Source: Ceratodon purpureus (lineage: Eukaryota > Streptophyta > Bryopsida > Pseudoditrichales > Ditrichaceae). From it: a stretch of DNA of 64,000 bases. The stretch lies in assembly GCA_014871385.1 (NCBI GenBank), contig CM026428.1, positions 12,340,041-12,404,040 of the forward strand. Reading direction: 5' to 3'. Positions 1 to 64,000 of this stretch are shown piece after piece. The translations under genes were made by a program, and so were the position numbers. The notes under the pieces were generated by a model. The model worked only from the letters and a program-made list of their open reading frames with translations. It searched no databases and was not told where the DNA came from. How positions within the stretch are numbered: the stretch's first letter is position 1; each line of letters begins with the position of its first letter.

Positions 1-990
1 TGGGCAAGGGTCTCGGAAATCCGAGAGGTCAGAAATGCATTGTCGGATCCGACAGTCGTAATTTGGTTCAAGTAATTTTGCGGTACTGTTGGTCCACGAG
101 ATTTCATTCTCGAAATTCTCTGATGTTCGGATAGATGTATTTTTTAAATTTGGGCAAGGGTCTCGGAAATCCGAGAGGTCAGAAATGCATTGTCGGATCC
201 GACAGTCGTAATTTGGTTCAAGTAATTTTGCGGTACTGTTGGTCCACGAGATTTCATTCTCGAAATTCTCTGATGTTCGGATAGATGTATTTTTTAAATT
301 TGGGCAAGGGTCTCGGAAATCCGAGAGGTCAGAAATGCATTGTCGGATCCGACAGTCGTAATTTGGTTCAAGTAATTTTGCGGTACTGTTGGTCCAGGAG
401 ATTTCATTCTCGAAATTCTCTGATGTTCGGATAGATATATTTTTTAAATTTGGGCAAGGGTCTCGGAAATCCGAGAGGTCAGAAATGCATTGTCGGATCC
501 GACAGTCGTAATTTGGTTCAAGTAATTTTGCGGTACTGTTGGTCCAGGAGATTTCATTCTCGAGATTCTCTGATGTTCGGATAGATATATGTTTTAAAAT
601 TGGGCAAGGGTCTCGGAAACCCGAGAGGTCAGAAATGCATTGTCGGATCCGACAGTCGTAATTTGGTTCAAGGAATTTTGCGGTACTGTTGGTCCAGGAG
701 ATTTCATTCTCAAAACTCTCTGATGTTCGGAGAGCTGTTGTTTTAAATCTGGGAAAGGGTCTCGGAAATCCGAGAGGTCAGAAATGCATTGTCGGATCCG
801 ACAGTCGTAATTTGGTTCAAGTAATTTTGCGGTACTGTTGGTCCAGGGGATTTCATTCTCGAAATTCTCTGATGTTCGGATAGATATATTTTTAAAATGT
901 GGGCAAGGGTCTCGGAAATCCGAGAGGTCAGAAATGCATTGTCGGATCCGACAGTCGGAATTTGGTTCAAGGAATTTCGCGGTACCGTGT
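1..990. repeat. Tandem array of 150-bp units with paired inverted repeats
   Basis: Units start at 1, 151, 301, 451, 601, about 750 and about 900; the last is cut short near 990, so there are about 6.6 units. The array may continue to the left of the window. Each full unit holds two inverted repeats of 6-2-6 geometry: TCTCGGA-AA-TCCGAGA near its start and the perfect palindrome TGTCGGATCCGACA (41-54, 191-204, 341-354, 491-504, 641-654, 790-803, 940-953). Units 1-4 are almost identical and later ones diverge, which suggests recent expansion at the left. No long ORF is credible here. Confidence 0.95.
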
Positions 991-1129
991 TAAATTGTAT
1001 GGTTATATGTCCAATATCACCCAATTATTGGACAAATGAGCTTAAATTCATGATACCGGCGTTAAAAACTAACTCTACATGCTAGAATTCGTGAAAATAG
1101 GATCCGACAGTGGTTTTCGGAGAACTAAA

Positions 1130-2275
1130 AGTGCAGGGGTCTTCAAAAAGTTTTATCTTCAAAATGCGCTGTAGGATCCGACAGCGGTTTTTTCGGTTTT
1201 CAAATGATGAGGGGATGTCGTTTTTCTCCGGATGCATGTTCTGTAACTTTAATAATCGGTGCCAAACCCTTGAGATTTTTGCGAGGGGTCTTCAGAAAGT
1301 TTGATCTTCAAAATGCTCTGTAGGATCCGACAGCGGTTTTTTCGGTTTTCAAATGTTGAGGGGATGTCGTTTTTCCCCGGATGCATGTTCTGTAACTTTA
1401 ATAATCGGTGCCAATCTCTTGAGATTCTCGCGAGGGGTCTTCAAAAAGTTTGATCTTCAAAATGCTCTGTAGGATCCGACAGCGGTTTTTTCGGTTTTCA
1501 AATGTTGAGGGGATGTCGTTTTTCCCCGGATGCATGTTCTGTAACTTTAATAATTGGTGCCAATCTCTTGAGATTCTCGCGAGGGGTCTTCAGAAAGTTT
1601 GATCTTCAAAATGCTCTGTAGGATCCGACAGCGGTTTTTTCGGTTTTCAAATGTTAAGGGGATGTCGTTTTTCCCCGGATGCATGTTCTGTAACTTTAAT
1701 AATCGGTGCCAATCTCTTGAGATTGTTGCGAGGGGTCTTCAGAAAGTTTGATCTTCAAAATGCTCTGTAGGATCCGACAGCGGTTTTTTTCGGTTTTCAA
1801 ATGTTAAGGGGATGTCGTTTTTCGCCGGATGCATGTTCTGTAACTTTAATAATCGGTGCCAAACCCTTGAGATTTTTGCGAGGGGTCTTCAAAAAGTTTG
1901 ATCTTCAAAATGCTCTGTAGGATCCGACAGCGGTTTTTTCGGTTTTCAAATGTTGAGGGGATGTCGTTTTTCCCCGGATGCATGTTCTGTAACTTTAATA
2001 ATCGGTGCCAATCTCTTGAGATTTTCGCGAGGGGTCTTCAAAAAGTTTGATCTTCAAAATGCTCTGTAGGATCCGACAGCGGTTTTTTCGGTTTTCAAAT
2101 GTTAAGGGGATGTCGTTTTTCCCCGGATGCATGTTCTGTAACTTTAATAATCGGTGCCAATCTCTTGAGATTGTGGCGAGGGGTCTTCAAAAAGTTTGAT
2201 CTTCAAAATGCTCTGTAGGATCCGACAGCGGTTTTTTCGGTTTTCAAATGTTGAGGGGATGTCGGATTTTTCTTT
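1130..2275. repeat. Tandem array of 149-bp units, second family
   Basis: The marker GTAGGATCCGACAGCGG recurs at 1171, 1320, 1469, 1618, 1767, 1917, 2066 and 2215, a period of 149-150 bp over eight units. The unit is unrelated in most of its length to the array at 1-990 but has the same period and shares the core GGATCCGACAG, a half-site of the palindrome found there. The last unit runs into a splice acceptor at 2317-2318, so the array probably lies in an intron or upstream region of the gene that follows. Confidence 0.93.
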
Positions 2276-2318
2276 ACGCATGCCGTGTAACTTTGAAATT
2301 TGGTGACTTGTTTTGTAG

Positions 2319-4304
2319 ATTAAAAACCACTACGACAAACATCCGACGAAGGTGGAGATGAGTTTGGACAAATTGCTTATGGTTGCCACTACTGAAGCAC
2401 TACCCAAAGCGAAGGCAAAATGGCTGCGAATGTGGAACGGGTCAGAGAGTTCTCGAAAGACGGTAAAGTTCCCTGCGAGTCCGTGCTCGGAGAATGTGCT
2501 CGGCCCCTGGCTTTCAAGAGCTGCCTTCTGGGCTAATGTAAGAATCTCCTGCTTAGCTTCGTAAATGTCCACCTTCATCTCTTCGTTTTATATGGGAGAT
2601 TCTACTAATATCTCTGTCTAAATCTCTTTCTTTGGGCTTATGGAATCTACAGATTGAGGAGGCCGCGGAAGCTGAGTGCTCAACTTGGCTTGAAACAATT
2701 GAAAAGGAAGAAGAGGCGTCTGAATCCGGCCCCAAGATAAGGCCCAAACGAGTCTCCATGGAGACTTACATGGAGAAATGGCGAGTGCTCCTTTGGGAGA
2801 AGGCGTACGGGGCATTCTTTACAGGTGCCAATGCTTACACAAGATCTCTTCCCTTCGCGTCGCAAGCTGGAACTGACATGGCTATGAAGAGGCTGGTCTA
2901 TAGGTACTTTAAGCGGGAGCTCATCCCTGCTGGAGTGGTAGACGCGTACCCAGCAGCCTGGGAGAGCTGGAAGGAGACCAACAACTCGGAGTATATGTTT
3001 ACAGTGAACCAAAGAAAGGTATACAACTTGCAGCACCTCAATGAGGGATGCTGGTACCTAGAGTGCCCAAAGACTATGGTCACTGAGGAAGAAAAGGCAA
3101 TCAAGGAACAGCACACGAAGAAGAAGGATGGCGAAGAGGAGGTGAGTGAGTTCGTCGACGACATCCTCCCCCCAAATTTAGACAGTCTACCCAACTCGGA
3201 TGCGCATGCTGTGTCCGCGGAGACGGGGGCTGCAGATGCAAGCGCGCGCAAACGAAAGAGAGGGGGAAATCCGAAGACGACGTCGAGGGAGACCAGTAAG
3301 GAGACACCGCAGAACAAGGAGCCATCGCAGAGGAAGAGGACGGCGAAGAAGCCAGGGAATCAGAAGGATGAGACCACAGCACCCGAGAGGGTTGGCCTCT
3401 CTCCTAGCATCGAGCACGCCGAGAAGCCAGTGGTCGCCATAGCTGCGCATATAGAGGGCTCGCAGCAGCTGATCAAGAACGAATCTGTAGCGGTATGGGC
3501 TGAGGAGGGAATGATCACTTCGTTCAAGGGGATGCCAGAGGGCTTCCATGCAGTATTTGACTGGATCAAGGGCATTACGAATAAGCGGCCAAGATACAAG
3601 AATGGCAAACTTGTTCGTCGGGGATATGCCGATCTCGTCATCGTGGATGTGCCGGAGAAGTTGAGCGTTCCAGGTGTCTCACTGCGAACAGATGAGATTC
3701 CAGATTGGAACGATCGAGACGACACTTTCCTTGCAGGAGTTTTCGGCGTCGCTGGACATATTTTGCATGACAACGGCGCTCTAATCGTAATTCACAGCGC
3801 TGACGCCGGAGCAGTAGAGAAGGAAATGGAGGAGTGGTTGAAATGGTTCCCATTTAAGATTCACAAGTCCTGGTTAGGATACAATCGCCTGCGGCTCAGC
3901 TCTTCAAAGAAGAGCGGATCCACGACAAATTGTTTTCGGGTCCACCTTCTTACCCATTCTACTCATTCGGAGTTCGAGTTTCGGACGGTACCGCCAGAGT
4001 TTTGTAGGCACGGAATCGACATCGCCGAGGACGATGTCATCCAGAATTGGACAACGATGGCAACCCAGGCCATGAGGAATCGCGTACCCTGGCGCGGTCC
4101 GAGGGAGAAGGATCAGCTCTTCATGGAGAGCATAATTCGCGCCACAACTGATGAAGGGGACGTGGTCGTGGACGTTACCGCCGCCACAGGTAGGTCTTTG
4201 GGCCGAATTGTTATCAAATTCCTTTGCCTTAGAAGAAGTACTTGCTGGTACTTACTATTCAGTGGATATGGATTGTAGGAGCATCAATCAAAGCCTGCCG
4301 AGAT
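2319..4304 (+). pseudogene. 5' part of a DNA-methylase-like gene, interrupted by hAT copy 1
   Basis: Three exons are visible: 2319-2537 (acceptor TTTTGTAG, donor GTAAGA), 2653-4189 (acceptor CTACAG, donor GTAGGT) and 4279-4304, where the mobile element begins. They join in one open frame. Upstream exons or the start codon lie in or before the repeat arrays. The product has a charged N-terminal third, a basic Lys/Arg/Thr-rich linker at about residues 190-260 (counted from 2319), and a C-terminal region like N4/N6 DNA methylases. The segment ADLVIVDVPE at about 399-408 stands where DPPY would be, and VVVDVTAATG at about 577-586 resembles the DPFxGSG cofactor motif. Both motifs are altered, so catalysis is doubtful. 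The gene continues at 19289 after the element. It may itself belong to a repeated family. Methylase-like assignment is by motif layout only. Confidence 0.62.
4297..4304. repeat. Target-site duplication, left, hAT copy 1
   Basis: GCCGAGAT immediately before the element, repeated at 19281-19288 immediately after it. Eight bases is the duplication length of hAT elements. Confidence 0.95.
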
Positions 4305-4323
4305 CATGGTTGTCATAATGGAC
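4305..4323 (+). repeat. Left terminal inverted repeat, hAT copy 1
   Basis: CATGGTTGTCATAATGGAC, exact complement of 19262-19280. Similarity continues inward with one mismatch then GAC. Confidence 0.96.
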
Positions 4324-4402
4324 GGACGGGCCAAAAAATTGTCGTGTAGTCACGTGACGAACGTGACGGACGGTTATCGGACGGACGCTTATCGGACGGG
4401 CT
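4320..4402. repeat. Left subterminal GGACGG-type repeats
   Basis: Short motifs GACGGACGG, GTGACGAAC/GTGACGGAC and two copies of TTATCGGACGG are packed directly inside the left end, together with a TCACGTGA palindrome. Similar GACGGAC/TAACGGAC motifs sit inside the right end (19200-19262). Repeated subterminal motifs are the usual transposase-binding sites of hAT elements; binding here is inference. Confidence 0.7.
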
Positions 4403-4447
4403 CCCGACCGCGAGCAAAATTACTGTCCTCACAGTTTACTACTGTTT

Positions 4448-4760
4448 ACCATGGGTGGCGCCCGTCGTCGTGTCCGCGCGCGTCTTTGCGCCTGTTCGCG
4501 CCGGTCATTTGTGGCTGTTCGCGCCCGTCGTCAGTCTCGCGCGCGCGCGGTGATCGCGCCCGATTACCCTCGCCCGACCAGGGTCGCCCGCGCCCGTCGC
4601 GCGCTTGCTGTGATCGCGCCCGTCGTCAGTCTCGCGCGCACGCGGTGATCGCGCCCGATTACCCTCGCCCAATCAGGGTCGCCCGCGCCCGTAACATGCT
4701 CGCGCCCGTAGCAGCCTGCGCGCGCCCAACCTGCTCGCGCCCACACTGTCGGCCCCGTGA
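4448..4760 (+). promoter_or_regulatory. GC block 1 (CGCGCCCG motif cluster) before the 134-aa gene
   Basis: Dense repeats of TCGCGCCCG and GCGCGCCCG, including an internal duplication of about 80 bp (GTGATCGCGCCCGATTACC occurs twice). A TATA box follows at once. Very high CpG content contrasts with the AT-rich surroundings. Likely an upstream regulatory array. Confidence 0.75.
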
Positions 4761-4761
4761 G

Positions 4762-4768
4762 TATAAAT
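4762..4768 (+). promoter_or_regulatory. TATA box of the 134-aa gene
   Basis: TATAAAT directly after GC block 1, about 128 bp before the ATG at 4890. The leader segment 4804-4850 matches the leader of the next gene (5822-5866): both contain TTGCCTTCAACAGCCC and GGGTAGCTGATTGC. Confidence 0.75.
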
Positions 4769-4889
4769 TGCCACCCTCCTCCACTGATTTCGCACCCCCC
4801 CACTTTGTGCATTTTGCCTTCAACAGCCCAAGGGTAGCTGATTGCTTAGTGCTACGGTGGGTTTCTCAACATTCGGTGTACCGTCCAAC

Positions 4890-5294
4890 ATGAATTCCAA
4901 CGCCTGCAATTGCCAACAAATCAAGTCCATTATGAGTTTAACGAATGGTGCTACTCCACCGGGCACTGCACAGCGAACGGACACAGTTATTTGGTCAAAG
5001 CTGGAGCGACTCCGTCAACTGATTGAGTTCTTCGAGGATTGGATCTCTCGCCGTGACAAATTGGTGGCCTACGCAGAGAATGGACGCCCTCTGCCTCCAA
5101 CCACTGAAGAGCAGTTGGCAACCCAAGCGACTGTCGAAGAACTTGACTGTGAGATTGGCGATCTCATCAAAGAACTGAAGAAGGAGATGGCAATACTTTG
5201 TGTCCCCACTATTGTCTCTAGTGCTCAAACGAACCATTTCGAGACGCACTTGAAAGACCTAGAGGACCGGTACCTAGAGTGCATGGCACTGTAA
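4890..5294 (+). CDS. Small charged protein of the hAT element, 134 aa, function unknown
   Basis: I chose the ATG at 4890 because it follows a TATA box and leader; an in-frame ATG at 4842 lies inside the conserved leader and is less likely. The product begins with a Cys-containing stretch (MNSNACNC) and is otherwise a charged, helix-prone chain. Two segments look amphipathic or coiled-coil: about 30-55 (WSKLERLRQLIEFFEDWI) and 85-105 (ELDCEIGDLIKELKKEM). A third charged helix precedes the C-terminus. No enzyme motif is visible. It is the first gene unit in the element and is identical in both copies. A role as a binding partner of the larger element proteins would fit, but that is a guess. Confidence 0.7.
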   Translation: MNSNACNCQQIKSIMSLTNGATPPGTAQRTDTVIWSKLERLRQLIEFFEDWISRRDKLVAYAENGRPLPPTTEEQLATQATVEELDCEIGDLIKELKKEMAILCVPTIVSSAQTNHFETHLKDLEDRYLECMAL

Positions 5295-5325
5295 TCGACA
5301 TTACAATGAAGTGATACATTTCCAA

Positions 5326-5335
5326 AATAAATAAA
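5326..5335 (+). terminator. Polyadenylation signal of the 134-aa gene
   Basis: AATAAATAAA, 32 bp after the stop codon and 70 bp before the next GC block, so each gene unit appears to have its own 3' end. Confidence 0.7.
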
Positions 5336-5404
5336 GTATTCTTTTTTAACTCTGAATTTGCAAGTCCTCTTTGGTTACTCTGATTTTTAACAGTGTTCTA
5401 GGTT

Positions 5405-5776
5405 GTGGTGGCGCCCGTCCTGGCCCACTGCTCGCGCCCGTCCATTCAGCGTTGGCGCCCGACGGTCGCGCCCGTACAGTTCGGATCGCGCCCGAAAATA
5501 TCCGCGCGCCCGCGTCGACGTCCGCGCGCGCGCCCCTTCGGTACCCGGACGACGCCCGCTCGCGCCCGACGAAGACCGGGTCGGTACCCGCTCGCGCGCG
5601 GTAAAACCCGCGCGCGCCCGTCATATACCCGCCACTGAACCGCTCGCGCCCGTTGATATCCGCGCGGGCGCGGACGGATACACGGCCGAAACCCCGCCGT
5701 CGGTGCCCGCGCGCGCCCGTCGGGTTTCCGCTCGCGCCCGTAGCAGGCTGTTCGCGCCCGTTCCCTGGCGCCCGTG
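5405..5776 (+). promoter_or_regulatory. GC block 2 before the RING-like gene
   Basis: A run of CTCGCGCCCG/CGCGCGCCCG motifs ending 2 bp before a TATA box. Same organisation as block 1. Confidence 0.75.
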
Positions 5777-5778
5777 AC

Positions 5779-5786
5779 TATAAAAG
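5779..5786 (+). promoter_or_regulatory. TATA box of the RING-like gene
   Basis: TATAAAAG directly after GC block 2. Its leader (5822-5866) matches that of the preceding gene. Confidence 0.8.
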
Positions 5787-6061
5787 GGCGATTTCCCACC
5801 TCATTTTGCACTCCCCCCCCCTTTGAGCACCTTGCCTTCAACAGCCCCCGGGTAGCTGATTGCGTGGTACTCAGGTGGGTCCCAGCACTCTGACACGTGT
5901 CCTTGTTTTTATTCTCCAGAACTCTATGGTGTCTGTGTATTACATTTGAGAATTTTGTAAATGTTTATAATTTGTAAATGTGATTGAGGTTCTGGGGTAG
6001 TCGTAGGCTTTTAATTTTGCACCTTCGGAAGACTTCGAAGAACGATCTACCTCGAGCAGAC

Positions 6062-8614
6062 ATGGAACGGCAACAACCAGCACTCACGGCGGCAGAGCAG
6101 AGGAAAAAGCAAAAGGATGCGGGACGGCCCAGGCATGGAAACCTCCAACATAAGAGGGTCCACGTCTTATTGAATCCAGCAAAGCTGGCATTCAGAGGGT
6201 GGGAAGCTGCATCGCAACCGTGGACTCTAGCAACGTGTGAACAATTCATTGAATGGTGCCACATTGGGAAGTTATTCCCGTTGCACCGTCATAAAAACAA
6301 TCGTACTTCAAACAAGGCGAACATGAGATATTGCAAGAACCGTCAGTTCGGGAGGCGGTGTTTGGAGGTGTGGCAGGTCCTATACAACCAGGCGATGAAC
6401 GAGAGGAATGAGGTTCCGCTCTTTATTTGTAGAATGGTATATGCCGAGGTAGTGCTTCATAGGCAGGTGGATTGGAGGACCATACGGTTGACTCCTAGCG
6501 TCCACCGGCGTCCACATGAGATGGCGATACCTACAGGGGTCCTAAGATTCCCAGGTGTGGACTGGGCATACTTGGATGATCCTGAGGATCAAGCGCCTGT
6601 TGAATGGAGTGACTCAGAGGAGGATAATGATTCTGATGGTACGGTAGACCGTCCCCCTCAATCACAAACAAGAGCAGCGACTAGTGCTAGAATCACACGG
6701 TTAAAAAAGAAGGATCCTGTGCTAGCTGCCTGTTTGTCGACGAGGAATCGTGCACCGCCTGCAAATCCTACTGGACCGGGTATTCCTCATCAGGCTCCTC
6801 CAGCAATCGTCGGGGGCCCGAGCAATGTTGATGTTGCTCCTCCAATATTAGTTCCACAGATTGCGGGCCCGAGCAATGTTGATGTAGCTCCTCATGTACT
6901 GAATCCACAGATTGCGGGCCCGAGCAATGTAATGGAAGATGATGACACTGGGTTTGCAGATGAGTTGGAGGCTACAATAGCCGCCGCTGATGCCCAGGGC
7001 CTGCAAGTCGATGCATTGCAGAAGGAGCTGGAAGGAAAAAATGCAATAATTTCTGAGATGGAGAAGACTATCCAGAACTTGTACGAGGAAGCTGATAGGA
7101 TGAATGAGATTATACGGAAGCAGAATGAAGAGATTTCGCAACTTAGATCTGCGAAGACTCCGACTTACATACCCGAAGCAAGCCAAGCTCCAATCCCTGG
7201 TAGCCCTGGAATGAACGAGGAAGACGTTAATGCCATCATTGAATCGGCCACGCACGGTCTCCTGGAAGATACCCCGGTCCGAGTTCCCCGTAAGCCAATC
7301 ATTCCATTTGCGTCATCAAGTCAAGTGATGCACCCCCCCCAGCGGCAAATCATGTTCGTAGATTCTCAAGAGACGGAGGACTCTTTGGGATTTCAACAGC
7401 CATCAGTACCCACTGTCTCCGAATTGCAAGCTACCAACGGGATGCTCAGAAAGTATCTGATCGAGATGAGCAGACAGTACTACCAATGGAAGATTGCATG
7501 CATCATGAACGTCGACCGTTTCAGACAGATGCGTGCTGAGTTCGAGAGGATTGACCGCGACTACCTCCAGCTTAACTCCAAGAGAGATTTCGGACTTACC
7601 TCGTGGGCAGATCCAAATGAAATGTTCCCTGACAGCCTACCGATGATTGGTAAAGCAATAGATTGGACGCGGTTGGGGTGGGAGTACAAGACCGCCATAT
7701 CCAATGAGAAGATCGCTAAAAATGCAAAGCCAAGCTTGCTCTGGCCCAATCCAGCGAAGTATGTGTTGGATGGAACCCACTGTGCAATTTGTACCAATCT
7801 ATTTGGGCCAGAGGGGGGCTGGCAATTGGGATCCTGTCAATGCATGTATCATCCACAATGCTTGATCTCGTGGGCCTTGATACGTCGGAAGTGTGCAGTA
7901 TGTAAGGCCCCCTTACACAAGCGTTTTTATGAGCAATTCGGCCTAGTGAATTGGATGCCACCGCATTGGGAGCTAAATAAGGAAAATACTCCTGACTTTT
8001 CGGACAAGTGGGGTGAAGACTTGATTTGGAATTGGCTTATGGGAATGCACCTGTCCTATATTAAACAAATGAGCGATCAGTGGAGGTGGGACCAGAAACC
8101 TGCGGAGATTGTACGGATCTGCCACGAACTCATCAAGGGCGGGACGGAGGAGGAACTCGAGGGAAGGAGGAATTTCTTCTACCAAGTGCTACATGGGTAT
8201 TGGGATATTCAAACTTGTACATTCCAGTACGGCCCCCATCCTCTTGGATTTAAGTGGAATTCCAAAGGGGAGTTGGTTGCGGATCAGATCAAGGAGTTGC
8301 ACGACATGACTGCAGAGGATTTCCGGATCGCTGAGGATGTACAAACCGCGGAATCTGAATGGGATATATTGTTCAAGAATCAAGCCGTGGATTTCCTATG
8401 TGCTGAAGTGGCTCCGGAGGTCGTAACAGTGCTCCGTCGGATGCGCAACAACAACTTCATGGAAGCAATGCTTGGAGGAGATGGCATAGCGAAGAGAACC
8501 CGTTCTGCCAAGCGGAAACTCATCGCCAACGATGGGGCAGAAAGTAGTGCAGCAGGTACCTCTCGTGCTCGACACGATGAGGGTGGATCGAGTTCCTCTG
8601 CACCGGGCACGTGA
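6062..8614 (+). CDS. Coiled-coil protein with a RING-like zinc finger, 850 aa, hAT cargo
   Basis: The start at 6062 has a good context (CAGACATGG) and opens a basic N-terminus; the frame is open for 26 more codons upstream. Order of regions: basic, Trp/Cys-rich N-terminal domain (about 1-150); acidic Ser/Asp stretch (about 185-200); Pro-rich linker with three GPSNV repeats (about 250-290); coiled coil (about 300-363); then a zinc-finger domain at about 574-614 with CAIC, SCQC, YHPQC and KCAVC. That pattern, C-x2-C..C-x-C-x2-H-x2-C-x10-C-x2-C, is a RING variant. RING fingers usually make E3 ubiquitin ligases, so it could tag host or element proteins, but this is unproven. The C-terminus has a likely nuclear signal (KRTRSAKRK). 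Copy 2 differs by two amino acids. Confidence 0.78.
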   Translation: MERQQPALTAAEQRKKQKDAGRPRHGNLQHKRVHVLLNPAKLAFRGWEAASQPWTLATCEQFIEWCHIGKLFPLHRHKNNRTSNKANMRYCKNRQFGRRCLEVWQVLYNQAMNERNEVPLFICRMVYAEVVLHRQVDWRTIRLTPSVHRRPHEMAIPTGVLRFPGVDWAYLDDPEDQAPVEWSDSEEDNDSDGTVDRPPQSQTRAATSARITRLKKKDPVLAACLSTRNRAPPANPTGPGIPHQAPPAIVGGPSNVDVAPPILVPQIAGPSNVDVAPHVLNPQIAGPSNVMEDDDTGFADELEATIAAADAQGLQVDALQKELEGKNAIISEMEKTIQNLYEEADRMNEIIRKQNEEISQLRSAKTPTYIPEASQAPIPGSPGMNEEDVNAIIESATHGLLEDTPVRVPRKPIIPFASSSQVMHPPQRQIMFVDSQETEDSLGFQQPSVPTVSELQATNGMLRKYLIEMSRQYYQWKIACIMNVDRFRQMRAEFERIDRDYLQLNSKRDFGLTSWADPNEMFPDSLPMIGKAIDWTRLGWEYKTAISNEKIAKNAKPSLLWPNPAKYVLDGTHCAICTNLFGPEGGWQLGSCQCMYHPQCLISWALIRRKCAVCKAPLHKRFYEQFGLVNWMPPHWELNKENTPDFSDKWGEDLIWNWLMGMHLSYIKQMSDQWRWDQKPAEIVRICHELIKGGTEEELEGRRNFFYQVLHGYWDIQTCTFQYGPHPLGFKWNSKGELVADQIKELHDMTAEDFRIAEDVQTAESEWDILFKNQAVDFLCAEVAPEVVTVLRRMRNNNFMEAMLGGDGIAKRTRSAKRKLIANDGAESSAAGTSRARHDEGGSSSSAPGT

Positions 8615-8940
8615 CGTCGTGGAGATCCATGAGTGAAGACCACGTTTTGTAAAAAGATATCGGAATATAAATACATGTAGATGGCATAGGGGTATGGATA
8701 GGTTTGGGATTACATTCACATGTTTAATGTTTGTTAAACTCAAACAATGGATGATAATTTGCTTTTGTAAATCATTGTCGTGATTCTCAAGACGCTTTTA
8801 TGCTCCCTTCATAATACATTGGCCTCTCTTTTTTGGATTGCCAATCATGTTATTCATTCCGCCCGTTGTCTCATCTCCTTCCATCGTATGATAAGTGTAT
8901 AAATATCTCTGTTGCACACCAAAATGTTTAATATGGACAG
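8615..8940. other. 3' flank of the RING-like gene, AT-rich, no gene seen
   Basis: Contains AATATAAATA at about 8663, a possible weak polyadenylation signal. Nothing else recognisable. Confidence 0.5.
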
Positions 8941-9138
8941 TGGATTTAAGTCACGCTAAGGGTCCCTTCACACCTGGAGGTGTGTACCACCGGCTACCGA
9001 CTGTCTAACTCCGGGCCCTCCAAAAAACCCGTTTCCGATTCACAGGGTTCGAGTTAATTTACAGGGGGTTGGGTCTCGTGATAGGCCAGAGTCGGGGATC
9101 GGGGGCTGGGGTTCTTGCTGGATTTAAGTCACGCTAAG
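8941..9138. mobile_element. Nested 158-bp insertion with 20-bp target duplications, SINE-like
   Basis: TGGATTTAAGTCACGCTAAG occurs at 8941-8960 and again at 9119-9138, exactly flanking 158 bp (8961-9118). Long direct duplications of this kind are typical of retroposed short elements made by LINE machinery. The insert contains GGTTCGAG, like the B box of tRNA-derived SINEs, but I see no convincing A box and no A-tail. It is present in the same place in copy 2, so it was inserted before the large element spread. Confidence 0.55.
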
Positions 9139-9204
9139 AGAACTTCAGTTATTGTAAGTGTATTTAACTTATGGACTGAATTTTATGTTACGTGGATTTG
9201 AACT

Positions 9205-9830
9205 CTGATCCCGCCCGCATGGTCGCGCGCGTTTGCGCGCGCCCGTAGTGTGCGTACTCGCGCGCGCGCGAACCTGCCCCAGCGAGAATAAAACCAGGAT
9301 TACGCCCGCCCGTGCGCGCGCGCACGAACTGCTCGCGCGCGTGCGGAGTGCTCGCGCCCGTCGCGCCCACAGCGCGCGAACGGATACTGAAATGTGGAAC
9401 ACCCGACGGTGTCTCCGTCGTTTGGCTCGCGCCCGATTCCGCATGCGCCCGCCCGATTTCGCGCGCGCCCGACAGTGCACGCGCGCGCGCACTGCAACCT
9501 GGGTGGGGGACTAATTTCTCTCCCCAAACTCTCTTTTCCATTTGCCCGCGCCCGTACGCGCGCGCGCGTCCTGATCGCGCCCGTCAAACCAACCGCGCGC
9601 GCGCGGTCGCGTGATTCTGAATCTCTTCCTCCCCCACAATGTCCCCCGCATTTCGTTCGCGCCCAATTTCGCGCGCGCCCGATTGCGCGCGCCCGTCAAT
9701 ACTCGCGCGCGCGCACTGCAACCATGTCATGGAAGTAATTTCTCCCCATTCAGTCCCTCGTTCCATTTGCACGCGCCCGGACGCGCTCGCGCCCATCAAT
9801 GCGGGCGCCCGTTTTGCACGCGCCCAAGCA
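9205..9830 (+). repeat. GC block 3, no gene directly after it
   Basis: The longest cluster of CGCGCGCCCG motifs. It is split by two AT-richer leader-like stretches (about 9505-9545 and 9615-9655), each before a new motif run, and may be two or three promoter units fused. Short ORFs inside are Arg/Ala/Pro runs imposed by base composition and are not genes. Confidence 0.75.
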
Positions 9831-9849
9831 CTCCAACAACATCACTCAA

Positions 9850-11450
9850 ATAAATTTTATGATTCCACCACTCTCCCATCGTATCCCCTTGTTTTTATTA
9901 AATAATCCCACACTCTCTAAATTTTTAATTGTTTCTTTTCCCCCTCTTTGAACACTACGTTTTTATTTAACTCGTAATCTCATTTTGTCTGTTCATTTTT
10001 ATAATATACTAAAGGTAGTAAATCTTCATGTCGACCCAGAGTCACATGAAGATCCTCTAAGCGCCTGAGTTCAGCTGATTTATATCCACTATTTTTTTTT
10101 TTCCCACTGTTTTTTTTTTCCCCCTTCGTTGAACACTACGCTTTTATTTAATTCCTTCTTTCATTTCGTTTGTTCAATTTTATAATTCCACCTCTCCCCC
10201 TTCTTCCCGCCTTATTTTTATTCAATACTTCTACGCTCTGTAATTTGTTTTATATTTTTTTTTCCCCTTCGTTGAACACTACGCTTTCATTTAATACCTT
10301 CTCTCATTTTGTTTGTTTATTTTTATAATTCCACCTCTAGTCTATCCTCCCGCCTTATATTTATTCAATACTCCTACGCTCTTTAATTCCTTTTTTTTTT
10401 TCCCCCTTCGTTGAACACTACGCTTTTATTTAATTCCTTCTTTCATTTCGTTTGTTCAATTTTATAATTCCACCTCTCCCCCTTCTTCCCGCCTTATTTT
10501 TATTCAATACTTCTACGCTCTGTAATTTGTTTTATATTTTTTTTTCCCCTTCGTTGAACACTACGCTTTCATTTAATACCTTCTCTCATTTTGTTTGTTT
10601 ATTTTTATAATTCCACCTCTAGTCTATCCTCCCGCCTTATATTTATTCAATACTCCTACGCTCTTTAATTCCTTTTTTTTTTTCCCCCTTCGTTGAACAC
10701 TACGCTTTTATTTAATTCCTTCTTTCATTTCGTTTGTTCAATTTTATAATTCCACCTCTCCCCCTTCTTCCCGCCTTATTTTTATTCAATACTTCTACGC
10801 TCTGTAATTTGTTTTATATTTTTTTTTCCCCTTCGTTGAACACTACGCTTTCATTTAATACCTTCTCTCATTTTGTTTGTTCATTTTTATAATTCCACCT
10901 CTAGTCTATCCTCCCGCCTTATATTTATTCAATACTCCTACGCTCTTTAATTCCTTTTTTTTTTTCCCCCTTCGTTGAACACTACGCTTTTATTTAATTC
11001 CTTCTTTCATTTTGTTTGTTCAATTTTATAATTCCACCTCTCCCCCATCTTCCCGCCTTATTTTTATTCAATACTTCTACGCTCTGTAATTTGTTTTATA
11101 TTTTTATTTCCCTTTCGTTGAACACTACGCTTTCATTTAATACCTTCTCTCATTTTGTTTGTTCATTTTTATAATTCCACCTCTAGTCTATCCTCCCGCC
11201 TTATATTTATTCAATACTCCTACGCTCTTTAAATCCCTTTTTTTTTTTTTTTCCCTCTTCGTTGAACACTATCATTCTATTTAATTCCTTCTCTCATTTC
11301 GTTTGTTCATTTTTATAATTCCACATCTCCCCCATCCTCCCGCCTTATTTTTATTCAATACTCCTATGCTATTTAATTTGTTTTTTTATTTTTTTCTTCA
11401 TTTTATAAATTTGAATGCCTATTCGTTTACTTTTTTTTTTTTTTTTTTTC
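9850..11450. repeat. T-rich tandem array, 141-bp half-units in a 282-bp higher-order repeat
   Basis: The phrase TTCGTTGAACACTACGCTTT recurs every 141 bp. Two alternating versions, with either CCACCTCTCCCCC or CCACCTCTAGTCTATCC, give a 282-bp period (units from 10120, 10402, 10684 and 10966). A diverged unit precedes at about 9940. The + strand is strongly pyrimidine-rich with long T runs. No coding potential. Confidence 0.9.
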
Positions 11451-11562
11451 TTTTGGGTACTCCAATCTCCCATACTAATGTATGGTATTTCAGTGTAGTC
11501 CAGTCTCTCCCTTAAGCTTTATTTTTTTTCTTTTTTTGAACTTACGACTTTTAAACTTCATT

Positions 11563-11812
11563 GAGCGCGCCCTGTTGGATCGCGCGCGTCCGAACGCGCC
11601 CGCAGGCGCCGGCGCGGTGGTGTCCGCAGTGGACCCACTGAACCTGCCCACGCGCGCGCGCGCACACTCGCGACCGCGCCCGCAAGTACGCGCGCGCGCC
11701 TGCTTGTTCGACGCGCGCACGCGTCGTCCCCGACCTGCGCTCGCCCTGCTCGCGCCCACCCGTTCGCGCGCGCCTGCTCGCGCCCCACGCCGCCTGCGCG
11801 CGCGCTCGGGGT
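11563..11812 (+). repeat. GC block 4, no gene directly after it
   Basis: Cluster of CGCGCGC and TCGCGCCC motifs after the T-rich array. No TATA box follows within 100 bp. The next 320 bp (11813-12130) hold no gene that I can see. Confidence 0.7.
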
Positions 11813-12149
11813 TTCAACTGGATTAGTGCAGTAACTAGTAAAATTTATCCCATATTTTAAGTTAACACTCCCTGAGGTTAGCTTAAAACGACTTACCTTC
11901 CACTAGGAGGGCAGAAACATGAGGGGCGAAATGACAACCTGCTCTAGTTCTTAGACATGTGTGAATGGAGTGGTTTGTCCTTTCGCACTGTCATGTTTCT
12001 CATTTTTTTTACTAAAATAGGGTTCCTTTTAATGTAGATGTGCACGTGTATGTAGTTCACACACTTTAATTTATTTAAATTTTATTCATTTTTCCCTCTC
12101 GTTGTTACTTCTTCTCATAGAATTGAGGTGGTCAAATCGATCCCGGCCG

Positions 12150-12475
12150 TTTGATCGCGCCCGCACCCGACCGCCCGTGCGCGCCCGCGCCTGCATTCGC
12201 CCGCCGCTCTCCGCCCGTGCGCGCCCGCGCCCGCATTCGCCCGCTGCTCTCCGCCCGCGCCCGCCCGCGCCCGCCCGCTTCGCGATCCAGCGCTCGCGCG
12301 TGCATGCGCCCGCCCCCGCCCGTCTTCCACCGCGCGCGCTATCCGCCACGCGGCCTTCAATCGCGCGCACCCACCTGCGCCAGCCCGTTCGCCTCGGAGC
12401 GCGCCCGATCTTCTGGTGCGCGCGCGCCCGTTCGGTCGCGCCCGTCCGGACAGTACTCGCCCGGTCGAGGGCGGC
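12150..12475 (+). promoter_or_regulatory. GC block 5 before the transposase gene
   Basis: CGCCCGCGCCCG-type motifs with an internal repeat of about 50 bp (CGCCCGTGCGCGCCCGCGCC twice), followed by a TATA box. Confidence 0.75.
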
Positions 12476-12477
12476 AG

Positions 12478-12485
12478 TATATAAA
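12478..12485 (+). promoter_or_regulatory. TATA box of the transposase gene
   Basis: TATATAAA, about 244 bp before the ATG. The leader shares GGCTCCTTG, GCTTGAAACT and TTGGGTGGGGGG with that of the kinase-like gene. Confidence 0.8.
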
Positions 12486-12728
12486 CTGCCCCCTTGATTT
12501 GACATCCACCTTACCTCCTTGCGTGCTTCATGTCCTGGGTCTCCTTGAGGGCTCCTTGCTTGAAACTGTTAGCTTGGGGAGACACTTGGTTTGGGTGGGG
12601 GGAATGTAAAAATTCTTCTCTCCATAAATCAATGTGTCAAGCACTTTTCAGACACACTAAGTTATTCAGATAATAATCTTTTGGTACTACTGGTCCTATT
12701 AGTCCCGATACTTCCCTAATCGTTCACT

Positions 12729-15700
12729 ATGGATCCGGATGAAGCGGTTGAACCGGTTGAAGTGGTTGCTCCGGCTAGAGCCATTCCAAGACTCGGTACG
12801 AGAGAGTGGGCACCATGGTTTTCGATCAAGTTCCAGGAAGGGTCACTGTCACATAAGGTAGCCCAATGTGTGTATTGCAGGACCAAGTTTTCGTACGTGA
12901 GGCATAGGTGCTTTCAGCATTATGGTTGGGACCAGTCCAATCTCTCGAGGGTTTGCCAAAAGGCACCTACCGTAGTGAAGAGGAAGTTTCAGTTTTGCGC
13001 TGCAAAGATTCCCGGCCCTTTGACACAGGAGGAGGTGGATGGTATCAGGCCAACGTTCCCCGCGTCAGTTCAACGTGGAACATCCAGTGCTTCCACACAC
13101 GGCACTCTGTACGGTGGATCCGAACCCTCGTATAATGATTCCGAAGAGGACCGAAATGTCTCCAGTGTTGCACCTAGTAGGGCCGGTTCGAATACCACTA
13201 GGAGCTTGCGGCAACAGGACATGAGTGAAGTACTCCAGATCGCCAAGCGGAAGGAGCTGGACATGTTGTGGTCATCCTTCTTTTACGAAGCCAACGTCGC
13301 ATTCAACGTGGCCAAGCACCCAGCATTTATTAAGGCGGTGAGCACAACCGCGGCTGCCGGATTTAACTACAGTCCTCCTTCCTATGACGCGATGCGAACA
13401 ACGCACATCAAGGAAAAAAAGAAGTTAATCAAGGCAAAGATTGATGAACGTACGAAAACCTCGACCGAGTTATACGGGGGTACCATATGCTCCGATGGCT
13501 GGGATAATGTGAATCGCCGATCGTTGATGAATGTCATGCTAGTATGTCCGGCAGGCGATGTATTTCTTGGGTCTGTTGATACGACTGGCGAGAAGAAGTC
13601 AATGGGATATATTGCCGGGGAGATGAAGAAATATATTCGAGAAATTGGCCCTCAGAATGTTGTCCAGATTTGCACGGACAATGCAGCCAACATGCTTGGC
13701 GCCATGGATAATATCCTGGAGGAGTTTCCTCACATGTACAAGGCAGGGCTGTTGTGCCCATATTCTAGATCTTCTTATGGAGGACTGGGGCAAGGAAGTC
13801 TTTGTGAAGGATTTGGTCGCCAAGGCTAAACACGTGTGTCATTACATTCGGAGACATCATGTTCCCATGGCCCTTTTCCGCAAATTTGAACCGAAGTTGT
13901 CCTTGGTGGTTCCCGCTGAAACCAGATTCGCTTGTAACTATCTGATGATAGAGCGCCTTATGGAGGTTAAATTTGCTTTGGAGCAAGTGGTCATGGCACA
14001 GGAGTGGTACGAGTATGTCGACGGTTTATTCAACCAAACCGAGGGGGTGCGTAATCATGCACGCGCAAGCGTAGTGCGTCAAACAATTCGTGACGATGGG
14101 TTCTGGCATCAGTGTGACAACTTCACGCACCTAGTGAAACCAGCCCTAGTAGCTCTCAGGACCTTCGATGGAAGCCAGCCGGCAATGGGCAAGGCATGGA
14201 TTACAATGAGCAACCTAAAGGATCACGTGTACAATCTCCGAGGATCCCCTTGCTTTTTCCCACCTGTCATGGCAACAAGGATGGAGCTGCGGTTCGACCG
14301 TAGATGGGACATGATGCATACCGATCTTCATTATGCCGCGGCGCTCTTGAACCCTTGGGTTAGAACGCATAAGGGCTTACAAGTCATAGGAGAAGCGAAG
14401 GCGGCTCTCAATCGGGTGTTTCGTCAGGTGGGTGGCCAAATGGGAATTCCATTTGGCGATCTTATGAAATCTGAGATGATCGAGTTCGACGAGGGACGTG
14501 GCCCTTACAGCCCCGAAGTGACCATCGATATCAGAGGTTTGAATCTGGAACCCCATCAATGGTGGCAGAGGATTGGAGGGGGACCATTGGCAGTCATTGC
14601 GAAGCGCATTTTATCTCAGGTCTGCTCCGCCTCATCGTGTGAACGGAATTGGAGCATGTACTCGTTTGTCCACAACAAGGTACGCAACCGCCTGGGGTTA
14701 GAGAAGTCTGAGGCCTTGGTGTACATTTATACGAATAGCAGACTCCTCCGCGAACGCCCAAAGCCCAACCCCCTCAGATGGTACGAGAACAATGCATGGT
14801 CAGAGGAGTCGGATCCGGAGAGAGATCCAAGCGAAGAGGAAGGAGATGACGACGATCATTACATACCAGTTGACCATGCAGGCAGTGGGGATGATGATGT
14901 CTGGGGACATGATAACGTCGACGTTAACACGAATGGGCAAAACGACGGTAATGGCAACGGACGCGGTGACCCTAACCGCAACAATCCGCGTGACCGCAAC
15001 AACCACGATGATAACGGTGATGAGTACGACTTCAACAATGAACCAGAATATAACCAGGGAAACCCGGACATGAACATCTATGGAGACGAATTACCCACGC
15101 TCCCGGTATTTGATGAAGCGGCTAATGCAGAAGGAAGAGGCGCTCGTGACGAAAGAGATGCTATTCCAGTCCAAATCAATCCTGAGAACAATGACGGGGT
15201 TGCAGATGATTCATCCAGCGAGGACCATCTAGGCAACGATATCCATGCTGGCGATGATGATGAGGACAATGACGAAGGGGGTGATGGAAGTCATGGACGG
15301 GCTGTAGATGGACCTCATTGGACCGGCCTCGTTAGTGGGGAGGGCAACTGGGGAACCGTTCCGGCACAAGGCGACTCAAGCTTGTTTCAAGAGATTCCTC
15401 CTGCTCACGAGAGAAGGACTGTGCACGCAATCCCCGCACAGACTGTGGCTCCATCGCAACCCACTGGTACGGGGGGTATCGAACCAGATACAATCGTGGA
15501 TGGAAGCCTGGCTCGGAGGCCCACAAGTTCAATGGGCGCAAAAATAGCTCGACTCCTTAGATCATCAGCAGCGGCGAGGCCTCCACTCAATCGAGCTAGT
15601 GGTAGTCGGCGTGGTGCCTCCACCGCCAAGCTAGTCCCCGTGGCGCCAGCTATAGACGAAGCCGTACAGAATGTGGCCCAACGTGGTGCGAAGAAGTCCA

Positions 15701-16179
15701 CAGCCAAGGTTGTTAGGAAACCACCATCACAAGAACCCCGCGGAGGAACACGAAAGTCAAGCAAAAAAACTGGACCTGATCCCCTTCCATTCTATACAGG
15801 GTACACTGAAGGGGGGCCTTCTTCTGGAACTGGGGTTGTTCGCACACGCATAAACTTTGAGGATGGCATCACAGCCATCGGTAATTCCGGAAAGGAGAGG
15901 CCTATGAAGCGCCTAGTAAGTGCCAGAGATGGCAATACGGGTGAAGTTTCCGTGCAAGTGCGCAATCTTACATCGGAGGTGGAAGGAGAGGTACAAGCTC
16001 CAGTGGTCGGAGCTCCTGAGGATGAAGGTGACAACGAGCACTCAGAGGAGGAAGACCCCGATTGCGATGAGGCGCCAGATGACGAAGATGTGATAATCCG
16101 GCACGAATTGGGGCCCACTGTAGCTCGGAAAAGACAATCTTCACGCAAGAAGAAGCCCCGCAAAGCAAGGAGAGTCTAG
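12729..16179 (+). pseudogene. hAT transposase gene with one internal +1 frameshift (about 1149 codons)
   Basis: Two overlapping frames make one protein: 12729 to about 13745, then the next frame to 16179. The total of 3451 nt is one more than a multiple of three, and the shift lies at ACAAGGCAGGG (about 13738-13748), where family resemblance passes from PHMYK to QGCCAHILDLL. Visible parts: a BED-like finger with C47, C50, H64 and C76; the DUF659 region (about 225-340) with SDGWDN and TDNAAN, carrying two likely catalytic Asp; and the C-terminal hAT dimerisation motif SSCERNWS near 14635-14660, whose Glu probably completes the acidic triad. A tail of about 470 residues follows: acidic, Asn/Asp-rich, ending in a basic cluster (SRKKKPRKARR). 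Such a tail is unusual for hAT. The same frameshift is in copy 2. Confidence 0.88.
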
Positions 16180-16514
16180 ACTGTGGTCACCTTTTTAGCG
16201 CATGAAGTAGCAGTAAATCTAAACATACAATCTACCGGCTAAAAACCAAAAAAAATACTACGTTATTCTTAATGTTTTTTTTTTTTTTTTTGGTAGCACC
16301 TTCTTATTACGTAGACTTATACTGTTACTTAGAGTCAACCTAGTTCATTATCTCACACTCGAAGGAATTGTATGGTTGTGCTCTGTATTAATTTTTGTGC
16401 GCTAAATGCGGTTAATATATCTCCATTGAGTAATTTCGCAGTGAATTTTTTTGGTATTCTGTTCAATATACGAGTATACCGTAACCGAACCTGTACAGTG
16501 TATGTAACGCTGCC
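16180..16514. other. AT-rich spacer after the transposase gene
   Basis: Contains a T18 run near 16275-16292 and no gene that I can support. Confidence 0.5.
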
Positions 16515-16885
16515 TATCCGGGCGCGTGCACTGGGACGGGCGCGTACAGGAAGGCGCCCGCAGGGGCACGGTGTCGGGCGCGTGCGCGGGGACAGGCGCG
16601 TGCACGGTCACGGGCGCGTACAGCGTGCTCGCGCGTACAGATAACCGGCGCGCGCAGGGGTACGGGCGCGAGCACGCGGGCACGGGCGCCTGCGGCGTCG
16701 GGCGCGCCCGATGTGGGCTGACGGGCGCGCACGTGGGCACGGGCGCGCAAACGCGGGCACGGGCGCGGGCAGTCCCCCGCGCGAACGCGGTGGACGGGCG
16801 CGTGCAGACGGGCGCATGCGGACGGGCGCGTGTGGAGGCCCTGTGCGCGCGCGTGTACGCGCTTACGGGCGCGAACAGCCGAGGG
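16515..16885 (-). promoter_or_regulatory. GC block 6 before the kinase-like gene, motif in reverse orientation
   Basis: Here the + strand reads CGGGCGCG (GGGCGCGTGCA, GGGCACGGGCGCG), the complement of the motif in all other blocks, yet the TATA box and gene that follow are still on the + strand. So the motif can act, if it acts, in either orientation. Confidence 0.75.
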
Positions 16886-16888
16886 GAG

Positions 16889-16896
16889 CATAAAAG
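16889..16896 (+). promoter_or_regulatory. TATA box of the kinase-like gene
   Basis: CATAAAAG just after GC block 6, about 180 bp before the ATG at 17073. Confidence 0.75.
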
Positions 16897-17072
16897 GCGC
16901 CCCTTAACCCTTATTTTCTACTTTTCAAAGTCTCCTCTTCCAGGTGGCTCCTTGTCCTAGCCCGTGACTCCACGTGCTCTGCTTGGAACTGCAGGAAGTG
17001 GGAGCAACCAGATTGGGTGGGGGGGATCTTTTGGTTTTTTTTTTATTGTGTATCCAGTTCATTATTCCAACT

Positions 17073-18641
17073 ATGTCGGTCTCTCGCGGATCCGGGAAAC
17101 GCCCTGCCTACGTAGATCTTGATGCTCCTGTAGAGGATGTGATGGCAACCTCCACAGCACCGACCGTTACAGGCTCAAACCCGTCATCAAGCTCATCGGG
17201 AAAGAAGAACCGGAAGTCGGCGAGTGAGAGGGACCCGGACTACCCACCTCCTCGGTACCAGGAATTCGTTAGAGAGCTAGCATTGGAGTGGTACGGATGT
17301 CGGAAACGGGAGATGATTACCCGTACGTACGTTGAGAAGGGGGAGACCGGAATTAAGGACTTAAAGACCCATTTGGAAGAGTATTTGTGGAAGAAGCTGG
17401 ACCTTTCCGAGAGATATAATGATTGTATTCATTACTTTCATTTCCCTAAGTGGATGGAGCAACAAATAACAACAAACACTACGAACATTGTGCATGTCTT
17501 TGAGTGTGTCAACAAGAAGCCAAAGGAGGGCTACTCGCGGGCGCAGAAGGAAGAGATAGAGAAGCTCAAATATGTCCAGGATTCGTGCGCGAGATTCTCG
17601 AATAATAAGACGAGGGCGAGGCCATGGCTTGAAGCTGGACTGAAAAGCGCAATGGAGAAGTACTTGTGGGGAGCAGTGGTTGGAGTTCCGAGAGGGGTCA
17701 AGTTGGTTCCGCTGTCAGGCACAAAGGAAGGCGGTTATGGTAAAGTCCGAAAATTATGTATTGTTGGCATGCAAACCATACCTGAGACTTGTGTCTTTGC
17801 GGGGAAGACGTCCAAGGCTCCTGACGAGACCCAGAAGCGGCACGAGACATCAATAGAAGCCATGGTTTGCAGAATTGACCATCCCGGCGTTATTAAGTTT
17901 TTTGCGGTCAATGACTGGACGATGGAAGCCTACACGCTTTGGTGGAATGGGGATTGCCTGCAGAATTTTCTGCACAAGTTCAATTCAAATATCGGTGAGG
18001 GTACTCAGAACCGTAACATCCACAAGCAGATCGATATGCCCATGGAAACACGTGACCGTGTTAAGGCCTTCCGCACCCATAGGGCCAAGCTAGCTTGGGC
18101 ACTCATCTGTATTATGGACCGGGTGCATAAGGGGTATTTGCAGCATAATGACATCTCCCCGGGAAATGTCTTGCTTCACTTCCCAGAGGATAAAGTGAGC
18201 GAGGTTTACATTGGAGTATGCGACTGGGGCCTTGCAAGTCGAGTGTGTGAGACAACTCCTTCAAGGTACGGTTACCCAAGTGATGAGGCGCGTACGGAAG
18301 CCTTCAAGGAACGTGGTAGTTTTGTGGCTCCGGAGTTGTGGTACACTTATGGTAAGCGAAATTCGGAGACCTCTTATGAAACTGTAAGGAGGAGACATCT
18401 ATATACGCAGGCTGCCGATGCGTACTCGGTTGGAGTGGTAGCAAATAAGATTTGGGATAACGAGGACGACTTCGACCTTTTCAAGGATACAGCGGGGAAG
18501 GCTAGATTTGCGGTGGCGTTGAAGGAGCTCACAAATCCCGATCCCAAGAGCCGCTCCACCTTGCGTTTGGTCCACGCTACTCTAACAGCCCCTCCCTACA
18601 ATTTCCAAATCCCAGAGTGTAGTTATCGCAAACATATTTAG
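17073..18641 (+). CDS. Protein kinase-like protein, 522 aa, hAT cargo
   Basis: The start at 17073 was chosen over an in-frame ATG at 16974, which lies in the leader. The N-terminal 210 residues are unrelated to known domains that I recognise. The kinase fold follows: a Gly loop reduced to GGYGKV (220-225); FAGK with K245 as the probable ATP-binding Lys; catalytic loop HNDISPGN (H358, D360, N365) in place of HRD; DWG (384-386) in place of DFG; and APE at 419-421. The key Lys, two Asp and Asn are present, so it may be active. HxDISxxN-type loops also occur in fungal FunK1 kinases, but kinship is not shown. A possible role is phosphorylation of the transposase or of host factors; this is inference. 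Copy 2 differs by one residue (C229 to R) and one silent change. Confidence 0.8.
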   Translation: MSVSRGSGKRPAYVDLDAPVEDVMATSTAPTVTGSNPSSSSSGKKNRKSASERDPDYPPPRYQEFVRELALEWYGCRKREMITRTYVEKGETGIKDLKTHLEEYLWKKLDLSERYNDCIHYFHFPKWMEQQITTNTTNIVHVFECVNKKPKEGYSRAQKEEIEKLKYVQDSCARFSNNKTRARPWLEAGLKSAMEKYLWGAVVGVPRGVKLVPLSGTKEGGYGKVRKLCIVGMQTIPETCVFAGKTSKAPDETQKRHETSIEAMVCRIDHPGVIKFFAVNDWTMEAYTLWWNGDCLQNFLHKFNSNIGEGTQNRNIHKQIDMPMETRDRVKAFRTHRAKLAWALICIMDRVHKGYLQHNDISPGNVLLHFPEDKVSEVYIGVCDWGLASRVCETTPSRYGYPSDEARTEAFKERGSFVAPELWYTYGKRNSETSYETVRRRHLYTQAADAYSVGVVANKIWDNEDDFDLFKDTAGKARFAVALKELTNPDPKSRSTLRLVHATLTAPPYNFQIPECSYRKHI

Positions 18642-18740
18642 AAGTAGGCAAGTAGTGACAACAATGTGATATTCTCAGTTCTCCATAAGAGGGGACATTT
18701 TTTGTAAGTGGTTTACTGCCACAATTTTGCAAAACTTTTC

Positions 18741-18746
18741 AATAAA
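18741..18746 (+). terminator. Polyadenylation signal of the kinase-like gene
   Basis: AATAAA 100 bp after the stop codon. Confidence 0.7.
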
Positions 18747-18837
18747 CATTGCACTTCCCAATTGCCCTCTTCTGAAATACATGCCCTCTCTTGTCATTTA
18801 TGATTTTGCCCGATGTCGCTCTTTCCCTACTAACCTG

Positions 18838-19142
18838 CAGCGCTCGCGCCCGACCGCCGGCGCCCGATGCAGCGCACTCGCCCAAATGCACGCGCCCGAT
18901 CCAGGCTCGCGCCCACATGACCGCGCCCGATAAGTGTGCTCGCGACCGTCAACTGGATCGCGCCCGCAGCGACGCTCGCGCCCGTTCGCAGGCGCACGCG
19001 CGCGACCGGAACGACGCACGCGCCCTCGCTCTCGCGCACTCCAGCGCGCGCCCGTGACATCGCGTTCGCGCGGACGCTCGCGCCCGTCGTCCTGCTCGCG
19101 CCCACCCGCTCGCGCCCGTAATCGCGCTCGCGCCCGCACTAA
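18838..19142 (+). repeat. GC block 7, near the right end of copy 1
   Basis: CTCGCGCCCG and TCGCGCCCGAT motifs, same orientation as block 1. With block 1, such a cluster lies 120-140 bp inside each end of the element, a position that suits transposase binding. Confidence 0.75.
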
Positions 19143-19261
19143 TTCAGCGCTAGGTAAATTCGTTTTACCCTTACAGTGAGTCAACTGGTCAACGCCCTTA
19201 TGTGACGGACACGGGGGTCTGTCTTGTCACCATGACGGACTAACGGACTAACGGACGGTCG

Positions 19262-19280
19262 GTCCATTATGACAACCATG
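19262..19280 (-). repeat. Right terminal inverted repeat, hAT copy 1
   Basis: Complement of the left end (4305-4323), 19 of 19 bases. Just inside it are two TAACGGAC repeats and GACGGAC motifs. Confidence 0.96.
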
Positions 19281-19837
19281 GCCGAGATACTGGGCGCCAT
19301 ATCGTTGCATTAGAGGCAGACAAAGACATCTTCAACGAGGTACTTATGAAGTTGGATCCTCCAGCACCATCTAATCAAGCATTAGTACAGCCTGCCACAG
19401 CAGAGAACACCTCCACCGAAGAGACCACCACAGCGGACGCGGAGCCTCCTATCTCCACAAACTCATACATTGCCCGAAAGAGATTGAAGAAACTCGCGCT
19501 TGAGTAAGTGAGTATGGTCTGATTAATTCCTTCGTATCCTCTCATAATCTCACTATTGCTCAAGTTGACTGAAAGTCTCTAATTGCAATCTATACGCAGC
19601 AATCCGAATGTGCAACCCCATTCCGGCATACTCATGGAGTGTAGTCGGAAGATTATTCCGTCGCCAGTGATGCATCGAATTCCTGTTTACGCGGAGAACC
19701 AAGCGCAGGTGTTGAGCACACTGGACTCACCACCATCTCCAATAGCGAGGACCAAACTATTCGACGGACGAGCTCAAAGGTTCCTTGATATTGAGGCAGA
19801 AGTAGAACATACTTGCATCTCTGACCAGTCGTGCTAG
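19281..19837 (+). pseudogene. 3' part of the interrupted DNA-methylase-like gene
   Basis: GCCGAGAT at 19281-19288 is the target duplication. From 19289 the frame of the exon broken at 4304 resumes exactly: ..KACRD + TGRHIVALEAD.., a segment like the end of the cofactor-binding motif of DNA methylases. The exon ends at 19503 (donor GTAAGT) and the last exon runs 19600-19837 (acceptor ACGCAG), ending in a stop. All exons seen (219, 1537, 26, 215 and 238 nt) sum to 745 codons with no break. The insertion therefore disrupts an otherwise open gene. Confidence 0.7.
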
Positions 19838-20234
19838 GCTTGGGAAAGAACTTTATGGAATGTATTTTATTTCTTACTTGACTCGTTTATATATATGTCT
19901 TGTCGGCAAAATATGTGCATTTCAATATCTATATTCCCAACTATCACCTAATAGCGTCCCTTCATATCTGCCATTATGATGGGTCGCACCTTTCTCATGC
20001 AACTCTTGAATATAAACCTCTTCCCTTCAAGTACCACTTTTCGTGGGTATTCTTGTATCTAAAAGGTATAACCGTTGCTGAAAACTTGAAAAGGCATTAT
20101 GAGTGATATGGAAGGAAAAGCAAAATGCACAACTTTGATTGTCAACATTTGAGAAGTTACAATTCTGTTGTCGTAATTATTAAGCTCGTAATCTTCAGTC
20201 AAAGTTCAATCAAACATCGCTTTTATTTTATATT
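19838..20234. other. AT-rich intergenic DNA, nothing recognised
   Basis: No repeat, palindrome or ORF of note. Confidence 0.5.
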
Positions 20235-21267
20235 ATGGAACTTCAGAGATTTAGAGGCGTTTTATCATTGTTGAATCTCTTAATTTTATTTCGCTACGAA
20301 CAAGTACATTCTTTCGATGAGGAAACTCCACAGAATGTATTGTCCCCAGTTGAAATTACAAATAATTTAAACAGGAAGGTATGGCTAGATTGCTTTGAAA
20401 AGGTGTATGATCATGGTGTGCCAAAAAAGCAACACGTAGTATATGATCAAATCAAAGCTCATGCGAATGTCGAAGTTGGCCGCGGTCTTCTCGATTTTGA
20501 AGATAATTTGTTCTGTGATTTTGAATACGAAATCCGCGAATGGAACTGTGCCTTAAAATATGAGATTGATTTCATGTGCATCTGGGAGCATCCTAATGCT
20601 CGTCTTACGCGGCACAAGGATGCAAATTTCAACGATGATAATTGCCCTATCTGTGAACAAGGTCCTAGCCCTGATTTATATCTGTGTCGATGGAATATTG
20701 AACGAGATGGTCTGTATGTTTCTCAGTTCCATCCTTTTAGCGGTAGACATCAGTACAAGCTTTTTAAGCAATGGAAGGAGGACGAGGACCACCACGAATT
20801 TCTGAAGGAGTATAGAGTGTCTATTTTTAATGATCTCGATGATGAATTACTGCTTACATTTGGAGTTATGGATGCCCCAATGAATACTGTGAAAATTCCA
20901 GGACGACTTCGAGCACACATTTCCGAACGATTTTTTTACATATCCTTAAATCCACGCACCGACGAGCGTTTACTCAGTTCGCCTTGCATATGCAAATTTA
21001 AAAGACCTGCGGAGTATGGCATATCGTAGAGATGTTAAAATATGGAAACCTCCTCTTGTGAACCACGTTCCAATGCCTATTGACTGTATAGATTGCGCAT
21101 GGAAAGCAGATAATGAAGGGATATGGCTGGACCGAGTTGGATGTGGACAAACTGGATCAATATGGGAAAAACGATACGATTGGGTTCCTATACGAAAGAG
21201 GACAACAGAACCTCACGATGATGATCAACCAGCAAAGCGTCCAAAACTGGAGCACTTGGAACTTTAA
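20235..21267 (+). pseudogene. Unknown protein gene with a probable frameshift (264 + 83 codons)
   Basis: One frame is open from 20235 to 21029, and a second, shifted by +1, from before 21016 to 21267. Both have similar codon use and amino-acid character (Asp, Trp, Tyr and Cys-rich), and the second frame is already open upstream through the A-run in TTTAAAAGACC (about 20997-21007), so one base lost or gained there would join them. The N-terminus (RFRGVLSLLNLLILF) could be a signal peptide or membrane anchor. CPICEQ at about 138-143 is a CxxC pair, and CIDCAW is another in the second part. The C-terminus has a basic cluster (AKRPKLE) like a nuclear signal. I do not recognise the family. Confidence 0.5.
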
Positions 21268-21321
21268 ATATTTTCTGAAGATGAGAGGCATTTCTACTAT
21301 AGTAACAAACGGAAAAAAGGA

Positions 21322-21700
21322 AAAAGGATAACCAATTCATATCATTGTGATTCTTCCCATTTTATAGTCGTATTCGAAACACTACAAATTTGAGTTTGTA
21401 AATACGAATGCCAATTATTAAGACATAAGAGCCAATATTCGGCAAATCAGACGCGCCCAGCTGAGACCACGGCAGCTAAGATCCCGCCAGCTCATACCCG
21501 GGATGCTGAGACCACGGCTGCTAAGATTTATGCAGCTCATGCCCGGGATGCTAAGCCCACGGCAGCGAAGATCCCGTTAGCTCATACCCGGGCTGCAGAG
21601 ACCCCGGATGCTGCAACCCGCACCGCAATATTATTAACCCCGGCGGGTACATGGAATGCTCATAGAGGGCTATCGGATCCGACAGTGGAATTCTAGCTTC
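21322..21700 (+). promoter_or_regulatory. Promoter-region repeat, copy A
   Basis: About 370 bp matching 25658-26030 with few differences, starting at AAAAGGATAACCAATTC. It contains AACCCCGGCGGGTACATGG and an imperfect copy of the palindrome (TATCGGATCCGACA, 21671-21684). It stands upstream of a TATA box and a minisatellite-filled intron in both places. Confidence 0.85.
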
Positions 21701-21850
21701 TTCCAATTCCGCCGGCCTTGCTCTCGCCCTCCACGACCCCGTGCTCTCGCCCTCCACGACCCCGTGCTCTCGCCTTCCACGACCCCGTGCTCTCGCCTTG
21801 CTCTCGCCCTCACGACCCCGTGCTCTCGCCTTGCTCCCGCCCTCCCCGAC
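21700..21850. repeat. Short tandem repeat CTCGCCCTCCACGACCCCGTG
   Basis: Five or so imperfect units of about 22-30 bp, with ACGACCCCGTGCTCTCGCC repeated, between the palindrome and the TATA box. The equivalent region of gene B has a different sequence. Confidence 0.75.
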
Positions 21851-21865
21851 TCCGTGGACCCTTAC

Positions 21866-21875
21866 TATATATAAG
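21866..21875 (+). promoter_or_regulatory. TATA box of gene A
   Basis: TATATATAAG followed by a leader that is nearly identical in gene B (26704-26713). A 5' splice site (TTCG/GTGAGT) follows at 21919/21920. Confidence 0.8.
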
Positions 21876-22019
21876 ACCTTTCTTCTCTTAGTTTATCACC
21901 TTTTGTTTTATCAAATTCGGTGAGTCTCATTCTCTACGCATATTGTTTGTTAACTTCTGTTAACTTATTCATTATTTTCTTCTCTCGGCCTCAACTTTCT
22001 AGACCTGCTTCTCTTTGAA

Positions 22020-24330
22020 TTTGTATAATGTGGCTATGGAGAGTCCGGGCCGAGGCCCGAGAGGGCCGATGAAGCCCCTCCCCGGACTCGCACTTCATTA
22101 CTTGCTTCCCTTTGTTTTTGTATAATGTGGCTATGGAGGTTGCGGGCCGAGGCCTGAGAGGGCCGATGAAGCCCCTCCCGGACTCGCACTTCATTACTTG
22201 CTTCTCTTTGAATTTGTATAATGTGGCTATGGAGGTTTGCGGGCCGAGGCCCGAGAGGGCCGATGAAGCCCCTCCCGGACTCGCACTTCATTACTTGCTT
22301 CCCTTTGTTTTTGTATAATGTGGCTATGGAGGTTGCGGGCCGAGGCCCGACAGGGCCGATGAAGCCCCTCCCGGACTCGCACTTCAGTACTTGCTTCCCT
22401 TTGTTTTTGTATAATGTGGCTATAGAGGTTTGCGGGCCGAGGCCCGAGAGGGGCCGATGAAGCCCCTCCCGGACTCGCACTTCAGTACTTGCTTCCCTTT
22501 GTTTTTGTTTATTTGGGCTATGGAGGGTTGCGGGCCGAGGCCTGAGAGGGCCGATGAAGCCCCTCCTGGACTCGCCACTTCATTACTTGCTTCTCTTTGA
22601 ATTTGTATAATGTGGCTATGGAGGTTGCGGGCCGAGGCCCGACAGGGCCGATGAAGCCCCTCCCGGACTCGCACTTCAGTACTTGCTTCCCTTTGTTTTT
22701 GTATAATGTGGCTATGGAGGTTGCGGGCCGAGGCCCGAGAGGGCCCGATGAAGCCCCTCCCGGACTCGCACTTCAGTCCTTGCTTCCCTTTGTTTTGTAT
22801 AATGTGGCTATGGAGGTTGCGGGCCGAGGCCGGAGAGGGCCGATGAAGCCCCTCCCGGACTCGCATTATATTACTTGCTTCCCTTTGTTTTTGTATAATG
22901 TGGGCTATTGAAGGTTGCGGGCGCGAGGCCCGAGAGGGCCGATGATGCCCCTCCCGGACTCGCACTTCAGTACTTGCTTCCTTTGTTTTGTATAATGTGG
23001 CTATGGAGGTTGCGGGCCGAGGCCCGACAGGGCCGATGAAGCCCCTCCCGGACTCGCACTTCAGTACTTGCTTCCCTTTGTTTTGTATAATGTGGCTATG
23101 GAGGTTGCGGGCCGAGGCCGAGAGGGCCGATGAAGCCCTCCCTCCCGGACTCGCATTATATTACTTGCTTCCCTTTGTTTTTGTATAATGTGGCTATGAA
23201 GGTTGCGGGCCGAGGCCCGAGAGGGCCGATGATGCCCCTCCCGGACTCGCACTTCAGTACTTGCTTCCCTTTGTTTTTGTATAATGTGCTATGGAGGTTG
23301 CGGGCCGAGGCCCGACAGGGCCGATGAAGCCCCTCCCGGACTCGCACTTCAGTACTTGCTTCCCTTTGTTTTTGTATAATGTGGCTATGGAGGGTTGCGG
23401 GCCGAGGCCCGAGAGGGGCCGATGATGCCCCTCCCGGACTCGCACTTCAGTACTTGCTTCCCTTTGTTTTGTATAATGTGGCTATGGAGGTTGCGGGCCG
23501 AGGCCGAGAGGGCCGATGAAGCCCCTCCCGGACTCGCACTTCAGTACTTGCTTCCCTTTGTTTTGTATAAGTGGCTTATTGGAGGTTGCGGGCCGAGGCC
23601 TGAGAGGGCCGATGAAAGCCCCTCCCGGACTCGCATTATATTACTTGCTTCCCTTTGTTTTTGTATAATGTGGCTATGGAGGTTGCGGGCCGAGGCCCGA
23701 CAGGGCCGATGAAGCCCCTCCCGGACTCGCACTTCAGTACTTGCTTCCCTTTGTTTTTGTATAATGTGGCTATGGAGGTGCGGGCCGAGGCCCGAGAGGG
23801 CCGATGAAGCCCCTCCCGGACTCGCATTATATTACTTGCTTCCCTTTGTTTTGTATAATGTGGCTATGGAGGTTGCGGGCCGAGGCCGACAGGGCCGATG
23901 AAGCCCGCTCCTGGACTCGCACTTCAGTACTTGCTTCCCTTTGTTTTTGTATAATGTGGCTATGGAGGTTGCGGGCCGAGGCCCGAGAGGGCCGATGATG
24001 CCCCTCCCGGACTCGCACTTCAGTACTTGCTTCCCTTGTTTTTGTTAAATTTGGCTATGGAGGTTGCGGGCCGAGGGCCCGACAGGGCCGATGAAGCCCC
24101 TCCCGGACTCGCACTTCAGTACTTGCTTCCCTTTGTTTTTGTATAATGTGGCTATGGAGGTTGCGGGCCCGAGGCCCGAGAGGGCCGATGAAGCCCCTCC
24201 CGGACTCGCATTATATTACTTGCTTCCCTTTGTTATTGTATAATGTGGCTATGGAGGTTGCGGGCCGAGGCCCGAGATGGCCGATGAAGCCCTCGCATTT
24301 ATAAATGGCTATGGAGGTGTAAGGCCGAGG
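22020..24330. repeat. 97-bp minisatellite, about 24 units, in intron 1 of gene A
   Basis: Units carry TGGCTATGGAGGTTGCGGG, GAGAGGGCCGATGAAGCCCC and TCCCGGACTCGCACTTC, then ATTACTTGCTTCCCTTTG. Many units have single-base gains or losses, so the long open frames seen in parts are accidental. The array starts about 100 bp after a consensus donor and ends before an acceptor at 24393, so it would be spliced out. Confidence 0.92.
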
Positions 24331-24393
24331 GTGCTCTTTATAGCTTGAAGATACTATCAATTCTTATACTCATTACATTGGTCTTTGAAACAG

Positions 24394-24960
24394 GTGTCCG
24401 GTAAAGAGAATAATGGGGAGCCTGTGATCAAGTATCGACTGCAGCTGAAATTGAGGTATTTTATCGTTAGTTCCCTAAACCAAAGATATCTTTGATTTAC
24501 ATAGATGACTTCTGCCTCTGTCATTTTCTGCTCACCCTAATATTTTAAAGTGGAATATAACCTTCTAAACGATTTCTTATATTCTAGGTGTATTCCGATG
24601 CTTCTGAGAAGTCCATCTCCAACCCCATTCCAGTGATCAATGTTTCCGATCTCTCGGATTCATTTGATCAGCACTACTGTACCTGTGCTGGACCAAGCCC
24701 TGACCGTGTCTTGGTAGTGTTCCGTTTGAGGTCCATTCTCCCGCAGTTCATGCCTACTTCTCCAGCGTACATGCCTACATCCCCATTGTACGAGCCAACC
24801 TCTCCGGGCTACATCCCCCACATCACCTCCAGGTGAATCACCCGCCGATGTCTCCTCCCTCCCCTTCCTCGCCTGTTAGAGTGAGGAGGCCAGCCCTGTG
24901 GTCTTTGCCCTTCCGGCAATAATGCCGCGCCCTGATTCACAGACTAGGATACTGGAGGAG
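24394..24960 (+). pseudogene. Gene A downstream exons, RNA polymerase II CTD-like heptads, probably frameshifted
   Basis: A likely exon begins at 24394 (acceptor GAAACAG) and another at 24588 (acceptor ATTCTAG), open to 24836. Exon joining is uncertain: the obvious donor at 24456 does not keep the frame, while a weaker one at 24466 does. The last exon ends with the heptads FMPTSPA, YMPTSPL and YEPTSPG (24747-24809). A fourth, YIPTSPP, is obtained only if one C is dropped from the C5 run at about 24815, after which the frame stays open for about 15 more codons. Heptads Y-x-P-T-S-P-x match the CTD of the largest RNA polymerase II subunit. The rest has no polymerase similarity that I can see. 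Confidence 0.5.
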
Positions 24961-25657
24961 ACGCCGCAACTGGAACTGTACTCAGTCTCGGGAGTATTAT
25001 AGCCGTACATCAAGTAGATAGAATGTTTTTTGTAGACGTGGTTAGAATGTGAATGTTATCCTATGTTATGAACCATTTTCAATAGCATCTTATGCCCTTT
25101 TAAAGTACTCAGCCCATGTGTTATCATTCCATATGAATGCCTTCTTGTCGCCACTACAAGAGCTTACGCACAAAGTCTCATTCTCACAGTCCAAAATAAC
25201 TGAATTAAATTTTCTATGGCACTCTCCATTGCCCCCCCTTGGACAGCATCCTTGGTTACTGCAATTTATGGCTTTTTAAAAAACGTTTATGTCAGATTCC
25301 AGTGAAACCCGGTACCTCAGATCCCGGCAGCTCATAGCTATAAAGGAAGACCTCGGCCGCTGCGATTTTGGCAGATGATACCCAGGATGATGACCCCCGG
25401 AGGCTTTGACCCGCACTCACTAAAAATAACCCCGACGGCTACATGGAATGGATTTAAATGGCTGTCGGATCCGACAATAATATTTTTGCTTTGTGGATAT
25501 TCGCCGGCCTCCATGTCGAACACGAAATCAACTCCCCATGGCCCATTTGGCTCCTCCCCTTGGCCCGCCAATGACAGCAGCCATAGCCCTTGCAATCAAG
25601 GGTCACGAAAGAACCATAATTCCGATCCCGTCCGCGTTGTAAACCAATTAGGCGCCG
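24961..25657. other. Intergenic DNA with a diverged third copy of the promoter repeat
   Basis: At about 25310-25480 a degraded relative of the promoter repeat is visible: CCCGGCAGCTCATA, AATAACCCCGACGGCTACATGG, and a perfect palindrome at 25463-25476. No gene follows it. Confidence 0.6.
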
Positions 25658-26030
25658 AAAAAGGATAACCAATTCATATCATTGTGATTCGTCCCATTTT
25701 ATAGTCGTATTCGAAACACTACAAATTTGAGTTTGTAAATACGAATGCCAATTATTAAGACATAAGAGCCAAATTCGGCAAATCAGACGCGCCCATTTGA
25801 GACCACGGCAGCTAAGATCCCGCCAGCTCATAACCGGGATGCTGAGACCACGGCTGCTAAGATTTATGCAGCTCATGCCCGGGATGCTTAGCCCACGGCA
25901 GCGAAGATCCCCTTAGCTCATACCCGGAATGCAGAGACCCCGGATGCTGCGACCCGCACCGCAATATTATTAACCCCGGCGGGTACATGGAATGCTCATA
26001 GAAGGCTGTCGGATCCGACAGTGGGATTCA
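25658..26030 (+). promoter_or_regulatory. Promoter-region repeat, copy B
   Basis: Close copy of 21322-21690, 4.3 kb downstream, with a perfect palindrome at 26007-26020. Confidence 0.85.
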
Positions 26031-26700
26031 GCCCTTTCGGAATCCGCGGGCCTCGGTCGAGCCGCCCCACGACCTTCTGCCTCTCCCTTATTTTGCGGCC
26101 GTTCATTCCTTTCCTTCATCCACTGACCTAGCCGCCGCCCCTTTATGCCCTGGACCCTTAGCCCACGGCAGCGAAGATCCCCTTAGCTCATACCCGGAAT
26201 GCAGAGACCCCGGATGCTGCGACCCGCACCGCAATATTATTAACCCCGGCGGGTACATGGAATGCTCATAGAAGGCTGTCGGATCCGACAGTGGGATTCA
26301 GGCCCTTTCGGAATCCGCGGGCCTCGGTCGAGCCGCCCTCGACCTTCTGCCTCTCCCATATTTTTGCGGCCGTTCATTCCTTTCCTTCATCCACTGACCT
26401 AGCCGCCGCCCCTTTATGCCCTGGACCCTTAGCCCACGGCAGCGAAGATCCCCTTAGCTCATACCCGGAATGCAGAGACCCCGGATGCTGCGACCCGCAC
26501 CGCAATATTATTAACCCCGGCGGGTACATGGAATGCTCATAGAAGGCTGTCGGATCCGACAGTGGGATTCAGGCCCTTTCGAAATCCGCGGGCCTCGGTC
26601 GAGCCGCCCACGACCTTCTGCCTCTCCCTTATTTTTGCGGCCGTTCATTCCTTTCCTTCATCCACTGACCTAGCCGCCGCCCCTTTATGCCCTGGACCCT
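25890..26700. repeat. Promoter segment repeated three times, 270-bp units
   Basis: AGCCCACGGCAGCGAAGATC begins at 25890, 26160 and 26430. Each unit contains AACCCCGGCGGGTACATGG, the palindrome (26007-26020, 26277-26290, 26548-26561) and ends in CCCTGGACCCTTA. Only the third unit is followed by the TATA box. Confidence 0.93.
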
Positions 26701-26703
26701 TAC

Positions 26704-26713
26704 TATATATAAG
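26704..26713 (+). promoter_or_regulatory. TATA box of gene B
   Basis: TATATATAAG with the same leader as gene A. The donor TTCG/GTGAGT is at 26757/26758. Confidence 0.8.
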
Positions 26714-26829
26714 ACCTTTCTTCTCTTAGTTTGTCACCTTTTGTTTTATCGAATTCGGTGAGTCTCATTCTCTACACTTATTGTTTGTTCACTTGTTCAT
26801 TATTTCTCTTCTCTCGGCCTAGACTTGCT

Positions 26830-27880
26830 TCTCTTTGAATTTGTATAATGTCGCTATGGAGGTTGCGGGCCGAGGCCCGAGAGGGCCGACGAAGCCCCTC
26901 ACGGACTCGCACTATATTACTTGCTTTCCTTTACTTTTGTATAATGTGGCTATGGAGGTTGCGGGCCGAGGCCCGAGAGGGCCGATGAAGCCCCTCCCGG
27001 ACTCGCACTTCATTACTTGCTTCTCTTTGAATTTGTATAATGTGGCTATGGAGGTTGCGGGCCGAGGCCTGAGAGGGCCGATGAAGCCCCTCCCGGACTC
27101 GCACTTCATTACTTGCTTCGTTTTGAATTTGTATAATGTGGCTATGGAGGTTGCGGGCCGAGGCCCGAGAGGGCCGATGAAGCCCCTCCCGGACTCGCAC
27201 TTCATTACTTGCTTCTCTTAGAATTTGTATAATGTGGCTATGGAGGTTGCGGGCCGAGGCCCGAGAGGGCCGATGAAGCCCCTCCCGGACTCGCACTTCA
27301 TTACTTGCTTCTCTTAGAATTTGTATAATGTGGCTATGGAGGTTGCGGGCCGAGGCCCGAGAGGGCCGATGAAGCCCCTCCCGGACTCGCACTTCATTAC
27401 TTGCTTCTCTTTGAATTTGTATAATGTGGCTATGGAGGTTGCGGGCCGAGGCCTGAGAGGGCCGATGAAGCCCCTCCCGGACTCGCACTTCATTACTTGC
27501 TTCGTTTTGAATTTGTATAATGTGGCTATGGAGGTTGCGGGCCGAGGCCCGAGAGGGCCGATGGAGCCCCTCCCGGACTCGCACTTCATTACTTGCTTCG
27601 TTTTGAATTTGTATAATGTGGCTATGGAGGTTGCGGGCCGAGACCCGAGAGGGCCGATGAAGCCCCGCCCGGACTCGCATTATATTACTTGCTTCCCTTT
27701 GTTTTTGTATAATGTGGCTATAGAGGTTGCGGGCCGAGGCCCAAGTGGGCCGATGAAGCCCCTCCCGGACTCGCATTATATTACTTGCATCCCTTTGTAT
27801 TTGTATAATGTGGCTATGGAGGTTGCGGGCCGAGGCCTGATCGGACCAATAAAGCCCCTCCCGGCCTCGCATTTGTGAAT
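26830..27880. repeat. 97-bp minisatellite, about 11 units, in intron 1 of gene B
   Basis: Same unit as at 22020-24330, but with far fewer length changes between units; as a result all frames stay open for long stretches on both strands, including 328 codons on the minus strand. The last two units are diverged. Confidence 0.92.
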
Positions 27881-27938
27881 ATTCTTGTGACTTTTCGTGA
27901 TTGATTTTGTGACTCATCGTGCTCTTTTGATTTTGCAG

Positions 27939-28400
27939 ATGGCTAGATGTTCATTGAATGCTGCAATGGTCTGCAAGACTTGCCCTTCCCTCGGTGCTTG
28001 CGCCTGTCTCAGATTGTGTAGCCCACCAGTGCTCGAAGTCCCGGTCCCGAACAGTTTGCCTCCAACTCCACCCGAGGAGCACTCTGACCACTGTGGCGAG
28101 TCCTTATCGCCAACCAAGGACCGTATGCACGTGATGTGTGTAGAAGGTCACGGGCGCTCGATTTGCTTTGAAGTCAAGAGTTCTGAAGAGGGTCTCCCCG
28201 AGTGGGTCCAGAAGTGGATGGACGACGTCGCTGCTGGAGGGGACGGGCGCGATTACTACCCGGAGGATGGTGGTTACGGTTTTGAGGATGAGGACTCGGA
28301 TTGTTTAGAGTACGCTGGGGAAGAGGTTTACGATGCGGTAGATAGTCCTGGTATCCCACTCGTACTTCTCAGCGACGTTGACAATGATTCGGATAAGTAG
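27939..28400 (+). CDS. Gene B, Cys-rich and acidic protein, 153 aa, unknown
   Basis: The ATG sits immediately after a splice acceptor (TTTTGCAG/ATGG) that closes the minisatellite intron, so exon 1 is non-coding. The first 26 residues are Cys-rich (C at 4, 12, 15, 20, 22 and 26), followed by a Pro-rich link (LPPTPPEE) and a strongly acidic C-terminal third with Asp/Glu/Tyr. No known domain is recognised. It shares its promoter and first intron with gene A but not its coding exons. Confidence 0.6.
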   Translation: MARCSLNAAMVCKTCPSLGACACLRLCSPPVLEVPVPNSLPPTPPEEHSDHCGESLSPTKDRMHVMCVEGHGRSICFEVKSSEEGLPEWVQKWMDDVAAGGDGRDYYPEDGGYGFEDEDSDCLEYAGEEVYDAVDSPGIPLVLLSDVDNDSDK

Positions 28401-29036
28401 ATGAGGGCTTCTTTAGTTGTCTTCAATTGCATACGTTTTTCTCGGCTCTACCGGATGATGCTACTGTTAAACACTTAGAGCCCTTCAAACACTTTGGAAT
28501 GTGTACAACCATAAGTTATTTGTAAATAAATATATCGGCCTGTATCAAAGTAAACGTTCATCTTTTCACACTTTTGGGACAATACAACTGCGATTTAGAC
28601 CTTAATCTGTAAATGATATATCTTTGTATCTGCATGGATTCAGATATGCATTGCTAGGGAACAGCTTAAATGCGCCAGTGGTTGGTGTTCTTCTGAGCTA
28701 CCTTTTCTCCGAACCTCTTCATCTAACAATTGTGTAATTCCATAAGACTCTGTTAGATTCCTTGGTCTCTCCTGAACGTTGTCGTTTCTACTGCCTTCCT
28801 CCTACTTCTTCTGCATTTGGCAACAAAGTCCCGGCATTTTCCCAAGCCGATTCCAATTTCAGTATGCCCATCCACAACCTGTGGCAGTACTGAAGAGCTA
28901 CCTCAATGGCACCTTGACTACACAATATGGATTAATAAATCTGAGTTAAATACTTCTGTTGCTCAACCCACTCCGCGCACAAAACCGCATGTACAGCATC
29001 CTAGGTATTCTCACACAGCCCTTGCGGTCCACGTAT
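28401..29036. other. 3' flank of gene B and target region of hAT copy 2
   Basis: Contains AATAAA at 28525-28530 for gene B. The remainder shows no ORF or repeat that I can support; a few short ORFs read into the element. Confidence 0.5.
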
Positions 29037-29044
29037 CCCTACAG
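29037..29044. repeat. Target-site duplication, left, hAT copy 2
   Basis: CCCTACAG, repeated at 44020-44027. Different from the duplication of copy 1, so this is an independent insertion. Confidence 0.95.
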
Positions 29045-29063
29045 CATGGTTGTCATAATGGAC
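29045..29063 (+). repeat. Left terminal inverted repeat, hAT copy 2
   Basis: CATGGTTGTCATAATGGAC, identical to copy 1. Confidence 0.96.
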
Positions 29064-29187
29064 GGACGGGCCAAAAAATTGTCGTGTAGTCACGTGACGA
29101 ACGTGACGGACGGTTATCGGACGGACGCTTATCGGACGGGCTCCCGACCGCGAGCAAAATTACTGTCCTCACAGTTTACTACTGTTT

Positions 29188-29500
29188 ACCATGGGTGGCG
29201 CCCGTCGTCGTGTCCGCGCGCGTCTTTGCGCCTGTTCGCGCCGGTCATTTGTGGCTGTTCGCGCCCGTCGTCAGTCTCGCGCGCGCGCGGTGATCGCGCC
29301 CGATTACCCTCGCCCGACCAGGGTCGCCCGCGCCCGTCGCGCGCTTGCTGTGATCGCGCCCGTCGTCAGTCTCGCGCGCACGCGGTGATCGCGCCCGATT
29401 ACCCTCGCCCAATCAGGGTCGCCCGCGCCCGTAACATGCTCGCGCCCGTAGCAGCCTGCGCGCGCCCAACCTGCTCGCGCCCACACTGTCGGCCCCGTGA
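29188..29500 (+). promoter_or_regulatory. GC block 1, copy 2
   Basis: Identical to 4448-4760 as far as I compared; TATA box at 29502-29508. Confidence 0.75.
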
Positions 29501-29629
29501 GTATAAATTGCCACCCTCCTCCACTGATTTCGCACCCCCCCACTTTGTGCATTTTGCCTTCAACAGCCCAAGGGTAGCTGATTGCTTAGTGCTACGGTGG
29601 GTTTCTCAACATTCGGTGTACCGTCCAAC

Positions 29630-30034
29630 ATGAATTCCAACGCCTGCAATTGCCAACAAATCAAGTCCATTATGAGTTTAACGAATGGTGCTACTCCACC
29701 GGGCACTGCACAGCGAACGGACACAGTTATTTGGTCAAAGCTGGAGCGACTCCGTCAACTGATTGAGTTCTTCGAGGATTGGATCTCTCGCCGTGACAAA
29801 TTGGTGGCCTACGCAGAGAATGGACGCCCTCTGCCTCCAACCACTGAAGAGCAGTTGGCAACCCAAGCGACTGTCGAAGAACTTGACTGTGAGATTGGCG
29901 ATCTCATCAAAGAACTGAAGAAGGAGATGGCAATACTTTGTGTCCCCACTATTGTCTCTAGTGCTCAAACGAACCATTTCGAGACGCACTTGAAAGACCT
30001 AGAGGACCGGTACCTAGAGTGCATGGCACTGTAA
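29630..30034 (+). CDS. Small charged protein, 134 aa, copy 2
   Basis: Identical to the protein at 4890-5294. Polyadenylation signal AATAAATAAA at 30066-30075. Confidence 0.7.
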   Translation: MNSNACNCQQIKSIMSLTNGATPPGTAQRTDTVIWSKLERLRQLIEFFEDWISRRDKLVAYAENGRPLPPTTEEQLATQATVEELDCEIGDLIKELKKEMAILCVPTIVSSAQTNHFETHLKDLEDRYLECMAL

Positions 30035-30144
30035 TCGACATTACAATGAAGTGATACATTTCCAAAATAAATAAAGTATTCTTTTTTAACTCTGAATTTG
30101 CAAGTCCTCTTTGGTTACTCTGATTTTTAACAGTGTTCTAGGTT

Positions 30145-30516
30145 GTGGTGGCGCCCGTCCTGGCCCACTGCTCGCGCCCGTCCATTCAGCGTTGGCGCCC
30201 GACGGTCGCGCCCGTACAGTTCGGATCGCGCCCGAAAATATCCGCGCGCCCGCGTCGACGTCCGCGCGCGCGCCCCTTCGGTACCCGGACGACGCCCGCT
30301 CGCGCCCGACGAAGACCGGGTCGGTACCCGCTCGCGCGCGGTAAAACCCGCGCGCGCCCGTCATATACCCGCCACTGAACCGCTCGCGCCCGTTGATATC
30401 CGCGCGGGCGCGGACGGATACACGGCCGAAACCCCGCCGTCGGTGCCCGCGCGCGCCCGTCGGGTTTCCGCTCGCGCCCGTAGCAGGCTGTTCGCGCCCG
30501 TTCCCTGGCGCCCGTG
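30145..30516 (+). promoter_or_regulatory. GC block 2, copy 2
   Basis: Same as 5405-5776; TATAAAAG at 30519-30526. Confidence 0.75.
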
Positions 30517-30801
30517 ACTATAAAAGGGCGATTTCCCACCTCATTTTGCACTCCCCCCCCCTTTGAGCACCTTGCCTTCAACAGCCCCCGGGTAGCTGAT
30601 TGCGTGGTACTCAGGTGGGTCCCAGCACTCTGACACGTGTCCTTGTTTTTATTCTCCAGAACTCTATGGTGTCTGTGTATTACATTTGAGAATTTTGTAA
30701 ATGTTTATAATTTGTAAATGTGATTGAGGTTCTGGGGTAGTCGTAGGCTTTTAATTTTGCACCTTCGGAAGACTTCGAAGAACGATCTACCTCGAGCAGA
30801 C

Positions 30802-33354
30802 ATGGAACGGCAACAACCAGCACTCACGGCGGCAGAGCAGAGGAAAAAGCAAAAGGATGCGGGACGGCCCAGGCATGGAAACCTCCAACATAAGAGGGTC
30901 CACGTCTTATTGAATCCAGCAAAGCTGGCATTCAGAGGGTGGGAAGCTGCATCGCAACCGTGGACTCTAGCAACGTGTGAACAATTCATTGAATGGTGCC
31001 ACATTGGGAAGTTATTCCCGTTGCACCGTCATAAAAACAATCGTACTTCAAACAAGGCGAACATGAGATATTGCAAGAACCGTCAGTTCGGGAGGCGGTG
31101 TTTGGAGGTGTGGCAGGTCCTATACAACCAGGCGATGAACGAGAGGAATGAGGTTCCGCTCTTTATTTGTAGAATGGTATATGCCGAGGTAGTGCTTCAT
31201 AGGCAGGTGGATTGGAGGACCATACGGTTGACTCCTAGCGTCCACCAGCGTCCACATGAGATGGCGATACCTACAGGGGTCCTAAGATTCCCAGGTGTGG
31301 ACTGGGCATACTTGGATGATCCTGAGGATCAAGCGCCTGTTAAATGGAGTGACTCAGAGGAGGATAATGATTCTGATGGTACGGTAGACCGTCCCCCTCA
31401 ATCACAAACAAGAGCAGCGACTAGTGCTAGAATCACACGGTTAAAAAAGAAGGATCCTGTGCTAGCTGCCTGTTTGTCGACGAGGAATCGTGCACCGCCT
31501 GCAAATCCTACTGGACCGGGTATTCCTCATCAGGCTCCTCCAGCAATCGTCGGGGGCCCGAGCAATGTTGATGTTGCTCCTCCAATATTAGTTCCACAGA
31601 TTGCGGGCCCGAGCAATGTTGATGTAGCTCCTCATGTACTGAATCCACAGATTGCGGGCCCGAGCAATGTAATGGAAGATGATGACACTGGGTTTGCAGA
31701 TGAGTTGGAGGCTACAATAGCCGCCGCTGATGCCCAGGGCCTGCAAGTCGATGCATTGCAGAAGGAGCTGGAAGGAAAAAATGCAATAATTTCTGAGATG
31801 GAGAAGACTATCCAGAACTTGTACGAGGAAGCTGATAGGATGAATGAGATTATACGGAAGCAGAATGAAGAGATTTCGCAACTTAGATCTGCGAAGACTC
31901 CGACTTACATACCCGAAGCAAGCCAAGCTCCAATCCCTGGTAGCCCTGGAATGAACGAGGAAGACGTTAATGCCATCATTGAATCGGCCACGCACGGTCT
32001 CCTGGAAGATACCCCGGTCCGAGTTCCCCGTAAGCCAATCATTCCATTTGCGTCATCAAGTCAAGTGATGCACCCCCCCCAGCGGCAAATCATGTTCGTA
32101 GATTCTCAAGAGACGGAGGACTCTTTGGGATTTCAACAGCCATCAGTACCCACTGTCTCCGAATTGCAAGCTACCAACGGGATGCTCAGAAAGTATCTGA
32201 TCGAGATGAGCAGACAGTACTACCAATGGAAGATTGCATGCATCATGAACGTCGACCGTTTCAGACAGATGCGTGCTGAGTTCGAGAGGATTGACCGCGA
32301 CTACCTCCAGCTTAACTCCAAGAGAGATTTCGGACTTACCTCGTGGGCAGATCCAAATGAAATGTTCCCTGACAGCCTACCGATGATTGGTAAAGCAATA
32401 GATTGGACGCGGTTGGGGTGGGAGTACAAGACCGCCATATCCAATGAGAAGATCGCTAAAAATGCAAAGCCAAGCTTGCTCTGGCCCAATCCAGCGAAGT
32501 ATGTGTTGGATGGAACCCACTGTGCAATTTGTACCAATCTATTTGGGCCAGAGGGGGGCTGGCAATTGGGATCCTGTCAATGCATGTATCATCCACAATG
32601 CTTGATCTCGTGGGCCTTGATACGTCGGAAGTGTGCAGTATGTAAGGCCCCCTTACACAAGCGTTTTTATGAGCAATTCGGCCTAGTGAATTGGATGCCA
32701 CCGCATTGGGAGCTAAATAAGGAAAATACTCCTGACTTTTCGGACAAGTGGGGTGAAGACTTGATTTGGAATTGGCTTATGGGAATGCACCTGTCCTATA
32801 TTAAACAAATGAGCGATCAGTGGAGGTGGGACCAGAAACCTGCGGAGATTGTACGGATCTGCCACGAACTCATCAAGGGCGGGACGGAGGAGGAACTCGA
32901 GGGAAGGAGGAATTTCTTCTACCAAGTGCTACATGGGTATTGGGATATTCAAACTTGTACATTCCAGTACGGCCCCCATCCTCTTGGATTTAAGTGGAAT
33001 TCCAAAGGGGAGTTGGTTGCGGATCAGATCAAGGAGTTGCACGACATGACTGCAGAGGATTTCCGGATCGCTGAGGATGTACAAACCGCGGAATCTGAAT
33101 GGGATATATTGTTCAAGAATCAAGCCGTGGATTTCCTATGTGCTGAAGTGGCTCCGGAGGTCGTAACAGTGCTCCGTCGGATGCGCAACAACAACTTCAT
33201 GGAAGCAATGCTTGGAGGAGATGGCATAGCGAAGAGAACCCGTTCTGCCAAGCGGAAACTCATCGCCAACGATGGGGCAGAAAGTAGTGCAGCAGGTACC
33301 TCTCGTGCTCGACACGATGAGGGTGGATCGAGTTCCTCTGCACCGGGCACGTGA
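30802..33354 (+). CDS. Coiled-coil protein with RING-like finger, 850 aa, copy 2
   Basis: As 6062-8614 but with R149 changed to Q and E181 to K (CGG to CAG and GAA to AAA, approximate residue numbers). Both changes lie in the N-terminal region, outside the zinc finger and the coiled coil, and the frame is intact. Confidence 0.78.
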   Translation: MERQQPALTAAEQRKKQKDAGRPRHGNLQHKRVHVLLNPAKLAFRGWEAASQPWTLATCEQFIEWCHIGKLFPLHRHKNNRTSNKANMRYCKNRQFGRRCLEVWQVLYNQAMNERNEVPLFICRMVYAEVVLHRQVDWRTIRLTPSVHQRPHEMAIPTGVLRFPGVDWAYLDDPEDQAPVKWSDSEEDNDSDGTVDRPPQSQTRAATSARITRLKKKDPVLAACLSTRNRAPPANPTGPGIPHQAPPAIVGGPSNVDVAPPILVPQIAGPSNVDVAPHVLNPQIAGPSNVMEDDDTGFADELEATIAAADAQGLQVDALQKELEGKNAIISEMEKTIQNLYEEADRMNEIIRKQNEEISQLRSAKTPTYIPEASQAPIPGSPGMNEEDVNAIIESATHGLLEDTPVRVPRKPIIPFASSSQVMHPPQRQIMFVDSQETEDSLGFQQPSVPTVSELQATNGMLRKYLIEMSRQYYQWKIACIMNVDRFRQMRAEFERIDRDYLQLNSKRDFGLTSWADPNEMFPDSLPMIGKAIDWTRLGWEYKTAISNEKIAKNAKPSLLWPNPAKYVLDGTHCAICTNLFGPEGGWQLGSCQCMYHPQCLISWALIRRKCAVCKAPLHKRFYEQFGLVNWMPPHWELNKENTPDFSDKWGEDLIWNWLMGMHLSYIKQMSDQWRWDQKPAEIVRICHELIKGGTEEELEGRRNFFYQVLHGYWDIQTCTFQYGPHPLGFKWNSKGELVADQIKELHDMTAEDFRIAEDVQTAESEWDILFKNQAVDFLCAEVAPEVVTVLRRMRNNNFMEAMLGGDGIAKRTRSAKRKLIANDGAESSAAGTSRARHDEGGSSSSAPGT

Positions 33355-33680
33355 CGTCGTGGAGATCCATGAGTGAAGACCACGTTTTGTAAAAAGATAT
33401 CGGAATATAAATACATGTAGATGGCATAGGGGTATGGATAGGTTTGGGATTACATTCACATGTTTAATGTTTGTTAAACTCAAACAATGGATGATAATTT
33501 GCTTTTGTAAATCATTGTCGTGATTCTCAAGACGCTTTTATGCTCCCTTCATAATACATTGGCCTCTCTTTTTTGGATTGCCAATCATGTTATTCATTCC
33601 GCCCGTTGTCTCATCTCCTTCCATCGTATGATAAGTGTATAAATATCTCTGTTGCACACCAAAATGTTTAATATGGACAG

Positions 33681-33878
33681 TGGATTTAAGTCACGCTAAG
33701 GGTCCCTTCACACCTGGAGGTGTGTACCACCGGCTACCGACTGTCTAACTCCGGGCCCTCCAAAAAACCCGTTTCCGATTCACAGGGTTCGAGTTAATTT
33801 ACAGGGGGTTGGGTCTCGTGATAGGCCAGAGTCGGGGATCGGGGGCTGGGGTTCTTGCTGGATTTAAGTCACGCTAAG
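33681..33878. mobile_element. Nested SINE-like insertion, copy 2
   Basis: Same 158-bp insert and 20-bp duplications (33681-33700 and 33859-33878) as at 8941-9138. Confidence 0.55.
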
Positions 33879-33944
33879 AGAACTTCAGTTATTGTAAGTG
33901 TATTTAACTTATGGACTGAATTTTATGTTACGTGGATTTGAACT

Positions 33945-34570
33945 CTGATCCCGCCCGCATGGTCGCGCGCGTTTGCGCGCGCCCGTAGTGTGCGTACTCG
34001 CGCGCGCGCGAACCTGCCCCAGCGAGAATAAAACCAGGATTACGCCCGCCCGTGCGCGCGCGCACGAACTGCTCGCGCGCGTGCGGAGTGCTCGCGCCCG
34101 TCGCGCCCACAGCGCGCGAACGGATACTGAAATGTGGAACACCCGACGGTGTCTCCGTCGTTTGGCTCGCGCCCGATTCCGCATGCGCCCGCCCGATTTC
34201 GCGCGCGCCCGACAGTGCACGCGCGCGCGCACTGCAACCTGGGTGGGGGACTAATTTCTCTCCCCAAACTCTCTTTTCCATTTGCCCGCGCCCGTACGCG
34301 CGCGCGCGTCCTGATCGCGCCCGTCAAACCAACCGCGCGCGCGCGGTCGCGTGATTCTGAATCTCTTCCTCCCCCACAATGTCCCCCGCATTTCGTTCGC
34401 GCCCAATTTCGCGCGCGCCCGATTGCGCGCGCCCGTCAATACTCGCGCGCGCGCACTGCAACCATGTCATGGAAGTAATTTCTCCCCATTCAGTCCCTCG
34501 TTCCATTTGCACGCGCCCGGACGCGCTCGCGCCCATCAATGCGGGCGCCCGTTTTGCACGCGCCCAAGCA
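33945..34570 (+). repeat. GC block 3, copy 2
   Basis: Same as 9205-9830. Confidence 0.75.
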
Positions 34571-34589
34571 CTCCAACAACATCACTCAA

Positions 34590-36189
34590 ATAAATTTTAT
34601 GATTCCACCACTCTCCCATCGTATCCCCTTGTTTTTATTAAATAATCCCACACTCTCTAAATTTTTAATTGTTTCTTTTCCCCCTCTTTGAACACTACGT
34701 TTTTATTTAACTCGTAATCTCATTTTGTCTGTTCATTTTTATAATATACTAAAGGTAGTAAATCTTCATGTCGACCCAGAGTCACATGAAGATCCTCTAA
34801 GCGCCTGAGTTCAGCTGATTTATATCCACTATTTTTTTTTTTCCCACTGTTTTTTTTTTCCCCCTTCGTTGAACACTACGCTTTTATTTAATTCCTTCTT
34901 TCATTTCGTTTGTTCAATTTTATAATTCCACCTCTCCCCCTTCTTCCCGCCTTATTTTTATTCAATACTTCTACGCTCTGTAATTTGTTTTATATTTTTT
35001 TTTCCCCTTCGTTGAACACTACGCTTTCATTTAATACCTTCTCTCATTTTGTTTGTTTATTTTTATAATTCCACCTCTAGTCTATCCTCCCGCCTTATAT
35101 TTATTCAATACTCCTACGCTCTTTAATTCCTTTTTTTTTTTCCCCCTTCGTTGAACACTACGCTTTTATTTAATTCCTTCTTTCATTTCGTTTGTTCAAT
35201 TTTATAATTCCACCTCTCCCCCTTCTTCCCGCCTTATTTTTATTCAATACTTCTACGCTCTGTAATTTGTTTTATATTTTTTTTTCCCCTTCGTTGAACA
35301 CTACGCTTTCATTTAATACCTTCTCTCATTTTGTTTGTTCATTTTTATAATTCCACCTCTAGTCTATCCTCCCGCCTTATATTTATTCAATACTCCTACG
35401 CTCTTTAATTCCTTTTTTTTTTTCCCCCTTCGTTGAACACTACGCTTTTATTTAATTCCTTCTTTCATTTTGTTTGTTCAATTTTATAATTCCACCTCTC
35501 CCCCATCTTCCCGCCTTATTTTTATTCAATACTTCTACGCTCTGTAATTTGTTTTATATTTTTTTTTCCCCTTCGTTGAACACTACGCTTTCATTTAATA
35601 CCTTCTCTCATTTTGTTTGTTCATTTTTATAATTCCACCTCTAGTCTATCCTCCCGCCTTATATTTATTCAATACTCCTACGCTCTTTAATTCCTTTTTT
35701 TTTTTCCCCCTTCGTTGAACACTACGCTTTTATTTAATTCCTTCTTTCATTTTGTTTGTTCAATTTTATAATTCCACCTCTCCCCCATCTTCCCGCCTTA
35801 TTTTTATTCAATACTTCTACGCTCTGTAATTTGTTTTATATTTTTATTTCCCTTTCGTTGAACACTACGCTTTCATTTAATACCTTCTCTCATTTTGTTT
35901 GTTCATTTTTATAATTCCACCTCTAGTCTATCCTCCCGCCTTATATTTATTCAATACTCCTACGCTCTTTAAATCCCTTTTTTTTTTTTTTCCCTCTTCG
36001 TTGAACACTATCATTCTATTTAATTCCTTCTCTCATTTCGTTTGTTCATTTTTATAATTCCACATCTCCCCCATCCTCCCGCCTTATTTTTATTCAATAC
36101 TCCTATGCTATTTAATTTGTTTTTTTATTTTTTTCTTCATTTTATAAATTTGAATGCCTATTCGTTTACTTTTTTTTTTTTTTTTTTTC
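34590..36189. repeat. T-rich 141/282-bp tandem array, copy 2
   Basis: Same number of units as copy 1. Its three base differences from copy 1 are each the version found in the following unit of copy 1 (for example CCCCCATCTTCC instead of CCCCCTTCTTCC), which points to exchange between units. Confidence 0.9.
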
Positions 36190-36301
36190 TTTTGGGTACT
36201 CCAATCTCCCATACTAATGTATGGTATTTCAGTGTAGTCCAGTCTCTCCCTTAAGCTTTATTTTTTTTCTTTTTTTGAACTTACGACTTTTAAACTTCAT
36301 T

Positions 36302-36551
36302 GAGCGCGCCCTGTTGGATCGCGCGCGTCCGAACGCGCCCGCAGGCGCCGGCGCGGTGGTGTCCGCAGTGGACCCACTGAACCTGCCCACGCGCGCGCGC
36401 GCACACTCGCGACCGCGCCCGCAAGTACGCGCGCGCGCCTGCTTGTTCGACGCGCGCACGCGTCGTCCCCGACCTGCGCTCGCCCTGCTCGCGCCCACCC
36501 GTTCGCGCGCGCCTGCTCGCGCCCCACGCCGCCTGCGCGCGCGCTCGGGGT
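36302..36551 (+). repeat. GC block 4, copy 2
   Basis: Same as 11563-11812. Confidence 0.7.
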
Positions 36552-36888
36552 TTCAACTGGATTAGTGCAGTAACTAGTAAAATTTATCCCATATTTTAAG
36601 TTAACACTCCCTGAGGTTAGCTTAAAACGACTTACCTTCCACTAGGAGGGCAGAAACATGAGGGGCGAAATGACAACCTGCTCTAGTTCTTAGACATGTG
36701 TGAATGGAGTGGTTTGTCCTTTCGCACTGTCATGTTTCTCATTTTTTTTACTAAAATAGGGTTCCTTTTAATGTAGATGTGCACGTGTATGTAGTTCACA
36801 CACTTTAATTTATTTAAATTTTATTCATTTTTCCCTCTCGTTGTTACTTCTTCTCATAGAATTGAGGTGGTCAAATCGATCCCGGCCG

Positions 36889-37214
36889 TTTGATCGCGCC
36901 CGCACCCGACCGCCCGTGCGCGCCCGCGCCTGCATTCGCCCGCCGCTCTCCGCCCGTGCGCGCCCGCGCCCGCATTCGCCCGCTGCTCTCCGCCCGCGCC
37001 CGCCCGCGCCCGCCCGCTTCGCGATCCAGCGCTCGCGCGTGCATGCGCCCGCCCCCGCCCGTCTTCCACCGCGCGCGCTATCCGCCACGCGGCCTTCAAT
37101 CGCGCGCACCCACCTGCGCCAGCCCGTTCGCCTCGGAGCGCGCCCGATCTTCTGGTGCGCGCGCGCCCGTTCGGTCGCGCCCGTCCGGACAGTACTCGCC
37201 CGGTCGAGGGCGGC
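36889..37214 (+). promoter_or_regulatory. GC block 5, copy 2
   Basis: Same as 12150-12475; TATATAAA at 37217-37224. Confidence 0.75.
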
Positions 37215-37467
37215 AGTATATAAACTGCCCCCTTGATTTGACATCCACCTTACCTCCTTGCGTGCTTCATGTCCTGGGTCTCCTTGAGGGCTCCTTGCTT
37301 GAAACTGTTAGCTTGGGGAGACACTTGGTTTGGGTGGGGGGAATGTAAAAATTCTTCTCTCCATAAATCAATGTGTCAAGCACTTTTCAGACACACTAAG
37401 TTATTCAGATAATAATCTTTTGGTACTACTGGTCCTATTAGTCCCGATACTTCCCTAATCGTTCACT

Positions 37468-40400
37468 ATGGATCCGGATGAAGCGGTTGAACCGGTTGAA
37501 GTGGTTGCTCCGGCTAGAGCCATTCCAAGACTCGGTACGAGAGAGTGGGCACCATGGTTTTCGATCAAGTTCCAGGAAGGGTCACTGTCACATAAGGTAG
37601 CCCAATGTGTGTATTGCAGGACCAAGTTTTCGTACGTGAGGCATAGGTGCTTTCAGCATTATGGTTGGGACCAGTCCAATCTCTCGAGGGTTTGCCAAAA
37701 GGCACCTACCGTAGTGAAGAGGAAGTTTCAGTTTTGCGCTGCAAAGATTCCCGGCCCTTTGACACAGGAGGAGGTGGATGGTATCAGGCCAACGTTCCCC
37801 GCGTCAGTTCAACGTGGAACATCCAGTGCTTCCACACACGGCACTCTGTACGGTGGATCCGAACCCTCGTATAATGATTCCGAAGAGGACCGAAATGTCT
37901 CCAGTGTTGCACCTAGTAGGGCCGGTTCGAATACCACTAGGAGCTTGCGGCAACAGGACATGAGTGAAGTACTCCAGATCGCCAAGCGGAAGGAGCTGGA
38001 CATGTTGTGGTCATCCTTCTTTTACGAAGCCAACGTCGCATTCAACGTGGCCAAGCACCCAGCATTTATTAAGGCGGTGAGCACAACCGCGGCTGCCGGA
38101 TTTAACTACAGTCCTCCTTCCTATGACGCGATGCGAACAACGCACATCAAGGAAAAAAAGAAGTTAATCAAGGCAAAGATTGATGAACGTACGAAAACCT
38201 CGACCGAGTTATACGGGGGTACCATATGCTCCGATGGCTGGGATAATGTGAATCGCCGACCGTTGATGAATGTCATGCTAGTATGTCCGGCAGGCGATGT
38301 ATTTCTTGGGTCTGTTGATACGACTGGCGAGAAGAAGTCAATGGGATATATTGCCGGGGAGATGAAGAAATATATTCGAGAAATTGGCCCTCAGAATGTT
38401 GTCCAGATTTGCACGGACAATGCAGCCAACATGCTTGGCGCCATGGATAATATCCTGGAGGAGTTTCCTCACATGTACAAGGCAGGGCTGTTGTGCCCAT
38501 ATTCTAGATCTTCTTATGGAGGACTGGGGCAAGGAAGTCTTTGTGAAGGATTTGGTCGCCAAGGCTAAACACGTGTGTCATTACATTCGGAGACATCATG
38601 TTCCCATGGCCCTTTTCCGCAAATTTGAACCGAAGTTGTCCTTGGTGGTTCCCGCTGAAACCAGATTCGCTTGTAACTATCTGATGATAGAGCGCCTTAT
38701 GGAGGTTAAATTTGCTTTGGAGCAAGTGGTCATGGCACAGGAGTGGTACGAGTATGTCGACGGTTTATTCAACCAAACCGAGGGGGTGCGTAATCATGCA
38801 CGCGCAAGCGTAGTGCGTCAAACAATTCGTGACGATGGGTTCTGGCATCAGTGTGACAACTTCACGCACCTAGTGAAACCAGCCCTAGTAGCTCTCAGGA
38901 CCTTCGATGGAAGCCAGCCGGCAATGGGCAAGGCATGGATTACAATGAGCAACCTAAAGGATCACGTGTACAATCTCCGAGGATCCCCTTGCTTTTTCCC
39001 ACCTGTCATGGCAACAAGGATGGAGCTGCGGTTCGACCGTAGATGGGACATGATGCATACCGATCTTCATTATGCCGCGGCGCTCTTGAACCCTTGGGTT
39101 AGAACGCATAAGGGCTTACAAGTCATAGGAGAAGCGAAGGCGGCTCTCAATCGGGTGTTTCGTCAGGTGGGTGGCCAAATGGGAATTCCATTTGGCGATC
39201 TTATGAAATCTGAGATGATCGAGTTCGACGAGGGACGTGGCCCTTACAGCCCCGAAGTGACCATCGATATCAGAGGTTTGAATCTGGAACCCCATCAATG
39301 GTGGCAGAGGATTGGAGGGGGACCATTGGCAGTCATTGCGAAGCGCATTTTATCTCAGGTCTGCTCCGCCTCATCGTGTGAACGGAATTGGAGCATGTAC
39401 TCGTTTGTCCACAACAAGGTACGCAACCGCCTGGGGTTAGAGAAGTCTGAGGCCTTGGTGTACATTTATACGAATAGCAGACTCCTCCGCGAACGCCCAA
39501 AGCCCAACCCCCTCAGATGGTACGAGAACAATGCATGGTCAGAGGAGTCGGATCCGGAGAGAGATCCAAGCGAAGAGGAAGGAGATGACGACGATCATTA
39601 CATACCAGTTGACCATGCAGGCAGTGGGGATGATGATGTCTGGGGACATGATAACGTCGACGTTAACACGAATGGGCAAAACGACGGTAATGGCAACGGA
39701 CGCGGTGACCCTAACCGCAACAATCCGCGTGACCGCAACAACCACGATGATAACGGTGATGAGTACGACTTCAACAATGAACCAGAATATAACCAGGGAA
39801 ACCCGGACATGAACATCTATGGAGACGAATTACCCACGCTCCCGGTATTTGATGAAGCGGCTAATGCAGAAGGAAGAGGCGCTCGTGACGAAAGAGATGC
39901 TATTCCAGTCCAAATCAATCCTGAGAACAATGACGGGGTTGCAGATGATTCATCCAGCGAGGACCATCTAGGCAACGATATCCATGCTGGCGATGATGAT
40001 GAGGACAATGACGAAGGGGGTGATGGAAGTCATGGACGGGCTGTAGATGGACCTCATTGGACCGGCCTCGTTAGTGGGGAGGGCAACTGGGGAACCGTTC
40101 CGGCACAAGGCGACTCAAGCTTGTTTCAAGAGATTCCTCCTGCTCACGAGAGAAGGACTGTGCACGCAATCCCCGCACAGACTGTGGCTCCATCGCAACC
40201 CACTGGTACGGGGGGTATCGAACCAGATACAATCGTGGATGGAAGCCTGGCTCGGAGGCCCACAAGTTCAATGGGCGCAAAAATAGCTCGACTCCTTAGA
40301 TCATCAGCAGCGGCGAGGCCTCCACTCAATCGAGCTAGTGGTAGTCGGCGTGGTGCCTCCACCGCCAAGCTAGTCCCCGTGGCGCCAGCTATAGACGAAG

Positions 40401-40918
40401 CCGTACAGAATGTGGCCCAACGTGGTGCGAAGAAGTCCACAGCCAAGGTTGTTAGGAAACCACCATCACAAGAACCCCGCGGAGGAACACGAAAGTCAAG
40501 CAAAAAAACTGGACCTGATCCCCTTCCATTCTATACAGGGTACACTGAAGGGGGGCCTTCTTCTGGAACTGGGGTTGTTCGCACACGCATAAACTTTGAG
40601 GATGGCATCACAGCCATCGGTAATTCCGGAAAGGAGAGGCCTATGAAGCGCCTAGTAAGTGCCAGAGATGGCAATACGGGTGAAGTTTCCGTGCAAGTGC
40701 GCAATCTTACATCGGAGGTGGAAGGAGAGGTACAAGCTCCAGTGGTCGGAGCTCCTGAGGATGAAGGTGACAACGAGCACTCAGAGGAGGAAGACCCCGA
40801 TTGCGATGAGGCGCCAGATGACGAAGATGTGATAATCCGGCACGAATTGGGGCCCACTGTAGCTCGGAAAAGACAATCTTCACGCAAGAAGAAGCCCCGC
40901 AAAGCAAGGAGAGTCTAG
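37468..40918 (+). pseudogene. hAT transposase gene, copy 2, same frameshift
   Basis: As 12729-16179, with the same ACAAGGCAGGG frameshift near 38480. One amino acid differs: the Ser after NRR in the DUF659 region of copy 1 is Pro here (38260), three residues downstream of the catalytic-type SDGWDN motif. Confidence 0.88.
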
Positions 40919-41253
40919 ACTGTGGTCACCTTTTTAGCGCATGAAGTAGCAGTAAATCTAAACATACAATCTACCGGCTAAAAACCAAAAAAAATACTAC
41001 GTTATTCTTAATGTTTTTTTTTTTTTTTTTGGTAGCACCTTCTTATTACGTAGACTTATACTGTTACTTAGAGTCAACCTAGTTCATTATCTCACACTCG
41101 AAGGAATTGTATGGTTGTGCTCTGTATTAATTTTTGTGCGCTAAATGCGGTTAATATATCTCCATTGAGTAATTTCGCAGTGAATTTTTTTGGTATTCTG
41201 TTCAATATACGAGTATACCGTAACCGAACCTGTACAGTGTATGTAACGCTGCC

Positions 41254-41624
41254 TATCCGGGCGCGTGCACTGGGACGGGCGCGTACAGGAAGGCGCCCGC
41301 AGGGGCACGGTGTCGGGCGCGTGCGCGGGGACAGGCGCGTGCACGGTCACGGGCGCGTACAGCGTGCTCGCGCGTACAGATAACCGGCGCGCGCAGGGGT
41401 ACGGGCGCGAGCACGCGGGCACGGGCGCCTGCGGCGTCGGGCGCGCCCGATGTGGGCTGACGGGCGCGCACGTGGGCACGGGCGCGCAAACGCGGGCACG
41501 GGCGCGGGCAGTCCCCCGCGCGAACGCGGTGGACGGGCGCGTGCAGACGGGCGCATGCGGACGGGCGCGTGTGGAGGCCCTGTGCGCGCGCGTGTACGCG
41601 CTTACGGGCGCGAACAGCCGAGGG
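41254..41624 (-). promoter_or_regulatory. GC block 6, copy 2, reverse orientation
   Basis: Same as 16515-16885; CATAAAAG at 41628-41635. Confidence 0.75.
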
Positions 41625-41811
41625 GAGCATAAAAGGCGCCCCTTAACCCTTATTTTCTACTTTTCAAAGTCTCCTCTTCCAGGTGGCTCCTTGTCCTAGC
41701 CCGTGACTCCACGTGCTCTGCTTGGAACTGCAGGAAGTGGGAGCAACCAGATTGGGTGGGGGGGATCTTTTGGTTTTTTTTTTATTGTGTATCCAGTTCA
41801 TTATTCCAACT

Positions 41812-43380
41812 ATGTCGGTCTCTCGCGGATCCGGGAAACGCCCTGCCTACGTAGATCTTGATGCTCCTGTAGAGGATGTGATGGCAACCTCCACAGCACC
41901 GACCGTTACAGGCTCAAACCCGTCATCAAGCTCATCGGGAAAGAAGAACCGGAAGTCGGCGAGTGAGAGGGACCCGGACTACCCACCTCCTCGGTACCAG
42001 GAATTCGTTAGAGAGCTAGCATTGGAGTGGTACGGATGTCGGAAACGGGAGATGATTACCCGTACGTACGTTGAGAAGGGGGAGACCGGAATTAAGGACT
42101 TAAAGACCCATTTGGAAGAGTATTTGTGGAAGAAGCTGGACCTTTCCGAGAGATATAATGATTGTATTCATTACTTTCATTTCCCTAAGTGGATGGAGCA
42201 ACAAATAACAACAAACACTACGAACATTGTGCATGTCTTTGAGTGTGTCAACAAGAAGCCAAAGGAGGGCTACTCGCGGGCGCAGAAGGAAGAGATAGAG
42301 AAGCTCAAATATGTCCAGGATTCGTGCGCGAGATTCTCGAATAATAAGACGAGGGCGAGGCCATGGCTTGAAGCTGGACTGAAAAGCGCAATGGAGAAGT
42401 ACTTGTGGGGAGCAGTGGTTGGAGTTCCGAGAGGGGTTAAGTTGGTTCCGCTGTCAGGCACAAAGGAAGGCGGTTATGGTAAAGTCCGAAAATTACGTAT
42501 TGTTGGCATGCAAACCATACCTGAGACTTGTGTCTTTGCGGGGAAGACGTCCAAGGCTCCTGACGAGACCCAGAAGCGGCACGAGACATCAATAGAAGCC
42601 ATGGTTTGCAGAATTGACCATCCCGGCGTTATTAAGTTTTTTGCGGTCAATGACTGGACGATGGAAGCCTACACGCTTTGGTGGAATGGGGATTGCCTGC
42701 AGAATTTTCTGCACAAGTTCAATTCAAATATCGGTGAGGGTACTCAGAACCGTAACATCCACAAGCAGATCGATATGCCCATGGAAACACGTGACCGTGT
42801 TAAGGCCTTCCGCACCCATAGGGCCAAGCTAGCTTGGGCACTCATCTGTATTATGGACCGGGTGCATAAGGGGTATTTGCAGCATAATGACATCTCCCCG
42901 GGAAATGTCTTGCTTCACTTCCCAGAGGATAAAGTGAGCGAGGTTTACATTGGAGTATGCGACTGGGGCCTTGCAAGTCGAGTGTGTGAGACAACTCCTT
43001 CAAGGTACGGTTACCCAAGTGATGAGGCGCGTACGGAAGCCTTCAAGGAACGTGGTAGTTTTGTGGCTCCGGAGTTGTGGTACACTTATGGTAAGCGAAA
43101 TTCGGAGACCTCTTATGAAACTGTAAGGAGGAGACATCTATATACGCAGGCTGCCGATGCGTACTCGGTTGGAGTGGTAGCAAATAAGATTTGGGATAAC
43201 GAGGACGACTTCGACCTTTTCAAGGATACAGCGGGGAAGGCTAGATTTGCGGTGGCGTTGAAGGAGCTCACAAATCCCGATCCCAAGAGCCGCTCCACCT
43301 TGCGTTTGGTCCACGCTACTCTAACAGCCCCTCCCTACAATTTCCAAATCCCAGAGTGTAGTTATCGCAAACATATTTAG
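41812..43380 (+). CDS. Protein kinase-like protein, 522 aa, copy 2
   Basis: As 17073-18641. One residue differs just after the Gly loop (RKLC to RKLR, 42496) and there is one silent change (42438). All catalytic residues are kept. Polyadenylation signal AATAAA at 43480-43485. Confidence 0.8.
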   Translation: MSVSRGSGKRPAYVDLDAPVEDVMATSTAPTVTGSNPSSSSSGKKNRKSASERDPDYPPPRYQEFVRELALEWYGCRKREMITRTYVEKGETGIKDLKTHLEEYLWKKLDLSERYNDCIHYFHFPKWMEQQITTNTTNIVHVFECVNKKPKEGYSRAQKEEIEKLKYVQDSCARFSNNKTRARPWLEAGLKSAMEKYLWGAVVGVPRGVKLVPLSGTKEGGYGKVRKLRIVGMQTIPETCVFAGKTSKAPDETQKRHETSIEAMVCRIDHPGVIKFFAVNDWTMEAYTLWWNGDCLQNFLHKFNSNIGEGTQNRNIHKQIDMPMETRDRVKAFRTHRAKLAWALICIMDRVHKGYLQHNDISPGNVLLHFPEDKVSEVYIGVCDWGLASRVCETTPSRYGYPSDEARTEAFKERGSFVAPELWYTYGKRNSETSYETVRRRHLYTQAADAYSVGVVANKIWDNEDDFDLFKDTAGKARFAVALKELTNPDPKSRSTLRLVHATLTAPPYNFQIPECSYRKHI

Positions 43381-43576
43381 AAGTAGGCAAGTAGTGACAA
43401 CAATGTGATATTCTCAGTTCTCCATAAGAGGGGACATTTTTTGTAAGTGGTTTACTGCCACAATTTTGCAAAACTTTTCAATAAACATTGCACTTCCCAA
43501 TTGCCCTCTTCTGAAATACATGCCCTCTCTTGTCATTTATGATTTTGCCCGATGTCGCTCTTTCCCTACTAACCTG

Positions 43577-43881
43577 CAGCGCTCGCGCCCGACCGCCGGC
43601 GCCCGATGCAGCGCACTCGCCCAAATGCACGCGCCCGATCCAGGCTCGCGCCCACATGACCGCGCCCGATAAGTGTGCTCGCGACCGTCAACTGGATCGC
43701 GCCCGCAGCGACGCTCGCGCCCGTTCGCAGGCGCACGCGCGCGACCGGAACGACGCACGCGCCCTCGCTCTCGCGCACTCCAGCGCGCGCCCGTGACATC
43801 GCGTTCGCGCGGACGCTCGCGCCCGTCGTCCTGCTCGCGCCCACCCGCTCGCGCCCGTAATCGCGCTCGCGCCCGCACTAA
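43577..43881 (+). repeat. GC block 7, copy 2
   Basis: Same as 18838-19142. Confidence 0.75.
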
Positions 43882-44000
43882 TTCAGCGCTAGGTAAATTC
43901 GTTTTACCCTTACAGTGAGTCAACTGGTCAACGCCCTTATGTGACGGACACGGGGGTCTGTCTTGTCACCATGACGGACTAACGGACTAACGGACGGTCG

Positions 44001-44019
44001 GTCCATTATGACAACCATG
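44001..44019 (-). repeat. Right terminal inverted repeat, hAT copy 2
   Basis: Complement of 29045-29063, 19 of 19. Confidence 0.96.
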
Positions 44020-44027
44020 CCCTACAG
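44020..44027. repeat. Target-site duplication, right, hAT copy 2
   Basis: CCCTACAG, as at 29037-29044. Confidence 0.95.
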
Positions 44028-44845
44028 AGAGAAAAACCGAGAGTAGAACTGTGCGCGCAACAAGGGTCGATGGATTGCCACCCTCTCCAAAACTGGCTGT
44101 CGGATCCGACAATGCGTTTTGTAGTTGATCCAGAACGGCCGGGGTCGACGAGATTGGCCTTCGCTGGCCATGTGGATACACGGGCGACAGGTACACGGGT
44201 ATCGACCTAAAGAATGCATATTGATGCTCAGTTGAAGAATGCGTTTACAACATGCTATAAGGTGGTACCAATTTCTGAGACCCAACTGTTGCAATACTTC
44301 GGATTTCACGAATGATATTACATCGTCAATGCATGGAAAGTTGTAGGTCCTTTATTTATAAGTTTCTAAAATATCCCTCTTGATCAAACTGTTGGATACT
44401 GTATCCTATACAAGTCACAAAAGTAAGAACACTTCGCTGATTTAAATCCTGGAAGTCTTCATGCATACAAATCAGACATAGCTTGGCGCAGGATGCCTCG
44501 CCTCTAACTTCAGTCCCTTTGAACCGCTGCATATCCGGACTTAGACACAGAACTCTGATGAAATTTTGAGCTTTTTCTTGTCGTGGAGACCTGAAGACAA
44601 CAAACCTTATTTCATGTCATTGCCTTCAAAGACACTTTATAGCATGACATAAAAAGAACAAAAGTTCAAGCCGCAGAAGTTGATCCTTCACCACTTTGAC
44701 GAATGTGAATTAATTTTATAGTAAAACCCCAAACCCAACAAGAAACCTGAAAATTTTACATCGTAAAGTACTGGTAAAACGTGGGTTCAAACTGCATAAA
44801 TCTTCTTCATGCAGAACTATTTCGACCAGGGCGTGAACTTTACCT
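44028..44845. other. Intergenic DNA with one palindrome copy
   Basis: TGTCGGATCCGACA at 44098-44111, within TGGCTGTCGGATCCGACAAT, the same 20 bases as at 25459-25478. No gene recognised. Confidence 0.55.
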
Positions 44846-45475
44846 TCACTTTGCTGATCCTTTCCCGAGTACGGCATTCAGGTGCGCCTTAGGACGTATT
44901 GGCAGCTTCAAGTATCCACAATAGACCGCCCGTGGTGCCCAGTGTTTAGGAAATACCTTTCTCTCCTTTGACGACGACCCAGGTCCGGAAGAAGAGGATG
45001 AACACATGCTGTAGCCAGGAGGTGGACCCATTACCTCCATCTCGTAGCTGTTCCGAAGGTGGTCACGCAGCATGACTTTCTGCTGCAGCGATAACTCACA
45101 AAGCTCCGTGTTGACAAGCTTCTCGTCGATCTCAAACGGGATAACCCGATCGGTCATAAACAGAACAAGTGCCTCAGCCCAGTACGCATGAACCATACCG
45201 GTACCCCACTCGTCTTTCCGCTTCCTCACATCGCGCGACTCCTTGAAAGCAACTACATACGCACACCATGCGGGCATGGAGTCTATCAGCCGCTCCCACT
45301 CGTCACCTCTCTGGCGCAAGTTCTCCAAAAGCGTCATATAGTCATAACTCCACTCTGAGCTCTGAGTGTAATGTCGGTGCAACTCCGGCATGAGGTCCGG
45401 AAACAACTCTGCCATCGCAGATTCAGGAGTGACCCAACTCTGACTAAAGAGGTCCGTAATCACCGCAAAGTCCAT
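44846..45475 (-). CDS. Unknown protein, 209 aa
   Basis: A single open frame with sound codon use. The product is Trp-, Tyr- and Leu-rich in its first 130 residues with no membrane segment, followed by a Ser-rich link (CSSSSSGPGSSS) and a basic C-terminal end. I recognise no domain. The upstream side faces the gene at 46318 and holds the palindrome at 45699-45712, so the two may share a control region. Confidence 0.5.
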   Translation of the reverse strand: MDFAVITDLFSQSWVTPESAMAELFPDLMPELHRHYTQSSEWSYDYMTLLENLRQRGDEWERLIDSMPAWCAYVVAFKESRDVRKRKDEWGTGMVHAYWAEALVLFMTDRVIPFEIDEKLVNTELCELSLQQKVMLRDHLRNSYEMEVMGPPPGYSMCSSSSSGPGSSSKERKVFPKHWAPRAVYCGYLKLPIRPKAHLNAVLGKGSAK

Positions 45476-45698
45476 CCTGCTCTGTAGAAACTTACAAACG
45501 ACAAGTGCAAAATGCGGAAGAAATCCTAGAAATTAACAAATGACAAATGCAAAATGCGGAATAAAACGTTATCCCAGACACATATAAGGTGAATCTGTTG
45601 ACTGCTCTCTTGATATCTTCCCTCATCCTTGGAAGCCTGCCCTAATTCTGGCTTCTTTATGCCAGGTACTACACTAACCAATTACTACAATTTTAGGC

Positions 45699-45712
45699 TG
45701 TCGGATCCGACA
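45699..45712. promoter_or_regulatory. Palindrome TGTCGGATCCGACA between two divergent genes
   Basis: Perfect 14-bp copy, 224 bp from the start of the minus-strand gene and about 600 bp from the plus-strand gene. The rest of 45476-46317 shows nothing recognisable except a run of TTGCCTACA repeats near 45880-45912. Confidence 0.5.
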
Positions 45713-46317
45713 TAGACATTTAAGTAAATTACAACATCAGGGATAGACCGTTTAGTTCAGGGTTTCAAGCCAAAGTTAATGCACTATGACGGCACCGGCA
45801 TGGCAGGTACTCATACATGGCGGCTAATGAATGATCTTCATGTATCTCAATTACTTCTTTTGATTATTACGGTGCCTACATTGCCATAGATTGCCTACAT
45901 TGCCTACATTGCCCCTTAACTCTACTAGATGAATTTACTCCCGACGTGCAAATGATTAGCTCCGTTGGAGCACTGCTTTATCACGCATGCCATTCTCATT
46001 CAGTGTGTAATTACTTGTCCCTTGTGAAATATGGAGTATCCTGACAAACCAATGGGAAAGACATCTGGTCCACATCCCAAGACATCGCCGTCATTCCTCA
46101 TTGTTTTGGTAACAGAAGACATTTACTCTGAGATGATGTGAAGATAGTAAAGCGAGCTCTCTTCCTAAACGTATCACCCAGGGACTATCTTTTCGACTGT
46201 TCCATTTGTAAGCGCAATGGATCGTTCATTTGTAATCTCTGCGAAATATTAGGGAGCCTCTCACTTTTACGAAGGTGCTTGCTATTACTCTTTGATTCCT
46301 TTGCGTGCATTGCAGTC

Positions 46318-47034
46318 ATGGACTCATCGGCTCTGCCCAAAGCGCTTGCTCCGACCCACGTCACGGACCAAACCTCTCCAACTCGAAGAGTGGAGATCAA
46401 GTCATCGATGCCAGCAGACTCTGAAATGCTACAGGTTTACTCCTTTTCTTTCACCTCCCTTTGTTTGAAACTGGATTGGCCTACTCATTTCTCATGAAAT
46501 GCTTTGTTGGACCATCGGCATTGCATCGGTGTTATTTCGGTTTTGCCATCTTTAGACAGACCTCTGAATATTAAACATATGTGGCGTGATTCGTATGACT
46601 CCTGTGTCACAATGTTATTGCAGGACGATTTGCCATGGCACAATTGGGAGTTGCGTGAATATATATGGAGGGTGACGTACGAGGACAAAGACCGGCGGGT
46701 AGGCAAACAGGTTGATGTATTTTCTGAGGTTGAGCAGATGAATCGAGTCCTTCGATCCAATCGAGCCCTGATAGACTGGACAGAGGACGACGTGCGCTCG
46801 CTCAGGCGCATCGAGTTCCTTACTGGAATAACCAGCGTGGAGCCAGAGCTTTTCCAGTACTACATTCCTCGTCCTAGTTCGACCTTCACGCCTGCTCATG
46901 TGATCTTCGATGGGAACCCCGGGTCGTCGGCCGCTGTGGATATTACAGACTTACAGGATGTTGTTTGGGAGTCTGAGCGTAGTGCCTCACCCGACCCATT
47001 CACCTTCCTAAACCAAGAGAGATCGGAGGAGTAA
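46318..47034 (+). CDS. Unknown protein, two coding exons, 175 aa
   Basis: Exon 46318-46434 (39 codons, after the acceptor TGCATTGCAG, donor CAG/GTTTAC) joins in phase to 46624-47034 (acceptor TTATTGCAG). An upstream non-coding exon is implied by the acceptor just before the ATG. The second exon encodes a Trp/Asp/Glu/Arg-rich region and then a Ser/Pro-rich acidic tail. No domain recognised. The donor is weak, so the splice is likely rather than certain. Confidence 0.5.
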
Positions 47035-48410
47035 GAATAGACCGTGATGCTAGTATGCTAGCTTTGACTAGACAGCTCAACCTTACCGACATTAACATTT
47101 TTGTATTAAAAATATTATATAATGAAGGTACCACGCCAAATTTCCACGGTAATAGGCTCCACATTACCGATCCCGGCGGTCATTTTTTCAACCCCGGCGG
47201 CGAAAATTTCTGCTCACTTTTGAACCCCGGCGGTGAAATTCTCTGCTCTCTGCTCACTGCTCACTGCTCACCGCTGCCACAGTAGCATCGCTGAAACCTC
47301 CGCCCCTCCGCACAAATCCGCACGCCAAAAAAACCTACGAGGACGCCCACTATCTCCCAGCGCGTACAATCTCCTTCCCAAAACATCATGATCACGACCA
47401 AACCGCACGAACCCGTATGAAACAACCGAATTCTATGATCCCCACACCCCAGAATCAATGCGCGGCACAATCCCTCTTCCGCACAGCCCCGCCGGCGGTT
47501 GGGGTTCCCGCCATGGCTCTCCCGCCAAGAACCCTAGCGGGATTGCCACGCAACCCGCCTTCACCCCCCCCAAGCATCGGGTTCCAAACCCTCGTACAGA
47601 ACCGCGTACCGTATCCCATTTCGAATACATGTCCCCGTATCTGCCAGATAACTGCATTGTATGGATCCTAGCATACACTGATGGATGCGTCTGAGAGAGA
47701 TACACAATTTCACTTTTGAAGTCGGGTCCATTTGAAGGACCTAAACCGCTCAAATACTGCAAAAACCCCCCATACGGCCACAGAGGGCCTTCAGGACGTC
47801 AGGGGTTAATGTATGGCTTCATGTTTTGTTAGAAGAATGACTTGAGAATATATACAAAACTTCCCTACCCCTAAGGGTGGGTGGGCGGGACATCCCTTTA
47901 CGTGGCAACTTTTATCACCTTCCTCACCAAGTTTCTAAATCAGCCTGTTCTCAATTCAAACCTAATCAAATCTATACACTCTCTTGTACTTCCAAACTAC
48001 CAGTTTAGGCACATAGTGCTTTTCGCCAGAGAATTCTCAATCAACTCACTACTTACAAATAGTAGTGTATGATAAAACAATCCAAATAGTAGAGAAAAGT
48101 TTGTCTTAAAACTGACAATACAAGATCAAACACAAAATAGTTTGAGTCTCTATAAATCTTCTCATCCTTTGAATGTTGGTGTAGTAAAGTAAGAAAAATC
48201 CAGAGGTAAAGGACCTCATCTCTCCCCATAAACACAACCAAAACCACAGTTAGGATTATGTTTGTAGACAAGGTGTCAACAGCCCTTTACAGCTTGTTAT
48301 TGCAGTCACAAGAAAAATCAAACCCTACACCAAACATACAAATCAAAGGGAGAGATGAAAGAGTCTAATTGCAAACATAAATTAGATGACCTGACTAGTA
48401 GTTTGACCAC
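47035..48410. other. Intergenic DNA with CCCCGGCGG repeats
   Basis: Three spaced copies of a CCCGGCGG motif at about 47166-47235 (AACCCCGGCGG twice) recall the AACCCCGGCGGG of the gene A/B promoters. From about 47700 the sequence turns AT-rich. No gene supported. Confidence 0.5.
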
Positions 48411-48414
48411 ACTC

Positions 48415-48800
48415 AGCCATGTTGCACTTTGTTGAGATGACAAGGATGACTGAGATAAGAAGATTGAGATGACTGAAATGACTGAGATGCCTGAGATGTC
48501 GAAGATGGCTTAGATGCCAGAGATGTCTGAGATGACAAAGATAACTGAGATAAGAAGACTGAGATGCCTGAGATGCCTGAGATAAGAAGATTGAGATGAT
48601 CGACATGACCAAGATGGGTGAGATACAAGGATGATTAAAATGAGTGAGATGATGCATGAGATGATGATTGAGATGAATAGGATGAGTAAGATGAGATGAC
48701 TGAGATGACTAACATGCTGAGACAATTGAAATAATTGAAAGGATTGAAATAATTGGTACAATTGAGATGATCTAGATGAACAACATTGTTGAAATTAGTA
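48415..48800. repeat. Degenerate GAGATGACT-type microsatellite
   Basis: Many imperfect units of GAGATGACT, GAGATGCCT and GAGATAAGA. Apparent ORFs on the minus strand (His/Leu/Ser repeats) come from this repeat. Confidence 0.85.
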
Positions 48801-50585
48801 AGATAGATGAGATGGCTGAATAATTAAAATAACTGAAATGGCTAATGACTAAAAATATCTAGGTTATGATATGTAATGGCTATGATGGCTGAAATGACTA
48901 TGTCATCAATTTAAAGATAATAGAGTCTTAATATCTTAATTATCTAATCTCAAAGTGCCTGAAATGGCACTATGACTTTGGTAAGTTGTTGAAAAACAAT
49001 TTTAGCCACTTTGATCTTTATAGTCTCACAAATGAAGAAAAATCAACAGTCCAATTTTTGTATATGACTAGTACATCACTTTAATTTAAAGAACTTATGG
49101 TTAAATTTACTAAAAAGATGCTTAGATTGAGAATTACTAGGCCTAAAGTAGAAGGGGTATTAAAAAAATGTTTATGTTGAGATTTTTTAGGCTTGAAGTA
49201 GAAGGGTTTAGTTTTAATAAATTTGCACCAAAGATCTTTAGAAGTTAAATATATTGAAAATTTAAAAAGTAATGGATTTTTAATTTAAATAGCAATGCAT
49301 CAATTTAGAAAGCACATACTATTGCTTAGGCCAAAATATAAACAAAAAGTGTGGGATTTTAATTGAAGTAATCCACATTAGTAAAGAAGTTTTCAAAAAA
49401 TGTAGAATGGTCCATTTAGTTTAGCCCTATATTCAGTATTTTAACCCCTAAACGCCTAAACGACCAAAAATTTGTTGATCACATTCTTCAAGTTCCATAA
49501 CTGTCATCTAAATGACAATTTTTCATCCATTTTTTTAATGTTGTAAAGTTGTGAGAAATCTATTTAATTCCATTAATCAATTTTCAAAATAATAATTTTA
49601 TGAATTTTGGTGTCTCCATAAAGTCCAAACATCAATATCTTGTGTATTCAAAAACTTCTAACTACATACAACTAAAACAAAATTTTGATTATCGAGATGA
49701 TCGTCTTTACATTTGAGGTAAACAAATGAAATGTAGCTTGACAAATTTGTTTTTGAGTCTAGCTAATTTTTTTGAAAAACACCTAAAATTGATTGATTTA
49801 TAGCGGTAAAAGTAGTATAACCCTGGCTACTACTTGATTTTCCATGGTTCTATCTATGGTAAATATTTCATAATTTTTTAGAATAACCTATATTTAATAT
49901 GAATTTTCTTTGTTAGTTTTTATTTGAAAATTCATATTAATTACATAATGAAACCATTAATTTTGATAAAATTATTGTTTGTAGTTAACATGTTTATCTA
50001 GCCAAGAAAAAGTTAAAAATTCATATTTTACATCATTTATAGTAGCTAAATAGAGCATCTAAAGACAAAGTCTATACCTATGGTCATAGGCTCAGGCAGT
50101 GAAGGAGTCTTGAAATATGGAGTAATAAACAAGTAAGAGAATTTGGAGTAATAAATGTACTAGAACTTTGTGACTTGGACTACGGTAGGCTGTCCTATAA
50201 CCAACCACTTAAGGAATCTGACCTATATTTGGAAGTCATAAATTCCAAAAAAATGATGACCGCTTTCAAAATAGGATTTCATGGGGATTGCAAAAAATTG
50301 CATCAAGAAATATGCATTTCTCAATTTTCTTTAGAATTCCAAAGTGCAAAGTAGCCTCCGACCCAATTCCGATGACAAGCTCTAATGTACAAAGGAGGTA
50401 CATCTGTTTTTCACAATCTAGGAATTAGGTCTGATCAGTTTTGAGGAATCTACTGGTTGGTTTTGGGTCAGTGGTTGGTATGAGGACAACCAACCATAAG
50501 ATCCAGGACGCCCTGAAAGAAACGAGCCCTTGCGGCGTACTAACGTACTCACAGGAAAAAGATCAAATTTCTTCTTCATGGTCTA
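48800..50585. other. AT-rich DNA, no gene seen
   Basis: A short segment at about 49350-49405 (TTTTAATTGAAGTAATCC.. ATTAGTAAAGAAGTTTTC) resembles 59990-60045, suggesting decayed copies of a dispersed repeat. Confidence 0.5.
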
Positions 50586-51603
50586 TTAACCCTTTGGAGC
50601 CCAGGGAACCATAATGTGGTTGCGAAACTTAGTTGGAGATGAATATCTTGAAATCCAAAATGAATTTGCTCTCGATTATACTTGTTCAGATTTACGTTCT
50701 TCTCATAGGCTCGCAATGCAACAATCAGATCTCGATTTGGAGTAGTGTAGAGGGTCCAAATCGATAAGAATACATCACTGTAGCAATATATGGCAACCAA
50801 AAGAAAGGCGGAATTGAAGAGAATACGGAGAGGAGAGTACAAAAGATAAGGGTCTTTGTGGGATGAACTTTGCTCATGAAGAAAGTTTTAGTCCATGAGT
50901 GGTTGTTTCCGTTGACATTGTAAATGTAGATGGATGATTCTCTAAAAAAATAAGTGATGTGTCATTGGAGGAAGGCTAAAGATGATTGCCATAACGATAC
51001 ACATCCTTGTCGATATGGTATTACAATAATATTGTACATGTAGTGTATTTAGAGGAAAATACAATAGATTTGAGGTTTTTTATTTAATTTTTTTCTTTTA
51101 TGCCTACATTCTAATTCTTCAACCGTTGTGGATTGCATTACATTTGAGTCATGTCAATGAGGCCTAGTGTACAAAAAACATGCTAAATCGTATACTATTT
51201 TCATGCCTAAAGCTTAAAAATCCTCTAAATCTTTTACTAATTTAGCACATATATATATATATGATTTATCCTAAAGATGTTAACATTAGGCATAGCTGAA
51301 CCGCTCTTTTACTAAATTTAGAAATTTATTCCGAGATTTATGGGGTTCCAAACTTACACCCCCTGAAAAAATACACAAAACTGCAATCTAATTGTCCTCC
51401 ATATATATACAGATTATATACTTCAAGTTCCTACAATTGGATTAGGTCCATGTTTTGCCCATAGTATTCTACTTACCTTAGCTACAGTACTATACGGTTA
51501 GATACAGAGCAGTACAAACCTATTTTCGTTTATTCCAATAATAGCCCAGAAAACGAGAAAAAACAGAGTTGCTCGAAAAAAACCCTGGGCTCCAAAGGGT
51601 TAA
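50586..51603. mobile_element. Non-autonomous piggyBac-like element, 1010 bp, with TTAA duplications
   Basis: TTAA at 50586-50589 and 51600-51603 flanks 50590-51599. The ends are 17-bp perfect inverted repeats, CCCTTTGGAGCCCAGGG and its complement. TTAA duplication and ends starting CCC are the hallmark of the piggyBac superfamily. No transposase is encoded; the interior is AT-rich with only short ORFs. Confidence 0.85.
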
Positions 51604-52244
51604 CTGGATTCAAATTGGATGTAACACTATGATACGTCCAGGGTGTGGCAATACACAAGCATCACAACTCAGGTTGAAATTCGGAATTTTCGTCTCATGC
51701 AACAATATGAGATAACCTTTCCTATGCATTGCTACATTCCAAATAATGCACAGGATCACAAGGTAGACAGTCCATGTGCTGGTAAGACCCAGAAGAATTT
51801 CATTAAAACCGACTGCAGGAAGACGTTTCGAAATCAATAATACTTAATGAAATGCAAGGGCATAATGTTTCTGATCCAGCGCCCAGTCATACGACCCTGC
51901 TAAACAAAGAGATTACGACTACTTCTGAACCTAATTTGAATGGAATGAAAGCATGGCTAACTTTCATGTGCAACTTCGTAATGTACACCGCCCACACATG
52001 ATACAAACGAAGGGATTATATCAGTGTTCACAACAAATACAAAGCCAATGAGTCTGCTGGTAGAAAGAAAAAAAGAATTTCCTGCTCTGTGACACCGTTA
52101 CTCTATTCTGAACTCCAGATCAAGGCAGCAAATGAGCAATGAACACTCTGACGATCCCATTCTGGGTGGTCACAAGGTAAACCTTCGAGTGCCCCGTTAA
52201 AAACTCATTTCGTTTCGCTTATTGCTCTCCAAATGAAGTGGGCT
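51604..52244. other. 3' flank of the receptor kinase gene
   Basis: No separate gene seen; part is likely to be 3' untranslated region. Confidence 0.5.
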
Positions 52245-55027
52245 TTACCTTCCCTGAGGATTGATCAGCTGCGAGAATATCTCGCTGGCTGATTGGTCCT
52301 CGGAGGAGGTCTCCTCGAGCATTCTTCGTTCTGTAGAAACCGTCAAAGAATCGTCGAGCAGGTTCGGCACCACCATTGGCATGGACATCATCTGACTACT
52401 GTTGTCAGTGTCGGTGTCCAGGTGTCCTTGCTCTGGGCTTGAAAGAGAGCCCTCCTGAGCTGCTTCCTGTAGTTGCAAGGCGTATTCCAAGTTCCAGAGG
52501 ACATCACCCATAGCAGGTCGATCGATACCCTGCTCTTCCAAACATTTCTCAACAGTGTCACCGAACTTCTTCAGGGAGTCAGAGCTGATGGTGCCACGCA
52601 GCCTCTCATCAACGATCTGATCCAGCATGCCAGCTTTTTGGAACTTGATAGCCCATTCAGCCATGTTGACCTGCTCACGTGGAAGTGCAGGGTTGATAGC
52701 CGGGCGTGCACAGAGCACTTCCATGAGGACAACTCCGAAGGAGTACACGTCGGACTTCTCAGTCAACTGTTGTCTGCGGAAGTACTCCGGATCCAAATAA
52801 CCAAAACTACCCTTCACAGCTGTGCTCACATGAGTTTGCTCCATAGCGGGTCCAATCTTGGACAATCCAAAGTCAGCAACCTTAGCAACAAAATTCTCGT
52901 CAAGAAGGATGTTAGTTGTTTTGACATCCCTGTGAATAATACCTTGCGCCGCTCCGGTGTGTAGGTAATGCAATCCCCGTGCCGCACCGATACAGATCTC
53001 AAGACGCTGCTTCCACGAGAGAGGGGCCTCGTCTGTTCCGTAAAGGTGGCCTCTAAGAGGTCCATTCGCCATGTAATCATAGACCAAGATCATCTCACCG
53101 TGTTCCTCGCAGTACCCGATCAGTGACACCAGGTGGCGATGTCGAAGCTTTGATAGAAGCTCAATTTCGGTTTGGAACTCATTCAGACCCTGCTCTGACC
53201 TGGGATTCCCCCGCTTAACCGCCACCTTCGACCCATCATCAATCTCTCCCTTGTAGACCTTACCAAATCCACCCACTCCAAGAACCAAAGACTCATCGAA
53301 GTTGTTCGTTGCTTCCTGAAGCTCTGCGAAAGTAAAATATCTGCCAAGATTTGAAGGAACTGAAGAGACATAACTTCCGGCACCGCTTTTGCCACTCTTG
53401 GCTGAACTGGTTGATACTTTGCTATGGTCAGTGCTACCACCGTGAAGGGGGAGAGGAAGCCACATGGATGCTGCTGCTGGCTTGGTAGACTTAGTTTTGC
53501 GGCGGCAACAGAAGAAGAAAAGCAACCCAGCCACAAGAAGAACGAACACTACGCCTCCCACTGCAGCACCAACAATGATCCCTATGTTGGACTTCGAACT
53601 TGAACCTGATGCCGAAGATGGGTCGCTAGAACCATCTGGTACCACTGAAGGGTTGGGTCCTGCAAGGCTGCTGGCAGTGTTGTTGACCTTGAATATCTCC
53701 AAACCATTCAATATTGCATCCTTACGATTCGGTGCGAAAGCGCTCGTCCCAATCTGAATCCACATGTTGTTGCTACCCCTGAACATAGAGACGATGAAGT
53801 CAATATATCTTGGTACGTCAGCAAACTGTGTGAAAGTAAGGATGTCGTAGTTGATCCACGCAGTTTGATTGTTGATGTAGATATTGAACACCCGGTCACC
53901 GACCGAATTCGAGAAGATTTCACATAAGTGAAGACGCACAAAGTACGTGTAATTGGTGTCAACTGGAAAAATCCAAGTTAAATTGAATTTGGTATTCACA
54001 GTGTCGTTGTTTCCCATCGTACGCGCAGTTGAATAAACAGTAGGAGGAGCAATGTACCTTCATAAGACAAGCAGAAACACACGTTTATCAGTTACACTTG
54101 CTAGAAAGCTCCAAAGTAGAAGAGTCCATATCAAATCGAATGCCGAAGTGATGACCTAACTAAACAATTGGATAGAACTTGTGAAGGTCCAAGGAAAATC
54201 AAGCCAACTTACTCAGGAACAGTTGGTGGGTAATTTATAACTGAAGGAAGGACATTGCCAGTCGTTCCAGATGCTGCCGAGAAAATGTAGTCGACATCTG
54301 GCTTCCACGTCCGGCCCATACGCGATGAATCGTTCAACGGTGAAATAGTAGCTCCTCCAACGTTAAGTCGAAACATAGTCTGCAAAGCCGAATGATCCAA
54401 CCCCAACGGCGAAGGATTCGTTGTTGCTGGAAATATCCCATCATCTAGAATCAGGTCACTTGGCATGGACACAATCTCTATAGCATTGATGAATGCATAT
54501 GATTGTGGCTGAGGAGTAAAAGTAAGGACAAAGTTTGTTGATGTGAAGTTAAAAATGTATTCTCGAACAAAATCAGGTCTCGACTTCGTAGTGAAAGCCA
54601 CAGCAGTGAAGTTGTCGAGAAGGACGAAATCCCCAGCGGTCAAGCCAAAAAATGAATTGTTCGGTTGAAATGATGACGAGGCAAACGGATAGAAGTAGAG
54701 GCGAACCCAGTGTCTCCCCGGCGTGACTTTGAATGAGTAGGTAGACTTCGTGGTAAAAAACCTCGCCGAAGTCAAAAGCTGAGGGTACGACAGACCTGGG
54801 TTGTTTTGAGGGGTTGATCCCGAAACTCCTCCCGTAGCCAAGGAATTTGCAACATTGTCAGCTGCAAAAACCCGGTCCTCTATCGTGACATTTGAGGCCG
54901 ACCCACATGCAATGCGTATCTGATCAACAGGTACATAATTGCTTGCCAATGGTGCCGGCGCCTGTGCCCATACCGCCCCGCACAGAAGAAGACCTAGGAG
55001 TATCTGCATACATCCATGATTACCCAT
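52245..55027 (-). CDS. CrRLK1L receptor kinase, THESEUS1-like, 875 aa, two exons
   Basis: Exon 1 is 55027-54213 and exon 2 is 54057-52245; donor CCTGA/GTAAGT and acceptor ATGAAG/GTACATT join in phase through EYIAPPTVYSTARTMG, giving 2628 nt. The product has a signal peptide (about 1-21), a malectin-like ectodomain (about 30-400) with many N-glycosylation sites, one membrane segment (about 430-455), a juxtamembrane link, and a Ser/Thr kinase domain with GVGGFG (532-537), K553, HRD (D649), DFG (667-669) and a GSFGYLDPEY activation segment. The kinase is complete and should be active. CrRLK1L proteins sense cell-wall state and RALF peptides at the plasma membrane; THE1 itself inhibits growth on wall damage. 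Ligand here is unknown. Most angiosperm members lack introns, so the ectodomain intron is notable. Confidence 0.93.
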
Positions 55028-57014
55028 TCTGTCCTACTGTGCCCTATCCTCGGGACACTAATGTCGGTCAGAATGTCTGATTTGGCGTGGTCAGAACCAC
55101 GCCTCCGCTCCCTTCAAGTAATTAGTTATTGAAAGATCTCTCCAACGAATAATAAACGAACTTTGAATAGCCTCCTACCGCACCATCCCTGGATCTGCAG
55201 CCAAACACAGCCTTAGAATTCCGTCCAATCATCGAGTTATAAGAACTTTTAAGTGGATACATACTACACCATGTGAAAATCGGTTCAAAGAATATAGAAA
55301 CATAGCAACGGAGCAAACTGAGGTATGAAAAGGGCAGCACGCACATTTAAACCGTCAAGCACGAGTACGGCAGAACTACAACAGCTTTGCAACACGAATT
55401 CAGCAATTGCTTCCATGAATATTTAATACACTCAAATTCATGCGAAAGGTTTCGACAGACGGCATACAGGAAAATAAGTCTTGAATAAAGTGACACCCTC
55501 AAGACACGAAACAGCAGTCCAAGCACTGGTCAGCTCCACAGATTGTTTTCCGAACACGATCTCAAACACAAGTACGTGAGGGACAGGATGGGCCCTACCA
55601 ACTACAAAAAGTAGAAATTCCACCACCGTACAAACCCACATGTGAATGAGAATCGAAGAACATGGCCTTTATTCAAATCGGAGCGCAATTCAAATGGGGA
55701 AAGTACGGGAAAAAATAGGGTTCAACCTAAGACAATATACAAACCGACTACGTACTCACTCGTTCTTCTTGCTATTGATTCCCGAATCCTCTAAATGCTA
55801 TTCAAAACTGAACCTCCAGAATTCTAGGCCCCGTCTGAGCATGCATGACGAACGTATAACTGCAACCGCTAATGTGTACGACACATGCTTCATTTAAACC
55901 TTCGAAGTGAGGACTCAGAGTAGACTAACACAGCCTCATGCAAGTATCTCACACTCTTAGCACATAGGCCAAGCGAACCGAGATCCAGTGACTGCCGACG
56001 CGAGGACTATTTATAACGAGCAGCTACCCGAATTCACTGATCACGCCGACCTACGCCGATCCGAACCAAACCTTGGGCAAACCTACAAGGCTGCCACCGC
56101 CTACTAACCTTGCGGACGCCTTTTCCCAACCTCGCCGCCTCAACAGTTAGCAGCCACATTCCCCACATCGGCACTCCACAATCGTACTCGACACTCTAAG
56201 ACTACGAACCGAGGAAACCCCATCACTCCACCCAAAGAATCAGCTCTAATCCCGATGCAACCACCAAAACCGCAAAGCCGCCGCTACGTGCTTAATCCAC
56301 ACAAAGCTTCACTCACCTCATCTCCCAAATGAAAGAACACCGCCTCAACCTCCACACACTCCAAAGAACAAACACACGCACAATCTTCACCTACTGTGAC
56401 TACACATAGCCAACATCCAACATACACTAACCCACAAACCAACACTCCCACCTCCACCTTACCCCACAACATGAAACCTAAGAATACCACGCACATTGCG
56501 AAAACAAGAAAGCTGGAAAGTTGTACGGTAGACGAAGAAGAAGAGACAACTTAAGAGCACGCATGCAAATGCTTGTAGGGGACGACATCCGAACCTGGGT
56601 CACGAACACGAACCCCACCAAGCTCAAAGCAAACCACACATTACAGAAACAAAACACAGAGAGGAGAAGATACGAAGAAAACTCGAACTCCGGCTCAAAG
56701 ACGAACGTTAATCAAGCACCACCACTACTAAACAACTCATCAGAACCAAGCTACCACATCCCACCCTCAATGCCCCCTCCCAAAGTACACTCTCCCCAAC
56801 CAAATCAGTAACACCATTCCTAAGCAACCCATCAGAACCAAGCTACCACATCCTCCCCTTAACGCCTCCTCTACAAAGTACACTCTTCACAACGGAATGA
56901 GGAACAAGAGATGGAACCTAAGACGATAGTAAGCCAGGTACCATAAACGATGGAGCTGTGATGGTAGAGACGGTGCAGCGAAATGAGATATCATGACGTA
57001 GATAGCACATACTC
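55028..57014. other. Upstream region of the receptor kinase gene
   Basis: No ORF or repeat that I can support as a gene. The first few hundred bases on the minus strand probably hold its promoter and 5' leader. A segment repeated at 56745 and 56825 (CATCAGAACCAAGCTACCAC) marks a small tandem duplication of about 80 bp. Confidence 0.5.
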
Positions 57015-57230
57015 TCACTCAAAGACGAGAATGAGAGATGGTAGAAACGATCCCCAAATAGTAGAGATAATGCCCAGATGGTAGAGATGAAGCCCAGATG
57101 GTAGAGATGGAGCCCAGTATGAAGTCCAGATGGTAGAGATGGAGTTCAGATGGTGAAGATGGAGTTGAGATGGAGTTCAGGTGGAAGAGATGGAGTTCAG
57201 ATGCGAGAGATGGTAGTGTGATGCGAACCT
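57015..57230. repeat. GATGGTAGAGAT-type minisatellite
   Basis: Imperfect units of CCAGATGGTAGAGATG and GGAGTTCAGATG. Confidence 0.85.
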
Positions 57231-57234
57231 GGGT

Positions 57235-57725
57235 TGAGGCGCGGTGTGGGCAGCATTCGCAGCGGTGGAGGACGCAGCCTCTGGAGGTGAGAGGGGAGAC
57301 GAGGAAGAGGTAAAGGAGATGCAACCAGCACCAGGACCAGGACCACCAGCAGCAGCAGCGGCAACTGAGGGAGTCGCAAACTCTGGCAGAGTAGCCAGGT
57401 GCGGGAGGAGCGGCAGCCTGGCAGCCCGGAGCGGGAGATGGAGCTGGGGCAGTGGCGATCAAGGCGACGCGCAACGCGCTGCGTCCGCTTCCCCCACCAG
57501 TTTCGCCTGCTTCCGCTGCCTCGGCCTCCCTCGCCACTGCTTGCTGCCGCTGCGGTCTTGGGGGTGGGTGCCCATGACCGTGCCAGTGGGTTCACCACTT
57601 GGCCCGCGACGTCGCCACGGGCGCCTGTCGACTGGCGACGGTCGTGTCGTGCGAGGCTGGTCCAGGCCAGGCGTCGCGGGGACAGGGGTTGGGGTTGGGG
57701 TGGGTGGGGCGGGGCACCTGTGAAG
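57235..57725. other. GC-rich island, coding status unclear
   Basis: High GC with overlapping ORFs in four frames on both strands, none with domain-like character. It may be a promoter or first exon of a gene on either strand, but I find no convincing downstream exon. Confidence 0.4.
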
Positions 57726-60700
57726 TTGGAACGATCTCATCTCTTGGAACCTGCGATTGATTGTTTTCGGTTGCATTCATGGCATGGCCCCGGACTGGTT
57801 CGCTTCCAAGCATGTTATTCTGTGGGAAGTTGTTTTAATTAGACTGGATTTATGGTCATGAATGTGATGTTTTTTTGTGGATGTGGTGTTTGGAGTGCCC
57901 TTTTTTTCTCCTCCGGATTTTTCTCTTGTGGTGGGAATGGAAACTGTTTGTTTTGAGGTGTGAGTTGGTAATGAATATCAGGGGCGGTTTCTAGTACAGA
58001 CCACAAGCCGCGACCAAGGAAAATGGGTTACTTCATGGTCATATTTCCATGGTCACACTTCATTAAAATGTAATTTTTAAAGCTCTTGGGTTTCTTGCTA
58101 AATGTAAACCGAACTCGGACCGGGAAGAATGACTATGTACCAAAAAGTGTCATTAAAATTTGATTTTTTAATGATTGTCTATTGATGGCATCTGTTGAAC
58201 ATTGTATCCTTGTCAAAGAAATTGTTTAAAGATATTAAAATAGTATTCATGCGTATGGTCTCCTTGATTTCCAATGAAATAAGCATTTTTGCCTATTTTA
58301 CTACAAAATCTGATAACCCTTCGGTATTATCCACTAGGTCTCTTTTTAGGCCTTTTGAAGACTTCAACTCCTTTGGTCATTTTCCTTTCTTTTTACAATG
58401 TAAATCCAAGAAATTTCATGACAAGCTACTGAGCCAATCATTATAGCTCCATAGAATGAGTTTTTGGTCTATTGTGAATTATTCTATTCAACAATTATAC
58501 ATGCACATATTTTGGAGTGCAGAAATTGGCTTAGAGAACAAGTCTTATAGTTTACTTGTGGCAAAATGAAGACAATTTGTAAATGGCAAGATAAAGAGTC
58601 ATGGTGGAATTAGACTAAGCTATATAATTACTAAAGCATTTGATAAGCTTTGTACTTTAAAATAGAAATAAAAATATGAAATCACTTTGTATCTTCATGA
58701 TTTTTCCTCCTTTATCTAAAAACCATGTCTTCAAACATGTTTCTATTTTGCTATAAAATCCCATTATTTTTGAGGTTGATGTTATTTCAACCTCGTGGGT
58801 CTTCTATCCTTTTACATAGAAAATGTCTCATTTTTTGTTGCTGCACATGCACGTTTAAAGATATACCCTTTCATTAATGCTTACTGTGGATTTTTGTAAT
58901 GCTCAATCAACAAAGTACACATTAACAATACTTTTGATATCAAATAGAGTTTATTTGCATAAATATGTATGATTTATAAGGATATGTTCTTATTCTAACT
59001 ATCAAATACTTATCATCAAAGTTACCTTTGATTTTTAGAAGAAACCGTGATTTTTGTTTATTGTATTATTAATTTTTATTCCAAGTTGTTGAAAGGCATG
59101 AAGGATTTTGGTGGTCTTCTTATATTATTTATACAAGACTTTGGTGGTCTTTAAATTTAAGGAAAACTAGTTTTGTCATCACTCCATCTTTGAAAATTGA
59201 TTATCTTTGGGTTTGACTTTTTGTTGCCTAGAAGACCAATGACTATCACATAAATGTCAGAAATAAAAAATAGCTCGGAATTTGTAAAGAATTCGAACTT
59301 TTATTCAAACGTTATGATTTAAGCATTTACATCACACACCTTGTAGAAAAGGAAATTTTCAATATGGAAGTGTGGAACCATCAAAATACCTATAAACAAA
59401 ACTCAAAGGTAATGCAAATATTTGAAAATACAATAAACAATTTCAAAGTCAACACACGAACTATACAATATTTAATGTGTTTGAAATTTTGTTAGACTTT
59501 ATTTTTTTACTTATGGAGTTTTTTCTCTAGTTCATCTTCTACTAATGCATGTAATGTAATATTGATTAATATACCCACTACTTTGAATTTTCAATGTAGA
59601 AAATCATTTTAAGGGTATATATTATATAATTCGAGGACATACTATAATCTTCTAATCACACCATTGGAATAATATGTAATTTTGGCAAAATATGTGCTCC
59701 CAAGTTGAAAATAGAATTGTATTACTACTTTCTAGTTTAAGTTATCCTATTTCTAATAATGTCATTTATAGTGAAAAATCAATTGAATTTCAGTGCTCCT
59801 AGCTACAATACCGTGAGTTGTAGAGGACTAAAGACCACCCTGATTACATACATGGAATATGGAAAGACCATCCAACTCTTTCATCTTCATAAACTATTTA
59901 GAGCGAGTAAATACAATTATACTCAATCCAAACTCGTGAGTACATCTAAGTCAAACACCAAACACCTTTACAAATAACTCTAACACAAAATTCTTAATTG
60001 AAGTGGCCCTCATTACTAAAGGAATTTTCAAATAACGTAGAAAGATTCAAATCATGTGGTCCACGCTAAGTAAAATTAAAAGTGTTAGTTCATAACTGTG
60101 ATGAGTTGTGACCTGAGGGTAGATACACCGTTCCCAGAGATACAACCTGAGATAACTTATATAGCAATGCAAAGCAGCTTCCACTTCTGACAAGCACGAG
60201 CAGCACAACTACTCTCTTGAGTCTCTTCCCTCCTGGCAGCAACTAGGCAACAGGAATATCTCTTTCAAAGCCCAGCTGTGATATCTTTGGCTTTGGTAGA
60301 TGCTGCCTCCAGGATGTACTCTGCATTGTATACCTGGGTCCTGGAATGAAGTGGACTTGACGCCTTTGACAACTCACAGCTTGCACCAACCTGGAAGCCA
60401 TGTTGTCACTGCTTGCAACATAAATCTTCATGTCGTTGGAATCTCCAAACAATTTGAATCATTTCTGAAATATTAGAAGGGAAACTTTGGTGTCCGAAGG
60501 AGATCGACGTGAATGAAGTGTCGGATCGTTTCACCACTAGACCTATGTCTACAGTATAAAAGAATCTAAAATATTAGAGTTATCTATAAAGATTAGGGGA
60601 TTATTGAGTGAAGGGGTTGGTGAGTGAGAACCACGAGTTTCATTGCGAGTTACAAAGATGTGGTGATATTCATTGTTTTAGGATAATGGCATGTTGAATT

Positions 60701-63700
60701 CCAATATTTTAGGATTATCAAAGTTTACCATATTATTACTAAATAATGAAAAAACATGAAAATGTCAAATTGCTCAATAGTTGATTTTTGGCCATTTCTT
60801 ATAAAGATTTTTTCATAGAACAAGAAAAAATTAAATAAGAAACATCTCCAAACAAAGCATTATGTTAGAACAAATAGTTATCTATATCTATCTATAAATC
60901 TAACATTCATATTGATTGTATATATTATCCTCATCAATTGAACTCGAATTAAATACATCAAAACCATTATTCATTGATTTTTTACATCTTTATGGTACAT
61001 ATGGTAGGAAGTGGGACAAAAAAGGAAGCAAAATTGTTGACTTGGATATCATGCATGGATTCATGGGCTCAATTTTCAATTGAATGTAAAGAATGATACC
61101 TTCAAAAAAACAAATTGGTAGCGATGTTGAAGGGTTCTTCAAAATTGAACAAAATCAATTGGCTCATGTCGTAACCGACTCTATTATACTACACATGGAT
61201 AATGTATATAGATGCTATTCGTTATAGGTTGTTGCATCTAGGCTCGTCTAGATCGATGTTTCCCAACAATTAGTGAAGAATCCTGTTCAATAGGAGACAT
61301 ATATCCCAGATTTTGTCAAGACTTTCACTATTTCACACCACCAAAAATGCTCACCACTCAACCGACGCTGACAAACTTGGAGCTGCATCATGACGTCCAT
61401 CCCTGAGATTCATGGAAAGGATTTCTTGAATCCTGTAAACTACCATTTCATGCTCATTTGAATAATTATTAGCTACCTCGGCATTTACAACTCTGTTCTG
61501 AATGACAAACGTTTGACAAGCACGCCACTTCACTGTATGGGGGATCATCATTCATGGGAGTAGAGAGCCAGCCAAATCAGGCCCCATCTGTCTTTGGGAC
61601 AGGAGCTCCGAGAAGAAATTAGCAGAGAGAACTACAGAGATTTTGAATGTTGTCCCAACTTTACTTGATAAAGAGTACAGTGCAGCCACAGTTGATGTAT
61701 CCGGTGCTTGGAAAGTGGGTTTTGTGCGTGAAAGAGAGCACATTAAGTTAGTCCAGAAAAGTTCTGTGCTGAGGTTCGAGGGGAGATCAGTAATCTTCGC
61801 CGGCTGGAGTTTTGCTTCGGCTCAGTGGTTGCTGTGGAGTGGAGCTTGTGTTGTTTTTGCAGTGGAATTTTTGTTTCAAGTGTGTCAGGAAAAGAAAGAA
61901 AAGAGGAACATGTTTAAATTATTTGATTGAGGGATATGCTAGAGTTCTTGCTAAGAGGGGTGGTTGACCGTGATGAGTGATGATTTGTTGATTTTCGATT
62001 TGTTTGATACCACAAGGGCAATGTAATTACATTGAGATTGTATGTATAGAAATTGGAGGTGAACCATTTCCATTTGAAATCCAAATCTTGAGACCCCTTC
62101 CCGCTTCTTTGAGCTCTCTCTCTACAATTTTCTGCTGAGAAAGAGTCAAATAACATTAACTTGTTACATGAAATAACTCTCTTATGAGCATGTAAGTGGG
62201 TTTCGTTATTCCTTGTTTAGGAGAAAATAAATACAGCTAGAGTTTCAAACGGGGCATATAAAAGGTGAGTGATGATTTTGAAAAGATTAACGTGCATTCA
62301 ATGGACACATTTCAATATACTAAGGTAGCAATAGTTGTAATTGTCAAGAAAAAATTGTTGAGCTTAGGTGCACCAATAACAAGTAGAAATGGTAGCACAG
62401 AAGTAGCTCAAATCAACATGACAACTTCTTGATTTTTGGTGCTTTAGTACATGGTTTAATTTTAGTAGCATCTTACTATCAGTTTCTAGAACTTTTACTT
62501 TTGGACCTTTGAAAATTTGCAATTTTTTTTAATACAACTCCAATTTATTTTAGTTTTTTTGGTCCACATTCTCCATGATTGTCAGACCTTTGTGTAAATT
62601 TTCCACACCACCTATTCTGTTCAACCAGGAGGAAGGTTCCGAATGTGGCGGCTTCTTGAGCTGCTACCTTACCTTGGTCAACGTTGCAGCTTGATCTGAA
62701 ATTTGCAACATGGAAGCCTTGAATGCTGAGCAGTGTTCAGTCACTCTCTACCAGCATTCTATTTGAAATCAAAGATTCAAAGCTACATATTTTTCAGTCG
62801 GAAGTCCACTCGCTGATGTCATCTATCACTCTAAGGCCCATACCTTTAAATGGGTAAATTCAGATAATTCAGCAGTTCGATTTCACTTTCAATTTGATAT
62901 TCATTTCAATATGTTGCTCTACTTCAGGAACAGAGTAATAAAATTATATTCTTAGATCAATGGCAAAGCTTTGGCACGGTTATTGATTTAAGATAGACAA
63001 GACTAGCAAGATGGAAACGAATTGCAAGATGGACAAGAATTACAAGATCACCAAGTAGGATTCCTTGCTGCTTGGAAGCTAGAATTTCCCGATTGAGAGA
63101 AATCCAGCACTACTTTACATTACGTCCATTCTTAGTGACTTAGGTCATATGCAGATTCAATTTTTTGCAGGAACTTAACAATTGGCCACGATAATATCAA
63201 TGTGTTTGAGACCTTTAATATTAATGTCGGAGGATGTGCACAACGAGCTGTGTATATCAATGCCTCTCAATGCTCCAATATGGTACTGTTAGAAATCTAC
63301 TCAACCTGAACACTCCTAATTCTGGCCAGCAAATAATCAGTTGACAAGAACTGAAGACGAAGTGCTGCAGTGGTAATACCTAAACACAGAGCAGACGTAG
63401 CTCAGTTTGCCCTTTGCAATATGTCTGCCTGCTCTTAGTTGATTTTCCGTGAAAGATTCAGCTTTAATCACAAGAATTACAAAACTAGCACTTACGGTGA
63501 TGTGTAACGTATCACCAACATCAGGTCCTAGAAGAAAAATAGTTTCAGGCAACCTGTTTACTATTTAGAGGGCAGATATGTTGAACAAAGCACTAGACAC
63601 TTGCCATGTGTACTGAGCCAAGTAGAGAACCTGCCAAGTCTCGCTCAAATGACAAGACACGATACTAACCTTAAAATTCGAACATTAATGTAACCATGCC

Positions 63701-64000
63701 TAAACTCCCAAGGAGCTGCACATACTGTAGTTTGGAATAAGTTAAGTGTGGTGAACATGGTTTCACTTTCCAACCAATACTAGTTTCCAAAACACAGCAT
63801 CCTGATCAGATGGAAGTTCCTTCTGAACCAACGAGAAAGAAATCCTTTAGCGTTAAGAAAAATGTCCGGAGAGGAAGCACACATACACCTACAAAGCTCA
63901 GAAAATATATAATCGGCGCAAGAACATACCTCAAAGGCGAACAGGTTCCAGTGACTGCTCGATGCACAGCGAGTCCACAATGTTCTATCACTACAACAAG
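57726..64000. other. AT-rich DNA; possible small exons on the minus strand near the right edge
   Basis: I find no complete gene. Two minus-strand segments near the right edge look like exons: 63496-63527 (TTCTTCTAG/..CACC/GTAAGTGC) and a segment ending about 63931 at a GAG/GTATGT donor. They could be part of a gene that begins beyond the window. Short ORFs at 60243-60452 and 61351-61930 have no supporting features. Confidence 0.35.

Follow-up and report, generated by a model that had tools for sequence, protein, structure and literature searches.

A four-gene hAT transposon carrying a RING-type protein and a kinase in the moss Ceratodon purpureus

hAT elements are textbook minimal, one-gene transposons, and cut-and-paste by the transposase is the established mechanism of the superfamily. 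Among other mobile elements, Starships are led by a captain that is a tyrosine recombinase (DUF3435) and carry variable host cargo. As described in the available portions of the respective papers, MarorhAT-10 of Marasmius oreades is an autonomous DUF659-type hAT of 3,396 bp (PMC9674265), and a fungal DUF659 hAT of ~9.5 kb carries histone H3 copies that are inactivated by RIP (PMC6710886). The available portions of two further papers describe VANC as a protein that binds short motifs, arranged in tandem, in the non-coding DNA of VANDAL elements (PMC5735166; PMC10398659), and those of another describe the giant Gypsy elements of planarians, Burro, as encoding RING and ubiquitination-related domains, with suggested interference with host systems (PMC6431247). 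In the literature that we searched, mostly outside of which lay subscription-journal papers and preprints, no hAT with both a RING protein and a kinase was found.

The window analysed here is a 64,000-nucleotide stretch of the Ceratodon purpureus genome, in which nested repeats are frequent. Positions 4305–19280 of the window (+ strand; 14,976 bp) are a complete four-gene hAT element. This copy is bounded by 17-bp TIRs, CATGGTTGTCATAATGG at 4305–4321 (+) and its reverse complement at 19264–19280 (−), and is flanked by the 8-bp TSD GCCGAGAT at 4297–4304 and 19281–19288. In a scan of positions 3001–22000 for a 14-bp TIR with an 8-bp TSD, the copy was recovered with 0 mismatches and the runner-up had 3. 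Fusing its flanks with a single TSD restores an empty site, in which one reading frame continues from flank to flank and has a relative elsewhere (57% over 30 residues). A second copy at 29045–44019 (+; 14,975 bp) holds the same four genes between TSDs of CCCTACAG (29037–29044 and 44020–44027), and is 99.93% identical to the first over 14,979 aligned bases. These results bear out an earlier note on this DNA, which had claimed hAT-type ends with an 8-bp duplication and two copies sharing the same boundaries.

The element is abundant beyond the window. The CATGGTTGTCATAATGG end has 414 genome matches at ≤1 mismatch and the left end of the element has 228, with 0 matches for the reversed-pattern control in both cases; the ends thus recur outside the window, and these hundreds of matches rule out a mere two-copy oddity. 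Among 38 paired ends the shortest spacing is 12.9 kb or more, and none is a short, transposase-only form. Nine of the 38 pairs are spaced 26.5–61.7 kb apart, which fits nested insertions as judged by the positions of the kinase and RING genes alone; bigger cargo versions were rejected, as the same gene positions suit nesting. Gene order, spacing and ends are alike in all 12 copies that were fetched, and the claim that the RING protein, the kinase and a small protein travel as a unit in a long hAT is upheld. The 17-bp TIR is perfect in all 12, which were selected by that TIR, and the TSDs are identical 8-mers in nine, differ by one mismatch in two and are missing in one. It could be supposed that separate transposons or host genes became neighbours within a pair of hAT ends by chance, as the abundance of nested repeats in the genome and the nine widely spaced end pairs would allow. 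The agreement of all 12 fetched copies in order, spacing and ends speaks against this reading, the probability of which we regard as negligible, and for the window family it is refuted. Of the kinase copies listed that could be placed, 34 of 35 lie 0.6–0.7 kb from a right end. This placement covers best-scoring copies only and indicates that, among them, the cargo does not occur elsewhere as ordinary host genes; beyond them, the host may have a more distant paralogue of one of the cargo genes.

The transposase gene (12729–16179, +) encodes a DUF659/hATC protein and is frameshifted in copy 1 into frames of 366 and 840 aa. Both window copies share the frameshift, whereas nine of the ten fetched copies outside the pair have a single 1148-aa frame. 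The window pair is therefore likelier to carry a frameshift than an intron, and was probably mobilised in trans. The description of all genes as intact fails for the transposase of the window copies; the frame of the small protein is intact in all 12 fetched copies. Genome-wide, 37 of the best 40 transposase copies have no stop. In a sister transposase, Pfam recognises DUF659 (PF04937, 2.9e-34) and Dimer_Tnp_hAT (PF05699, 2.4e-5), and a PDB search with the transposase gave a weak match to Hermes (E 0.08). By eye, the motifs SDGW (255), CTDNA (315) and CERNW (636) can be discerned, together with an N-terminal CVYC at residue 47 with a His close by, where a Pfam BED match is absent.

The other three genes encode a RING-type protein, a small acidic protein and a kinase. 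The 850-aa RING-type protein (6062–8614, +) has a conserved N-terminal domain at about residues 21–179, for which a PDB search returned 0 matches at E ≤ 1, and cysteine pairs at CAIC 574 and CAVC 611. Its zf-RING_2 match (8e-4, 20.1 bits) falls below the 27.3 cut-off, which a relative from a second transposon family, family B below, exceeds at 31.7 bits. The 134-aa protein (4890–5294, +; pI 4.8) has no family in a Pfam scan. The 522-aa kinase (17073–18641, +) matches Pkinase (1.2e-7; 31.9 bits, with the cut-off at 31.7) and carries GGYG (220), K245, HND (358), DWG (384) and APE (419), its catalytic loop being an HxD without Arg. With the kinase profile, PDB gave generic Ser/Thr kinases (E ~1e-4); the NCBIfam scan gave nothing above the curated cut-off, and the PHROGs scan only a weak serine-threonine kinase family. 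Since large DNA viruses commonly carry kinases and RING proteins, the element could have begun as a DNA virus, or a virus-like element, that integrates by a hAT transposase, with Teratorn-like elements as the model. Pfam scans of five reading frames contained no capsid, polymerase or packaging gene, and a weak scan of IMG/VR with two kinase peptide patterns picked out 45 candidate stretches, none of them a relative. We consider such an origin highly improbable.

Two further DUF659-hAT families in this genome, A and B, also encode proteins related to the RING protein and to the kinase, with transposase identities of 29–38% between the three families. Of 77 A-type DUF659 loci, 62 have the family A RING gene downstream, 52 of them at 7–10 kb. 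For family B, the RING gene adjoins a B-type DUF659 in 31 of 44 places, at a distance of 2.8–2.9 kb, and the other 13 places have no scored DUF659 neighbour. The family B kinase is related to the window kinase (E 7e-38), with unchanged HND and DWG motifs, and 35 of 60 B-type loci have it downstream, in 31 cases at 11.2–13.4 kb. The family A kinase, for which a single copy was read and found to be spread over two frames, gave E 4e-43 and 41.4 bits to Pkinase. Among the copies scored, no partner was found for 25 of the 60 B-type loci or for 15 of the 77 A-type loci, at least two of these 15 apparently lying inside window-family copies, and loss of partner genes in some family A and B copies is possible. 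The ends of both families were searched for and not found; a 92-bp inverted repeat was rejected as the family B boundary, since none of its 164 genome matches lies at the expected distance from the family B copies on C1. Judged by these sequence comparisons, the transposase-RING-kinase trio is a conserved core and not variable cargo. Its presence in three diverged families suggests that certain hATs are parasites with several genes that bring along their own regulatory equipment.

The accessory genes are also well preserved. At the places scored, the RING gene lacks a stop in 46 of 53; of 83 kinase genes, 71 are full-length and free of stops, 11 contain stops and one is split. In tests that used uninterrupted copies only, nonsynonymous/synonymous segregating changes were 11/12 for the kinase (p 0.006), 56/34 for the RING gene (p 0.006) and 3/5 for the 134-aa protein (p 0.035), with pooled pN/pS of 0.22, 0.49 and 0.28, respectively; the value for the transposase (40/19, p 0.17) was not significant. 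These counts suggest constraint on the codons of the kinase and RING genes. That hATs can capture genes is known from histone H3, in the available portion of that report (PMC6710886), and the accessory genes might likewise be host genes that were caught passively between the ends and multiplied with the element without serving it. This is improbable given that the kinase and RING genes are mostly uninterrupted, appear constrained and recur in three families at 29–38% transposase identity, a recurrence that would require the pair to have been captured once, long ago, and retained, or else to have been captured several times. Selection on genes without a known target would also suit a service to the host, or an addiction pair, acting for instance in defence or by killing cells from which the element is lost, rather than on transposition or silencing; a kinase and a protein of ligase type could plausibly fill such roles. 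We regard this as unlikely, although less so than passive capture: 34 of the 35 kinase copies that could be placed lie within elements, near-identical kinase and RING copies are found on different chromosomes, and Pfam scans revealed no toxin-like gene. Kinase genes inside elements and near-identical copies across chromosomes fit selection through copying. We therefore think it probable that the element belongs to a lineage of long, multi-gene DUF659-type hATs whose RING protein and kinase are accessory proteins retained for raising element transmission.

The non-coding DNA of the element may point to how they do so. GC-rich blocks with CGCGCCCG repeats lie at 4420–4770 (+), 5400–5790, 9210–9850, 11560–11820, 12140–12490 and 18830–19140, and another, mainly in reverse orientation, at 16510–16890. 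The motif occurs 60 times in 6,998 non-coding bp and 0 times in 7,978 coding bp, and shuffling of the GC blocks alone gives ≤12. Family B has a motif of its own, CGGCCGTC, with 54 non-coding and 0 coding occurrences, and cross-counts of the two motifs between the families are 0–1. Five k-mers tried in family A showed no comparable array. A T/C-rich internal tandem array at 10110–11395 (+; period 282, two of about 143) sits where copies vary most in length. Following the logic of VANC, we infer that the accessory proteins maintain element expression or mobility, and the most likely mechanism, which we hold tentatively, is element-specific counter-silencing or activation. The transposase would cut and paste the whole unit, as the hAT mechanism predicts, and the RING protein would be guided by its conserved N-terminal domain to the family-specific GC-rich arrays, the DNA binding being a guess. 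Ubiquitylation and phosphorylation at the arrays could then displace silencing factors, such that the genes of the element stay on.

Next in rank after counter-silencing, and less favoured, is direct control of the transposase, in which the kinase would phosphorylate its acidic C-terminal tail and the RING protein would ubiquitylate it, setting dose, timing or localisation. In each of the three transposases examined, the hATC domain is followed by an acidic tail (448, 391 and 314 aa; D+E 0.19 each), and the fixed trio suits a model of transposase and partners. The tails, however, barely align between families, except for a short RP.K.LV..RD that the window family has in common with family A, and such control leaves the motif arrays unexplained. 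A bolder form of the counter-silencing reading, an ancient and widespread plant hAT lineage that encodes sequence-guided RING and kinase chromatin machinery and is reactivated by recognition of its motif arrays, is speculative and must for now be rated doubtful.

If that bolder reading is true, the element encodes a transposon-borne counter-silencing system unrelated to VANC. With near-identical copies in a culturable moss, effects of the transposon on ubiquitin and kinase signalling or on silencing are testable in Ceratodon purpureus. Genome annotation is affected as well, in that transposons account for dozens of the kinase and RING-like genes here.

Comparison with described systems, as far as the available portions of the cited papers characterise them, places the moss element among the DUF659-type hATs. 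It shares with MarorhAT-10 the 8-bp TSD, short TIRs and a DUF659 and hATC transposase, and differs from it in length (~14–16 kb versus ~3.4 kb), in gene number (four versus one recognised), and in its long acidic transposase tail and motif arrays (PMC9674265). Like the Arabidopsis VANDAL/Hiun MULEs, it is a multi-gene DNA transposon with accessory proteins (PMC5735166, PMC10398659, PMC6446971) and has family-specific short-motif arrays in non-coding DNA, here in two of three families. VANDALs, in contrast, have a Mutator-type transposase instead of that of a hAT, and VANB and VANC in place of a kinase and a RING protein; an anti-silencing function like that of VANC is putative in the moss element. 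Burro resembles it as an oversized element with RING domains, but is an LTR retrotransposon, and the available text of the Burro paper has 0 matches to 'kinase' and 'hAT' (PMC6431247). It has in common with Starships, in the available descriptions, that it is a large element of a eukaryote and that it encodes several proteins in addition to the recombinase. The parallel with Starships drawn in the earlier note is nevertheless not supported, given a 15-kb element with a hAT transposase, a gene set that is fixed across three diverged families and no tyrosine-recombinase captain among the Pfam matches of its proteins. Finally, the fungal element with histone H3 copies is, in the available portion of its description, likewise a DUF659 hAT with a non-transposase gene (PMC6710886); its captured genes are inactivated, whereas those of the moss element are mostly intact, appear constrained and are shared by three families.

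Copy 1 of the hAT element spans 4305-19280 (14,976 bp), with a perfect 17-bp terminal inverted repeat (TIR) and an 8-bp target-site duplication (TSD; GCCGAGAT), and was recovered with no mismatches in a scan for TIR plus TSD. Copy 2, at 29045-44019 with TSD CCCTACAG, is 99.93% identical to it. Once copy 1 and one TSD were removed and the flanks joined in silico, a reading frame that spans the junction was restored; it belongs to a distant relative of N6/N4 DNA methyltransferase genes, and copy 1 is therefore a true insertion. The interrupted gene (3001-4304 and 19289-19800) may itself be repeated and possibly mobile. A relative lies upstream of the transposase in L029, a fetched stretch of family A, another DUF659-hAT family of this genome (L029:4376-5427; Pfam N6_N4_Mtase, 23.1 bits, under the cut-off of 26.7). 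Two tandem arrays adjoin copy 1 (1-985 and 1135-2264, periods 150 and 149), two with related units of period 96-97 lie between the copies (22006-24292 and 26823-27871), and a minus-strand Malectin-domain receptor-like kinase gene at 52245-55027 (Pfam PK_Tyr_Ser-Thr, 1.5e-47; Malectin_like) is apparently an ordinary host gene.

Four plus-strand genes follow one another in copy 1: 4890-5294 encodes an acidic protein of 134 aa, 6062-8614 a RING-type protein of 850 aa, 12729-16179 the transposase and 17073-18641 a protein kinase of 522 aa. The RING match is under the Pfam cut-off in the window protein but over it in a relative from family B, a further DUF659-hAT family. The kinase, only narrowly above its Pfam cut-off, shows the expected catalytic motifs except that HND replaces HRD. 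That the transposase moves the element by cut-and-paste, as is established for hAT transposons, follows from family membership and the insertion structure. In sister copies its DUF659 and hATC domains lie on a single 1148-aa frame, and a frameshift common to both window copies splits it. Since the TSDs and flanks of these frameshifted copies differ, at least one of them probably moved after the frameshift, with transposase made elsewhere; gene conversion is the alternative account of the common frameshift.

Across the genome (362.5 Mb, 151 contigs), the TIR has 414 matches at up to one mismatch and the 28-bp left end 228 at up to two, and neither reversed pattern has any. Positions are those of the first 100 places listed per search. 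Among these listed matches, in the range common to both searches, 38 of 47 left ends pair with an opposite TIR and nine are unpaired; 29 pairs are spaced at 12,973-16,433 bp and nine at 26.5-61.7 kb, with no pair among the 38 shorter than 12,973 bp. A right-end TIR lies 588-738 bp from 34 of the 35 kinase copies in the range of the matches listed, and 18.5 kb from the remaining one, which sits in a long pair. Likewise, a scored kinase follows within 60 kb of 55 of the 85 exact left ends listed (46 at 11-15 kb), and the other 30 have none downstream within the scored copies. Of the 83 kinase copies scored, 25 lie on C6, the presumed sex chromosome; the U and V chromosomes of Ceratodon purpureus are reported to exceed 100 Mb each in a 360-Mb genome (PMC8000587). 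Among the matches listed, CAGGGTTG replaces CATGGTTG in 12 of 15 one-mismatch left ends, mostly on C6, which suggests a separate, perhaps older, subfamily.

Ten further copies were fetched, selected for having both ends 14-16 kb apart. Together with the window pair, TSDs are identical in 9 of 12 copies, differ by one mismatch in two and are absent in one; the 134-aa frame is open in all 12, the RING frame in 10 and the kinase frame in nine, and the transposase is a single 1148-aa frame in nine. Among the best-scoring places genome-wide, a sample biased to intact copies, 71 of 83 kinases are full length without a stop, and 46 of 53 RING and 37 of 40 transposase places lack stops. Nine of the 53 scored RING copies (e.g. 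C2:1823953, C3:21945673) have a 17-aa insertion at residues 265-290, a possible subfamily marker. Pooled pN/pS in uninterrupted copies is 0.22 for the kinase, 0.28 for the 134-aa protein, 0.49 for RING and 0.50 for the transposase. Nonsynonymous/synonymous segregating changes, compared with expectation under an assumption of independent sites and with interrupted copies left out, number 11/12 for the kinase (p 0.006), 56/34 for RING (p 0.006), 3/5 for the 134-aa protein (p 0.035) and 40/19 for the transposase (p 0.17, not significant).

From a DUF659 search in which the best 150 of 903 candidates were scored, families A and B were chosen as having many copies with the same DUF659 score; the A and B transposases share 38% and 32% identity, respectively, with that of the window family, and 29% with each other. 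A RING-protein relative is encoded in the stretches of both families, and in family B there is also a second protein that has only the N-terminal domain of the RING protein. The family-B kinase relative aligns over 404 aa at 28% identity (E 7e-38), and that of family A over 187 aa at 42% (E 4e-43), directly downstream of the RING gene in another copy and spanning two frames in the copy read (Pkinase, 41.4 bits). In the scored copies, RING lies downstream of 62 of 77 A-type DUF659 loci (52 at 7-10 kb) and adjoins B-type DUF659 in 31 of 44 cases, at 2.8-2.9 kb, and 35 of the 60 B-type loci have a kinase downstream, at 11.2-13.4 kb in 31 of them. Loci without a partner may reflect real losses or partners below the scored set, and at least two unmatched A-group loci seem to be copies of the window family. 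The 134-aa protein has no relative found in the family A and B stretches. The ends of both families were looked for and not found, and we infer their boundaries from spacing alone. At C8:3701234-3731913, one family-B copy lies between inverted repeats of 92 bp that are 88% identical and about 30.7 kb apart. They were rejected as its boundary because the 24-bp core has 164 matches genome-wide, none at the distance expected for the family-B copies on C1; they bound some other large repeat. A further group of RING N-terminal domains, which share 52-59% identity with those of family A and lie in open frames of up to 944 aa (C87, C68, C144, C3:24616760, C3:24684266 and C3:24889113), probably marks another family of the same lineage.

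An ordinary DUF659 hAT is described as about 3.4 kb (PMC9674265), and a hAT from fungi, about 9.5 kb long, as containing dead histone H3 copies (PMC6710886). A review of giant transposons does not mention hAT (PMC6431247), and no hAT with RING and kinase was found in literature whose coverage misses most subscription papers and preprints.

The non-coding DNA of the element (6,998 bases) contains the motif CGCGCCCG 60 times and its coding DNA never; the motif is present twice in the 34 kb outside the element, and at most 5 (all non-coding DNA) or 12 times (GC-rich blocks alone) in dinucleotide shuffles. Family-B non-coding DNA contains CGGCCGTC 54 times and GGACGGCC 58 times, with none in coding DNA; five k-mers tried in family A gave no comparable array, and the motifs are hardly common to more than one family. 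The RING protein and kinase could control the transposase via its tail, which a family comparison finds acidic, a role that we consider rather unlikely. Our tentative preference, held at slightly under an even chance, is that they would act in counter-silencing or activation of the element. This role is favoured over transposase control because the motif arrays, in being specific to a family as well as in themselves, are similar to the sequences targeted by VANC, an anti-silencing protein encoded by VANDAL elements in Arabidopsis (PMC5735166; PMC10398659).
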